Shown one piece after another: positions 1-43,336 of a stretch of DNA of 43,336 bases (position 1 is the stretch's first letter; the number at the start of each line of letters is the position of its first letter). The DNA is from an uncultured Anaerolineae bacterium. Lineage in GTDB: Bacteria; Chloroflexota; Anaerolineae; JACIWP01. The stretch spans positions 1-43,336 of the forward strand of contig CALIBQ010000081.1 of assembly GCA_938049385.1 (NCBI GenBank), read 5' to 3'. The notes beneath the pieces were generated by a model. The model was not told the origin of the DNA, made no database searches, and saw only the letters and a program-made list of their open reading frames with translations. The position numbers and the translations under genes were made by a program.

Positions 1-1
1 C

Positions 2-720
2 ACGTCCACCCCCACCTCCACACCCACGGATACGCCGACACCGACCGTGACCCATACGCCGACGGCTACCGCCACCCCAACGGACACCGCCACGCCGACT
101 GCCACCTACACGCCGTCGCCAACCCCAACGGACACGAGCACACCCACACATACTCCATCGCCGACGGCCACCGAGGCACCCACGCCCACATTCACCCCGA
201 CGCCGTCTGCGACGCCGACAGCTACTGCAACCGACACTCCTGCGCCGACCGCCACGGCCACGGAGACGCCAACGTATACGCCGTCCCCCACATCTACATT
301 CACACCAACCGCAACGGCCACCGCTACATTTACGCCGGCGCCGACCCATACCTCCACGCACACGCCGGCGCCGACGACAACGCCCACTTCCACTGCTACT
401 GCGACGTCCACTCCGCGACCGACGGCGACCTTTACGCCGGCCGTGCCGGCCACTCACACGCCCACGCCGCTCCCGCCAATACTGCCGCCCATCGTTACGG
501 CGACGCCAACCGCCAGCACGACACCGACGCCAGCGCCGACGGGCACACCAACCGCCGCAACGCCCATCCCAACACCCACCCGGGCGACGCCGACCGCCAG
601 CGCCACGACAGCGCCGGCCTCGCCGACATACACCGCGACCCCAGCACCGGACGCAACCGCCACTTCCACCGCGACGGCAGTGCCCCTGCCCGTGGAAACG
701 GCCACACCTGCCCCGACATC
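2..720 (+). repeat. Low-complexity ACG/CCG-type repeat encoding Thr-Pro linker
   Basis: Degenerate hexamer-like units built from ACN and CCN codons run almost without interruption for about 700 bases. They keep one reading frame and encode Thr-Pro-rich protein. They are diverged rather than identical, so this is an old coding repeat and not a CRISPR or satellite array. Confidence 0.7.
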
Positions 721-964
721 CACAGCGGCTCCCACGGGGACGCCGCTCCCGACACCGACGGCCGCGCCGGCGCCGCCTGCCTCCGCTGTCTGCCTTCCCT
801 GTGCGCCGGTGTTTATCTTGCTGGGCTTACTGCTGGTGGCCGCCATGGTGCTTTTGCGCAGTCCTGGACTGCTGGATCGGCAGAGCCGGCGCCCGCTGAC
901 GCCGGCGGATTGGGAGGAGACGGCGGCTCTATCAGGAGGTTCCGGGGATGAACGCATGGAATAA
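2..964 (+). CDS. Thr/Pro-rich surface protein with C-terminal membrane anchor (5' partial)
   Basis: The frame is open through the left edge of the window, so the N-terminus is missing. A GTG at 47 is only an internal codon. Nearly all of the visible protein is a low-complexity Thr-Pro-Ala-Ser array, the kind of spacer that holds extracellular domains away from the cell. It is followed by a Cys-Leu-Pro-Cys motif and one hydrophobic segment (codons around 800-875), then a short basic and acidic cytoplasmic tail. This is the layout of a C-terminally anchored wall or surface protein; the functional domain would lie upstream. The stop overlaps the next gene by 17 bases, so the two are probably translationally coupled. 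Function is unknown. Confidence 0.7.
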
Positions 965-1943
965 GCGCCAGCGGCTGGAAGCAGTCCTGCATGGGGAGCC
1001 GGCGGACCGCGTGCCGGCGGCGCTCTGGCGCCACTTTCCCGGCGATGACCAGGACCCGCAGGCCCTGGCGGCGGCCCATGCCGCTTTCCAGCGGGAATTC
1101 GACTTCGACTTTCTCAAGGTTTCGCCGGCCAGCAGTTTCTGTGTGGAAGATTGGGGCGCTGAGCACTATTACGATGGCAACCCAGAAGGTGCGCGGCGCT
1201 ACAGCCGGCGCGTGGTGCAGGAGCCGGCGGATTGGTATCGGCTGGAGGAGCTGGACGCCACGCAGGGAGCGCTGGGCCGGCAGTTGCACTGCCTGCGCCG
1301 GCTGGCGAAGGAACTGCCCGAAACGCCGCTGGTCCAGACGGTTTTCAACCCTCTATCGCAGGCGCGCTACCTGGCCGGCGACGAGCGCATGCTGATCCAT
1401 ATGCGGACACATCCGCAGGCCCTGCTGGCCGGCCTGGAGATCATCACCCGCACCACCGTCCGCTTTGTGGAAGAGGTCACGGCGGCCGGCGCCGCTGGCA
1501 TTTTCCTGGCGGTGCAGAGCGCTTCCTACCGCATCATGAGCGAGGAGGAATACCGCCGCTTTGGCCGGCCCTTCGACCTGCGGGTGCTGGAGGCGCTGGG
1601 CCGGCGGGCCTGGTTCTCCGTGCTCCACATCCACGGTCAAGACATCATGTTCGACCTGCTGGCGGACTACCCGGTGCAGGCCGTGAACTGGCACGACCGG
1701 CAGACACCGCCGGCGCTGTCCGAGGCCCTGACGCGCACGCGCGCCGCGCTGATCGGCGGCCTGCGCCAGTGGGAGACTATGGTCTGCGGCACGCCGGTGG
1801 ACGTCCAGCGCGAGGCCGCCGACGCCATCGCCCAGACAGGGGGACGGAGGTTCATCCTGGGCACTGGCTGTGTCACGCCGGTGGTCGCGCCCACCATCAA
1901 CATTCGGGCCGCCCGGCAAGCTGTGGAAAACTCGGGCCAATAG
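948..1943 (+). CDS. Uroporphyrinogen decarboxylase (URO-D) family protein
   Basis: 331 residues with the URO-D-like opening ([20 protein letters not shown]) and a TIM-barrel-like organisation ending in a GTGCVTPV segment typical of the corrinoid-methyltransferase and URO-D superfamily. It lacks the Arg-rich substrate loop (MRQAGR) of true HemE, so haem synthesis is unlikely. Members of this branch are usually methyltransferase-like proteins of unknown substrate. The ATG at 948 has AGGAGG nine bases upstream, inside the preceding gene. No corrinoid protein or methyltransferase partner is visible nearby. Family assignment is good; the reaction is unknown. Confidence 0.8.
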
Positions 1944-1951
1944 CCCCGGTT

Positions 1952-1983
1952 TTCTGTGGATAACCCGCGAGTTATCCACAGAA
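1952..1983. promoter_or_regulatory. Perfect inverted pair of DnaA boxes
   Basis: Arms TTCTGTGGATAAC (1952-1964) and GTTATCCACAGAA (1971-1983) are exact reverse complements, separated by CCGCGA. Each holds a consensus DnaA box TTATCCACA: minus strand at 1955-1963 and plus strand at 1972-1980. A weaker TTTTCCACA (minus strand) lies at 1922-1930 in the end of the upstream gene. The site sits in the 74-base gap between two plus-strand genes. It could bind a DnaA dimer or oligomer, or act as a stem-loop. It has no T-tract, so a terminator is less likely. Confidence 0.75.
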
Positions 1984-2017
1984 CGAGGCGCCGGCATGTT
2001 GAGGAAATGAGCTGTAA

Positions 2018-2506
2018 ATGGGGAAAACCGTCTGGCAACCAGCAGTAGCAGTTTCCGCCCTCATCTGGCGGGCTGGCAAAGAGGTGCTGTTCCTGCATCG
2101 GGTACAGCCGCCGCGCATCTGGGTACCGCCCGGCGGCCGTGTGGAGGCCGGCGAAACCCCTATTTCAGCCTTACAGCGGGAAATTCGCGAGGAAACCGGC
2201 CTGGAAGATGTCGCAATCCTGGCCCCCTGCATCGTCGAGGCCGGCCTGCACGACAGTCAGGACATCCTGTTCATTGACTACGTATGCGCCTACCGGGCCG
2301 GCGAGGTCCGGCTGGACCCTGCGGAGCATGACGGCTTTCAGTGGCTGGATATGGCGCAACTGGAAGCGGCGGAGGTGCACATTTCCTTGGCGGCCGGCGG
2401 CGAACTGCTGTACCATTACCGCTGGCACAAGGAGGAGCTGATCCTCTCCCACAGTCCTGAGCAGTTGCGCTTCAGCCGGCGCCTGCTCCAATGTCTGGCC
2501 GAATGA
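2018..2506 (+). CDS. Nudix hydrolase
   Basis: 162 residues with a complete Nudix box at residues 40-62: G40, E46, then R54-E55-I56-R57-E58-E59-T60-G61-L62, matching GX5EX7REUXEEXGU. These residues bind the divalent metals used to hydrolyse a nucleoside diphosphate linked to another group. Substrate cannot be read from the sequence; the WVPPGGRVE stretch is generic. The gene is convergent with the HD-domain gene, with one base between the two stop codons. The ATG at 2018 is preceded only by a weak GAGG. Confidence 0.9.
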   Translation: MGKTVWQPAVAVSALIWRAGKEVLFLHRVQPPRIWVPPGGRVEAGETPISALQREIREETGLEDVAILAPCIVEAGLHDSQDILFIDYVCAYRAGEVRLDPAEHDGFQWLDMAQLEAAEVHISLAAGGELLYHYRWHKEELILSHSPEQLRFSRRLLQCLAE

Positions 2507-2507
2507 G

Positions 2508-3287
2508 TTACTCCCCCAACGTGTAGAAATCGAGGATGCGCTTCTCCGTCTCGCCGGCGATATGGGCGCGCAGTTGGACGTACGGCGCGATGGATGAGCT
2601 GGCCAGCTTGCGCTTGAGCAGTTCGTCGAGCTGAAAGATGCCGGCCGAGTTGCTCATGGTCACCTCGATGCGGATGGGCGTCTTCTCCCCTTTCTCGATA
2701 CTGACGTTCTCGATGGCCATAGCAGACACCGAATGGATGTTGGCCTGGCCGGCCTCGAAGGGGATGCGGGAACGCCCCTGCGTCATGTCCAGGGCGTCCG
2801 CCACCTTGACCACGCCGGCCTCGATGGTCAGACAGCGCTGGTCCGCGCGGTGGGCGATAATGGCATGCATGGCCTCTGAGATGATAATGGTACGTTGAGG
2901 CTCTTGGAACAGCTCTCCCACCAGCTCCCGAAGCTTGCTGTGGGCGATCAGCAGGCTGTACAGCTCGTGGTTGTCCCGATGGATGGAAATTCCCACATCG
3001 TGAAACAGTGCCGCCAGCACCACAATGACCTCGGCGAAAGCCGGGTCCAGCTCATAGTTGACCTGCACGCTGGGTTTGATGCCGGCTTCTATCAGCAAAC
3101 GCAGGAGCTTCAGCGCGGCGTTGGCAACAATGCGGATATGCACCTCGCCGTGATCGCTGATACCGGAGCGGTCCACAGCGTTGATGTTGGCGCACTGCCA
3201 GAGCTGATGCAGTTCCGCATCCGCATTCACCTTTTCCATTAGCCTCTGCAGATGTTCGTTATGCCTGGCCGGCAAATTGATCGGCAT
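2508..3287 (-). CDS. HD-domain phosphohydrolase
   Basis: 259 residues with HD-superfamily metal ligands: DHGEVH near residue 45, FHDVG near residue 95, then H and AHRAD, and a later KVADALDMTQGR motif. Such proteins hydrolyse nucleotides or phosphoesters; the substrate here is not predictable. The ATG at 3287 lies 29 bases inside the end of recF and has GAGGAGG upstream, so it is coupled to recF. It is the last gene of the small CxxC protein-prs-recF operon and ends head-on against the Nudix gene. Confidence 0.8.
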   Translation of the reverse strand: MPINLPARHNEHLQRLMEKVNADAELHQLWQCANINAVDRSGISDHGEVHIRIVANAALKLLRLLIEAGIKPSVQVNYELDPAFAEVIVVLAALFHDVGISIHRDNHELYSLLIAHSKLRELVGELFQEPQRTIIISEAMHAIIAHRADQRCLTIEAGVVKVADALDMTQGRSRIPFEAGQANIHSVSAMAIENVSIEKGEKTPIRIEVTMSNSAGIFQLDELLKRKLASSSIAPYVQLRAHIAGETEKRILDFYTLGE

Positions 3288-4500
3288 CTTCTGCCTCCTC
3301 GTTTTCGGGTAAAGCGTTCATCTCATGATTGACCCACTGTGCATGCGGAATCAGGGAGCCTTGGCGGACATGCCAGACAGCGGCTTGCTGTAAGAAGGCG
3401 TCGGGAAAGTCGCGCAAATCAGTGGTGGTGATGATGGCCTGATGGGTGCCGGCCAGCAGTTCTGCCATATAGCGCCGGCGCGGCGCATCCAGCTCTGACA
3501 TCAGGTCATCCAGCAGTAACAGGGGCCTCTCGCCGGTTTGCATCCGGATGAACTCCGCCTCGGCCAGCTTCAGCGCCAGCGCCGCAGTGCGCTGTTGGCC
3601 GCGCGAGCCGAAGGCCCGCAGGTCGTAGCCGTTGATGGTAAAGAGCAGGTCGTCGCGATGGGGACCAACCAGGGTTTGGCCGGCGGCGATCTCCCGCCGG
3701 CGGTTGGATCCCAGCGCGGCCAGCATCCGCTCCGCCAGTCCCGCCGGCACAGGGGCAGATCCCGCTTCCAGATCGCTGAGCGTGGAACGGTAGCGCATTT
3801 CCAGGGCCTCCCCGCCGGCGGTGAGCTGGCTCTGAAATTCGGCGGCCAGGCCGGCCAACTGCGTCACGGCAGACAGCCGGCGCGCCAGCAGGGCACCCCC
3901 GTGTTCCGCCAGCTTGACATCCCAGAAGGTCAACTGTTCCAGGTCTCCGCCGGCCTCCCGCAGGAGGCGGAGCAAGCGGTTCCGCCGCTCCAGCACCTGA
4001 TTGTACTGCACCAGATGGGAGCAGTAGGAGCGGTCTACCTGGCAAAGCATGACGTCCAGGTAGCGCCGGCGGCCGGCCGGCGAGCCGGCGATGAGGTCGA
4101 TGTCCTCCGGCCAGAACATCACCACTTTCAGCTCGCCCAGCAGGTCCAGGGCACGTTTTGGGACGCCGTCGATGCGAATTTGCTTGCGGAAGACCATCTG
4201 TCCATTGGACTGCTGGACGGGAGCGATGATCAGCTCCAGCCGGCGCGGCTCCCCACGCTTTTCGATCTCCGCCGCCAGGCGCGCGAAGGGCAGGGGTTCA
4301 CTGCCGGCATCCCAAGCGATCAACTGCTGGTCCGTTTGGGCGTGCGGGGACTTGCTGGTGGCCAGCAAATACACGGCTTCCAGCAAGTTGGTCTTGCCCT
4401 GGGCATTGGGTCCCTGCAGGATGGTCAGGGGACAGGGGAAGGCCAGCTCCAAACGGCGGTAATTGCGGAAATTTACCAGGACCAGATGCTTGAGATACAC
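3259..4500 (-). CDS. recF: DNA replication and repair protein RecF
   Basis: 413 residues, SMC-like ATPase. The N-terminus is YLKHLVLVNFRNY, the Walker A motif is GPNAQGKT at residues 30-37, the ABC-type signature region reads FGSRGQQRTAALALKLAEAE, and a Walker B/D-loop region reads LLLDDLMSELD near the C-terminus. RecF loads RecA at gapped DNA with RecO and RecR, and is often found close to dnaA as here. The start is a GTG at 4500, which gives the family-typical N-terminus; the ribosome site is weak. The C-terminus is slightly extended with an acidic tail (PENEEAEDADQ), which overlaps the HD gene. Confidence 0.95.
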   Translation of the reverse strand: MYLKHLVLVNFRNYRRLELAFPCPLTILQGPNAQGKTNLLEAVYLLATSKSPHAQTDQQLIAWDAGSEPLPFARLAAEIEKRGEPRRLELIIAPVQQSNGQMVFRKQIRIDGVPKRALDLLGELKVVMFWPEDIDLIAGSPAGRRRYLDVMLCQVDRSYCSHLVQYNQVLERRNRLLRLLREAGGDLEQLTFWDVKLAEHGGALLARRLSAVTQLAGLAAEFQSQLTAGGEALEMRYRSTLSDLEAGSAPVPAGLAERMLAALGSNRRREIAAGQTLVGPHRDDLLFTINGYDLRAFGSRGQQRTAALALKLAEAEFIRMQTGERPLLLLDDLMSELDAPRRRYMAELLAGTHQAIITTTDLRDFPDAFLQQAAVWHVRQGSLIPHAQWVNHEMNALPENEEAEDADQFAGQA

Positions 4501-4527
4501 AAAGCGCGCCTTCCCCGTCCCTAAGAT

Positions 4528-5481
4528 TTAGTAGGAAAAAAGGGGTTGTACAGAGCCGCCCTCGACATTGCGGCGGATGGTTTCCCCAAAGGCCGGCGCC
4601 ACCGACAGGATGGTCATGTTGGGAAGCCGCTTCTCTTCCGGTATGGACACCGTATTGGTCGTAATAATCTCCTTCAGGTCGAGATTCTGCAAGCGCTGGA
4701 TCGCCGGTCCAGTGAACAGCCCATGGGCGCACACCAAAGTGATGGAACGGGCACCGCGATCATACAGCAGTTGTGCGGTGCCCACCATCGTGCCGGCGGT
4801 GGCAATCTCATCGTCGTAAATGATGGCGTCCATGCCGTGCACTTCACCAATCAGGGAATCTACCTGTACGTGGGCATCGTCAATGCGCTGTTTGCTGACC
4901 GCCGCCATCGGAACGCCCAACTGCCGCGCCAGCTTGCTGGTCTGTTTGGCGCGTCCCATATCTGGTGCCACCAGCACGGCACGCGATAAGTCCTTCTGCC
5001 GCAAGTATTCGATGAAAATGGGTTGGTCCGAAAGGTGATCCATGGGGACGCTGAAAAAGCCGTGCACCTGCGGCGAGTGCAGTGTCATGGTGATGACATG
5101 ATTAGCGCCGGCGGTAACCAGCAAGTCAGCGATCAGACGGGCGGCAATGGAGATGCGCGGTTCGTCCTTCTTGTCGGAGCGGGCGTAGGAGAAATACGGG
5201 ATAACCGCCGTGATGCGGCGCGCCGATGCGCCGCGCGCCGCATCGCACATCAGGAGCAGTTCCAGCAGGTGCTCGTTGGCCGGCGGCGACAGCGGCTGAA
5301 CGATATACACATCCTTTTCGCGCACACTGTCGCGCAGTTGCACGAAAAGGTTGTCATTGGAGAAGCGCCGGGTTTCCGATGGGCTGAGAGGGATGCCTAG
5401 ATAGGCGGCGATCTCGCATGCAAGCTCGCGATGGGCCTGACCGCTGAACAGCCGACAGCGATTGGCAAGATGTTCTGTCAT
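4528..5481 (-). CDS. prs: Ribose-phosphate pyrophosphokinase
   Basis: 317 residues, the usual length. It makes PRPP from ribose 5-phosphate and ATP. Conserved segments are FSGQAHREL, RFSNDNLFVQLRDSVREKDV, PYFSYARSDKKD (residues 95-106), HSPQVHGFFSVPMDHL and the PRPP-binding loop DDEIATAGT (223-231). The catalytic flexible loop reads SKQRIDD rather than the common KRR form, with K197 and R199 kept. The PRPP loop carries E-I-A in place of the usual M-I-D. It is probably active but a divergent subtype. It lies 27 bases upstream of recF and 36 bases downstream of the small CxxC gene, in one operon. Confidence 0.93.
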   Translation of the reverse strand: MTEHLANRCRLFSGQAHRELACEIAAYLGIPLSPSETRRFSNDNLFVQLRDSVREKDVYIVQPLSPPANEHLLELLLMCDAARGASARRITAVIPYFSYARSDKKDEPRISIAARLIADLLVTAGANHVITMTLHSPQVHGFFSVPMDHLSDQPIFIEYLRQKDLSRAVLVAPDMGRAKQTSKLARQLGVPMAAVSKQRIDDAHVQVDSLIGEVHGMDAIIYDDEIATAGTMVGTAQLLYDRGARSITLVCAHGLFTGPAIQRLQNLDLKEIITTNTVSIPEEKRLPNMTILSVAPAFGETIRRNVEGGSVQPLFSY

Positions 5482-5517
5482 GCAATCATCCCCCGCACCA
5501 GAGCTGGCTGGTCTGCA

Positions 5518-5829
5518 TTAATCTTCGTGATAATCTGCGGCCTCGATAAAGCTTCCGCCTTCAATCACCCGTTCGATAAGCTGACGGTTGGCATCGAAGT
5601 AGAGATACACCTCTACAGGGTTGAAACAGCGCTTGCGGCCGATCAGGGTTTTGTGGGTGAAATAGCCCTCTCCCTCCTCTTGCGGGCTCAGATCATTGCG
5701 CAAATCCACGCGCGTGCGGATGGTCTCGCCGCACTTTCCGCATCGGACATACACCCAGTACGCAGAGACATCGCCGGCTTCCGGGCGTCTGCCGCCCAAC
5801 GCCTGCCGCACCCGATCCCACAACCCCAT
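5518..5829 (-). CDS. Small conserved protein with CxxC motif
   Basis: 103 residues starting MGLWDRVRQALGG. The ATG at 5829 has GGAGGTGGAG just upstream; a longer open frame extends back to 6120 but lacks a ribosome site and runs through the DnaA-box region. The RCGKCGE motif (residues 29-35) and a later RKRCF suggest a small zinc-ribbon-like fold, followed by a hydrophobic beta stretch (VEVYLYFD). I do not recognise a named family with certainty. It is the first gene of the operon leading into prs, recF and the HD protein. Confidence 0.7.
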   Translation of the reverse strand: MGLWDRVRQALGGRRPEAGDVSAYWVYVRCGKCGETIRTRVDLRNDLSPQEEGEGYFTHKTLIGRKRCFNPVEVYLYFDANRQLIERVIEGGSFIEAADYHED

Positions 5830-5866
5830 TTCTCCACCTCCATTTCTACCTGGCCACCCCACGTGT

Positions 5867-5895
5867 ATTATACCACAGGGCCGGCTGGTTTCTGA
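5867..5895 (-). promoter_or_regulatory. Candidate promoter for the CxxC-prs-recF-HD operon
   Basis: On the minus strand a perfect -10 TATAAT (5872-5867) is preceded at 17-18 bases by a poor -35 (TCAGAA at 5895-5890, or TTCAGA one base further out). It lies about 40 bases upstream of the ATG at 5829. The -10 is convincing and the -35 is weak. Confidence 0.45.
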
Positions 5896-5899
5896 AACT

Positions 5900-6390
5900 G
5901 GAGAGGCGGAATCGGCCGGCGGTGTGCACTGCCAGGCTGTATTACAGCGTATCTGAACATTATCCTTTGGGTAGAATATGTACTTGTAGCAGTCGTCGTA
6001 ATAGGGGCTGGGGATAAGTGGATGGCCGGCCGTTTCCCACGATATCTTGGGGGCTGTGCATGTCGTACAGCTAGATGGCAAATAAAGGGCAAAGGTGGGC
6101 ATTCCAATTCCTCTGGACAACGTGTGCAGGAATCATGGTGCCCTGTGGAAAAATACCCCCGCCGATCAGGGCATTCCGGTGCAGTTTGCCGGCCCTGTGG
6201 ATAGCTCCGGCCGGCTTTCCACAGCCCTATATATAGTCCATTTTCCCGGCCAAGGTGCAGATTTGTACCCCACCCCGGGCATGAAAAAAGCCCGCCGGCG
6301 CCGCGGCAGGCTGGCGGGCTTTCTATTCCCCAAAGTTATCCCCAGAACAGGTCATTTATCCACAGTTTTGGGCACTTTATCCACAACATG
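5900..6390. other. Candidate replication origin (oriC) downstream of dnaA
   Basis: The 522-base gap between dnaA and the small CxxC gene has no convincing gene. It holds DnaA-box-like 9-mers: TTATCCCCA (minus, 6009-6017), TTTTCCACA (minus, 6144-6152), CTATCCACA (minus, 6196-6204), CTTTCCACA (plus, 6215-6223), TTATCCCCA (plus, 6336-6344), and two perfect TTATCCACA (plus, 6356-6364 and 6377-6385). The 5930-6010 part is visibly richer in A and T than its surroundings and could unwind. The clustering beside dnaA and recF is the classic origin context. No GC-skew calculation was possible. Confidence 0.65.
6284..6324 (-). terminator. Rho-independent terminator of dnaA
   Basis: Perfect 10-bp arms AAAGCCCGCC (6287-6296) and GGCGGGCTTT (6313-6322), with a GC-rich loop. 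Read on the minus strand the stem ends in a run of six T residues (6289-6284). It lies about 30 bases after the dnaA stop and separates dnaA from the downstream minus-strand operon. Confidence 0.85.
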
Positions 6391-7755
6391 CGAGGATGCG
6401 TGATTCCTTTGTGCCGGCTGGTGCAGTGCCTCGCGCAGGTTGAGGTAATCGCGCCGCACACCGGTGTCCTCTTCGATGAGCCGGCCCAGCTTCTCACAGG
6501 CGTAAAGCACGGTGGTATGATCACGGCCGCCCAGCTGCTCGCCAATCTGCGGGAAGGAAAGCTCCAGCTCCGAGCGCAGGAGGTACATGGCCATCTGGCG
6601 GGCGAAAGCGATGTCTTTGCTCCGTTTTTTGCCCAGCAGGTCCTCCACCCGCAGATGGTAATAGCCGGCGACGGCGCGCAAAATGGCCTCCGGGTCCAGG
6701 TTCTGCGAGCGCAGGACGATGTCCTGCAGGGCCTGGGCGGCCACTTCCACCGTCAGCGGGGCACTCATCATATTGGCATAGATAATGACCCGGTTCAGGC
6801 TTCCTTCCAGCTCGCGGATGTTGCTCTGCACCTTGCGGGCGATGAATTCCAGCACTGTGTCAGGTACCGTGATGTTCTGCGTGTCCGCTTTGTTACGCAG
6901 GATGGCCAGGCGGGTCTCGAAATCGGGCGGGCTGATATCCGCCATGAGGCCGCCCTCGAACCGGGAGCGCAGTCGCTCCTCCAGGGCGTTGATGGCCTTG
7001 GGCGGTCGGTCGCTGGTGATAACGATCTGGCGGTTGGCGGCGTGCAGGGCGTTGAAGGTATGGAAGAATTCCTCCTGGGTGCTCTCCTTGCCGGCGATGA
7101 ACTGGATGTCGTCAATTAACAGCACATCAATGGAGCGGTATTTCTCGCGGAACTGCTCGGTGGTCTGGTTGCGGATGGAGTTGATGAGCTCGTTGGTGAA
7201 CTGTTCGGACGAGACGTAGCGCACACTCCGGCCGTGCTGTAGGGCGTAGTGGCCGATAGCGTGGAGCAGGTGTGTTTTGCCCAGGCCGACGCCGCCGTAC
7301 AGGAACAGGGGGTTATAGGCCGCCGCTGGCCGCTCCGCCACGGAGCGCGCCGCCGCATGGGCCAGCCGGTTGTTGGGGCCGACGACGAATGTCTCGAAGG
7401 TGTATCTCTCGTTGAGCTGTGCCTCGGCGCTGGAACGGGCGTAGGATGCCGGCGTCCAGAGGGTATCGGTGAGAAGCGGGCCGGCCTCCTGCTCACTCAG
7501 CTCATAGCTTTTGGGTTGGACGGCAAAGCGCACTTCCACCGAACGCCCCATGATGTTGGTCAGCGTGCGCTTAATCAGCCCCAACAGGCGGTTTTCCAGC
7601 CATTCCTTGGCGAAGTTGCTCTGGACCCCGATGATAAAAACGCCATCCTCGAATCCGATCACTGAGGTCTGCTTGACCCAGGTTTCGAACGTGGCCCGCG
7701 TCATTTGCAACTGGAGCTCGCCCAGTGCCGCTTGCCATATCTGGTTGGGATTCAT
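6352..7755 (-). CDS. dnaA: Chromosomal replication initiator DnaA
   Basis: 467 residues from MNPNQIWQAALGEL. An upstream ATG at 7782 adds nine residues but has no ribosome site. Domain I is residues 1-80, followed by a short linker, and the AAA+ domain has Walker A GGVGLGKT (154-161) and Walker B VLLIDDIQ (211-218). The DNA-binding domain IV carries the signature GGRDHTTVLYACEKL (409-423). The protein then runs on for a tail ending VVDKVPKTVDK, whose codons are the two perfect DnaA boxes at 6377-6385 and 6356-6364. It is followed directly by a terminator, so it is monocistronic; dnaN is not next to it in this window. Confidence 0.97.
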   Translation of the reverse strand: MNPNQIWQAALGELQLQMTRATFETWVKQTSVIGFEDGVFIIGVQSNFAKEWLENRLLGLIKRTLTNIMGRSVEVRFAVQPKSYELSEQEAGPLLTDTLWTPASYARSSAEAQLNERYTFETFVVGPNNRLAHAAARSVAERPAAAYNPLFLYGGVGLGKTHLLHAIGHYALQHGRSVRYVSSEQFTNELINSIRNQTTEQFREKYRSIDVLLIDDIQFIAGKESTQEEFFHTFNALHAANRQIVITSDRPPKAINALEERLRSRFEGGLMADISPPDFETRLAILRNKADTQNITVPDTVLEFIARKVQSNIRELEGSLNRVIIYANMMSAPLTVEVAAQALQDIVLRSQNLDPEAILRAVAGYYHLRVEDLLGKKRSKDIAFARQMAMYLLRSELELSFPQIGEQLGGRDHTTVLYACEKLGRLIEEDTGVRRDYLNLREALHQPAQRNHASSHVVDKVPKTVDK

Positions 7756-8092
7756 GTGCTCACAACTCCACAGTGTGGGCATGGTCTTGTGTCTGTGGTG
7801 TGCTACGATCCAGGCCAGGAACGTATCTTCTTGGAAAAAATAGACTGCTGTGCCGCAGGGACAAAGGCTCCCCCGTTCCGCAGGAGGACAACCGGCACTC
7901 TACACCATGGACACGTTGTACCAGCGGTCTCAAGGACAGGACGCGCCCTCTCCTTGCGCAAAGATGGTTGTACTTCTTGTAGCCTTGTCTTTGGAGAGGC
8001 CAGTGGATGGGGCGCAGACCCCTGACCTCACGCGGTAGAGCTGGGAGAAGTGCCGCAGACGATGTAATGGGGTGTCTGGGCGACCAGTGATT

Positions 8093-8121
8093 ATTGTAGC
8101 AGGAATTGCATTTTTTGGCAA
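8093..8121 (-). promoter_or_regulatory. Candidate dnaA promoter
   Basis: Minus strand: -35 TTGCCA (8121-8116), a 17-base spacer, and -10 TACAAT (8098-8093). Five of six bases match the consensus at each box. Transcription would begin near 8086, about 330 bases before the dnaA start codon. Confidence 0.55.
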
Positions 8122-8190
8122 TGCCCCGGATGCGGCTTTTGGGTGCTCCGGGCACTCTTTCCGGTGCGCCGGCATGTGCGGCCGGGGGCA

Positions 8191-8223
8191 CTTTTCCACA
8201 ACAGGTAGTGGAAAAGTGGAAAA
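8191..8223. promoter_or_regulatory. Inverted DnaA-like boxes (TTTTCCAC type) upstream of dnaA
   Basis: CTTTTCCAC (8191-8199) and GTGGAAAAG (8208-8216) are perfect inverted arms around an 8-base spacer. A third copy, AGTGGAAAA, follows at 8215-8223. TTTTCCACA differs from the consensus DnaA box at one position. Placement about 75 bases upstream of the dnaA -35 box suggests DnaA autoregulation or a second origin module. Confidence 0.5.
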
Positions 8224-8311
8224 TCCCATACTAAGTGTAGGGGGAAAAGTATCCCAAGCTTAAAACCGGCCGCCGGCGGCAAATTTTAAGGAGTTATTGT
8301 CCAGCACCGGT

Positions 8312-8340
8312 TTGACGCCGGCATCTGCCGGCAGTATACT
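8312..8340 (+). promoter_or_regulatory. Promoter of the mazG fusion gene
   Basis: TTGACG (8312-8317), a 17-base spacer, and TATACT (8335-8340). Five of six consensus bases at each hexamer with ideal spacing. The predicted start near 8347 leaves a leader of about 45 bases. Confidence 0.75.
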
Positions 8341-8392
8341 GCCGGCATGGATGGAGGTTTCCCCTTCGCCATATTTTCCTGCGAGGTGCTCT

Positions 8393-9751
8393 ATGGGTAT
8401 TGTCATCATCGGCCTGGGACCAGGCAACCCGGCTCATCTGACCCGCGAGGCGGACCAATTTCTGCGGCAGGCGGATGCGGTGTACCTGCGCACCGGCCGG
8501 CATCCTATCCTGCCGTACCTGCAGACCTGCTGTGGCAAAGTGTATACCTTCGATCATATCTACGAGGAAAAGGACACCCTGCCGGAAGTGTACGAGGCCA
8601 TCGCCGGCGAGCTGATGCACATGGCCCGGGAGCGGGCCGGCGCCGATGTGTACTTCGCTGTGCCGGGTCACCCGCTGGTCGGGGAGAGCACCACCCAGCT
8701 CCTGCTGGAACGGGCGCCGGCGGAAGGCATAGAAGTGCGCATTATCGAGGGGCTGAGCTTCGTCGAACCGACCCTGACGGCACTGGGGCTGGAGTTCCTG
8801 CAGGGGATACAGGTGGTGGACGCGCTGGACCTGGTGACCCAGCCTTATCCGAGGATCGACCCGGAGCGCGGGGTTATTGTCGGGCAGGTGTACAGCCGGC
8901 AAGTGGCCAGCGATGTCAAGCTCACCCTCGGAGAGCTGTACCCGGACGAACATGAGATTGCGGTGGTGCGTGCCGCCGGCACCCTCGAGCAGGAGGTGAA
9001 GCACATCCCGCTGTACGAGCTGGACCGCCAGCCGGCCATTGACCATCTGACGACCGTCTATGTCCCTCCCTTGCCCTACGGATGTTCCTGGGAGGGACTG
9101 CAGACCGTGGTCGCGCGCCTGCGGGCGCCGGACGGCTGTCCCTGGGACCGCAAGCAGACCCACCGCACCCTGCGCACTCACTTGTTGGATGAGGCCTATG
9201 AGGTGCTGGATGCGCTAGACCGGGATGATACGGACGACCTGTGCGTGGAGCTGGGGGACCTGGCCCTGCAGATCGCCCTGCACATCCAGATTGCCCGGGA
9301 GGAGGGGGAATTCAAGCCGACGGAGGTGTTCGCCGGCATCATCTCCAAACTGCGCCGGCGGCACCCGCATGTCTTCGGCGATGTGAAGGTGCGGGATGCC
9401 GAGGAGGTCATGGTCAACTGGGAGCAGATCAAGCGGGTGGAGCGGGGGGCAGAGGATCACCGCCGGCTGTTCGAGGGGGTGCCGGCCAGCCTGCCGGCGC
9501 TCTCCCAGGCACTGACCTATCAGGAACGGGCGGCGCGCGTCGGTTTTGAGCCGGCGGACGGCGGCCGGCTGGGCCAGCTTTTCGAGAGGTGGATGAACGC
9601 CTCCGATGGGGACGAGGCTCTGCTGGGCGAACTGCTGTTCGCGCTGGTGGATTCGGCACGCCGGCGGGGCATCAACCCGGAAAATGCCCTCCGCGAGGCC
9701 AATGCGCGCTTCGCCGAACGCTTCCAGGCGGCGCAAGAGGCCGGCTCTTGA
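8393..9751 (+). CDS. mazG: Tetrapyrrole methylase-MazG fusion (YabN-type nucleotide pyrophosphohydrolase)
   Basis: 452 residues. The N-terminal half (about 1-225) is a SAM-dependent tetrapyrrole methylase-like fold opening MGIVIIGLGPGNPAHLT, with a PGHPLVGE motif. The C-terminal half is MazG: LRAPDGCPWDRKQTH, LLDEAYEVLDAL and the EELGDL-like VELGDLALQIALH, which carry the metal-binding acidic residues that hydrolyse NTPs to NMP and pyrophosphate. This fusion is known from YabN-type proteins. The ATG at 8393 has GAGGTG upstream; a longer frame to 8297 would start before the predicted transcription start. Confidence 0.93.
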   Translation: MGIVIIGLGPGNPAHLTREADQFLRQADAVYLRTGRHPILPYLQTCCGKVYTFDHIYEEKDTLPEVYEAIAGELMHMARERAGADVYFAVPGHPLVGESTTQLLLERAPAEGIEVRIIEGLSFVEPTLTALGLEFLQGIQVVDALDLVTQPYPRIDPERGVIVGQVYSRQVASDVKLTLGELYPDEHEIAVVRAAGTLEQEVKHIPLYELDRQPAIDHLTTVYVPPLPYGCSWEGLQTVVARLRAPDGCPWDRKQTHRTLRTHLLDEAYEVLDALDRDDTDDLCVELGDLALQIALHIQIAREEGEFKPTEVFAGIISKLRRRHPHVFGDVKVRDAEEVMVNWEQIKRVERGAEDHRRLFEGVPASLPALSQALTYQERAARVGFEPADGGRLGQLFERWMNASDGDEALLGELLFALVDSARRRGINPENALREANARFAERFQAAQEAGS

Positions 9752-9784
9752 TTGAGCAGAGCGCGGCTTCATCCGCCGGCCTTG

Positions 9785-9947
9785 CGCATGGTGCATACGC
9801 GCCAGGCGGGTCTTTGGAGCCACTGCAACAACTGCGAAGCCAGCCTGCGCAGGCTTCGCGAAGTCGGCCTGCGCCGACTTCGCAGGCACACAGCCGCAGT
9901 TTCAACTGCCAGGCGATGAGCCAATACCCGCTTTTTCAACACCCTCC
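9785..9947 (-). repeat. Dispersed GC-rich repeat, copy A (inverted relative to copy B)
   Basis: Read on the minus strand it begins GGAGGGTGTTGAAAAAGC and continues through a TTGAAACTGCGG block, palindromic cores of GAAGTCGGC...GCCGACTTC and GAAGCC...GGCTTC type, and GTTGTTGCAGTGGCTCC. The same succession occurs at 13965-14085 on the plus strand. The ends are approximate. It fills most of the 319-base gap after mazG. Both copies contain a short open stretch translating as ADFAKPAQAGFAVVAVA, which I take as non-coding coincidence. Confidence 0.8.
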
Positions 9948-9956
9948 AAAGTCCTG

Positions 9957-9986
9957 TTGACAAACCCCGCCGGCCGGCGGTATACT
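9957..9986 (+). promoter_or_regulatory. Near-consensus sigma70 promoter of the radical SAM activase gene
   Basis: Perfect -35 TTGACA (9957-9962), an 18-base GC-rich spacer, and -10 TATACT (9981-9986), about 80 bases ahead of the ATG at 10071. It starts ten bases after the end of repeat copy A. Confidence 0.8.
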
Positions 9987-10070
9987 TTGTCCAGAAAAGA
10001 AAGGGTAACGTCCGACGAAGATGTCCTGCCCGGGCGGCAGTGAGGAAAACGAAAGTCGGAGCGGTCTGGC

Positions 10071-11021
10071 ATGACAGATGCCGACGAACGACTCAGTCGG
10101 GCTGTCGTTTTCAGAGTGCAGAAATTTTCCACCGCCAATGGACCGGGGATCCGAACGGTTATCTTTCTCAAGGGCTGTCCACTTTCCTGCCGCTGGTGCC
10201 CGTACCCGGAGGGCATCTCGTACCGCCCTGAACTGCTGTATTATCCGGACCGCTGTATCGGATGCCACGACTGCGTGGAAATCTGCCCCTACGCCGCGCT
10301 CAGCCCTGTGGAAAACCATATTGCCATCAATCGCCACCTCTGCCAGGCCTGCGGCACATGCGTGCTGTCCTGTCCTTCGGGCGCCCTCGAAATCGCCGGC
10401 CAGGCCTATTCGCTGGACGCCCTGCTGGAAAGCATCACGCAGGACCGCACCTTCTATCAGTACTCCGGCGGCGGCGTGACCTTTGCCGGCGGGGAGGCGG
10501 CATCCCACTCGGGATTCCTGCGCCGGCTGGCCGGCATGTGCAAAGAGCTGGCTGTCCACACCGCCCTGGAGACCTGCCTCATCCACGAATGGTCCACTTA
10601 CCAGGCGCTGATGCCGCACATGGACCTCTGGATCGTGAACCTGCGGATGGTGGAGGCGCGCCTGCACAAAATGGGCACGGGCTATGGGGTGTGGGCTATC
10701 CTGGAAAACCTGCGCATGCTGGCATCCGCCGGGGCAGATATCTGGATCCGCACCCCCATCATCCCGGGCTGGACCGACTCGGAAAGCAATATTCGCTCCA
10801 TGGCGGAGTTCCTACGGGATTACGCCGGCGTCATTCACCGCTGGGAGCTGAACGCGTTCTCGAATAACCGCCGCCTGTATCCCACCCTGGGGCAAGTGTA
10901 TGTCCCGGAAAGCCTGCCGGCGGTGCACCCGGATCGCCTGAATGCCCTGGCAGAACTGGCGCGGCGGACCTGCGGGGGGAAAATACCTGTCGTCACCTCC
11001 GGCCCCACCCTGGTGGGATAA
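10071..11021 (+). CDS. Glycyl-radical-enzyme activating protein-like radical SAM enzyme
   Basis: 316 residues. The radical SAM cluster motif is C36-x3-C40-x2-C43 (GCPLSCRWCPYPEG). Two inserted ferredoxin-type clusters follow: C62-C65-C68-C72 and C91-C94-C97-C101. Then comes SGGGVTFAGGE, the activase hallmark. Activases use SAM to install a glycyl radical on a partner enzyme under anoxic conditions. No glycyl-radical enzyme gene is in the window. The segment usually reading as a D-x-K motif after the fourth strand is MDLWIVNLR here, so the family is certain but the partner and full activity are not. GGAG lies nine bases before the ATG. Confidence 0.88.
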   Translation: MTDADERLSRAVVFRVQKFSTANGPGIRTVIFLKGCPLSCRWCPYPEGISYRPELLYYPDRCIGCHDCVEICPYAALSPVENHIAINRHLCQACGTCVLSCPSGALEIAGQAYSLDALLESITQDRTFYQYSGGGVTFAGGEAASHSGFLRRLAGMCKELAVHTALETCLIHEWSTYQALMPHMDLWIVNLRMVEARLHKMGTGYGVWAILENLRMLASAGADIWIRTPIIPGWTDSESNIRSMAEFLRDYAGVIHRWELNAFSNNRRLYPTLGQVYVPESLPAVHPDRLNALAELARRTCGGKIPVVTSGPTLVG

Positions 11022-11027
11022 TCCGCT

Positions 11028-12047
11028 TCAGCGGCCGTTGGCCATGGGCGCCGGCAGTCCCACCGCACCGCGCTTGCGGGCCTTCCAGTATGGGGAGCGG
11101 CTCAACAGCCAGGCGCGGAGCAGGGGACGAAACAGCCGGATGAAATGCCGGCGCACCCCTAATGCCCTTCGCACATCCTCCACGTAATCATCCAGCGTGC
11201 GGCGCTGATACCCCAGAAGGCGCTGGCTTTCCTCCGTGTCCACCCAATCGGTGGCAAAGGGTTCGGTGCTGAAGGCCTCGGCCGGCAGCATGCCGATGCC
11301 CAGCCCGTTCATGATGCGCTCCACAATGTCACGGTAATAGTACTGACAGCGCCGGCCGCCCCCGATCAACAGCGTCTTGCCCCAGATTTCCTGGCTCTCG
11401 ACCGCGTGCGCAAAGGCTTCGCCCACATCGCGCGTGTGCACGAATTCCATGCGGTTGTTCAGCGGCACATCAAACATGCCCGGGTCCAGGATTAACGAAA
11501 TCGGCATGGCCGCCGAGAGGCGCAGTATCGCCCAAGTCAAGCCGGAGGCACGGATCATCTCCTCGCATTCCAGCTTGTGCCGGGCATAATGCTCCACGGG
11601 ATGCACCGGGTCGGTGACTTTGCGGGGCGGGGGCTGGTCCTGCGTTTTGCCGTACACGTGGTACGAGGAGGCGAAGATCAGGCGCGGCGGGTTGTCCATG
11701 GAGCGCATGGCGGTGAGAAGGTTGCGGGTACCGCCCACATTGATTTCCCAAGCCCAATCGGGGCGCTGTTCGCACTCCACCCCCGTGTGGGACAGCTTAG
11801 GGATGATGAAGGCCAGGTGAATCACCACATCCACGCCCTGCAGGGCGGAGTGGATATCCGCCGGCCGACGCAGGTCGCCCCAGCAAACCTCCAGCCGTTC
11901 GCCGGCCCGGCGCACAAACTGCCGTGCGATGCGCCGATTGGCCGGCGTGTTCAGGTCGAACGCACGCACCACATGGCCGTGCTCCAGCAGAGCATCCAGC
12001 GTACTGTGCCCGATATTGCCGAACGCACCCGTTACCAGCACCTTCAT
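11028..12047 (-). CDS. NAD(P)-dependent epimerase/dehydratase (extended SDR)
   Basis: 339 residues. The Rossmann motif is GAFGNIG at residues 7-13. The catalytic Tyr-Lys pair is in YARHK (Y154, K158), preceded by an ASSYHVYG segment that supplies the Ser. Extended SDRs of this kind act on nucleotide-sugars or similar substrates; the C-terminal substrate region gives no specific assignment. The ATG at 12047 has TAGGAGGAG upstream; an in-frame upstream ATG at 12068 would fall inside the promoter's operator. It is convergent with the radical SAM gene and stands alone under a perfect promoter with an operator-like palindrome. Confidence 0.85.
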   Translation of the reverse strand: MKVLVTGAFGNIGHSTLDALLEHGHVVRAFDLNTPANRRIARQFVRRAGERLEVCWGDLRRPADIHSALQGVDVVIHLAFIIPKLSHTGVECEQRPDWAWEINVGGTRNLLTAMRSMDNPPRLIFASSYHVYGKTQDQPPPRKVTDPVHPVEHYARHKLECEEMIRASGLTWAILRLSAAMPISLILDPGMFDVPLNNRMEFVHTRDVGEAFAHAVESQEIWGKTLLIGGGRRCQYYYRDIVERIMNGLGIGMLPAEAFSTEPFATDWVDTEESQRLLGYQRRTLDDYVEDVRRALGVRRHFIRLFRPLLRAWLLSRSPYWKARKRGAVGLPAPMANGR

Positions 12048-12066
12048 GAGACTCCTCCTATAAAAC

Positions 12067-12084
12067 ATACCGACTGGTCGGTAT
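12067..12084. promoter_or_regulatory. TetR-type operator palindrome on the SDR promoter
   Basis: ATACCGAC (12067-12074) and GTCGGTAT (12077-12084) are perfect inverted arms around TG. The site overlaps the end of the -10 box and the transcription start. The TACCGAC-n-GTCGGTA form is typical of TetR/AcrR-family operators. Bound repressor would block the strong promoter. No TetR-family gene is in this window. Confidence 0.75.
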
Positions 12085-12111
12085 TATACCACATGAGGGC
12101 CGGCCTGTCAA
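12083..12111 (-). promoter_or_regulatory. Perfect consensus sigma70 promoter of the SDR gene
   Basis: Minus strand: TTGACA (12111-12106), a 17-base spacer, TATAAT (12088-12083). Both hexamers are exact consensus. The predicted start is near 12076, giving a leader of about 30 bases with a strong ribosome site. Confidence 0.9.
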
Positions 12112-12169
12112 CTGGAGCGCAGTTTAACCTTTAATTTTGGGCAGAAGGGCTGGAAGGGGCCGCCGGCCG

Positions 12170-12198
12170 TTGCATCCTTATGTAAAACCTGCTATACT
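12170..12198 (+). promoter_or_regulatory. Promoter of the FHA-domain gene
   Basis: TTGCAT (12170-12175), a 17-base spacer, TATACT (12193-12198), about 55 bases upstream of the ATG at 12255. It diverges from the SDR promoter. Confidence 0.65.
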
Positions 12199-12254
12199 TT
12201 GATGTGCGGAGCATTAGGCGGACTGTCTATCATCCGCGCACCTGTAGAGGCAGT

Positions 12255-13865
12255 ATGGCTGACACCCAACCGAAATTCACCATCGTGGACGCTGACGGCG
12301 GAGTGAGCGAATTGGCCCTGCCGGTGGGCGTCACCGCCATCGGTCATGCCGGCGACAATGACCTTATCCTGTCGGGGGCGAATGTCGCGGCGCACCATGC
12401 GCAGGTGCTGTGTGACCCGCGCGGCTGCCGGCTGATTGACCTGGGAAACACCTACGGCACCCGCATCAACGGCCGGGAGATATCCCCCAACGTGGCGCGG
12501 CGCCTGCGCCCCGGGGATGTGATCGAGATCGGCGCCTACCGTCTGCATTACGAAGGGCCGGCCGCCGGCTATGAGCGCAACGGCTCCGCCGCTGTCAGGC
12601 TGTCCCCCAAACCGATACAGCAAAAGGAGGGGCAAGCGATGAGCCCATCACGCAGACAAACGATTGTGCTCTGGATCGTGGGTGTGCTCGGGGTGCTGGT
12701 CGCGCTGGGCATCCTGGGTATTGCGGCTTGGCTCTTGGTGGGGAAGCCACAGCCGGCCGCGACGCCGCCGGCCGCCGCCACCGCTACCCCCACGCTGGTG
12801 GCGCTGGCAACGGATACCCCGGTGCCGCCCAGCCCTACACCTACCTTGGCGCCGCCGACCGCAACCCCCACCAAACCACTGCCCACGCCAACGGCGCAGG
12901 CTCTGCCAACGGAGACGCCGGCGGCCACGGTGATCGCGGTGCCGACGGCCACGCCGGTGCCGCCCATGGTGCCCACCGCCACACCGACCGCAGTGCCAAC
13001 CCAGATCATATATCCCACCCCCACCTTCACGCCCTATATCCCGCCCACGCCGTCCCCCTGGGGCGTGATCAACCGCGCCACCGCCAACGTGCGTGCCGGC
13101 CCGGGCACCCTCTATCCGGTCATCGCCCAGGCGGTGTACGGTCAGTATGTGCTCCTGCTGGGGCAGTCGGCGGACCTGGGTTGGCTGTACGTGCAACTGC
13201 AGGACGGCCGGCTGGGTTGGGTGGCCGCGTATCTGGTGAACCGCTCGCCGGCGCTCCCGCTCCCCATCGTGCCGGCGCCGCCACCGCCTCCGCCGCCCAC
13301 ACCGGTGCCGCCCACCAACACGCCTACGCCGCGCCCGCCGACACCGATACCGCCGCCCACTTCCACCTTCACGCCGGTGCCGCCGACGGCGACCGCCACA
13401 CCGACGCCTTACCCGTGCAGTATCCCGCTGGGTGCGCCGTTCGCATCTGCGTGGGCCGGCACCGTCCGCAGTCAGCTCGGCTGTCCCTCCAGCCCCATGG
13501 TCGAGACGTGGACCGCCGTGGAGCGCTTCCAGCGCGGCATGATGTTCTGGCGCCAGGACCAGCGCATGGTCTACGTCATCGCCTCCGACATGACCTGGCG
13601 CAAATATGTGGACAACTGGATCGAGGGCATGCCCGAATATTCGTGTCCTGATACCCCTCCGCCGGGCCTGGTCAAGCCGAAGCGCGGCTTCGGCTACGTC
13701 TGGTGCAACCAGCCGGGCATCAAGGAGCTGGTGGGTTGGGCGCTGGAGGAGGAGTACGGCATCACCACGCAGTATCAGAGCTTCGATGGCGGGGAGATGC
13801 TCCGGGCGCCGGATACTTCGATCTTTATCCTGTTCCGGAGCGGCTTGTGGCAGAGATATCCCTAG
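12255..13865 (+). CDS. FHA-domain membrane protein with extracellular SH3b and C-terminal domain
   Basis: 536 residues. Residues 1-100 are an FHA-like domain (phosphothreonine-peptide binding): IGHAGDNDLIL, AAHHAQV and NTYGTRINGREI, with the canonical Arg of the GR motif replaced by His. One transmembrane helix follows near 135-160, then a Thr-Pro linker. Next is an SH3b domain (INRATANVRAGPGTLYPVI ... GWVAAYLV), a second Pro-rich linker and a C-terminal domain with LGCPSSPMVETWTAVERFQRG, resembling LGFP-type wall-binding repeats. FHA faces the cytoplasm and SH3b the wall, so it may link Ser/Thr kinase signalling to envelope state. The ATG at 12255 has GAGG upstream. No kinase is nearby. Confidence 0.85.
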   Translation: MADTQPKFTIVDADGGVSELALPVGVTAIGHAGDNDLILSGANVAAHHAQVLCDPRGCRLIDLGNTYGTRINGREISPNVARRLRPGDVIEIGAYRLHYEGPAAGYERNGSAAVRLSPKPIQQKEGQAMSPSRRQTIVLWIVGVLGVLVALGILGIAAWLLVGKPQPAATPPAAATATPTLVALATDTPVPPSPTPTLAPPTATPTKPLPTPTAQALPTETPAATVIAVPTATPVPPMVPTATPTAVPTQIIYPTPTFTPYIPPTPSPWGVINRATANVRAGPGTLYPVIAQAVYGQYVLLLGQSADLGWLYVQLQDGRLGWVAAYLVNRSPALPLPIVPAPPPPPPPTPVPPTNTPTPRPPTPIPPPTSTFTPVPPTATATPTPYPCSIPLGAPFASAWAGTVRSQLGCPSSPMVETWTAVERFQRGMMFWRQDQRMVYVIASDMTWRKYVDNWIEGMPEYSCPDTPPPGLVKPKRGFGYVWCNQPGIKELVGWALEEEYGITTQYQSFDGGEMLRAPDTSIFILFRSGLWQRYP

Positions 13866-13893
13866 CCGGCATTTTCCGGCGCGGAAACCCAAG

Positions 13894-13936
13894 CCCCTAT
13901 GTTCCTTCCTCTGTACGCGGGGAAGGAACATAGGGG
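13894..13936. repeat. Perfect 16-bp stem-loop after the FHA gene
   Basis: CCCCTATGTTCCTTCC (13894-13909) and GGAAGGAACATAGGGG (13921-13936) pair perfectly around an 11-base loop. It lies 29 bases after the FHA stop. No T-tract follows, so it is not a standard intrinsic terminator, although it could protect the mRNA end. Confidence 0.7.
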
Positions 13937-13964
13937 ATGGGGCATCTGGAACCATATATAACCC

Positions 13965-14085
13965 GGAGGGTGTTGAAAAAGCCTGGCAATTGAAACTGCG
14001 GGTCTGCGCCGACTTCGCGAAGCCTGCGCAGGCAGGCTTCGCAGTTGTTGCCGTGGCTTCAGCCGCCAGACCGCGCAGGGCCTAT
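13965..14085 (+). repeat. Dispersed GC-rich repeat, copy B
   Basis: Starts GGAGGGTGTTGAAAAAGC and runs through TTGAAACTGCGG, a GCGCCGACTTCGCGAAGCC core and GTTGTTGCCGTGGCTTC, matching copy A in reverse orientation. Copy B lacks about 40 bases of the palindromic and 5' blocks present in copy A. It lies between the FHA hairpin and the DUF4416 gene. Confidence 0.8.
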
Positions 14086-14133
14086 GGTAGGATCATCTGC
14101 GATTTCGGGATACCCCGGTGGGAGGGGGCGGAT

Positions 14134-14670
14134 ATGGGGGAGATCAAGATACCGGAACCGGTCAAGCTCATCTGCAGTATCTTCGCCGGCCAGGTCAAAC
14201 TGCTCGATGAGGCCCAGGGCGTGCTGGAGTGGATCTTCGGCCCTATTGATTACCTGAGCGACCTGCTCCCCTTCGATCACACGAGGTACTATGAGCCAGA
14301 GTTCGGGCCCGGGCTAATGCGGCGCATCCTGGCGTTCGAACGCTTGATTGACCCCGGCGCGCTGGCCGATATCAAGCGCACGACCAATAACCTGGAACTG
14401 CGCTGGGAGATGAACGGCCGGCGGCAGGTCAACATTGACCCTGGCTATATCTGCCTAGGGAAACTGGTACTGGCCAGCACCAAGGACCACAGTCACCGCA
14501 TCTATCTGCGGGATGGCATTTACGCCGAGGTAACACTGCGCTTCCAGGGCGGCAGGTTCCAGCCATGGGAGTGGACGTATCCCGACTACGCCAGCCCAGC
14601 CTACTGCACCATGTTCGAGCGCATCCGGGAAATTTACCGCGCCCAACTGCGCGGCATAAGAGAGGAATAA
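14134..14670 (+). CDS. DUF4416 family protein
   Basis: 178 residues starting MGEIKIPEPVKLICSIFAG, followed by FGPIDYLSDLLPFDHTRYY, EFGPGLMRRIL, RRQVNIDPGYICLGKLVLAS, SHRIYLRDGIYAEVTL and WTYPDYASP. This series of conserved blocks is what I know as DUF4416, a family of unknown function common in anaerobes. The ATG at 14134 has GGGAGGGGG upstream; the longer open frame back to 13606 crosses the repeat and is not credible. It is convergent with the GT39-like gene. Confidence 0.85.
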   Translation: MGEIKIPEPVKLICSIFAGQVKLLDEAQGVLEWIFGPIDYLSDLLPFDHTRYYEPEFGPGLMRRILAFERLIDPGALADIKRTTNNLELRWEMNGRRQVNIDPGYICLGKLVLASTKDHSHRIYLRDGIYAEVTLRFQGGRFQPWEWTYPDYASPAYCTMFERIREIYRAQLRGIREE

Positions 14671-14680
14671 CGATTCGGCA

Positions 14681-16333
14681 TCACCGCACCTGCAGGAGCA
14701 CGAACGCCGGCCGGCCGCTCCGCTCATATATCACATCCAGGATGACAGCCTGCCGGCCGGCTCCCTCCACCAGCGCATTGAACGCCTCCGCACGGCCGCG
14801 ATACACCACCTGCTCCGCCGGATGAAAGACGTAGATGACGCTAGGGTCCCTCAGATAGGGCCGTAGGCGCTCCGCAAAACCCTCGTCCGGCGCTTCCAGG
14901 CTCTCATACCCGAAAGCCTCGCGCGGTGCGACCCGCTCCAGGGTCAGGAACTGCACCGGCGCGCTGATGCCCCAATCCATGGCCAGCACCGGGCCATGCG
15001 CCTGGGCATCCAGCACCTCCGCCAGGCGGTAGACGGCATCGGAATGGGCGTGATAGCCCCCACTCCGCGCCAGGATGGCGTGATAGCGCAAATCCACCTG
15101 GACATCCGAGACGATGAGGCCGGCGGCCAGCAGGCCGGCCAGCGCCCATAGCCACGCCCTGCGGCGAGGGGCCGCCTGCCCGACCGCGAACGACAGCCCG
15201 CCGGCCAGTGCCAGCGCCGGCAGGGGGAGCAGTAGCGCATAGTGGGTGAACCACAGCGCCGAGATGGTGAAACAGCTCTGCACGATGATGAGGACGATCA
15301 TCAGGTAAGGGAACAAGGCCCGCCGCCAGGGGAGGCCGGCGCGCCGGCCCCGCAGGGCGATTACCACCAGCACCAGCCCCAGGGAGAGCAACAGCGCCGG
15401 CGGCCAGAGCGGACTGGCATAGGTCTCCCCCAGGTACCAGAAATGCTCCCCGCACAGGACCACGACCAACTGCTTCCAGCGCGCCGCCAGATTCTCCCAG
15501 AAGGCCAGGTTGTTCACCCCGTAATAGGAGGTGCGGGCGTTATGCAGGAAGGTCTGCAGTGTGCCGGCGGTCTGCAGGTTGAACACCAGCAGGGGGAGTA
15601 GAGGGATGCAAAATGTCCCTACCAGACCCGCCGCACGGCCAGGGGTCCAGGCGCGCAGTAGTTCCGCCCGCTGGCGCCACAGCCGGCCCCCGTACAACAG
15701 CACAAACGCCCCGACGGAGGCCAGGATGCCCCACACGAACAGGAACTTGGCGTAGAGGCCCAACCCCCATAAAAAAGCGGTCAGCAGGGCATAGTGCCGG
15801 CGCCCGGTGCGCCACCACTTGACGCCGCTCCATAATGAGGCTACCAGGAGCGTCGAGGTAACGTTGGTGACGAAGATGCCTTGCCGGCTCCAAAACACGA
15901 AGGACACATTCGCGGCCAGCGTGCCCAGGGCGATGGCGCCGGCGGCGCGGCCCCACAGCTCGCGCGCCAGCAGGTACACGAAGACCAGCGTGCCGGCGGC
16001 ATAACACAGTGACAGCAGGCGCATGGAGATGACGTTGATGCCGAAGATGGCGAAGAAAGGGATGGATAGGTAGGTGTTGAGCGCGCCGATGTAATCCATC
16101 ACCATGAGGGGCCAAAGCCGGCCGGCGACGTATAAGCCGGCGTTCCGAAATGCGTCCACCGGCTGGCCCAGCAGTAACTGCATGGCTGGCAGGACCTCGA
16201 TGGCCTCATCGTAATGCGGGCCGGGCAGGTGAAGCTGTTGGCCGGCGAGCACTCCAAACAGCGCCAGCCCGAATCCTAACACTGCCCACTCGTGCCATGC
16301 CAGAAGATGGAGCGGGAAGGGAGGGCGTCTCAC
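14681..16333 (-). CDS. GT39-like (ArnT/PMT-type) polytopic glycosyltransferase
   Basis: About 550 residues with a dozen or so hydrophobic segments. After the first membrane span comes GPHYDEAIEV, the acidic first-loop motif where PMT/ArnT-type enzymes place their catalytic Asp. Such enzymes move a sugar from a polyprenyl-phosphate donor to a protein or lipid on the outer face of the membrane. The C-terminal third is a soluble extracellular domain. I prefer the GTG at 16333, which has GGAG seven bases upstream; a TTG at 16348 is in frame but overlaps the FecR-like stop. It is the last gene of a six-gene minus-strand operon. Confidence 0.8.
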   Translation of the reverse strand: MRRPPFPLHLLAWHEWAVLGFGLALFGVLAGQQLHLPGPHYDEAIEVLPAMQLLLGQPVDAFRNAGLYVAGRLWPLMVMDYIGALNTYLSIPFFAIFGINVISMRLLSLCYAAGTLVFVYLLARELWGRAAGAIALGTLAANVSFVFWSRQGIFVTNVTSTLLVASLWSGVKWWRTGRRHYALLTAFLWGLGLYAKFLFVWGILASVGAFVLLYGGRLWRQRAELLRAWTPGRAAGLVGTFCIPLLPLLVFNLQTAGTLQTFLHNARTSYYGVNNLAFWENLAARWKQLVVVLCGEHFWYLGETYASPLWPPALLLSLGLVLVVIALRGRRAGLPWRRALFPYLMIVLIIVQSCFTISALWFTHYALLLPLPALALAGGLSFAVGQAAPRRRAWLWALAGLLAAGLIVSDVQVDLRYHAILARSGGYHAHSDAVYRLAEVLDAQAHGPVLAMDWGISAPVQFLTLERVAPREAFGYESLEAPDEGFAERLRPYLRDPSVIYVFHPAEQVVYRGRAEAFNALVEGAGRQAVILDVIYERSGRPAFVLLQVR

Positions 16334-16337
16334 GCCG

Positions 16338-17630
16338 TCACTCCGCAATCAGGCTGACCTCAGAGACCATGCTCTGGAAGTTCCAGCCCGAGGCGTAAAT
16401 GCGGATGGAGTGGATGCGCGCCGGCCGCAAATCCCCCAGTGCGGTCAGCAGGTTCGGGGATTCGTAGGGGTACCACACCGCATGCGGGATCTGCTCCCCC
16501 AAGGGATTGCCCCACAGGTCTGCCTGGATGGGATATCCATCCACGTTCTGGTAATAAAAGCCGTGCACCCAGAAGCGGTCAAAGCCGTAGACATCTTTAT
16601 AGTCAATGCGCACCATGACAGGGAATTCCGAGCTGAGGTATCCCCCGCCTGAAAGGCTCTGGTACAGGAGCTGGATATCCATGCGCAGGACCAGCGATTC
16701 GTAGTCCAGGACATCGCGATTGATGACCTGGGAGATGCCCACCTCGCTGTGGATGCCGTTCTTGCCCATGCGGGAGAAGAAGACCGCCCGGCGCCCGCCG
16801 GCGATGACGATCTCCGCCCGGCCAGGCTCCACATCAGCGGAGGCCTGGAACTGATCCACCTGCCAGGCCGGTGGCAGTGGATCGGTGAAACTGCCGTTGA
16901 CGATGAGGTTTTGCGCGGCCGGCATGGGCAGGGCAGGGGTCTCACCCTTTGCGATCTGGGTGCGCTGTCCGGTCGTCAGCTTCACCCCGTGTCCATTCGC
17001 CAGCACGTCAGCATCCCCATAGCGCACTACCACCTCTGTGAGCTGGTCGGTCACCCGCACGGAATAGCTTCCTTCGCTCAGCAGGACCTGGCCGTGCGGG
17101 GTGCGCACCTCCATCACCGGTGCTTTGTCGCCCAAGCGCGCCACCACCACCCGCACCTGGCCGGCGTCCACCCGTAGGGTGATGCGGTCCGGGTGAGGGC
17201 TGATGCCGGCGAAGCGCGGGGAGGCGCTGTCCACCAGGGTCAGGCGGGTGGAATGGTACAACTGCACGGTGCCCAGCACATTCTCCTGGGAGTTCTGCCC
17301 CCCGTTGCGGGAAAAGGTCAGCGTCCCCAGAGAGGTATCATCCGTGCTGATGACTGAACCTGGGCGAACATCGCGCACCCGCGGCACATCCTGCATCAGT
17401 GGGTCCGTCATGGACACCGCCACCGGCTCCGCCGCTCCTGGCTCATGCAGGAGCACCGTGCCCTTGATGGCTTCCAGCGAGGGGCGCAGTTGGACGGTGG
17501 AGTTATAGAGATAGGCGCGCACAGAAAGGGGCACTCCGATGATGATGGCGCAGAAGATAGCAAAGGCAGTGAAAAGGATGCCCCAAACCAGGGTATTCAG
17601 TTTCTGTGGGTCCCGCTTCCATTGTTCCAT
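16338..17630 (-). CDS. FecR-domain-like membrane-anchored protein
   Basis: 430 residues. A single N-terminal transmembrane helix (about 14-40) is followed by a long extracytoplasmic part. Residues about 90-215 resemble a FecR domain: RPGSVISTDDTSLGTLTF, then VDAGQVRVVVARLGDKAPVMEVRTPHGQ. From about residue 240 (NLIVNGSFTDPLPPAWQV) a carbohydrate-binding-module-like beta-sandwich follows. A structural or sensory role at the surface is likely; no sigma factor is present to make it a FecR regulator. It directly precedes the GT39-like gene, which might glycosylate it. No clear ribosome site is seen before the ATG. Confidence 0.7.
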   Translation of the reverse strand: MEQWKRDPQKLNTLVWGILFTAFAIFCAIIIGVPLSVRAYLYNSTVQLRPSLEAIKGTVLLHEPGAAEPVAVSMTDPLMQDVPRVRDVRPGSVISTDDTSLGTLTFSRNGGQNSQENVLGTVQLYHSTRLTLVDSASPRFAGISPHPDRITLRVDAGQVRVVVARLGDKAPVMEVRTPHGQVLLSEGSYSVRVTDQLTEVVVRYGDADVLANGHGVKLTTGQRTQIAKGETPALPMPAAQNLIVNGSFTDPLPPAWQVDQFQASADVEPGRAEIVIAGGRRAVFFSRMGKNGIHSEVGISQVINRDVLDYESLVLRMDIQLLYQSLSGGGYLSSEFPVMVRIDYKDVYGFDRFWVHGFYYQNVDGYPIQADLWGNPLGEQIPHAVWYPYESPNLLTALGDLRPARIHSIRIYASGWNFQSMVSEVSLIAE

Positions 17631-17653
17631 ACGCTATAAGGTGTCCGATGTGC

Positions 17654-17938
17654 TCAAAAACGCACGTGGAAGTCCGAGAACTGGCCGGTCGCCGGCCGCC
17701 AGACCGTGTCCACCCGCGTCACCTGGGCCGCCCGCGGGCCGCGCTGTAAATAGCCCAACAGCACCTCCAGCCGGGAGCGGGGGCCTTCCGCCACCACTTC
17801 CACCGTCCCGTTCCAGCGGTTGCGCACATAGCCGCGTAGGCCCAGCTCCTCCGCCCGGTTCAGTACGAAGTAGCGGAACCCCACGCCCTGCACTCGGCCG
17901 TGAACAACAGCCTCCAAGCGTGCTTCCTCCTCGGCCAT
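17654..17938 (-). CDS. acyP: Acylphosphatase
   Basis: 94 residues, the standard size. The phosphate-binding loop GRVQGVGFR contains catalytic Arg22, and RNRWNGTVEVVAEG contains the conserved Asn (N40). It hydrolyses acyl phosphates such as acetyl phosphate. The ATG at 17938 has GGAGGGG upstream; the frame extends to 17986 without support. It is preceded by an 87-base gap holding a TATAAT (minus, 17990-17985), so an internal promoter is possible. Confidence 0.95.
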   Translation of the reverse strand: MAEEEARLEAVVHGRVQGVGFRYFVLNRAEELGLRGYVRNRWNGTVEVVAEGPRSRLEVLLGYLQRGPRAAQVTRVDTVWRPATGQFSDFHVRF

Positions 17939-18025
17939 TGTTCCACCCCTCCGGCAGTACTGGCTGTGCTTCCCATGCGCCGGCATTATACCACGCCGGC
18001 GGCCGCGCCCAAAACCGCGCCGGCG

Positions 18026-18976
18026 CTAGCGCAGGAACCAGACGCGCGGCCGGCTCACCAGATGGTCCAGGCGGTGCAGGCCGGCCTCCTGCGCCCAGCG
18101 CACCGCCTGCTCGAACTCTTCCCGGGTGATGCGGCGGTTCAGCTCGCGAAATTCACTGGCGCGGTAGCACGGGCGGTACTGGTCCATCACGTTCACATAG
18201 CTGTTGCGAGAAACGCGCTCGGCGATAAAGCGCATGATTTCCCGCGTGCCGGCCAGCCCGCCCGGCAGTACCAGATGGCGGATCAGCAGGCCCCGCAGGG
18301 CAATGCCTCGCTCATCCATCACCAGGTCGCCGACCTGCCGGTGCATCTCCAGCACGGCGGCCTGGTTGCGTTCCGGATAATCGGGGATTCCCGAATACCG
18401 CCGACCGATCTCCGCATCGGCATACTTCATGTCTGGCATGTAAATATCAATGACCCCATCCAGGAGCGCCAGCGTCTCCAGCGCGTCGTAGCCGCCCGTG
18501 TTGTAGACCAGGGGCAGGCGCAAGCCGGCCTGGGCGGCGATCAGCACGCCGGCCAGTATCTGCGGCACCACATGCGTCGGGGAAACGAAGTTGATGTTGT
18601 GACAGCCGGCCTCCTGCAGGTCCAGCATCATCGCCGCCAGCGCGGTCGGCTCCACCGGCCGGCCGATCTCGCCCTGGCTGATATCATAGTTCTGACAGTA
18701 GACACAGCGCAGGTTGCAGTTGGAGAAGAAGATGGTGCCCGACCCGCCGTACCCGACCAGTGGCGCCTCCTCGCCAAAATGGGCATGGTAGCTGGCGACG
18801 ATGGCCAGCGCGCCGGTGCGGCAGGAGCCGAGCTGGCCCTCCAGCCGGTTGACGCCGCAGGCGCGGGGGCACAGCTCGCAGTGAGCCAGCCGGCGGTACG
18901 CCTCCTCCACCCGCTGTTTCAGCTCGCCGCTGTGCAGGAGCGCCAGATAGGCCGGCGTAAAAGACCGCTCCGCCAT
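18026..18976 (-). CDS. PflX-like radical SAM protein
   Basis: 316 residues. The radical SAM motif is C87-x3-C91-x2-C94 (SNCNLRCVYCQNYDIS). An N-terminal cysteine group, C33-C36-C40 and C52, precedes it. The overall sequence follows the family annotated as putative pyruvate formate-lyase activating enzyme (PflX/YfhI type), whose real substrate is unsettled. It starts two bases after the TPR gene, with GAGGAG inside that gene's end, so the two are coupled. Confidence 0.88.
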   Translation of the reverse strand: MAERSFTPAYLALLHSGELKQRVEEAYRRLAHCELCPRACGVNRLEGQLGSCRTGALAIVASYHAHFGEEAPLVGYGGSGTIFFSNCNLRCVYCQNYDISQGEIGRPVEPTALAAMMLDLQEAGCHNINFVSPTHVVPQILAGVLIAAQAGLRLPLVYNTGGYDALETLALLDGVIDIYMPDMKYADAEIGRRYSGIPDYPERNQAAVLEMHRQVGDLVMDERGIALRGLLIRHLVLPGGLAGTREIMRFIAERVSRNSYVNVMDQYRPCYRASEFRELNRRITREEFEQAVRWAQEAGLHRLDHLVSRPRVWFLR

Positions 18977-18978
18977 AC

Positions 18979-19566
18979 CTACTCCTCCGCGCCCTCCTCT
19001 GAAGTGCGGGGTTGGTCCGGGTTCTGCCGCCGGCGCAGTTCCTCTTGCAGGCGCTCGCGCCAGTAACGCGCATCCCGGTCCAGCGGATTGGCATAGATGG
19101 CATTGGTGAAATGTTCGATGGCGGTCTCCAGGTCCCCGCGGTCCTTGTAAATCAGCCCCAGATTATAGCTCACATGCGGGGCGGCGGGGTTCAGCTCCAG
19201 CGCCCGCTCGAAGGCGGCGATGGCCTTGCGCTCGCCCTCCGCGGTCATAAAGGGCGGGCGGTCCAGATAGGCGGCGCCCAGGTTGGTCCAGACCATAGGA
19301 TTATCCGGCTCCAGCTCACAGGCGCGCTCCAAGATGGGCACGGCGCGGCGGTGTTCGCCGGCCAAGATATAGGCGCCCCCCAGGTTGATCGCCGCGCTGA
19401 CATTGTCCGGGTCCAGCTCCAGCGCGCGTTCCAGCAAGGGGATGGCCTGGGACGGCAGGCCGGCTTGCAGGAGCCCCGCCCCTCGATTGACCAGCTCCGC
19501 TATGTGGCGGCGAAGTTCTTCCGCGGAGCGCCGGCGCTCGGGCCGGTTGGCGCTTTCCTCTCCCAT
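18979..19566 (-). CDS. TPR-repeat protein
   Basis: 195 residues. About four tetratricopeptide repeats run from residue 30 to 175, for example AIPLLERALELDPDNVSAAINLGGAY written in consecutive 34-residue units, with a charged C-terminal tail. TPRs mediate protein contacts; no catalytic part is present. The ATG at 19566 lies one base after the MFS stop and has GGAG inside that gene, so the order MFS-TPR-PflX is tightly coupled. Confidence 0.9.
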   Translation of the reverse strand: MGEESANRPERRRSAEELRRHIAELVNRGAGLLQAGLPSQAIPLLERALELDPDNVSAAINLGGAYILAGEHRRAVPILERACELEPDNPMVWTNLGAAYLDRPPFMTAEGERKAIAAFERALELNPAAPHVSYNLGLIYKDRGDLETAIEHFTNAIYANPLDRDARYWRERLQEELRRRQNPDQPRTSEEGAEE

Positions 19567-19567
19567 T

Positions 19568-20776
19568 TCATCCACTCCTTTCCTTCCATGCCTGCAGCAT
19601 CGGCTGGGCATCCGCCGGCGCCCTGGTCAGCCAGCCCACAAAGGGCACCGCCAGAATCCCCAGGCCGGCGCTGATCAGATACGCCGTGCGCAATCCCCAT
19701 GCATCCCCCATGGCGCCCAACGCCAGCACGGCAACAGAGGCAGACACAAAGGTCAGCGCCATGTATACGCCGTTGGCCGTCGCCCGAATGTGCGGGAACC
19801 GTTCTTGAATGAATGCCATCAGCACCGGGAGTGTGGCGATATTGGCCAACCCAAGCAGTACCAGCGCCAGGAATATCCACCGACCGCGCATGGCGAGGAA
19901 GATCAGCAGGAGCGCCGGCGTGGCGGCAGTGGAAGCGAACAGCACGGGCCGGCGTCCCAGCCGGTCGCTGATGCCGCCGGCCAGGAGCGCGCCGGCCATC
20001 GCCGCGATCTGGAACACGGTCAGAGATGCGCCGGCCACCCACAGCGATTCTCCCTGCGAAGATACGTACGTGGGCAGGAAGGTGACCAGTGCGGAATTGA
20101 TGAAAGCCCGGCTGAAGATGAGGCCGGCCAGCGGAATCAGGATGCTCCGCATATCCCGGAATGCCCGGGCAAAGGAAAGGCCGGCCACCTTTGGCCGCGC
20201 CAGCGGTGTGCGGCGCAAGCGCCACAGCAGGAACAGCGATACGGCCCAGCCCAGGAACGCCAGGCGATAGGTCCCTTCCAGCCCCCACCATGACACGGCC
20301 GCCACGATCAGTATGGGGCCCAGGGCGCGGGCCAACTCACCCCCCATCTGGAAAAAGCTCAGCCCCAGGCCGATGCGCTGGCCGGCCCAACTGCTCACCA
20401 CCGCCGGCGCTGGCGCGTGGAACGCCGCCGAGCTGAACCCCACGATAGTGACCATCAGCAGTAGCGCCCCAACATTGGGTGCGGCGCCCACGAAGCTCAT
20501 CACTGTGGCAGATATGGCCGGCGCCAGCACCACGAACAGCCGGATATCCACGCGGTCGCTGATATATCCGAGCAAAGGCTGGAAAAGCGAGGGCAACTGC
20601 ATCAGGGTGGAGAGCAGGCCGGCGATGACCAGTGAGATGCCCAGTTTGGGGATGAGCAGGGGCAGTAGCGGCGCTAGAAAGGCCGTGAACGTGTCGTGCA
20701 GGAGGTGGCCGGCGGCCATCTGGAGCACGCCGACCCACTGCCACCGCTTCTGGAGCACCTGCCTTCCCTTTGTCAC
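19568..20776 (-). CDS. MFS transporter, fosmidomycin-resistance-like
   Basis: 402 residues with about twelve transmembrane segments. The N-terminal GHLLHDTFTAFLAPLLPLL and AAFHAPAPA segments resemble Fsr-type exporters. The GISDRLGRRPVLF loop between helices 8 and 9 is the major facilitator signature. Substrate is unknown. The start codon is GTG at 20776 with AGGGGAG upstream. It is the first gene of the six-gene operon; a TATCAT with a weak TTTCAC lies about 40 bases upstream. Confidence 0.85.
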   Translation of the reverse strand: MTKGRQVLQKRWQWVGVLQMAAGHLLHDTFTAFLAPLLPLLIPKLGISLVIAGLLSTLMQLPSLFQPLLGYISDRVDIRLFVVLAPAISATVMSFVGAAPNVGALLLMVTIVGFSSAAFHAPAPAVVSSWAGQRIGLGLSFFQMGGELARALGPILIVAAVSWWGLEGTYRLAFLGWAVSLFLLWRLRRTPLARPKVAGLSFARAFRDMRSILIPLAGLIFSRAFINSALVTFLPTYVSSQGESLWVAGASLTVFQIAAMAGALLAGGISDRLGRRPVLFASTAATPALLLIFLAMRGRWIFLALVLLGLANIATLPVLMAFIQERFPHIRATANGVYMALTFVSASVAVLALGAMGDAWGLRTAYLISAGLGILAVPFVGWLTRAPADAQPMLQAWKERSG

Positions 20777-20887
20777 TTCGCTCCCCTTCCTGCAAATATA
20801 TCACTCTTCATGATACACCCATTTGGCCGTTTTGTGAAACGAGAGCGGCACAGCCGCCAAACAAACCCATAATCCTGAGGAACAGAA

Positions 20888-20920
20888 CAGCCTCTCGATG
20901 GCAAGGCCATCGAGAGGCTG
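20888..20920 (-). terminator. Strong 15-bp hairpin after the seven-cysteine gene
   Basis: CAGCCTCTCGATGGC (20888-20902) and GCCATCGAGAGGCTG (20906-20920) pair perfectly around AAG. It lies just downstream of the minus-strand gene ending at 20953 and upstream of the MFS operon. The T content after the stem is poor, so termination is likely but not textbook. Confidence 0.6.
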
Positions 20921-20952
20921 TTGGCAGGCGAACCCCCGCACGCGGGAGAGAA

Positions 20953-21276
20953 TTAGACCGCGCCTTCCAGAAATTCGATATGAGAATCGGCGGGCAGGAA
21001 AATGCCGGCGGCCACTTCCATGGCTTTCAGGATGGCGGCCGGCACCACACAGCTATTGCGGCACACATGGTCCGATGCACAAGTATATACACGCGTCTCA
21101 TTTAGCGGGCAGGACATCTCATGGGCCACATCCACCTCTCCCAGCGCCTCTGCCAGGGATTGGATGCGCTCGCAGGTGGAGGTAATCTCAAACATCACCT
21201 TCACCGGGCTGACTTTGCGAGCGATAATACTGGTTTCATGCCCGCATTCACCTGCTTTCACCCAGCAGACCGGCAT
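20953..21276 (-). CDS. Small cysteine-rich protein (DUF6951-like)
   Basis: 107 residues with seven cysteines (4, 11, 35, 56, 66, 72, 76) and a C-terminal block VVPAAILKAMEVAAGIFLP. The pattern (ECGHETSI near the start, SDHVCRNSCVVPAAILKAMEVA) reminds me of a small conserved family in methanogens and clostridia catalogued as DUF6951; I give that name with moderate confidence. The cysteines suit metal or metalloid binding. AAGGAGG lies just before the ATG. It is the last gene of the permease/DGC/UspA cluster. Confidence 0.7.
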   Translation of the reverse strand: MPVCWVKAGECGHETSIIARKVSPVKVMFEITSTCERIQSLAEALGEVDVAHEMSCPLNETRVYTCASDHVCRNSCVVPAAILKAMEVAAGIFLPADSHIEFLEGAV

Positions 21277-21409
21277 GTCGGCCCTCCTTGTTCTCCATAT
21301 CCGTCTGACCTGAAAAGAGACTGAGGACGGACACTATCAAGGCATCAGCCACGGTTTGTACCCGCTCAAATTTGCTCACCCGCGTGATCCGTCTGGCGGC
21401 CTTGTTGGT

Positions 21410-21790
21410 TTACTGTTTTTCCTCCCCAGCATACGCACGCGAGGCTTCCTGCCACGCCGCCAAAAATACCGCGAAGGCCGGCATGCCGGCTACGGGTATG
21501 ATGGTAACAGCGGTTTCCAGCAGTTCATGGATGCCGGCGCCAGCGTGCAGCGCGCCAGTGATATGCATCAAGGTAGCCTCCCTGTCATGGAGCGCGGCAG
21601 TGATAGCGGCATGGATCAAAAACTTGTGCTTCTTCGATATCGCTCCATCGTTCAGGGTCAGCTCGTGCAGGCGTAAAAACGCGGTGCACAACGCGGGATT
21701 TGTCTCCTGCAAAAAAGCCACCGGATCCAGCAGTTTTCCAAATTCCCCCGCAAATTCCGTCAGGCTCTTCGCCAATTCCTCTGTTTCCAT
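21410..21790 (-). CDS. Carboxymuconolactone decarboxylase-like (AhpD-fold) protein lacking CxxC
   Basis: 126 residues with the all-helical AhpD/CMD pattern: LTLNDGAISKKHKFLIHAAI, then HITGALHAGAGIHELLETAV. In redox-active members a CxxC stands before the His of the core helix. Here the corresponding stretch reads HDREATLMH, so both cysteines are missing and disulfide reductase activity is unlikely. It might act as a decarboxylase-like or binding protein. It lies between the seven-cysteine gene and an ACR3/BASS permease gene. Confidence 0.75.
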   Translation of the reverse strand: METEELAKSLTEFAGEFGKLLDPVAFLQETNPALCTAFLRLHELTLNDGAISKKHKFLIHAAITAALHDREATLMHITGALHAGAGIHELLETAVTIIPVAGMPAFAVFLAAWQEASRAYAGEEKQ

Positions 21791-21813
21791 CTTCCCCTTC
21801 TCCCCCTTCTCCT

Positions 21814-22788
21814 TTATGCCTCTTCCCTGACCAGCCGCCGTCTCGGTTCACGCGCTTGCAGAACGCGATAGAACGTACTGGCGGTCAGCATTTGGAGGAT
21901 AAAAGCCAGGGCGATCGGCAGTCCCACTAGGGGATGATCTTTATAGCTGGAAAGGGCCAGACCCACAGCGATGGGAAGGTTTTTCATGCCCGAGGAAAAT
22001 GTGACCGCGATGCGCTGTTCCCAGGGGAAGGCATAGCGCCCCAACCAATGGGGAACTATGAAGCCGATGGGGAAGATAAGCAGTACTGCTCCCAACAGCG
22101 CAGGCACCAGCTCCCAGCGGGCGATAATGATCGGCAGGTTGACGTTGCAGGTGGCAAACATCAACAGCACCGCTGTCAATGCGGAAAGGGCCGGCAGTAT
22201 GGGCAGATAAGGTCTGGGGTCCCACGTCCTATCCGCCAACCAGCGTATCCCCACACCCAGCACCAGGGGTAGCAGCAAGATGAGGGCTAACTGCTGGAAC
22301 ATGGCCCAGGGGGTGACGTGCACGCCGGCGCCGGCCAGGAGATACATCAGTGGTGGAATGAGGAAAGGCGCCAGCAACATCGTCAGGGCATTGATCGCCA
22401 TGCCCAGCGGCACATCCCCTTTGAGCAGTGCTGTCCACACCGCCGCCATTCCCGCGCAAGGCACCACCCCAACCAGAATGATGCCGATGGAGAGGTCGGG
22501 GTTGGAAACCAGCAGGCGAGCCAGCGCCCAGGCTACCAACGGCATAAAGACGAAATTCAGCACCAAGCCGGCCAATATCGCGCGGGGCTGGCTGACGAGG
22601 GTGCGAAACTGCCGCGGCGTGATGGTCAGGCTAATGAACAGGACCATGATAAAGGTCAAGATCTGGGAACCGCGCTGCAGGAACCGGCCGGGCTGTGTGG
22701 TAAATACCCCCATGACCAGCCCGAGTATCATGGCCACCACGATAATCGTCTGATAGTTTTTGCGCACGAACTCAGCGAAGCGAAGCAT
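21814..22788 (-). CDS. ACR3/bile-acid-sodium-symporter (BASS) family permease
   Basis: 324 residues with about ten transmembrane segments. The motif GIILVGVVPCAGMAAVWTALLKGD matches the fourth-helix region of ACR3 arsenite exporters, where the Cys in VPCAGM is the conserved transport cysteine. An ATCNVN segment in a later helix also fits. The BASS superfamily includes bile acid, pantoate and arsenite carriers; the VPC motif favours arsenite or another oxyanion. The ribosome site before the ATG is weak. It is the third gene upstream from the cluster's 3' end. Confidence 0.8.
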   Translation of the reverse strand: MLRFAEFVRKNYQTIIVVAMILGLVMGVFTTQPGRFLQRGSQILTFIMVLFISLTITPRQFRTLVSQPRAILAGLVLNFVFMPLVAWALARLLVSNPDLSIGIILVGVVPCAGMAAVWTALLKGDVPLGMAINALTMLLAPFLIPPLMYLLAGAGVHVTPWAMFQQLALILLLPLVLGVGIRWLADRTWDPRPYLPILPALSALTAVLLMFATCNVNLPIIIARWELVPALLGAVLLIFPIGFIVPHWLGRYAFPWEQRIAVTFSSGMKNLPIAVGLALSSYKDHPLVGLPIALAFILQMLTASTFYRVLQAREPRRRLVREEA

Positions 22789-22838
22789 CTCTTATTTTTC
22801 CCCCTTTGCCTCGATGGAGTAAAAATACGGGCATGGGC

Positions 22839-22870
22839 GCCCGGGAGCGGAGGAGCCTCCGCTCCCGGGC
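22839..22870 (-). other. Perfect 15-bp intercistronic hairpin
   Basis: GCCCGGGAGCGGAGG (22839-22853) and CCTCCGCTCCCGGGC (22856-22870) are exact complements with a 2-base centre. It lies between the DGC-domain gene and the first BASS permease. A run of five T residues follows only about 11 bases later. It could be a leaky terminator or a stabiliser that sets relative expression. Confidence 0.65.
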
Positions 22871-22901
22871 CGGCCAGTGCACGCAGTCCTTCCTGCCGGC
22901 G

Positions 22902-23309
22902 CTATTCCAGCGCTTCAACCGCGATTTTTTCAGCGATGCGCTGGACGTCATCCGGATCAAAGTCCAGGGTGGGTATTTTATCCACCCCTTCCTTGGCGAT
23001 CACCACTTCATAGCTGTAAGGGATATTCAGACGCTCCAATACCTTGCTGGCACAGCGATTGGCACAACCGTTGATGACGATCAGCTTCTTAGCCCGCCGT
23101 GCAATGTCCACATGGGCTTTGGACTCCGCCGCTACTGCTGTGATACAGCACATCCGCGCAGAGGCATTGGCATTGGTTAGCCGTACTGCCACCTCATGTC
23201 CGACTTGTCCCACGCTGGCCGCACCATCGCAGGCCAGAATGATGGCCAGGTTTTCCGCTTCCTTAGCACAAAGCGGCAGAATCTTGAATGGGGACTCATT
23301 TTGCGACAT
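22902..23309 (-). CDS. DGC-domain putative metal-binding protein
   Basis: 135 residues. Cysteines occur at 14, 27, 54, 55, 82 and 86, in the order ACDGAASVGQVG, MCCITAV, INGCANRCASK. This matches the DGC family (PF08859, putative zinc-binding), with the name-giving Asp changed to Asn before the third cysteine block. The family's function is not firmly known. GGGAGG precedes the ATG. Its position between two ACR3/BASS permeases suggests a carrier or sensor of the transported ion. Confidence 0.8.
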   Translation of the reverse strand: MSQNESPFKILPLCAKEAENLAIILACDGAASVGQVGHEVAVRLTNANASARMCCITAVAAESKAHVDIARRAKKLIVINGCANRCASKVLERLNIPYSYEVVIAKEGVDKIPTLDFDPDDVQRIAEKIAVEALE

Positions 23310-23370
23310 TTTGCGCCTCCCTATTGAACTTCTGCATGGTTCTCTTGCCGAAAAAGATATCCTTCTGTTC

Positions 23371-23832
23371 TCAGCGCACGATCATCACCGGGCAGGGTGC
23401 GTGCCTGGCGACGTTCCCGACCGTGCTCCCCAACAACACATTTTCCAAGGAGCGCTTGCCGTGTGCACCCAGCACGATCAGCGTGATGCCCAGCTCTTCC
23501 GCTGCGTGCACGATCTCTTTCCATGCGACGCCGATCCGCAGGAGCTTTATCACTGGCACATGGATCGGACCCAGGGATTTTACCTCCTGATCCAATGCTT
23601 CCATCACCTTTCGCTCATATTCTTTTTCGAGCTGGAGGTTGATTTCCTCCGTCCCTTCCGGGCTGAGAAATGGATCCGGCATCTCATCCAGAATGAAGGG
23701 CAAATCCTCTGGGTCCACAACGGTCAGGACATACAGTGTGCCGTCCGAACACTGTGCACATTGAAGCGCCCATTGGCCGGCATGCCGGGCAGGTTGAGAA
23801 AAATCGGTCACCCACAGTATCTTTTTGAACAT
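23371..23832 (-). CDS. Universal stress protein, ATP-binding UspA type
   Basis: 153 residues. The C-terminal signature GAHGKRSLENVLLGSTVGNVA fits the G-2x-G-9x-G(S/T) ATP-binding pattern of UspA-fold proteins, ending HAPCPVMIVR. It starts MFKKILWVTDFS, typical for the family. A TAGGAGGAA site precedes the ATG. Such proteins commonly accompany transporters as nucleotide-responsive partners. Confidence 0.9.
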   Translation of the reverse strand: MFKKILWVTDFSQPARHAGQWALQCAQCSDGTLYVLTVVDPEDLPFILDEMPDPFLSPEGTEEINLQLEKEYERKVMEALDQEVKSLGPIHVPVIKLLRIGVAWKEIVHAAEELGITLIVLGAHGKRSLENVLLGSTVGNVARHAPCPVMIVR

Positions 23833-23863
23833 GGGTTCCTCCTATGACACTGAGGCCTGCATA

Positions 23864-24877
23864 CTATTTCGCTACCGATACATGTGGGCCGGCTGATATA
23901 GGCACAAACCACTGCCGTAGCCTGGGTGCCAATCTCAGGAAGGCCGCCATGAAGCCTATCTGGATGACGGGCTTCAGAGCAAGCACCAGCACCGTCATTG
24001 GGCTGAAGAAAATGGTGGCCAAAGCCAGGGCGATGGAGATGTTTTTGCCGGCTGTCCCGTATGCGAAAGCAATCATATCCTCATAGCCGAACTTTACCAG
24101 GCGGGAGAACCCCAGGGCGCCAGCGAACAGGATGGCGTAAAAGAGCGCCAGGGGAACCAGGACGATGAGGAAATACTGGGGGTGCTGTAAAAGGTTATTG
24201 GACTCCAATGCCATGGAAACAAACACGATCAGATACATGCCAAGCATGGAAGCACCCGGCAGTATGGGCCTGATTTCTCGAAAGCCGGCTTCGCCCCAGA
24301 TGCGGATAATAGCCCGACGGGTCAGGTCTCCTAAGATGAGGGGCACTACCACCGCCAGCAGAATCTCCTTGAACATGCCCCAGGCGTCGATCGCGACGTA
24401 GACGCCGGCCAGGATCGGCATCCACACAGGTATCATCACGATGCTGACCAACAGGCTCAGCGCCACAACGACCAGTGCCATGGCGACGTTCCCTCCCGCG
24501 TAGCCCGTCCAGGCGGCCACCATGCCGGCACAAGGCACTGTCCCTGTCAGAATCAACCCCACGGCAAAATCGGGCCGGTTGTGCAGAAAGAGACTTGCCA
24601 GCAAAGCCGCCAGAAGCGGGGACAGCACAAAGTTAAACAACATGGAAAAGCTGATCAACTTGAGATTCGCAAGAGCCTTACCAACTTCCTCGATGCGCAA
24701 GCCAATCATCATCGGGTAGAGCATGATAAACAGGATCACGGTGGTATAGGACTTCAGCGTTTTGGCTGTTGAGGGAAAAGCCCAACCAAACGCTATGCCG
24801 GCTGCAATCGAAAGGAGTACAAACCATACCAGATTGCGTTCCATCGTCTTAGCGACATGCTGCAGTGACTTGAGCAT
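23864..24877 (-). CDS. Second ACR3/BASS family permease
   Basis: 337 residues with about ten membrane segments. GLILTGTVPCAGMVAAWTGYAGGN repeats the VPCAGM motif of the other permease in the cluster, and RIWGEAGFREIRPILPG and AFAYGTAGKNISIALALA follow. It is clearly paralogous to the 21814-22788 gene but not a close duplicate. The ATG at 24877 has GGAGGTG upstream; an open frame back to 25015 has no support. It is the first gene of the cluster, behind a promoter at 25019-25046. Confidence 0.82.
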   Translation of the reverse strand: MLKSLQHVAKTMERNLVWFVLLSIAAGIAFGWAFPSTAKTLKSYTTVILFIMLYPMMIGLRIEEVGKALANLKLISFSMLFNFVLSPLLAALLASLFLHNRPDFAVGLILTGTVPCAGMVAAWTGYAGGNVAMALVVVALSLLVSIVMIPVWMPILAGVYVAIDAWGMFKEILLAVVVPLILGDLTRRAIIRIWGEAGFREIRPILPGASMLGMYLIVFVSMALESNNLLQHPQYFLIVLVPLALFYAILFAGALGFSRLVKFGYEDMIAFAYGTAGKNISIALALATIFFSPMTVLVLALKPVIQIGFMAAFLRLAPRLRQWFVPISAGPHVSVAK

Positions 24878-25018
24878 ACAGGCACCTCCGCGTCGCGAAA
24901 AAGTTGTCTCGTGCTTGACCTCATCACTACGGTACGTGTGCCCCAGCAGTTTGCGACTGCCCGCCAACAACCCACTGACCGCACAGGACCGCTTATAGTA
25001 TGCAAAAAACTGCATGCA

Positions 25019-25046
25019 ATTGTATCCTGAAATAATATTTTGTCAA
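25019..25046 (-). promoter_or_regulatory. Promoter of the permease/DGC/UspA cluster
   Basis: Minus strand: perfect -35 TTGACA (25046-25041), a 16-base A/T-rich spacer, -10 TACAAT (25024-25019). The palindrome TGCATGCA (25011-25018) and a second TTGCAT-like element follow directly and may be an operator. Confidence 0.7.
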
Positions 25047-25220
25047 ATCTCAAGACAGAGAATATTGAAAAAGTACGGTTGGTGACTATGGCCCCAAACA
25101 CTCCATCCCCTACTCAGGGAAAGGGGACAAGGGTTGGAGTTTCGGAGTTCGCCGCCGGTTGAGGAAGCGAAGCCCCTACAGCGCTTGGCACCGTACGCCT
25201 GGCGCAAGTACTGCGTGTAT

Positions 25221-25249
25221 TTGACGCTATTACAGACCAAAGGTATAAT
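25221..25249 (+). promoter_or_regulatory. Promoter of the rpmH-rnpA-yidD-yidC-khpB operon
   Basis: TTGACG (25221-25226), a 17-base spacer, TATAAT (25244-25249). Eleven of twelve consensus bases, about 50 bases before the rpmH start. Confidence 0.85.
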
Positions 25250-25300
25250 TGTTTGTTGCATTCTGTGATGATATCCATCCTTGCATGGGAGGACAGTGAT

Positions 25301-25438
25301 ATGCCGAAGCGAACATGGCAGCCCAAAGTGCTGCGTCGGCTGCGCGTGCACGGGTTCCGGGCGCGCATGAGCACCAAGGGTGGGCGCAAGGTGCTGAAGG
25401 CCCGCCGGCTGAAAGGCCGCTGGCGGCTGACGGTCTGA
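25301..25438 (+). CDS. rpmH: 50S ribosomal protein L34
   Basis: 45 residues, [19 protein letters not shown] then [21 protein letters not shown], the universal L34 sequence pattern. GGGAGGA lies eight bases before the ATG at 25301. It is the first gene of the operon, in the usual position next to rnpA. Confidence 0.97.
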
Positions 25439-25568
25439 TTGCTCCTGCACGGTGTGGAAACCCTGTCGGCCGCATGGTTGGGATGACGAGTGTATGGGGG
25501 GCTGGAAGCATCGGGCGGCGTTGTGGGAGGATCGCTGAGCGGGCCGGCAAGCCGCGGAAGGTCTGGGC

Positions 25569-26048
25569 ATGTTAAAAAAGCGCTATCGTTTGCGCGGCAG
25601 TGCCCGTTTTGCGGAGGTGCGGGAAAAGGGGAAAAGCGTGGCCCATCCCCTGGCGGTTCTTATCGCTCTGCCCAATGATCTGCCGTACAGCCGGTTTGGC
25701 TTTTCTGTCAGCCGGCGCATCGGCAAGGCCGTTAAGCGCAACCGGGCGAAACGATTACTGCGGGAGGCGGTACGCCTTCAACTATCCAATTTTGCCCCGG
25801 GCTACGATGTCATCCTCATCGCACGAACTCCCCTGCGGGATGCCAAATTTGCCGCGGTCTACGAGGCGGTGGGACAACTGGCGCGGCGCGCCGGCCTCTG
25901 GCAGACCGCCCAGCCTTCTCTTGCGGCCGAAGCCTCGGAGGGGCCGGCGGATTCCCAACCGCAGACAGAAGATGTGGAGAATGAAGATCGTTGCTCTTTG
26001 GCTCATCAAGTTGTATCAGATGACGATATCTCGACTGCTTCCCCCTAG
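25569..26048 (+). CDS. rnpA: Ribonuclease P protein component
   Basis: 159 residues. The conserved RNA-binding RNR motif is in [14 protein letters not shown] (R57-N58-R59), after [12 protein letters not shown]. It assists the catalytic RNA in maturing tRNA 5' ends. It is about 40 residues longer than usual. The extra C-terminus (from about residue 115, Ala/Glu/Asp/Ser-rich) overlaps yidD by 68 bases in another frame and has no family-like features. GGAAGG precedes the ATG. It follows rpmH by 130 bases. Confidence 0.94.
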
Positions 26049-26190
26049 CTGTCGTTTTTATCCGACCTGCTCGCATTATACCTACCAGGCGATCGATAAA
26101 TACGGCCTGCTGAAAGGGGGATGGCTGGGCCTGCGGCGCCTTTTACGGTGTCATCCCTTTCACCCGGGGGGATACGACCCGGTGCCGTAA
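25981..26190 (+). CDS. yidD: Membrane protein insertion efficiency factor YidD
   Basis: 69 residues: [18 protein letters not shown], then [18 protein letters not shown] and [19 protein letters not shown]. These are the complete YidD motifs, including the three conserved cysteines. It helps YidC-mediated insertion at the membrane. An ATG nine bases upstream (25972) is an alternative. The gene begins inside rnpA, as often seen, but with a long 68-base overlap. Confidence 0.95.
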
Positions 26191-26263
26191 GGAGCCGGCA
26201 TGCCGGCGGCCGTTCCGCGCGCAGAGTGACGTGATCCGCTTATCGGAGTAGGAGGAGCTTGCA

Positions 26264-27367
26264 TTGAAACATCGCATTCCATGGGGGCTGGGGGTACTGG
26301 TACCCCTTCTGTTGGCATTTCTTTTTGTCGGGGCAGGGTGCAGTGGCGGCTCTGCAACCCCGCCGCCTATCTGGCCGGGATTAGCATACGCGGATAATGT
26401 GCTGTATCTGGCCGGCCTAGATGGGCATGTTTGGGCTTTGGATATCGGGCGGGGCGGCCAGGAACTATGGCGCGTGCCGCCGGCGGACAGCAAGGAGCCG
26501 GCCGGCTTCCACGGTGAGCCGGCCGTGGCCGGCGACCTTTTGCTGGTCGGCACCTCCGCACAGGGACTGTATGCCCTGGACCGGGCGACCGGTCAGACGC
26601 GCTGGACCATTGCCACCGCCAACAAAGCGGTGCTGGCCCGCCCCCTGGTAAGCGATGGTGTGGCCTACTTTGGTGGAGAGGACAAGAAACTGCGCGCCGT
26701 CGAGGTGCAGAGCGGCCGGGTGCTGTGGGAGTTCCCAACAGAGGGCTGGATCTGGGCATCGCCGGCCCTGGCCGGAGGTCGGCTGTACCTGGGTGCCATG
26801 GACCACCGCCTGTACTGCCTGGATGCGGCCAGCGGGCAGAAGCTCTGGCAGTTTGAGGCCGGCGGCGCCATTGCCGGCACGCCGGCGGTCGGCGGCGGCA
26901 TGGTCTTCTTCGGTTCCTTCGACAGCTCCCTCTATGCCCTGGACGCCGTCAGCGGCGAGCAGAGATGGTCCTTCAAGACCGAGGGCTGGGTGTGGGGCGG
27001 CCCGCTCCTGCATGATGGGGTGGTGTACTTCGGCGCCACGGACCACAATGTTTATGCGCTGGAAGCCGAGACCGGTTCCCTGCGCTGGAAATTCACCACC
27101 GGCGACCTGGTGCGCGCCACGCCGCTCTATCACGAAGGGACGCTGTACGCTGCTAGCCGAGACGGCCGGCTGTACGCCCTGGACCCGCAGACCGGTCAGC
27201 AGAAATGGAGCTTTTTCACTGATGATCCCAAGGCCGGCCAACTGCTCAGCGAACCGGTGGCCGCCGGCGACACCATTTACGTTGCTATTATGAACGGCCG
27301 TGTCGCGGCGCTGGATGCCGCCAGCGGCGCACAACGCTGGCTGGCGAACCCTGCCCAGACCAAGTAA
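26264..27367 (+). CDS. PQQ-like beta-propeller lipoprotein (BamB-like)
   Basis: 367 residues. An N-terminal signal ends in a lipobox VGAGC, so the mature protein is lipid-anchored outside the membrane. Eight repeats of about 40 residues follow, each of the form DGVVYFGATDHNVYALEAE followed by TGSLRWKF, predicting an eight-bladed propeller of the PQQ/BamB type. The residues that bind PQQ in dehydrogenases are not evident, so a scaffolding role is likelier. The start is a TTG at 26264 with AGGAGGAG upstream. It lies between yidD and yidC, which suggests a role in membrane protein biogenesis. Confidence 0.88.
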   Translation: MKHRIPWGLGVLVPLLLAFLFVGAGCSGGSATPPPIWPGLAYADNVLYLAGLDGHVWALDIGRGGQELWRVPPADSKEPAGFHGEPAVAGDLLLVGTSAQGLYALDRATGQTRWTIATANKAVLARPLVSDGVAYFGGEDKKLRAVEVQSGRVLWEFPTEGWIWASPALAGGRLYLGAMDHRLYCLDAASGQKLWQFEAGGAIAGTPAVGGGMVFFGSFDSSLYALDAVSGEQRWSFKTEGWVWGGPLLHDGVVYFGATDHNVYALEAETGSLRWKFTTGDLVRATPLYHEGTLYAASRDGRLYALDPQTGQQKWSFFTDDPKAGQLLSEPVAAGDTIYVAIMNGRVAALDAASGAQRWLANPAQTK

Positions 27368-27409
27368 ATTTTTTCATACCGGGGAAAGACCCCAGGAGGT
27401 ACTGCGCAC

Positions 27410-28285
27410 GTGGGTCAGATTTGGACGCAATTCTTTCTCCAGCCGATGCTGAACGGCCTGCTGTTGCTCTATGGAGCGCTCGGGCAGAACTTCGCCGCGG
27501 CCATCGCTGTCTTCACCATCATCATCCGCCTGCTCACCCTGCCGCTGAGCCTGCCCCAGCAGAGGTCGGCCAAGAAGATGCAGGAGTTACAGCCCAGGCT
27601 CCAAGAACTGCAGAAGAAATACAAGGATGATAAGGAAAAACTGGCGCAGGCACAGATGGAGCTGTACCGTGAGGCCGGCGTTAATCCTTTAGGCGGATGT
27701 CTGCCGCTCCTCATCCAGTTCCCCATCTGGATCGGCCTGTATCAGTCCATCGCGCAGACGCTGGCCGCCGGCCCGCTCCAACTGCTCAACCTTTCCAACA
27801 ATATCTACAAGAGCCTGCCCTGGCTCTCCTCGCTGGTGCCAGTGAAGAACACCTTCCTCTGGCTGGACCTGGGCAAGCCGGACCCGCTGTACATCCTGCC
27901 GGTGCTGGTGGTGGCCACCACCTGGTTCCAGCAGAAAGTGATGTCGCCGCCCTCGTCCGACCCGCAATCGGCATCCATGAACCAGAGCATGCAGGTGATG
28001 TTCCCGCTGATGCTGGGCTTTTTCAGCTTACAGTTCCCCTCCGGGCTGGCGCTCTACTTCGTCGTGTCCAACATTGTGGGCATCGTCATCCAATACTTCA
28101 CGCCAGGTTGGGTGGGTGTGTCGTTCGGGAAAAAGGGCGTACAGCCGGCCAAAGCCGTGACCAGCAAGGCGCCGGCCAGCAGTGTGCCCGCGACCTCCAC
28201 TTCGACGGAGGCGGAGCCGGCCGGGGGACAAACCGCGAAGAAAGGGCAACAGTATGGAAAAAAGAGGAGAAAGCGTCGAGGTTAG
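27410..28285 (+). CDS. yidC: Membrane protein insertase YidC/Oxa1
   Basis: 291 residues, the short Gram-positive-type form without the large periplasmic domain. Five hydrophobic segments are present; R40 in FTIIIRLLTLPLSLPQQ is the conserved groove arginine. The coiled cytoplasmic loop QPRLQELQKKYKDDKEKL and GGCLPLLIQFPIWIGLY are typical. The C-terminus is a basic tail (KKGQQYGKKRRKRRG) suited to ribosome binding. It starts with GTG at 27410, with AGGAGGT nine bases upstream, and overlaps khpB by 32 bases. Confidence 0.96.
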   Translation: MGQIWTQFFLQPMLNGLLLLYGALGQNFAAAIAVFTIIIRLLTLPLSLPQQRSAKKMQELQPRLQELQKKYKDDKEKLAQAQMELYREAGVNPLGGCLPLLIQFPIWIGLYQSIAQTLAAGPLQLLNLSNNIYKSLPWLSSLVPVKNTFLWLDLGKPDPLYILPVLVVATTWFQQKVMSPPSSDPQSASMNQSMQVMFPLMLGFFSLQFPSGLALYFVVSNIVGIVIQYFTPGWVGVSFGKKGVQPAKAVTSKAPASSVPATSTSTEAEPAGGQTAKKGQQYGKKRRKRRG

Positions 28286-29024
28286 AGGGAAGACCGTTGA
28301 AGAGGCCATCGCCGCCGGCCTGGCACAGTTAGGTCTGCGCCGCGAACAGGTGGAAGTGGAAATCCTGAGCCAGGGTAGTCGCGGCCTGCTGGGCATTGGC
28401 GCCGAAGACGCCCGGGTGCGGCTGACACCGATTGTGGAAGCCGCTCCGGCCGAACCTCAGGAACCGGTCCTCTCCGAAGAGTACTGGGAAGGGCCGGAGG
28501 AGGAAGAAGTTCGCGCCGAGGGTCCTAAGGCGCCGGCGCTCTCTCCGAAAGAGGTGGAGCGCATCGCCCGCGAAGCCCTGCAGGGCATCCTCCAGCGCAT
28601 GTCCATCCAGGCCCGCATCGTCTCCAAGCCCCCTACGGAGTTTATGCTGGAAGGGGATAACCCGCCGCCGGTGGTGCTGGACATTCAGGGCCGGGACCTG
28701 GGAGTGCTGATCGGCCGGCGCGGCGAGACCCTGGGCGCGCTCCAATTCCTGGTGCGGCTCATCGTCAATCACCGCACGCGCCGCTGGTACAACGTCGTGA
28801 TTGATGTGCAGGGATACAAGGAGCGCCGCGAACAGCAGTTGCGCCGGCTGGCCGAGCGCATGGCGGAGCAAGTGGTGGCGACCCGCCGCTCCGTGGTGCT
28901 GGAGGCTATGCCGCCGTATGAGCGGCGCATCGTGCACCTTGCCCTGCGCAATCACCCTAAGGTCACTACCCACAGCATCGGCGAGGGGGATAACCGCAAG
29001 GTGATGATTCACCTGCGGCAGTGA
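28254..29024 (+). CDS. khpB: RNA-binding protein KhpB (Jag/SpoIIIJ-associated)
   Basis: 256 residues with three parts. A Jag-N domain (about 1-52) has VEVRGKTVEEAIAAGLAQLG and GSRGLLGIGAEDARV. An acidic linker follows, then a KH domain whose GxxG loop is LIGRRGETLGALQ, and an R3H domain (ERRIVHLALRNHPKVTTHS). It binds RNA together with KhpA and affects cell-wall genes in other bacteria. The start at 28254 lies inside yidC. The operon ends here at a strong terminator. Confidence 0.93.
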   Translation: MEKRGESVEVRGKTVEEAIAAGLAQLGLRREQVEVEILSQGSRGLLGIGAEDARVRLTPIVEAAPAEPQEPVLSEEYWEGPEEEEVRAEGPKAPALSPKEVERIAREALQGILQRMSIQARIVSKPPTEFMLEGDNPPPVVLDIQGRDLGVLIGRRGETLGALQFLVRLIVNHRTRRWYNVVIDVQGYKERREQQLRRLAERMAEQVVATRRSVVLEAMPPYERRIVHLALRNHPKVTTHSIGEGDNRKVMIHLRQ

Positions 29025-29035
29025 TGCGACCAGAA

Positions 29036-29066
29036 GCTCGCCCGGATTTCTCGGGCGGGCTTTTTT
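29036..29066 (+). terminator. Rho-independent terminator of the rpmH-khpB operon
   Basis: GCTCGCCCG (29036-29044) pairs with CGGGCGGGC (29052-29060) with one G-U pair, followed by six T residues (29061-29066). The stop of the convergent rimI gene (29067-29065) is within the T-run. Confidence 0.9.
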
Positions 29067-29724
29067 ATTCTGTGGAGGGCGGTGCCGGCGGCGCGGCTTG
29101 GGCGCGCAGTTTGGCGTGCAGGGTCTCCTTCAGCTCCGCCAGCCGGCGCTGGTACGCGGCGCTGGTGATGATACCTGTGGTCATGATATAGGCGTTCTCG
29201 CCGTTGTCGGAATAGTAGTGCCGGCGTTCCCCCACCACCTCGAAGCCGTATTTGCGGTAGAGCTTCTGCGCCCGCAGGTTGCTCACCCGCACCTCCAGCG
29301 TCACCACCGCCAACCCCAGCTCCACCGCCCGATCAATGACCGTCACCAGGAGCAGTTCCCCCAGCCCGCGCCCGCGCCACTCCTGGGCTACGGCGATATT
29401 GGCCAGGTGCGCCTCGTCCACCAATGACCAGAAGCCGGCATATCCCAGCACCGGCCCGGACGGCGGCGTTGGGGGCGGGGCGGTGCGCAGGAGCCGGTTC
29501 AGCCAGGAAGCGGGCACCGGTTCGCCCAATCCCTGCGCCGGCCGCGGGGTTACGACGAAGTAATGGGCGTGCCGGTTGTGCAGGAGGTCATACTCAAAGG
29601 CGGAGGCCGGCCAAGGGGATGTGAAGCTGGCGCGCTCGATGGGCATGACCTGCTCGATGTCTGACACCTGCATGGGCCGCACCAGGTACGGGATATCGGT
29701 CCAATCCAAAGGGGTATCCCTCAT
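29065..29724 (-). CDS. rimI: GNAT N-acetyltransferase, RimI-like
   Basis: 219 residues. The acetyl-CoA motif is seen in ANIAVAQEWRGRGLGELLL, followed by VTLEVRVSNLRAQKLYRKYGFEVVGERRHYY, which is the RimI pattern for acetylating ribosomal protein S18 or related N-termini. It is longer than RimI (about 150 residues). The extra length is a Pro-rich insertion near residues 55-90 and a C-terminal extension of about 45 residues. The ATG at 29724 overlaps the tsaB stop (ATGA), so it is coupled to the t6A genes. Confidence 0.88.
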   Translation of the reverse strand: MRDTPLDWTDIPYLVRPMQVSDIEQVMPIERASFTSPWPASAFEYDLLHNRHAHYFVVTPRPAQGLGEPVPASWLNRLLRTAPPPTPPSGPVLGYAGFWSLVDEAHLANIAVAQEWRGRGLGELLLVTVIDRAVELGLAVVTLEVRVSNLRAQKLYRKYGFEVVGERRHYYSDNGENAYIMTTGIITSAAYQRRLAELKETLHAKLRAQAAPPAPPSTE

Positions 29725-30389
29725 AGCGAATCGCCGGCCGTATGCAGGTAAATGGGCGACAGGCTGGCCAGGTCGTCGCCCTGTCCGGAGGCCAGCGCCG
29801 GCCAGGCCATCTCCGCCAGCACCGCCGCGCGGCGCACCGATTGGGCCGGCGAGGCGATAATGGCGCGCTTGCCCAGCGCGGACTGCACCGCCTGCCGCGC
29901 TTCCTCGTCCAGCTCCCCGCAGAAGATCGTCCGTCCGTCCGCCAGCGCCGGCAGTCGCTCCGGCGGGAGGAGCTGAAAGTCTCCCTGCCGGGTCCACTGC
30001 CCGTCCACACTGCGGTACACGGCGGCGCAGAAGCGCCCGCGGCCGGCATGCACCACCGCGCAGACCGGCAGGTCACTGCCGGCAAAGGGCTGGGCCACCA
30101 CATCCAGGGTAGGGATGCCCTTGATGGGAATCCCCAGCGCCAGGCAAAGCCCTTTGGCGACGCTCAGCCCGATGCGCATGCCCGTGAACGAGCCAGGGCC
30201 GATAGCCACCGCCACGCCGCGCAGGCGCGCCGGCTCCAACCGAAGGATGCCGAACATATCCACGATGTTGGGCATCAGCTCGACGGTATGATTATAATCC
30301 GAGAACCAGGTGCGTTCCGCCCAGACCTGACGTTCGTCGTACAGCGCGATGCTGGCGTTGCGGGTGGCGGTATCAATGGCTAACAGCAT
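29721..30389 (-). CDS. tsaB: tRNA t6A biosynthesis protein TsaB
   Basis: 222 residues, ASKHA fold. It opens MLLAIDTATRNASIALYD and carries the TsaB core IGPGSFTGMRIGLSVAKGLCLALGIP. It is a platform subunit that works with TsaD and TsaE to attach threonylcarbamoyl to A37 of tRNA. The ATG at 30389 with GAGGGG upstream gives the family N-terminus. It sits 25 bases after tsaE. tsaD is not in this window. Confidence 0.94.
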   Translation of the reverse strand: MLLAIDTATRNASIALYDERQVWAERTWFSDYNHTVELMPNIVDMFGILRLEPARLRGVAVAIGPGSFTGMRIGLSVAKGLCLALGIPIKGIPTLDVVAQPFAGSDLPVCAVVHAGRGRFCAAVYRSVDGQWTRQGDFQLLPPERLPALADGRTIFCGELDEEARQAVQSALGKRAIIASPAQSVRRAAVLAEMAWPALASGQGDDLASLSPIYLHTAGDSL

Positions 30390-30414
30390 AGGATGGTCCC
30401 CTCGGAAAGCGGTA

Positions 30415-30951
30415 TCAGGGGCGGCCGGCCGATGCGGATGATGCCGGCGGGTGTCCGATGACCGCCGAGCGGTAGGCGGCGAGGATCTCACCGGAGCGCC
30501 GGCCGCCGGCGCGCAGTAAAATGCCGCGCTTGTAGTCGTCAATGAAGCGCATTTCCACCGTCAGGCGGTCCGCCGGCAGGATGGGTTCCGCGCGCTCCGA
30601 CCATTCGATGACGCAAATGCCATCACCGTACAGATATTCCTCGATGCCGATGGCCAGGGATTCGGCCACGGCGTCACCCAGGCGGTACAGGTCCACGTGG
30701 AACAGCTTGAGGCCGGCCGGCGATGTATATTCCCATACCAGGGTGAACGAGGGACTGCGCACCGGCTCATCCACCTGCAGGCCCTGGGCAATGCCCTGGA
30801 CGAAGCGTGTTTTTCCGACCCCCAGCTCGCCGCGCAGGCAGATCACATCGCCGGCCTTCAGCAAAGGGGCCAGATAGGCGCCGAAGCGGCGTGTCTGCTC
30901 CTCGCTGTGGCTGATAAGGTCGAGCGTGTTCTGGTCGATCAGCACCGACAT
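30415..30951 (-). CDS. tsaE: tRNA t6A biosynthesis ATPase TsaE
   Basis: 178 residues. The P-loop is GELGVGKT at residues 41-48, followed by SPSFTLVWEY and LFHVDLYRLGD. The VIEWSERA motif near residue 120 is diagnostic for TsaE. It hydrolyses ATP to reset the TsaB-TsaD complex. The C-terminus is about 20 residues longer than usual and low in complexity. GAGGTG precedes the ATG. First gene of the tsaE-tsaB-rimI operon; a TATAAT (minus, 30999-30994) lies about 45 bases upstream. Confidence 0.95.
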   Translation of the reverse strand: MSVLIDQNTLDLISHSEEQTRRFGAYLAPLLKAGDVICLRGELGVGKTRFVQGIAQGLQVDEPVRSPSFTLVWEYTSPAGLKLFHVDLYRLGDAVAESLAIGIEEYLYGDGICVIEWSERAEPILPADRLTVEMRFIDDYKRGILLRAGGRRSGEILAAYRSAVIGHPPASSASAGRP

Positions 30952-31049
30952 GTCCGCACCTCTTCTCGCTCCTGCCGGCCGGCGTTCACGCGTATTATAG
31001 CGGAAAAATTTCCGTTGGGAAATCTGAGTCTAGATTACCCTACCCCCAG

Positions 31050-31073
31050 CCCCTCCCTGCACGCAGAGAGGGG
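31050..31073. repeat. Short intergenic palindrome of CCCCTC/GAGGGG type
   Basis: CCCCTCCCTGC (31050-31060) faces GCAGAGAGGGG (31063-31073) across AC, with one C-A mismatch in 11 pairs. Similar GC hairpins are seen near 13894-13936 and 25090-25138. It lies in the tsaE-ferredoxin divergent gap. Confidence 0.55.
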
Positions 31074-31124
31074 AGCATCCCCGGCCGGGTGACAGTCACC
31101 TCCAGCACCCTCTTTGTGCGCCTT

Positions 31125-31153
31125 TTGGCGCTGTAAGGCCTTTCGTGTATACT
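31125..31153 (+). promoter_or_regulatory. Candidate promoter of the ferredoxin-fdhD operon
   Basis: TTGGCG (31125-31130), a 17-base spacer, TATACT (31148-31153). The -35 box is part of a small GCGCC-TTTT-GGCGC hairpin. The start codon is about 55 bases downstream of the -10. Confidence 0.6.
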
Positions 31154-31209
31154 ATGAGCGCCCAGGCGGGCCGGCTCCGCATCTCGCCCGCCGGCAGGGA
31201 TGATCTATC

Positions 31210-31617
31210 ATGCATCTCATCACGAAAGCCTCCGTCTGCAGTGGGTGTCTCTCGTGCATGACGGTCTGTTCCACCGTCAATGACGGGTACAGCAGTCTGT
31301 CCAGCTCGCGCATTGAGATCGAGCTGGACGAGTTCGGCGGGAATAACCGCATCTTTGTCTGCCGGCAGTGCGCGGAGCCGGACTGCGCCCGAGCCTGTCC
31401 GGTGGACGCCATTTACAAGGACAATACGCTGGGCGTCTGGCGCGTGGACTACGGCCTGTGCATCGGCTGTCGGGAGTGCGTGGATGCCTGCCGCTTCTCC
31501 GCCATGTTCTTTGACCCGCTTCAGCGGCGGGTGATCAAGTGCGAGCTGTGTGCCGGCAGGGGATCGCCGGCGTGCGTCGAGGCCTGTCCCACAGGCGCCC
31601 TGCGCTTGAAGGCTTGA
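31210..31617 (+). CDS. Four-cluster ferredoxin-type electron transfer protein
   Basis: 135 residues with sixteen cysteines in four groups of four: 10-13-16-20, 51-54-59-63, 84-87-90-94 and 111-114-122-126. This is the DmsB/HycB pattern of four [4Fe-4S] clusters that carry electrons to or from a molybdenum or tungsten oxidoreductase. No signal peptide is present, so it is cytoplasmic. It lies ten bases ahead of fdhD, which points to a molybdo-enzyme, but no catalytic subunit is in this window. Confidence 0.88.
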   Translation: MHLITKASVCSGCLSCMTVCSTVNDGYSSLSSSRIEIELDEFGGNNRIFVCRQCAEPDCARACPVDAIYKDNTLGVWRVDYGLCIGCRECVDACRFSAMFFDPLQRRVIKCELCAGRGSPACVEACPTGALRLKA

Positions 31618-31627
31618 GGCTGTAGCC

Positions 31628-32494
31628 GTGGAATGGGAGATCAAGGGTCTGATGGATAACGATGCAGTCTTCCCAGCGCTGGAACGGCGCCGGTTCCTGC
31701 ACCTCAACGGCATGGAGGTGGCGCCGGCCGAGGGCTTTGTGGTGGTGGAAGAGCCTCTGCAGATTCAGCTCAACGGCCGGCCGATGGCCGTGCTGATGCG
31801 CACACCCGGCCAAGAGAAGGAGTTGGCGGTCGGCTACTGCGTTACAGAAGGTCTCGTCGCCGGCTTCGAGGCCATCAGCCTGGTACAGCACTGCGGCAGT
31901 TCCGTGCCGGCCGCCGGCAGCTTCTCCGACCCGCTGGACATCTCCCGCAATATTGTGAACATCACTACGTTGGATGGGCTGGTCCTCAACCGCGACAGCG
32001 AGGTCGTGCGTCTGGTGCGCTCCGGCTGTGGGCGCGCGGATCCTGGGGAGGTGGCAGAACTGCTGACGCCGGTGCAGAGCGACCTGCACGTGCCGGCGGA
32101 GGTCATTGGCCGGCTGGCGCGCAGTCTGTCGGATAGCCAGCAGGCCTACCGGCAGGCCGGCGGCATTCATGCCGTGGCCATATTCGACGTGCAGGGGAAC
32201 CTGGTGGTGCTCAGCGAGGATGTCGGCCGGCACAACGCCGTTGACAAGGCGATCGGCTACTGCCTCCTGCGGCGCATCCCTCTGGCGGATAAAATCCTGT
32301 ACAGCACCGGCCGCGCCAGCTATGAGATGGTCACCAAAGCGGTGCGTGTCGGGCTTCCTGTCGCTGTGTCGCGTTCCTCTGCCACCACGCTGGCCATTGA
32401 CCTGGCGGAGCGGCTGAACTGCACGCTGGTCGGCTACGCGCGTGGCGGCCGCATGACGATATACACCCACGCCTGGCGCATCATCACGGGTTAG
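31628..32494 (+). CDS. fdhD: FdhD-family sulfurtransferase/formate dehydrogenase accessory protein
   Basis: 288 residues. FdhD blocks seen: EEPLQIQLNGRPMAVLMRTPG, KELAVGYCVTEGLV, GGIHAVAIFDVQGNLVVLSEDVGRHNAVDKAIG and STGRASYEMVTKAV. FdhD passes sulfur to the molybdenum cofactor of formate dehydrogenase. The active loop usually has two cysteines (CGxC); here it reads RSGCGRAD, so only C134 remains. The start is GTG at 31628 with GAGG upstream, and an ATG at 31652 is possible. It overlaps the convergent GDPD gene by four bases. Confidence 0.9.
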   Translation: MEWEIKGLMDNDAVFPALERRRFLHLNGMEVAPAEGFVVVEEPLQIQLNGRPMAVLMRTPGQEKELAVGYCVTEGLVAGFEAISLVQHCGSSVPAAGSFSDPLDISRNIVNITTLDGLVLNRDSEVVRLVRSGCGRADPGEVAELLTPVQSDLHVPAEVIGRLARSLSDSQQAYRQAGGIHAVAIFDVQGNLVVLSEDVGRHNAVDKAIGYCLLRRIPLADKILYSTGRASYEMVTKAVRVGLPVAVSRSSATTLAIDLAERLNCTLVGYARGGRMTIYTHAWRIITG

Positions 32495-33249
32495 CCGGCG
32501 AACTCCGCTACCACCCTCCTCATCACACCGGGTCGGTTGGTGATGATGATATTGACCCCCAGGCGCAGCAGCCGGCGGGCTTCCTCCTCGTCATCCACCG
32601 TCCACACATTTACCTTGTAGCGGTTGCGGCGCGCCCATGCCATGTACCGCTCGTCCACCATGGGGTAATACGGGTGCATGGCTTGGAATGGGATGAGGTA
32701 TCTCGCCCAGGCACGCCGCAGGTGGATGGGCTGTTCTTCATAATACAGCAGTCCCAGGTCCACGCGGCGGTCGAGCCGGCGCATGCGCCACAGCGCGGCC
32801 GGATTGAAAGAGGAGACAATCACGCGGTCATAAAGGTCGAACTCGCGGATTAACTGCGCCACGCGGCGTTCCAGACCGTTGTCCCGCAGGCTCTCCGACT
32901 TCAGCTCGACGTTAAAGAGCAGGCGCCGGCCCAGCCGCTCGAACAGTTCGCGCAGGGTGGGGATGTACTGGCCGACAAAAGCCGGCGAGAACCAAGAGCC
33001 GGCATCCAGCGCACGCAGTTCCTCCACAGTGAAAGCGTCCACTCTGCCGTGCGCGTTCGTGGTCTTGTCCACGAAGAAGTCGTGGCAGATGACGGCTTCA
33101 CCGTCTTTGGAGAGCTGGACATCCAGCTCTACCCCATCCGCGCCCATGTCTGCCGCCAGCTCGAAGGCGGCCAGGGTGTTTTCGGGCGCATCGGCGCTGG
33201 CGCCGCGGTGTCCGAAGACCAGGGGTCGGGCGTAATATTCTTCACGCAT
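32491..33249 (-). CDS. Glycerophosphodiester phosphodiesterase
   Basis: 252 residues, TIM-barrel GDPD. The active-site motifs are GHRGASADAPENT (His-Arg and Glu), ADGVELDVQLSKDGEAVICHD (Glu, Asp, His) and FNVELK. It splits glycerophosphodiesters to glycerol 3-phosphate and an alcohol. No signal peptide is evident, so it is probably cytoplasmic. It is downstream of the LysM/M23 gene on the same strand with a 21-base gap, so the two may be co-transcribed. Confidence 0.93.
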   Translation of the reverse strand: MREEYYARPLVFGHRGASADAPENTLAAFELAADMGADGVELDVQLSKDGEAVICHDFFVDKTTNAHGRVDAFTVEELRALDAGSWFSPAFVGQYIPTLRELFERLGRRLLFNVELKSESLRDNGLERRVAQLIREFDLYDRVIVSSFNPAALWRMRRLDRRVDLGLLYYEEQPIHLRRAWARYLIPFQAMHPYYPMVDERYMAWARRNRYKVNVWTVDDEEEARRLLRLGVNIIITNRPGVMRRVVAEFAG

Positions 33250-33270
33250 GGGGGTCCTCCTCCGCCGGCG

Positions 33271-34203
33271 TCACTGAGGCGGCAGATACTCAAGCGGGTT
33301 CAGACGGGCATTGTTCAGGCGAATCTCAAAATGGACATGGGGGCCGCTGGAGTTGCCGGTGCTCCCCACCTCGCCGATAAGCTGGCCGCAGGCCACTTTC
33401 TGCCCCTTGGAGACCCAGGTTCCCTTGAGGTGGCTGTACAGGGTGCGGTAGCCGTCGCCGTGGTCAATGATCAGGGTGTAGCCGTAGCCGGTCTCGGACC
33501 AGCCGGCGTGCACCACGACGCCGGCGCGCGAGGCATAGACCTGACTGCCGTAGGGTGCTCCGATGTCAATGGCACGATGGCCGGCGCTGTAATTCTGCGT
33601 CACCGCACCGACGATGGGCCAGGCGAAGAGGTAGCCGGCCGCGGGCGCCGGCTTGGGCCGTGCCAGGCGCTTGGTGCCGTGCGGCACGATGAGCCAAGTG
33701 CCGGCTTTCAGCGGGCTGTCGGCAGAGTCGAGATGGTTCAGCGGATAATTGACGATGTCCTCCACCGCGACGCCGTAGCGGCGGGCGATGGACTCCACTG
33801 TATCGCCGGCCGCCACCGGATGATACACGCCTCGTACCGGCAGGATGGTCAGCGCCGTACCAGGGCGCAGGTAATCGGGATTGCGCTCCAGCTCCGGGTT
33901 GGACCAGCGGATGGTGTCAATGTCCAGGCCGAAGCGGCTGGCGATGCCGGAGACGGTGTCGCCTGGCTGGACGATATACGTCAGGATGCGGGGAAAGGTC
34001 AGGAGTTCGCGGCGCAGTGCCGGCGAAGCCAGTTCCTCCTCGACTTCAAGCCACTTCTCCCATGTATGAGGAGCAGGGGTTGGGGTGGGGTCATTGGCCC
34101 GGAGGGGCAAGGTGCCGGCGGTCCAGCACAGCAGTACGGCGAAGCATATCAGCGTGAGCCGGACCAGGATGCCGACGGTTGGGGTATCTGCATCGGATTG
34201 CAC
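33271..34203 (-). CDS. LysM-M23 peptidoglycan hydrolase
   Basis: 310 residues. An N-terminal hydrophobic segment (about 11-30) serves as signal or anchor. Two LysM domains follow (about 75-122 and 126-174; YIVQPGDTVSGIASRFGL is the first), then an M23 peptidase with zinc ligands and catalytic residues H209, D213, H258 and H289-x-H291. All are present, so it should be an active endopeptidase in the wall. I chose the GTG at 34203, which has AAGGAG seven bases upstream and lies 30 bases after the predicted transcription start. The longer frame to 34323 would run into the promoter. Confidence 0.92.
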   Translation of the reverse strand: MQSDADTPTVGILVRLTLICFAVLLCWTAGTLPLRANDPTPTPAPHTWEKWLEVEEELASPALRRELLTFPRILTYIVQPGDTVSGIASRFGLDIDTIRWSNPELERNPDYLRPGTALTILPVRGVYHPVAAGDTVESIARRYGVAVEDIVNYPLNHLDSADSPLKAGTWLIVPHGTKRLARPKPAPAAGYLFAWPIVGAVTQNYSAGHRAIDIGAPYGSQVYASRAGVVVHAGWSETGYGYTLIIDHGDGYRTLYSHLKGTWVSKGQKVACGQLIGEVGSTGNSSGPHVHFEIRLNNARLNPLEYLPPQ

Positions 34204-34240
34204 GCTCTCGCTCCTTGTGTTTTGCGTCCCCGCCGCCGGC

Positions 34241-34246
34241 ATTATA
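34241..34246 (-). promoter_or_regulatory. -10 box of the LysM-M23 gene
   Basis: Perfect TATAAT on the minus strand (34246-34241), about 40 bases before the GTG start. The -35 region (TTGCCT or TTTGCC at 34269-34263) is weak. Confidence 0.45.
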
Positions 34247-34283
34247 CCAGAGGACGGCGGAAAGGCAAACCCGCGGGATAAGT

Positions 34284-34312
34284 TTGACGCCGGCACAACC
34301 CGTCGGTATAAT
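34284..34312 (+). promoter_or_regulatory. Promoter of the RHH regulator gene
   Basis: TTGACG (34284-34289), a 17-base spacer, TATAAT (34307-34312). Eleven of twelve consensus bases, about 70 bases before the ATG at 34383, divergent from the M23 gene. Confidence 0.85.
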
Positions 34313-34382
34313 TTCCTTGTCATGTCAATGATTGTATCAATGTATTTGGCCGCCGGGTTGGGGGACGGAAGGGAAAATTCCG

Positions 34383-34619
34383 ATGAGTGAGCGCAAGGGG
34401 AAATATACCACTATCAGCATCCCGCGCGAGCTGTACGCGCGGGTGGAAGCGATTATTCATGGGACGGGGTTTCGCAGTCCCACCGAGTACATCGTCTTTC
34501 TGACCCGTCAGGCGGTGGCGGCTGTCGAGGCTGACCGCCGGCTGATCTACTCTCTGCCCTATATGACCCGCTCTGCGGAAGAAAGCCCGGCTCCGGACGA
34601 GGGGGAAGAGCAGGAATAA
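34383..34619 (+). CDS. Ribbon-helix-helix (CopG/Arc-type) protein
   Basis: 78 residues. Residues 1-50 read KYTTISIPRELYARVEAII followed by GFRSPTEYIVFLTRQAVAAV, the beta-strand plus two helices of an RHH DNA-binding domain. The C-terminal 25 residues are acidic. Such proteins bind DNA as dimers. There is no partner toxin, so a transcription factor is more likely than an antitoxin. GGAAGGG lies upstream of the ATG. Its own strong promoter faces the LysM-M23 promoter, which it may control. Confidence 0.85.
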   Translation: MSERKGKYTTISIPRELYARVEAIIHGTGFRSPTEYIVFLTRQAVAAVEADRRLIYSLPYMTRSAEESPAPDEGEEQE

Positions 34620-34623
34620 TCCC

Positions 34624-34686
34624 GGCCGGCGCGCGCCAACCGCATCGGCTCTCCTGCCCGTGCGTGCGGCGCGCCGCCGGCCTTTT
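34624..34686 (+). terminator. Candidate terminator after the RHH gene
   Basis: GGCCGGCGCGCGCC (34624-34637) pairs with GGCGCGCCGCCGGCC (34668-34682) apart from one bulged base, followed by TTTT (34683-34686). The 30-base loop is long for an intrinsic terminator. Confidence 0.55.
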
Positions 34687-34707
34687 CGTGCCAGAGGAAC
34701 GGAATCC

Positions 34708-35835
34708 GTGCGCGTGCTGATGGTCTCCAAAGCCTGCGTCGTGGGCGCCTATCAAACCAAACTGGAAGCGCTGGCGGGTATGCCAGGGGTGGAGCTGTTC
34801 GTCATCGTCCCGCCGTACTGGAAAGGGCCGGAGGGGACGACTGTCTTGGAACAACGGCATACCGCCGGCTATCAGCTCATTATCAGCCCCATGCGCTGGA
34901 ACGGCCATTTCCACATCCACTATTATCCCGAACTGCCCCGCTGGGTCCGTCAGCTTCGCCCCGATATCCTGCATATGGACGAGGAGCCGTACAATCTGGC
35001 GACGTATCTGGGCCTGCGTGCCGGCAGGGCCGCCGGCGCGCGGACGCTCTTTTTCACCTGGCAGAACCTGTTGAGGGTGTATCCGCCGCCCTTCCGCTGG
35101 TTCGAGCAGGCGAATTTCCGCACAGCCGATTATGCCATTGCCGGTAATGCCGATGCCGCCGATGTCCTGCGGCGCAAGGGATACGCCGGCCCACTGGCCA
35201 TCATCCCTCAGTTCGGGGTGGACGCGGTGCAGTTTCGCCCGCCGGCGCGCGAGGGGCGGGGACAGCCTTTGCGCGTGGGATACGCCGGCCGGCTGGTGTC
35301 GGAAAAGGGCGTGCATGTGCTGTTGGAGGCGCTGGCCGGTCTTTCCTTCCCCTGGCAGGCTTCCATCGTGGGGGAGGGGCCGGAGCGGCCGGCCCTGGAG
35401 GCGCTGGCGCGGCGCCTGGGCATTGCGGAGCGCGTCGAGTTCGTCGGCAGACTGCGTTCGACGGATATGCCGGCATGGTATGCCGGCATAGATGTGCTGG
35501 TGCTCCCGTCCCTGCGCCGGCCCAACTGGATGGAGCAGTTCGGCCGCGTGCTCATCGAAGCCATGGCGATGGAGGCGGTGGTCATCGGTTCGGACTGCGG
35601 CGAAATCCCGCGCGTCATCGGCGAAGCCGGCCTGATCTTCCCCGAAGGGGATGCCCGGGCACTGCGGGAGCATCTGGGACGGCTGGCCGCGCATCCGGAG
35701 GAGCGCCGGCGGCTGGGGCGCGCCGGCCGACAGCGGGTGCTGGCACATTTCACCCAGGAGCGGGTCGCCGCCCAAACCTATGAGGTATATCAGGCCATGA
35801 CGGCGCCCGGACGGGCCGCCGGCGGAGGAAAATGA
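34708..35835 (+). CDS. Glycosyltransferase family 4 protein
   Basis: 375 residues, GT-B fold. The second domain has RVGYAGRLVSEKGVHVLLEAL and the donor-binding E-x7-E motif in EQFGRVLIE, followed by AMEAVVIGSDCGEIPRVIG. The N-terminal half is the acceptor domain. It transfers a sugar from a nucleotide-sugar, probably to a polyprenyl-linked glycan. The start is a GTG at 34708 with GAGGAAC upstream, giving VRVLMVSKA. First gene of a three-gene exopolysaccharide operon; its stop overlaps the next start (ATGA). Confidence 0.9.
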   Translation: MRVLMVSKACVVGAYQTKLEALAGMPGVELFVIVPPYWKGPEGTTVLEQRHTAGYQLIISPMRWNGHFHIHYYPELPRWVRQLRPDILHMDEEPYNLATYLGLRAGRAAGARTLFFTWQNLLRVYPPPFRWFEQANFRTADYAIAGNADAADVLRRKGYAGPLAIIPQFGVDAVQFRPPAREGRGQPLRVGYAGRLVSEKGVHVLLEALAGLSFPWQASIVGEGPERPALEALARRLGIAERVEFVGRLRSTDMPAWYAGIDVLVLPSLRRPNWMEQFGRVLIEAMAMEAVVIGSDCGEIPRVIGEAGLIFPEGDARALREHLGRLAAHPEERRRLGRAGRQRVLAHFTQERVAAQTYEVYQAMTAPGRAAGGGK

Positions 35836-37007
35836 TGTCCTCTGTGCCGTCGGGACGCCCCACCGTCGCGCTGAACGCCCAACTGCTGTCCCTAGCGCAC
35901 ACCTACCGCAGTGCCGGCATCAGCTCGTACATTGATAATCTTCTGCGGCATTTGCCGGCGGCGGATGCCGGCATGGACTACGCCGTCTTCACCCACGAGC
36001 GGGCGTGGCCGGCGCCGGCCGGCATGCGGGTGCGGCACACCCGCTGGCCGACCCATCATCCGCTGGCGCGCATCCCCTGGGAACAGATGGTTCTGCCGCT
36101 GTGGTTGTACGCCGGCCGGCATGATTTGCTCCATGCTATGGCCTTTGTGGCGCCGCTCGCCTGGCGCGGCCCGACGGTGGTCACGGTCTTTGACCTGAGC
36201 TTCCTCTTGTTCCCGGAACGTTTCCGGGTGTATAATCGTTTATATCTGAGCTTGTTCACGCGGCTTTCCGCGCGGCGGGCCGACCGAGCGATTGTGATTT
36301 CCGAGAGCACGAAACGGGACGCGGTGCGTCTGCTGGAGCTGGACCCGCGCCGGGTGGCGGTCGTGTACTGTGGGGTGGATGAGATGTACCGCCCCCTGCC
36401 GGCGGATGCGGTGGGGGAATACCGCCGGCGCAAAGGACTGCCCGAGCGGTTTGTGCTTTTCGTCGGGACGCTGGAGCCGCGCAAAAATATCGTAGGCCTT
36501 ATCGAGGCCTATCGCCTGCTGGCCGCCGGCTGGCCGCGAGGGGCGGGAGAACTGCCGGCGCTGGTCATTGCCGGCGCCAAGGGATGGTACTATCAGGACG
36601 TGTATCAGACGGTACAGCGTGCGAGACTGATGGACCGGGTGCTCTTTCCCGGCTATGTGCCGGCGGATGAGCTTCCTTACTTATACAATGCCGCGACCCT
36701 GTTCGTCTACCCCTCACTGTACGAGGGGTTCGGTCTACCGCCGCTGGAGGCGATGGCCTGCGGCACGCCGGTGGTGGCGTCGGACCGCTCGTCCCTGCCC
36801 GAGGTGGTGGGAGATGCCGGCGTGCTGGTGAACCCGGACGAACCAGCGGCCATCGCGCAGGCCCTGCGGGAGCTCCTGCTGGATGAGGGAATGCGGCGCG
36901 CGCTGGCCGAAAAGGGCCGGCGGCGCGCGGCGGCTTTCTCCTGGCAACGCGCCGCCCAGGAGACCACCGCCATATATCGGCAAGTGTTGGGAAAGGAAAG
37001 GGCGTAA
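35832..37007 (+). CDS. Glycosyltransferase family 4 (mannosyltransferase-like)
   Basis: 391 residues. [21 protein letters not shown] opens the donor domain and [20 protein letters not shown] contains the E-x7-E motif. The N-terminal [14 protein letters not shown] and [16 protein letters not shown] segments match the WbaZ/RfaB-type mannosyltransferase-like group. The start overlaps the previous stop and the stop is one base before the next gene, so all three are coupled. Confidence 0.9.
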
Positions 37008-37008
37008 G

Positions 37009-38436
37009 ATGTCCACGCGCTATCACCGCCTGCTTTCCTGGATCACCGCCCTCGTGGACATTCTTCTCATCAACCTGGCCTTTGGCTTGGCATACGGCAT
37101 CCGCTACGAACTGCAGTGGTTCAAAGCGGTGGAGGATGCCTATTACGTCTCGTACGAGGCGTACCTGCCGGTGGTGGTTCTGCTGACGATTATCCTGCTG
37201 ATCGCCTTCAAGGTCGAAGGGGTATATGATAGACGGCGGGGACAAGGGTGGCTGGGCGAGGTGTATGCCATCCTGAACGGCACTACCACCGGCATCATGG
37301 TGATGGTGTTCATCACCTTCTTCCTCCAGCCGCTGTATTATTCGCGCTTGATCTTCGTCTACGCCGCGGTGCTGATCATCGTCTTGCTCAGCCTGGCGCG
37401 GCTGGTGCGGGGGATGGTGATCAACCGCCTGCGCCGGCTGGGGCTGGGCGTGGACCGGGTGCTCATCGTGGGCGCCGGCGAGGTGGGGCGCTCCATCATG
37501 GCCAATTTGATGGCACAGCCCGGCCTGGGGTACGAGGTGGTCGGCTTCGTGGACGACAATCCCGATAAGGGGCACCGCGATGTAGGTCCGTTCAAAGGCC
37601 TGGGGAGCACCGATCAACTGCCCAACCTGCTGAAGGAACTGGCCATTGATGAGGTCATCATCACCCTTCCATGGATGTATCACCGCAAAATCATGAGCAT
37701 CCTTTCGCTGTGCGAACAGCACAACGTGCGCGCCCGCTTGGTGCCGGACCTGTTCCAGATGCGGCTGAGCAAGGTGGAGATCGAGAACCTGAACGGCATC
37801 CCCATACTCAGCATGCGCGATCAGGGCATCAGCGGCTGGAAATATGTGGTCAAGCGGGCCATGGATATCCTGGTGGCCGGCGTGGCGCTCCTGTTGTTAT
37901 CCCCGCTCATGGCACTGATTGCGCTGGCCATCAAGCTGGATTCGCCGGGGCCGGTGCTCTTCGCCCAGACGCGCGTGGGCAAGGACGGCCGGCCGTTCAC
38001 CATGCTCAAGTTCCGCTCCATGGTGGCGGATGCGGAGAGCCGGCTGGCCGAGCTGGAGGACCGCAACGAGGCGGTCGGGCCGCTGTTCAAGATACGCGAT
38101 GACCCGCGCCGCACTCGCGTGGGCAGGTTCCTGCGCCGCACCAGCCTGGACGAACTGCCCCAACTCATCAACGTCCTGCGCGGCGATATGAGCTTGGTAG
38201 GGCCGCGGCCGCCCCTGCCGCGCGAGGTGGAACAGTATCAGCCCTGGCACCGCCGGCGGCTGTCCGTGCGCCCCGGCATGACCGGCTTGCCGCAGGTCAG
38301 CGGGCGCAGTAATCTCACGTTTGATGAAATGGCCCTCTTGGATTTATATTACATTCAGAACTGGTCGCCGACGCTGGACCTGATGATACTTCTGCGCACC
38401 ATCCCCCATGTGTTGTTGGGAGAGGGAGCATATTGA
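37009..38436 (+). CDS. Exopolysaccharide polyprenyl glycosylphosphotransferase (WbaP/WcaJ type)
   Basis: 475 residues. Four N-terminal membrane helices, a central nucleotide-binding-like domain ([19 protein letters not shown]), a fifth helix ([20 protein letters not shown]) and the bacterial sugar transferase domain: [36 protein letters not shown] and LVGPRPPLP. It loads the first sugar phosphate on undecaprenyl phosphate at the cytoplasmic face, priming the glycan that the two GT4 proteins extend. The ATG at 37009 follows the previous stop by one base, with AAAGGAAAGG upstream. Confidence 0.93.
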
Positions 38437-38487
38437 TGTCCCTGGGTATCCAAGCCGCCATCAGCTTTGTGACCGGGAGATGAGCCC

Positions 38488-39672
38488 ATGTGGAGACTGA
38501 CCTCGACGGATCGGGAAGCACTGACCGCCTTCGCCCAACGGTTGATCCGGACTCCCAGTCCTTCCACGCAGGAGAAAGCCGTGGCCGAACTGGTAGCCGC
38601 CGAACTGCGCAAGATCGGGTTCCCGGAGGTGTGGGTGGATCGCATCGGCAATGTGGTGGCGCGCGCCGGCGACGGAAACGGCCCCTCCCTGCTGTTCAAC
38701 GCCCATATGGATACGGTGGAGGTCAACGAGCCGGGGGCCTGGACGCATGCGCCGCTGGGAGGTGAGGTGGAAAACGGCATCCTGTACGGCCGCGGCGCGG
38801 TGGACATGAAAGGTCCTCTTGCGGCCATGGTGTACGGTTTGAAGATGGTGCTGGACGCCGGCGTCCCTCTGCACGGCAACCTGTATGTTGCGGCGGTCGT
38901 GCAGGAAGAACCCTGCGAGGGCTACGCCATGCGGGTGCTGGTCGAAGAAGAGGGTGTGGTGCCCGATATGGTCGTCCTGTGCGAACCCAGCAACCTGCAG
39001 TTGGCGGTGGGACAGCGCGGGCGCATGGAAATGCGCGTTACCGTGCGGGGCGTGGCCGCCCATTCCTCCATGCCAGAGCAAGGGGAGAATGCCATCTACC
39101 GAGCCGCCCGCATCATCTTCGGCGTCGAACTGCTCTCGAGCCAGCTTGCGGTGGACTCCATCCTGGGGCAGGGCAGTGTGGCGGTGACCCATATCGAGAG
39201 TTCTGCCAGCAGTCGCAATGCTATCCCGGACCGCTGTGTGTTTTACATTGACCGCCGGCTGACCTTGGGGGAGACCGAGGCGCGTGCCTTGGCAGAAATC
39301 CAGGCCATCATCACGCGCGAGCAGGCGCGTGCCAGTGTGGAGGTTACCGAGTACCAGGCCACCAGCTACACCGGCTATCCCTGCCGCGCCAAGGCCTATT
39401 TCCCGGCCTGGCTGATGCCGGAGGATCACCCGCTGGTGCGGGCCGGCACGCGGGCCGTGGAAAAAACGCTGGATTACCGCCCGCGGCTCATCCGCTGGCT
39501 GTTCTCTACCGACGGCGCCTATACCATGGGGGTGGCCGGCATTCCCACCATCGGCATTGGCCCGGGAGAGGTGACCCAGGCCCATGCGGTGGATGAACAC
39601 GTGCGCCTGGAGGACTTGTACCATGCGGCTTCTATTTATGCCGCACTGGCCGCCGACTTGTTAGGCGGATAA
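38488..39672 (+). CDS. M20 family metallopeptidase
   Basis: 394 residues. Zinc and catalytic residues: H73 and D75 in NAHMDTV, D106 in GRGAVDMKGP, E140-E141 in VVQEEPCEG, and a late His in TQAHAVDEHV. The middle region VRGVAAHSSMPEQGENAI is the dimerisation domain. It resembles YgeY-type hydrolases and may act on amino acid or dipeptide amides. GGGAGATGAG lies before the ATG. A 51-base gap separates it from the sugar transferase gene. Confidence 0.92.
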   Translation: MWRLTSTDREALTAFAQRLIRTPSPSTQEKAVAELVAAELRKIGFPEVWVDRIGNVVARAGDGNGPSLLFNAHMDTVEVNEPGAWTHAPLGGEVENGILYGRGAVDMKGPLAAMVYGLKMVLDAGVPLHGNLYVAAVVQEEPCEGYAMRVLVEEEGVVPDMVVLCEPSNLQLAVGQRGRMEMRVTVRGVAAHSSMPEQGENAIYRAARIIFGVELLSSQLAVDSILGQGSVAVTHIESSASSRNAIPDRCVFYIDRRLTLGETEARALAEIQAIITREQARASVEVTEYQATSYTGYPCRAKAYFPAWLMPEDHPLVRAGTRAVEKTLDYRPRLIRWLFSTDGAYTMGVAGIPTIGIGPGEVTQAHAVDEHVRLEDLYHAASIYAALAADLLGG

Positions 39673-39702
39673 CGATCTTTGGCGAAAGAAGGGAAACGAT
39701 CC

Positions 39703-40986
39703 ATGGCAGTGATCATTTTGCTGGGTGCCCAATGGGGCGATGAGGGCAAGGGGAAGATCACGGACCACCTAACGCGCGATGCCGCGGTAGTGGCCCGCTG
39801 GAACGGGGGGGACAACGCCGGCCACACCGTCGTCTGGCGCGGCCAAACCTTTAAGTTTCATCTCCTGCCCTCCGGCATCCTGTACGAGCACGCCACCTGC
39901 ATTATCGGCAGCGGCGTCGTGGTGAACCCCAAGACCCTCCTGGGAGAGCTGGATAACCTGAAGGCGCAGGGACTGCCCACTGCGCGGCTGGTCATCAGCG
40001 GTGGGGCACACCTCATCATGCCCTATCACATCGCCTTGGACGGCGCTTCGGAGAGCAGTCGGGGGGAGAAGAAAATCGGCACCACCAAGCGCGGCATCGG
40101 CCCAACCTATGCGGATAAAGCCTGGCGCGCCGGCATCCGCGCCGTCGAGATGCTGGACCTGGACCACTTTGCCCAGCGGGTGCGCGAACAGGCGGAAGCC
40201 CGCAACATCTGGCTGACCCAGGTATACGGCCAGGAGCCGCTGGATGTGCCGGCCATCGTCGAGGAATACACCGAATATGCCCGCCGGCTGGCCCCCATGG
40301 TGGGCGATGCCTCGCTGGTCATCAACGAGGCCATCGCGGCCGGCAAGACGGTGCTGTGCGAGGGAGCACAGGGCACCCTGCTGGACCTGGATCACGGCAC
40401 CTACCCCTTTGTGACCAGCTCTTCCCCCATCGCCGGCGGGGCCTGCGTGGGCCTGGGCTTCGGCCCCAAGCTGGTGGATGAGGTTATCGGGGTGGCCAAG
40501 GCCTATACCACCCGGGTGGGTGCCGGCCCCATGCCTACAGAATTACACGATGCGGTGGGCGACCATCTGGTGGAGATCGGGCATGAGTACGGCACCACCA
40601 CCGGCCGGCGGCGGCGGGCCGGCTGGCTGGACCTGGTCATCCTGCGCTATGCGGCGCGCATCAACGGCCTGACGCAGTTCGCCATGACCAAGCTGGATGT
40701 GCTCACCGGCCTGGACCCGGTGCGTGTCTGCGTGGCGTACGAGTATCGCGGTCAGCGATTAGAGCATTTCCCCATGGACAGCCGCGTGCTGGAGGAATGC
40801 CGGCCCATTTATGAGGACCTGCCGGGCTGGGATGCGGATATCTCGACCACGCGGAGCCTGGAGGAACTGCCGGCGGCCGCCCGGCGCTACGTCCAGCGCG
40901 TGGAGGAGCTGACAGGTGTGCCGGTGACCATGATTTCCGTGGGGCCAGCGCGCGAACAGCTTATCCGGCGTCGGCCGGCTCATTGA
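39703..40986 (+). CDS. purA: Adenylosuccinate synthetase
   Basis: 427 residues, the normal length. The N-terminus has GAQWGDEGKGK with catalytic D13, GGDNAGHTV with H41, then GTTKRGIGPTYADK and CEGAQGTLLDLDHGTYPFVTSS, and the GTP-site loop SVGPAREQ near the end. It joins IMP and aspartate using GTP on the way to AMP. I use the ATG at 39703 with AGAAGGG upstream; an in-frame TTG at 39679 is less likely. Confidence 0.97.
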   Translation: MAVIILLGAQWGDEGKGKITDHLTRDAAVVARWNGGDNAGHTVVWRGQTFKFHLLPSGILYEHATCIIGSGVVVNPKTLLGELDNLKAQGLPTARLVISGGAHLIMPYHIALDGASESSRGEKKIGTTKRGIGPTYADKAWRAGIRAVEMLDLDHFAQRVREQAEARNIWLTQVYGQEPLDVPAIVEEYTEYARRLAPMVGDASLVINEAIAAGKTVLCEGAQGTLLDLDHGTYPFVTSSSPIAGGACVGLGFGPKLVDEVIGVAKAYTTRVGAGPMPTELHDAVGDHLVEIGHEYGTTTGRRRRAGWLDLVILRYAARINGLTQFAMTKLDVLTGLDPVRVCVAYEYRGQRLEHFPMDSRVLEECRPIYEDLPGWDADISTTRSLEELPAAARRYVQRVEELTGVPVTMISVGPAREQLIRRRPAH

Positions 40987-40996
40987 TCTTCCGCAG

Positions 40997-41027
40997 AAAG
41001 GAGGTGATCCGCGCTCTACAGGATCAC
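40997..41027 (+). promoter_or_regulatory. Extended Shine-Dalgarno-like element folded in a hairpin, upstream of the PspC gene
   Basis: AAAGGAGGTGATCC (40997-41010) is a 14-base exact complement of the usual 3' end of 16S rRNA. GTGATCC (41004-41010) and GGATCAC (41021-41027) form a perfect 7-bp stem that includes part of it. No ATG follows at normal spacing; the PspC gene's own site AAAAGGAG is about 70 bases later. It may be a ribosome standby site or a switch. Confidence 0.55.
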
Positions 41028-41084
41028 TGCGCTGGCTTGTCAGCACGCGAACCGGGTCTTTCGCATTCAGAAAAGGAGCCTGCA

Positions 41085-41795
41085 ATGAACGGTGTGCCGG
41101 AACCAGGGGGAGGTGGCTCGACACGGGGCGAGCGTCGTCTGTACCGTTCGCGTGTCAACCGCATGATCGCCGGCGTGTGCGGCGGTTGGGGCGAATACCT
41201 GGGTATTGACCCCAATCTCCTGCGCATCGGGTGGCTGGTGCTTACATTTGTCTGGGGAAGCGGTGTAATCCTCTATCTTATCATGGCTATCGTCATCCCG
41301 GAGAACCCGGAGCAGGAGCCGGCCGCGGCGCCGGCGTCCCGCTCCTGGCAAAACGTCAGCCGCAATGGGCTACTGGCGTTGGGCATATTCCTGGCGTTCG
41401 TCGGCTTGGTCCTGCTGATCAACTCGCTGGGGATACTGCCGTTCGGGCTGTGGAGGCTCTGGGAGCTGTTCTGGCGCCTGTTCTGGCCGCTGGTGGTCAT
41501 CGGGCTGGGCCTAGCCCTGCTCCTCAGCGCCACCTGGGGCGGTCGGGAATGGTGGAAAGAGGCTCGCCTGCCGCAGGCCGGCCAGCCCCTTTACCGCTCG
41601 CGCACCAACCGCGTCGTGGCCGGCGTGTGCGGCGGCCTGGGGGAGTACTTCCATATTGACCCCACTCTCATCCGCCTGGTGTGGGCCATCGGGACGCTCA
41701 GCACCATGGGGAGCGGCATCCTGGCCTATATCCTAGCGGCCATTGCCCTGCCGGAGGAACCGATCACCTCTGGCCCATCGTCCGAAGGAGAATGA
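41085..41795 (+). CDS. Double PspC-domain membrane protein
   Basis: 236 residues. Two PspC domains flank a two-helix membrane segment. The first reads RLYRSRVNRMIAGVCGGWGE then YLGIDPNLLRIGWLV; the second reads LYRSRTNRVVAGVCGGLGE then YFHIDPTLIRLVW. The duplicated domain suggests internal gene duplication. PspC-family proteins take part in envelope-stress responses. The ATG at 41085 has AAAAGGAG upstream; the frame extends back to 40983 without support. First gene of a three-gene membrane operon. Confidence 0.9.
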   Translation: MNGVPEPGGGGSTRGERRLYRSRVNRMIAGVCGGWGEYLGIDPNLLRIGWLVLTFVWGSGVILYLIMAIVIPENPEQEPAAAPASRSWQNVSRNGLLALGIFLAFVGLVLLINSLGILPFGLWRLWELFWRLFWPLVVIGLGLALLLSATWGGREWWKEARLPQAGQPLYRSRTNRVVAGVCGGLGEYFHIDPTLIRLVWAIGTLSTMGSGILAYILAAIALPEEPITSGPSSEGE

Positions 41796-41798
41796 GCG

Positions 41799-42335
41799 AT
41801 GAGTACCTCGGACAAACCATCGGTGCGCGGCCGGCCTCCCATCATCCTGGGCATCATTCTGGTGCTGGCCGGGCTGTGGATGCTGGGTCGCGAGCTGGAA
41901 CTGCCGCTCTTCACCAGCGATGTCATTTGGCCCTGGCTGATCGTGGCGCTGGGCATTGTCTTCTGGGTGCGCTATATCGCCTTCACGCCGCGCTCCTCCG
42001 ACGATGTCTTCTGGGGCACCGGCGCGCTACTGGCCGGCGGCTTTCTGCTGGCCTGGCACAGCGGCCTGCTCCTGTCGAACCTGCGCGGCTGGGGCGAATT
42101 ATGGCCGATGGTTCCCCTCATCATGGGCATTTCGGCGCTGGTGCAGTGGGTCTTTTCCATCCGCGATTGGGGGGCGTTCATTTTCGGGATTTCCGCCGGC
42201 GCGGTCGGTGCCGTTGGCCTGGCATATACCTCCGGCATGATCACCGGCGCCCAGGCGCTCAAGATCGCCCAGTTTTGGCCGGCCATCCTCATCCTGGCCG
42301 GCATTGGGCTGGTGCTGAAGGCGCTGGTGCGCTGA
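41799..42335 (+). CDS. LiaI/LiaF-like polytopic membrane protein
   Basis: 178 residues with about six hydrophobic helices: PIILGIILVLAGLWMLGREL, PWLIVALGIVFWVRY and others, ending FWPAILILAGIGLVLKALVR. The repeated glycine-rich helix-turn pairs match the LiaI/LiaF-like (DUF5668-type) membrane region linked with PspC proteins. It starts three bases after the PspC stop, with GAAGGAG upstream. Confidence 0.8.
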   Translation: MSTSDKPSVRGRPPIILGIILVLAGLWMLGRELELPLFTSDVIWPWLIVALGIVFWVRYIAFTPRSSDDVFWGTGALLAGGFLLAWHSGLLLSNLRGWGELWPMVPLIMGISALVQWVFSIRDWGAFIFGISAGAVGAVGLAYTSGMITGAQALKIAQFWPAILILAGIGLVLKALVR

Positions 42336-42360
42336 GGCAAGGGGTACAAGGGAGGTGAAC

Positions 42361-42579
42361 ATGAAGTTCCTGCGCTTTCTCTTCGGGATGCTGTGCGGAC
42401 TCGCGGTAGGGTGGGTGGCCGGCAGTTTGTTAGCGCCTCGTTCCGGCCGCGAGGTGCAGGAAGAGCTTCGGCACCGCATTGAGCTGGTCATTGAAGAGGG
42501 CCGGCGGGCCGCCGAGACGCGCAAAGCGGAGCTGGAGGCAGAGCTCCAGGCGGCCAAACGGGGTGAGCCCCTGCCGTAG
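42361..42579 (+). CDS. YtxH-like small membrane protein
   Basis: 72 residues. One N-terminal membrane helix (FLFGMLCGLAVGWVAGSLLA) is followed by the YtxH hallmark APRSGREVQEELRHRI and a charged amphipathic helix likely to form a coiled coil. YtxH-type proteins are small general-stress membrane proteins. GGAGG lies five bases before the ATG at 42361; a GTG at 42355 is in frame but overlaps that site. It ends the PspC operon. Confidence 0.8.
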   Translation: MKFLRFLFGMLCGLAVGWVAGSLLAPRSGREVQEELRHRIELVIEEGRRAAETRKAELEAELQAAKRGEPLP

Positions 42580-42659
42580 GACCGCCTTCAAAAAAGGAGT
42601 TCGGACACCCCCAGGTGCATCGGTGGCAGTCATCTCAAAGGTGATTACCACCTTGTCTC

Positions 42660-43336
42660 TCACGGGGCGAGGTTGCGCATGTACAACGGGATGGGGACGA
42701 TGCGCAGGTTGGGCGCGGCGTGCAGTACCAGCAGTCCGCCGTCCTGTGCCGCTAGGAACACGTTATCGCCGGCCGCGGCCAGGTCCACCGCCCGCCCCCA
42801 GGCCTGATAGGCGCCGGCCTGTACCGGCATGTTGGGCCGGGAAAGGTCCAGCGCCTCGAATATCGGAAGCCCCGATTTTGCCAGGAAAGCCGCACTGCCG
42901 GCGACCTTCACCCCCAGGACCAGCCCCTCTGCCGCATAAGCGCCTATCTCCCGCGGGTGAAGTGGGTCAGATACGTCCACCACGCACACACCGCTCTGGT
43001 GGTCTGCGACCAGGGCCAGCGTCCCGCGCAGGGCGATGTCCTCGGCAAAGCCAGGCGTGTCCAGTGAAGCCACCTCTGCCGGCGCGTTCGGGTTCGAGAT
43101 GTCCAGCACCCGCAGGCCGGCCTCCCCGTCCGCGACCAGAGCATATGAGCCGATGACTGCCACCGCCTGGGCCGAGCCAGGCGTATCGTATGCGCCCACC
43201 TCCCTGGGGAGCGCCGGATCGATGATACGGATCACCCGCAGTCCGGCATCCGCCGCGGCCAGGTAGATGTGGCCGCCGGCCAGCGCCAGGCCGGCGGCGT
43301 AGCCGGGCACATCCATCCGGGCTACCAGCGTAGGGG
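42660..43336 (-). CDS. LVIVD-repeat beta-propeller protein (5' partial)
   Basis: The frame is open to the right edge, so the N-terminus lies outside the window; an ATG at 43316 is internal. About five repeats of roughly 42 residues are visible, for example YALVADGEAGLRVLDISNPN followed by APAEVASLDTPGFAEDIA. This is the LVIVD pattern of surface propeller proteins. No catalytic residues are seen. It is convergent with the PspC operon; the 80-base gap has only a short AAGGTG/CACCTT inverted repeat near 42640-42655. Confidence 0.85.
   Translation of the reverse strand, partial: PTLVARMDVPGYAAGLALAGGHIYLAAADAGLRVIRIIDPALPREVGAYDTPGSAQAVAVIGSYALVADGEAGLRVLDISNPNAPAEVASLDTPGFAEDIALRGTLALVADHQSGVCVVDVSDPLHPREIGAYAAEGLVLGVKVAGSAAFLAKSGLPIFEALDLSRPNMPVQAGAYQAWGRAVDLAAAGDNVFLAAQDGGLLVLHAAPNLRIVPIPLYMRNLAP

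Follow-up and report, generated by a model that had tools for sequence, protein, structure and literature searches.

The locus lies within a 43,336-nucleotide stretch of DNA from an uncultured Anaerolineae bacterium (hereafter the window) and consists of six adjacent minus-strand genes, whose presence and order, as given in the initial annotation, were borne out by Pfam matches and a check of the open reading frames. The first gene encodes a permease of the SBF/BART superfamily (SBF1; 337 aa; 23864..24877; PF01758, 7e-40) and is followed by genes for a UspA-family universal stress protein (23371..23832; PF00582, 1.4e-30), a DGC-family protein of 135 aa with six cysteines (22902..23309; PF08859, 2.3e-28), a second SBF-family permease (SBF2; 324 aa; 21814..22788; PF01758, 6e-28), a CMD/AhpD-fold protein (126 aa; 21410..21790; PF02627, 6.6e-9) and a DUF6951 protein of 107 aa (20953..21276; PF22263, 1.9e-25), which is the seven-cysteine protein of the earlier description. 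The listed reading frame of SBF1 begins too early, and its start was corrected to 24877 on the basis of the homologues in loci L029 and L044 and a GGAGGTG site. A sigma-70-like, promoter-like site on the same strand (25019..25046; TTGACA-16-TACAAT), a pattern match agreeing with the consensus at 11 of 12 positions, precedes the start of SBF1 by 142 nt, with position 25046 marking the edge of its -35 hexamer TTGACA. At the other end, a minus-strand hairpin with a perfect 17-bp stem (20886..20922; -36.7 kcal/mol, z -6.1) and a weak T-run behind it is, judging from its sequence, likely to be a transcription terminator. The six genes may form a single transcription unit, a proposal that shares the tentative standing of the export reading set out below. 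A riboswitch leader was rejected, as the window contains no Rfam match and the SBF1 leader folds no better than shuffled sequences (z +1.1).

Comparison with a congeneric species revealed that the cassette moves as a unit. The same six genes, together with a second DGC gene, are found in that species at a different chromosomal site (locus L029, on the same contig as L096), and the site equivalent to that in the window is empty there: contig C34 of genome G002 (L098) matches window positions 19884-20839 and 25196-32189, with 81 bp in between. The empty site places the cassette at approximately 20840..25195 on the minus strand. The cassettes of the two species are 73% identical at the DNA level, and the flanks 84-89%. 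Further Anaerolineae carry orthologues of part of the gene set (L031, L032, L044 and L052); USP genes adjoin or neighbour SBF genes in L029, L032, L037, L052 and L017, and CMD orthologues were found in L029, L031, L033 and L034. For a broader view, we considered 30 loci of close DGC relatives, which were collected by a single-protein scan (an alignment of diverse DGC proteins yielded no searchable pattern), and took the gene density of the genome itself as the background expectation. SBF carrier genes are present near DGC at 9 of these loci, compared to 0.56 expected. UspA and CMD belong to widespread families, and only a subset of the six genes is present at several of the loci, as would be the case for a fortuitous assembly without joint function; nevertheless, we consider such an assembly very improbable, because the congeneric species holds all six genes and the association of DGC with SBF genes far exceeds chance. 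The relocation of the whole set between sister species, as well as its own promoter-like site and hairpin, further argues against it.

The two permeases were compared with the known groups of the superfamily using profile scores, phylogeny and diagnostic residues. Against the arsenite carrier model acr3 (TIGR00832; cut-off 282.8 bits), SBF1 and SBF2 score 125.7 and 54.4 bits, respectively, less than half of the cut-off, whereas a control, the ACR3 encoded on contig C36 of the same genome, scores 463. The scores are likewise below the cut-offs of the bass (TIGR00841; 326 bits) and PanS (NF047939; 400 bits) models, with 64 and 71 bits for SBF1 and 80 and 90 bits for SBF2. In the phylogenetic tree, the two permeases belong to separate clades, each with 100/100 support and outside the ACR3 references; a sister grouping, as expected if one permease had been duplicated into two, was rejected (AU p 9e-5). 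The SBF1 clade is placed on the ACR3 side (support 92/87) and its grouping with the BASS (bile-acid) carriers was rejected (AU p = 9e-4), whereas the SBF2 clade branches between BASS/PanS and ACR3, attaching next to BASS, so that the separation of the permeases from bile-acid carriers, to which the initial annotation had tied its interpretation, holds in the tree for SBF1 and is less clear-cut for SBF2.

The residues separate both permeases from either group. Like ACR3, they are ten-TM SBF-type carriers with Pro-Cys-x-x-Met-x-x-x-Trp in TM4, and their PCAGM aligns with [P/R]C[I/T]AM of the ACR3 references; the VPCAGM that had been read as an arsenite-carrier motif thus coincides with these references in the Cys and the Met, but not in its full wording. 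The retained TM4 Cys is indispensable to As(III) transport in ACR3 (PMC3317726). By contrast, TM9 carries KNIS in SBF1 and KNLP in SBF2, where all ACR3 references have FE, the Glu being replaced by Ser and Pro, respectively. We take this Glu to be the equivalent of Glu305 of the Corynebacterium glutamicum protein, which is required for transport. With BASS/PanS the permeases share the Pfam family and the solved homologues 3zux and 4n7w, but they lack GG[TS][AS]SN, including the TM4 SN, and the TM9 Glu/Gln of EVGMQN, the residues of the Na+ site. Ordinary bile-acid carriers are excluded by the tree in the case of SBF1 and by the residues for both permeases. By score and residues, neither permease counts as an ACR3 or as a bile-acid/PanS carrier. 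It is accordingly unlikely that the cassette is an arsenite-specific variant of the ars operon with SBF1 and SBF2 as divergent ACR3 pumps: acr3 is the closest NCBI model for SBF1, and in the tree this permease also falls on the side of ACR3, but the scores are far below the cut-off, the TM9 Glu is missing, the unit contains neither ArsR nor ArsC and the genome already holds a canonical arsR-acr3 pair.

The DGC protein scores 98.8 bits against a Pfam gathering threshold of 27 and contains the GC...C motif of PF08859 ('putative zinc-binding protein'), but belongs to a compact, highly conserved subgroup with six cysteines and INGC in place of DGC. All six cysteines are conserved in 27 aligned close relatives, where the sequence reaches them. 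An AF2 model (pLDDT 93) predicts a flavodoxin-like alpha/beta sandwich in which the cysteines follow strands 1-3. The best structural match of the model is FldH (Z 8.2, rmsd 3.0, 106 aligned), with no Foldseek E below 0.001, and the only profile matches to solved proteins, both very weak, are to 2pd2 and 2fb6, which are probably DsrE-like. No characterised member of the DGC family was found. The DUF6951 protein (89.7 bits; Pfam gathering 27) retains four invariant cysteines of its seven (C11, C35, C72 and C76); sequence searches retrieved no solved relative, and structure prediction gave no confident model (pLDDT 46). The CMD protein (36.1 bits; gathering 23) has a single Cys and lacks the redox CxxC of AhpD.

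The close relatives of the DGC protein (52-86% identical) are spread across many phyla. ArsR is encoded at 12 of the 30 loci (about 0.9 expected) and ArsP at 7 (about 0.1 expected), and thioredoxin/CcdA genes also occur beside close relatives. At two loci, DGC lies in an unmistakable ars island that encodes true ACR3, ArsR and ArsP: L036 (DGC 73% identical), which comprises genes for an ArsC-like protein, CcdA, ACR3, ArsR, DGC, a second DGC and the halves of ArsP, and L040 (65% identical), with ArsP, ArsR, DGC, ArsR and ACR3. More distant DGCs are encoded in an ars operon at L017, where ArsM and ACR3 exceed the NCBI cut-offs. At 11 of the 30 loci ArsR, ArsP and SBF are all absent, in part because the contigs are short. 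Other surroundings were also observed. SufC-SufB genes adjoin or neighbour DGC in L036, L046, L047 and L048, and a NifX-like protein and what we read, from a weak match, as TauE-type permeases are encoded near some DGC genes. DGC also lies beside nitric-oxide genes (L005); in Ideonella it adjoins NnrS and hemerythrin genes, with YtfE/NorR genes near. An ArsP-like efflux gene with a partial SaoE match, far below the cut-off, is found near the DGC gene of L018; the Sao (selenocysteine-assisted organometallic) system of NCBIfam follows a comparable logic of thiol carrier and exporter, but is unsupported here, with no Sao match among the window proteins scanned.

Two alternatives draw on these surroundings. 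The cassette could act on reactive sulfur, such as sulfite, thiosulfate or persulfide, or on a different sulfur or organic anion, with DGC carrying sulfur on its cysteines and the SBF carriers moving the anion, an unlikely explanation, albeit the strongest of the competitors. The TauE-type, NifX-like and SufBC neighbours, the faint resemblance of DGC to proteins that are probably DsrE-like and the leaning of SBF2 toward the organic anion carriers BASS/PanS speak in its favour, but the commonest transport and regulatory neighbours of DGC are ArsR, ArsP and true ACR3, and both carriers combine a metalloid-type TM4 Cys with the loss of the BASS Na+-site residues. Alternatively, the genes might serve the repair of Fe-S or nitric-oxide damage rather than toxic-ion export, the permeases importing or exporting a ligand for the repair. 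The Ideonella locus and the four SufC-SufB neighbourhoods fit this proposal, which we nevertheless find slightly less credible than an ACR3 variant, given that neither the cassette nor its closest relatives include genes for such stress and that ars genes are commoner.

A canonical ars operon was rejected, in agreement with the initial annotation: the window unit lacks ArsR, ArsC, ArsD and ArsA, none of which was found within 19500-25250 in the reading frames or by Pfam, and its carriers remain under the ACR3 cut-off. Ars operons with ACR3 (ArsY) and ArsP resemble the cassette in having an SBF-superfamily carrier with the TM4 Cys, and DGC relatives reside in such islands, but the cassette joins two non-ACR3 SBF carriers; DGC, CMD and DUF6951 are not among the ars genes in the parts of PMC4435449 and PMC9213503 consulted. 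Because its relatives are surrounded by ars genes in many anaerobes, the cassette may well export a toxic sulfur-loving element. Our favoured, still tentative reading, to which we give somewhat less than even weight, is that the horizontally mobile six-gene unit allows an anaerobe to rid itself of a toxic, thiophilic species, with trivalent arsenicals or antimonials, or comparable soft metal(loid)s, as the likeliest substrates. The analysis establishes the gene content and its conserved order, the mobility of the unit, the conservation of the cysteines, the phylogeny and altered residues of the carriers, and the ars neighbourhoods of relatives. In the proposed mechanism, DGC and perhaps DUF6951 would act as chaperones, binding the ion through clustered cysteines and handing it over to SBF1 and SBF2. 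These would accept it at the TM4 Cys common to ACR3 and then export it, the conserved Lys-Asn (KN) of TM9 occupying the place of the proton-coupling region of ACR3 and of the sodium site of BASS. The two carriers could accommodate two forms of the substrate, UspA might tune them to the energy state and CMD might handle a redox or organic step.

The relocation between sister species, the orthologous sets in other Anaerolineae, the ars and SBF neighbours of relatives, the retained TM4 Cys and the position of the DGC cysteines after strands 1-3 support the export reading. Against it count the lack of an ArsR-type regulator in the unit, the missing ACR3 Glu in both carriers, the loci devoid of ArsR, ArsP and SBF, the DGC genes beside nitric-oxide or SufBC genes, and the arsR-acr3 pair and the ArsP gene with a nearby ArsR gene (contig C53) elsewhere in the genome; given the latter, the cassette need not be the arsenite exporter of its host. 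The initial proposal of capture and export of a soft metal or metalloid fits the ArsR, ArsP, ArsC-like, thioredoxin/CcdA and ACR3 neighbours, but neither permease is an ACR3. Since the genes are found together in other genomes and the tree sets SBF1 apart from the bile-acid carriers, neither of the outcomes named as contrary to that proposal was observed, subject to the position of SBF2 between BASS/PanS and ACR3; its description of the locus is confirmed and its interpretation partly supported.

In the open-access literature searched, we found no description of DGC-permease cassettes, and searches for PF08859, DUF6951 and PF22263 returned only papers on diguanylate cyclases. Possibly, although with less assurance than export itself, the cassette represents an undescribed, horizontally mobile module for efflux in anaerobes, with a six-Cys DGC carrier that feeds two new SBF subfamilies characterized by the TM4 Cys and the TM9 KN. 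If so, DGC and DUF6951, cysteine-rich families without a known function, would gain a first, testable one, two carrier subfamilies would be added that bridge the arsenite pumps and the carriers of bile acids or pantothenate, and a metal(loid) defence would be recognized in uncultured anaerobes of many phyla. Should the substrate prove wrong, the residue swap, with the ACR3 Cys retained and both the ACR3 Glu and the BASS Na+ residues gone, would still allow coupling in the superfamily to be tested cleanly.

The cassette comprises six minus-strand genes separated by gaps of 23 to 133 bp and encoding, in order, an SBF-superfamily permease (SBF1, 24877-23864), UspA (23832-23371), a DGC protein (PF08859; 23309-22902), a second SBF permease (SBF2, 22788-21814), a CMD/AhpD-fold protein (CMD, 21790-21410) and a DUF6951 protein (PF22263; 21276-20953). 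SBF1 starts at position 24877: its homologues at two other loci (L029 and L044) have a matching MLK start, and GGAGGTG precedes it. Upstream lies a promoter-like site (25046-25019) with 11 of 12 consensus bases, and a hairpin with a perfect 17-bp stem (-36.7 kcal/mol, z -6.1) lies 3' of the DUF6951 gene; the downstream MFS gene has a separate promoter-like site.

Genome comparison shows that the cassette is mobile as a unit. In the sister species (G002), both flanks are joined on contig C34 with only 81 bp between them (locus L098, matching window positions 19884-20839 at 84% identity and 25196-32189 at 87%), whereas the cassette genes, with an additional DGC gene between CMD and DUF6951, reside at another site, adjoining DNA that matches window positions 5864-9735 (L096, which shares its contig with L029). 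DNA identity between the window and G002 is 73% for the cassette versus 84-89% for the flanks, and cassette GC is ~0.57-0.59 versus mostly 0.62-0.67 elsewhere in the window. DGC and DUF6951 are absent from the second congener (G001); in a set of 300 further genomes from this phylum, any DGC occurs in five, any DUF6951 in six and close relatives of SBF1 or SBF2 in none. The window cassette adjoins plus-strand rpmH, rnpA, yidD, PQQ-like, yidC and jag genes (25253-29024) and the G002 copy lies near a dnaA-like gene, so that in both species the insertion is close to conserved genes of the origin type.

Used as a query against ~85,000 species, the window DGC yielded 30 loci, 29 of them with proteins 52-86% identical over most of the length, from Anaerolineae, Aminicenantes, Marinimicrobia, Spirochaetes, Bipolaricaulota, Caldisericum, Thermotoga relatives and archaea. 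SBF1 or SBF2 orthologues (69-77%) are present at four loci (L031, L032, L044 and L052), three of which also carry DUF6951, and CMD orthologues at L029, L031, L033 and L034. SBF genes occur at 9 of the 30 loci (0.56 expected), and ArsR and ArsP at 12 and 7 (~0.9 and ~0.1 expected at own-genome density). Because shared descent makes the loci non-independent, the probability calculated for the SBF excess serves as a rough indication. We found no account of DGC-permease cassettes in the open-access literature searched. The pairing of UspA with SBF is also seen outside the DGC loci: on a haloarchaeal plasmid (L064, 3945-6074), genes for UspA, DUF302 and an 'arsenic resistance' carrier of the SBF family are adjacent to one another and lie upstream of FeoA/FeoB.

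Several DGC neighbourhoods are of the metal(loid)-resistance type. L036 (DGC 73% identical) encodes an ArsC-like protein, CcdA, ACR3, ArsR, DGC, a second DGC and ArsP halves; L040 (65%) encodes ArsP, ArsR, DGC, ArsR and an ACR3 exceeding the curated cut-off; and L017 encodes ArsR, arsenite methyltransferase and ACR3, the latter two exceeding NCBI cut-offs, with two DGC genes, more distant from that of the window, between them. The ArsP calls are Pfam ArsP_1 matches, a family that also includes other metal exporters. A rival explanation is that the cassette serves Fe-S or nitric-oxide stress. In several distant phyla (L036, L046, L047 and L048), DGC genes have SufC-SufB pairs next to them or close by, a proximity not accounted for by metalloid export. 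On an Ideonella plasmid (L005, 4200-9855), DGC lies beside NnrS, hemerythrin and U32 peptidases, with YtfE/NorR nearby, a nitric-oxide context.

The DGC subgroup retains six cysteines (positions 14, 27, 54, 55, 82 and 86). The structure, predicted with confidence (pLDDT 93), is an alpha/beta sandwich of the flavodoxin type, for which no strong structural match was found; in this model, cysteine 27 comes after strand 1, 54-55 after strand 2 and 82/86 after strand 3, which would place these residues along a single edge of the sheet. DUF6951 contains seven cysteines, four of them invariant, and CMD lacks the AhpD CxxC. A second DUF6951 gene of the host genome (contig C29, 6858-7154; L022), 41% identical, lies away from DGC and permease genes, and in another genome of the phylum (L026, 348-6597) the neighbours of DUF6951 are corrinoid-protein and methyltransferase-like genes, which suggests a different context for the family.

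In a 30-sequence tree, SBF1 and SBF2 form two distinct, fully supported clades, and their grouping as sisters was rejected (AU p 9e-5). Another rival explanation is that the cassette handles sulfur or organic anions. SBF2 branches between the BASS/PanS organic-anion carriers and the remaining sequences, and grouping of SBF1 with BASS/PanS was rejected (AU p 9e-4). In BASS carriers, the Glu and Gln of EVGMQN and the SN residues bind sodium; unlike in these carriers, the corresponding residues are replaced in both permeases. Alternatively, the two could be divergent arsenite pumps: SBF1 sides with ACR3 in the tree (support 92/87, not starred), and both have PCAGM around the TM4 cysteine required by ACR3, but lack the FE-motif glutamate, the region reading KN followed by IS or LP in the two carriers. 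Acr3 of C. glutamicum requires the TM4 cysteine and Glu305 (review, PMC3317726). Membership in either ACR3 or BASS/PanS thus fails on the tested features; an ACR3-like way of recognising the substrate is nevertheless plausible.

The host genome (3.37 Mb, 85 contigs) carries a canonical ACR3 immediately preceded by ArsR (contig C36), ArsP with ArsR ~1.8 kb away (C53) and a third ACR3-like gene at a contig edge (C82, 92-1189; L078). This last gene has APCIGM and RNFE motifs, scores 247 bits where the cut-off is 283, and may be part of an operon that was broken off. The genome thus already seems equipped to export arsenite without the cassette, an argument for the cassette acting on another form of substrate or under another condition. 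Tentatively, we consider export of a thiophilic metalloid the likeliest role of the cassette.
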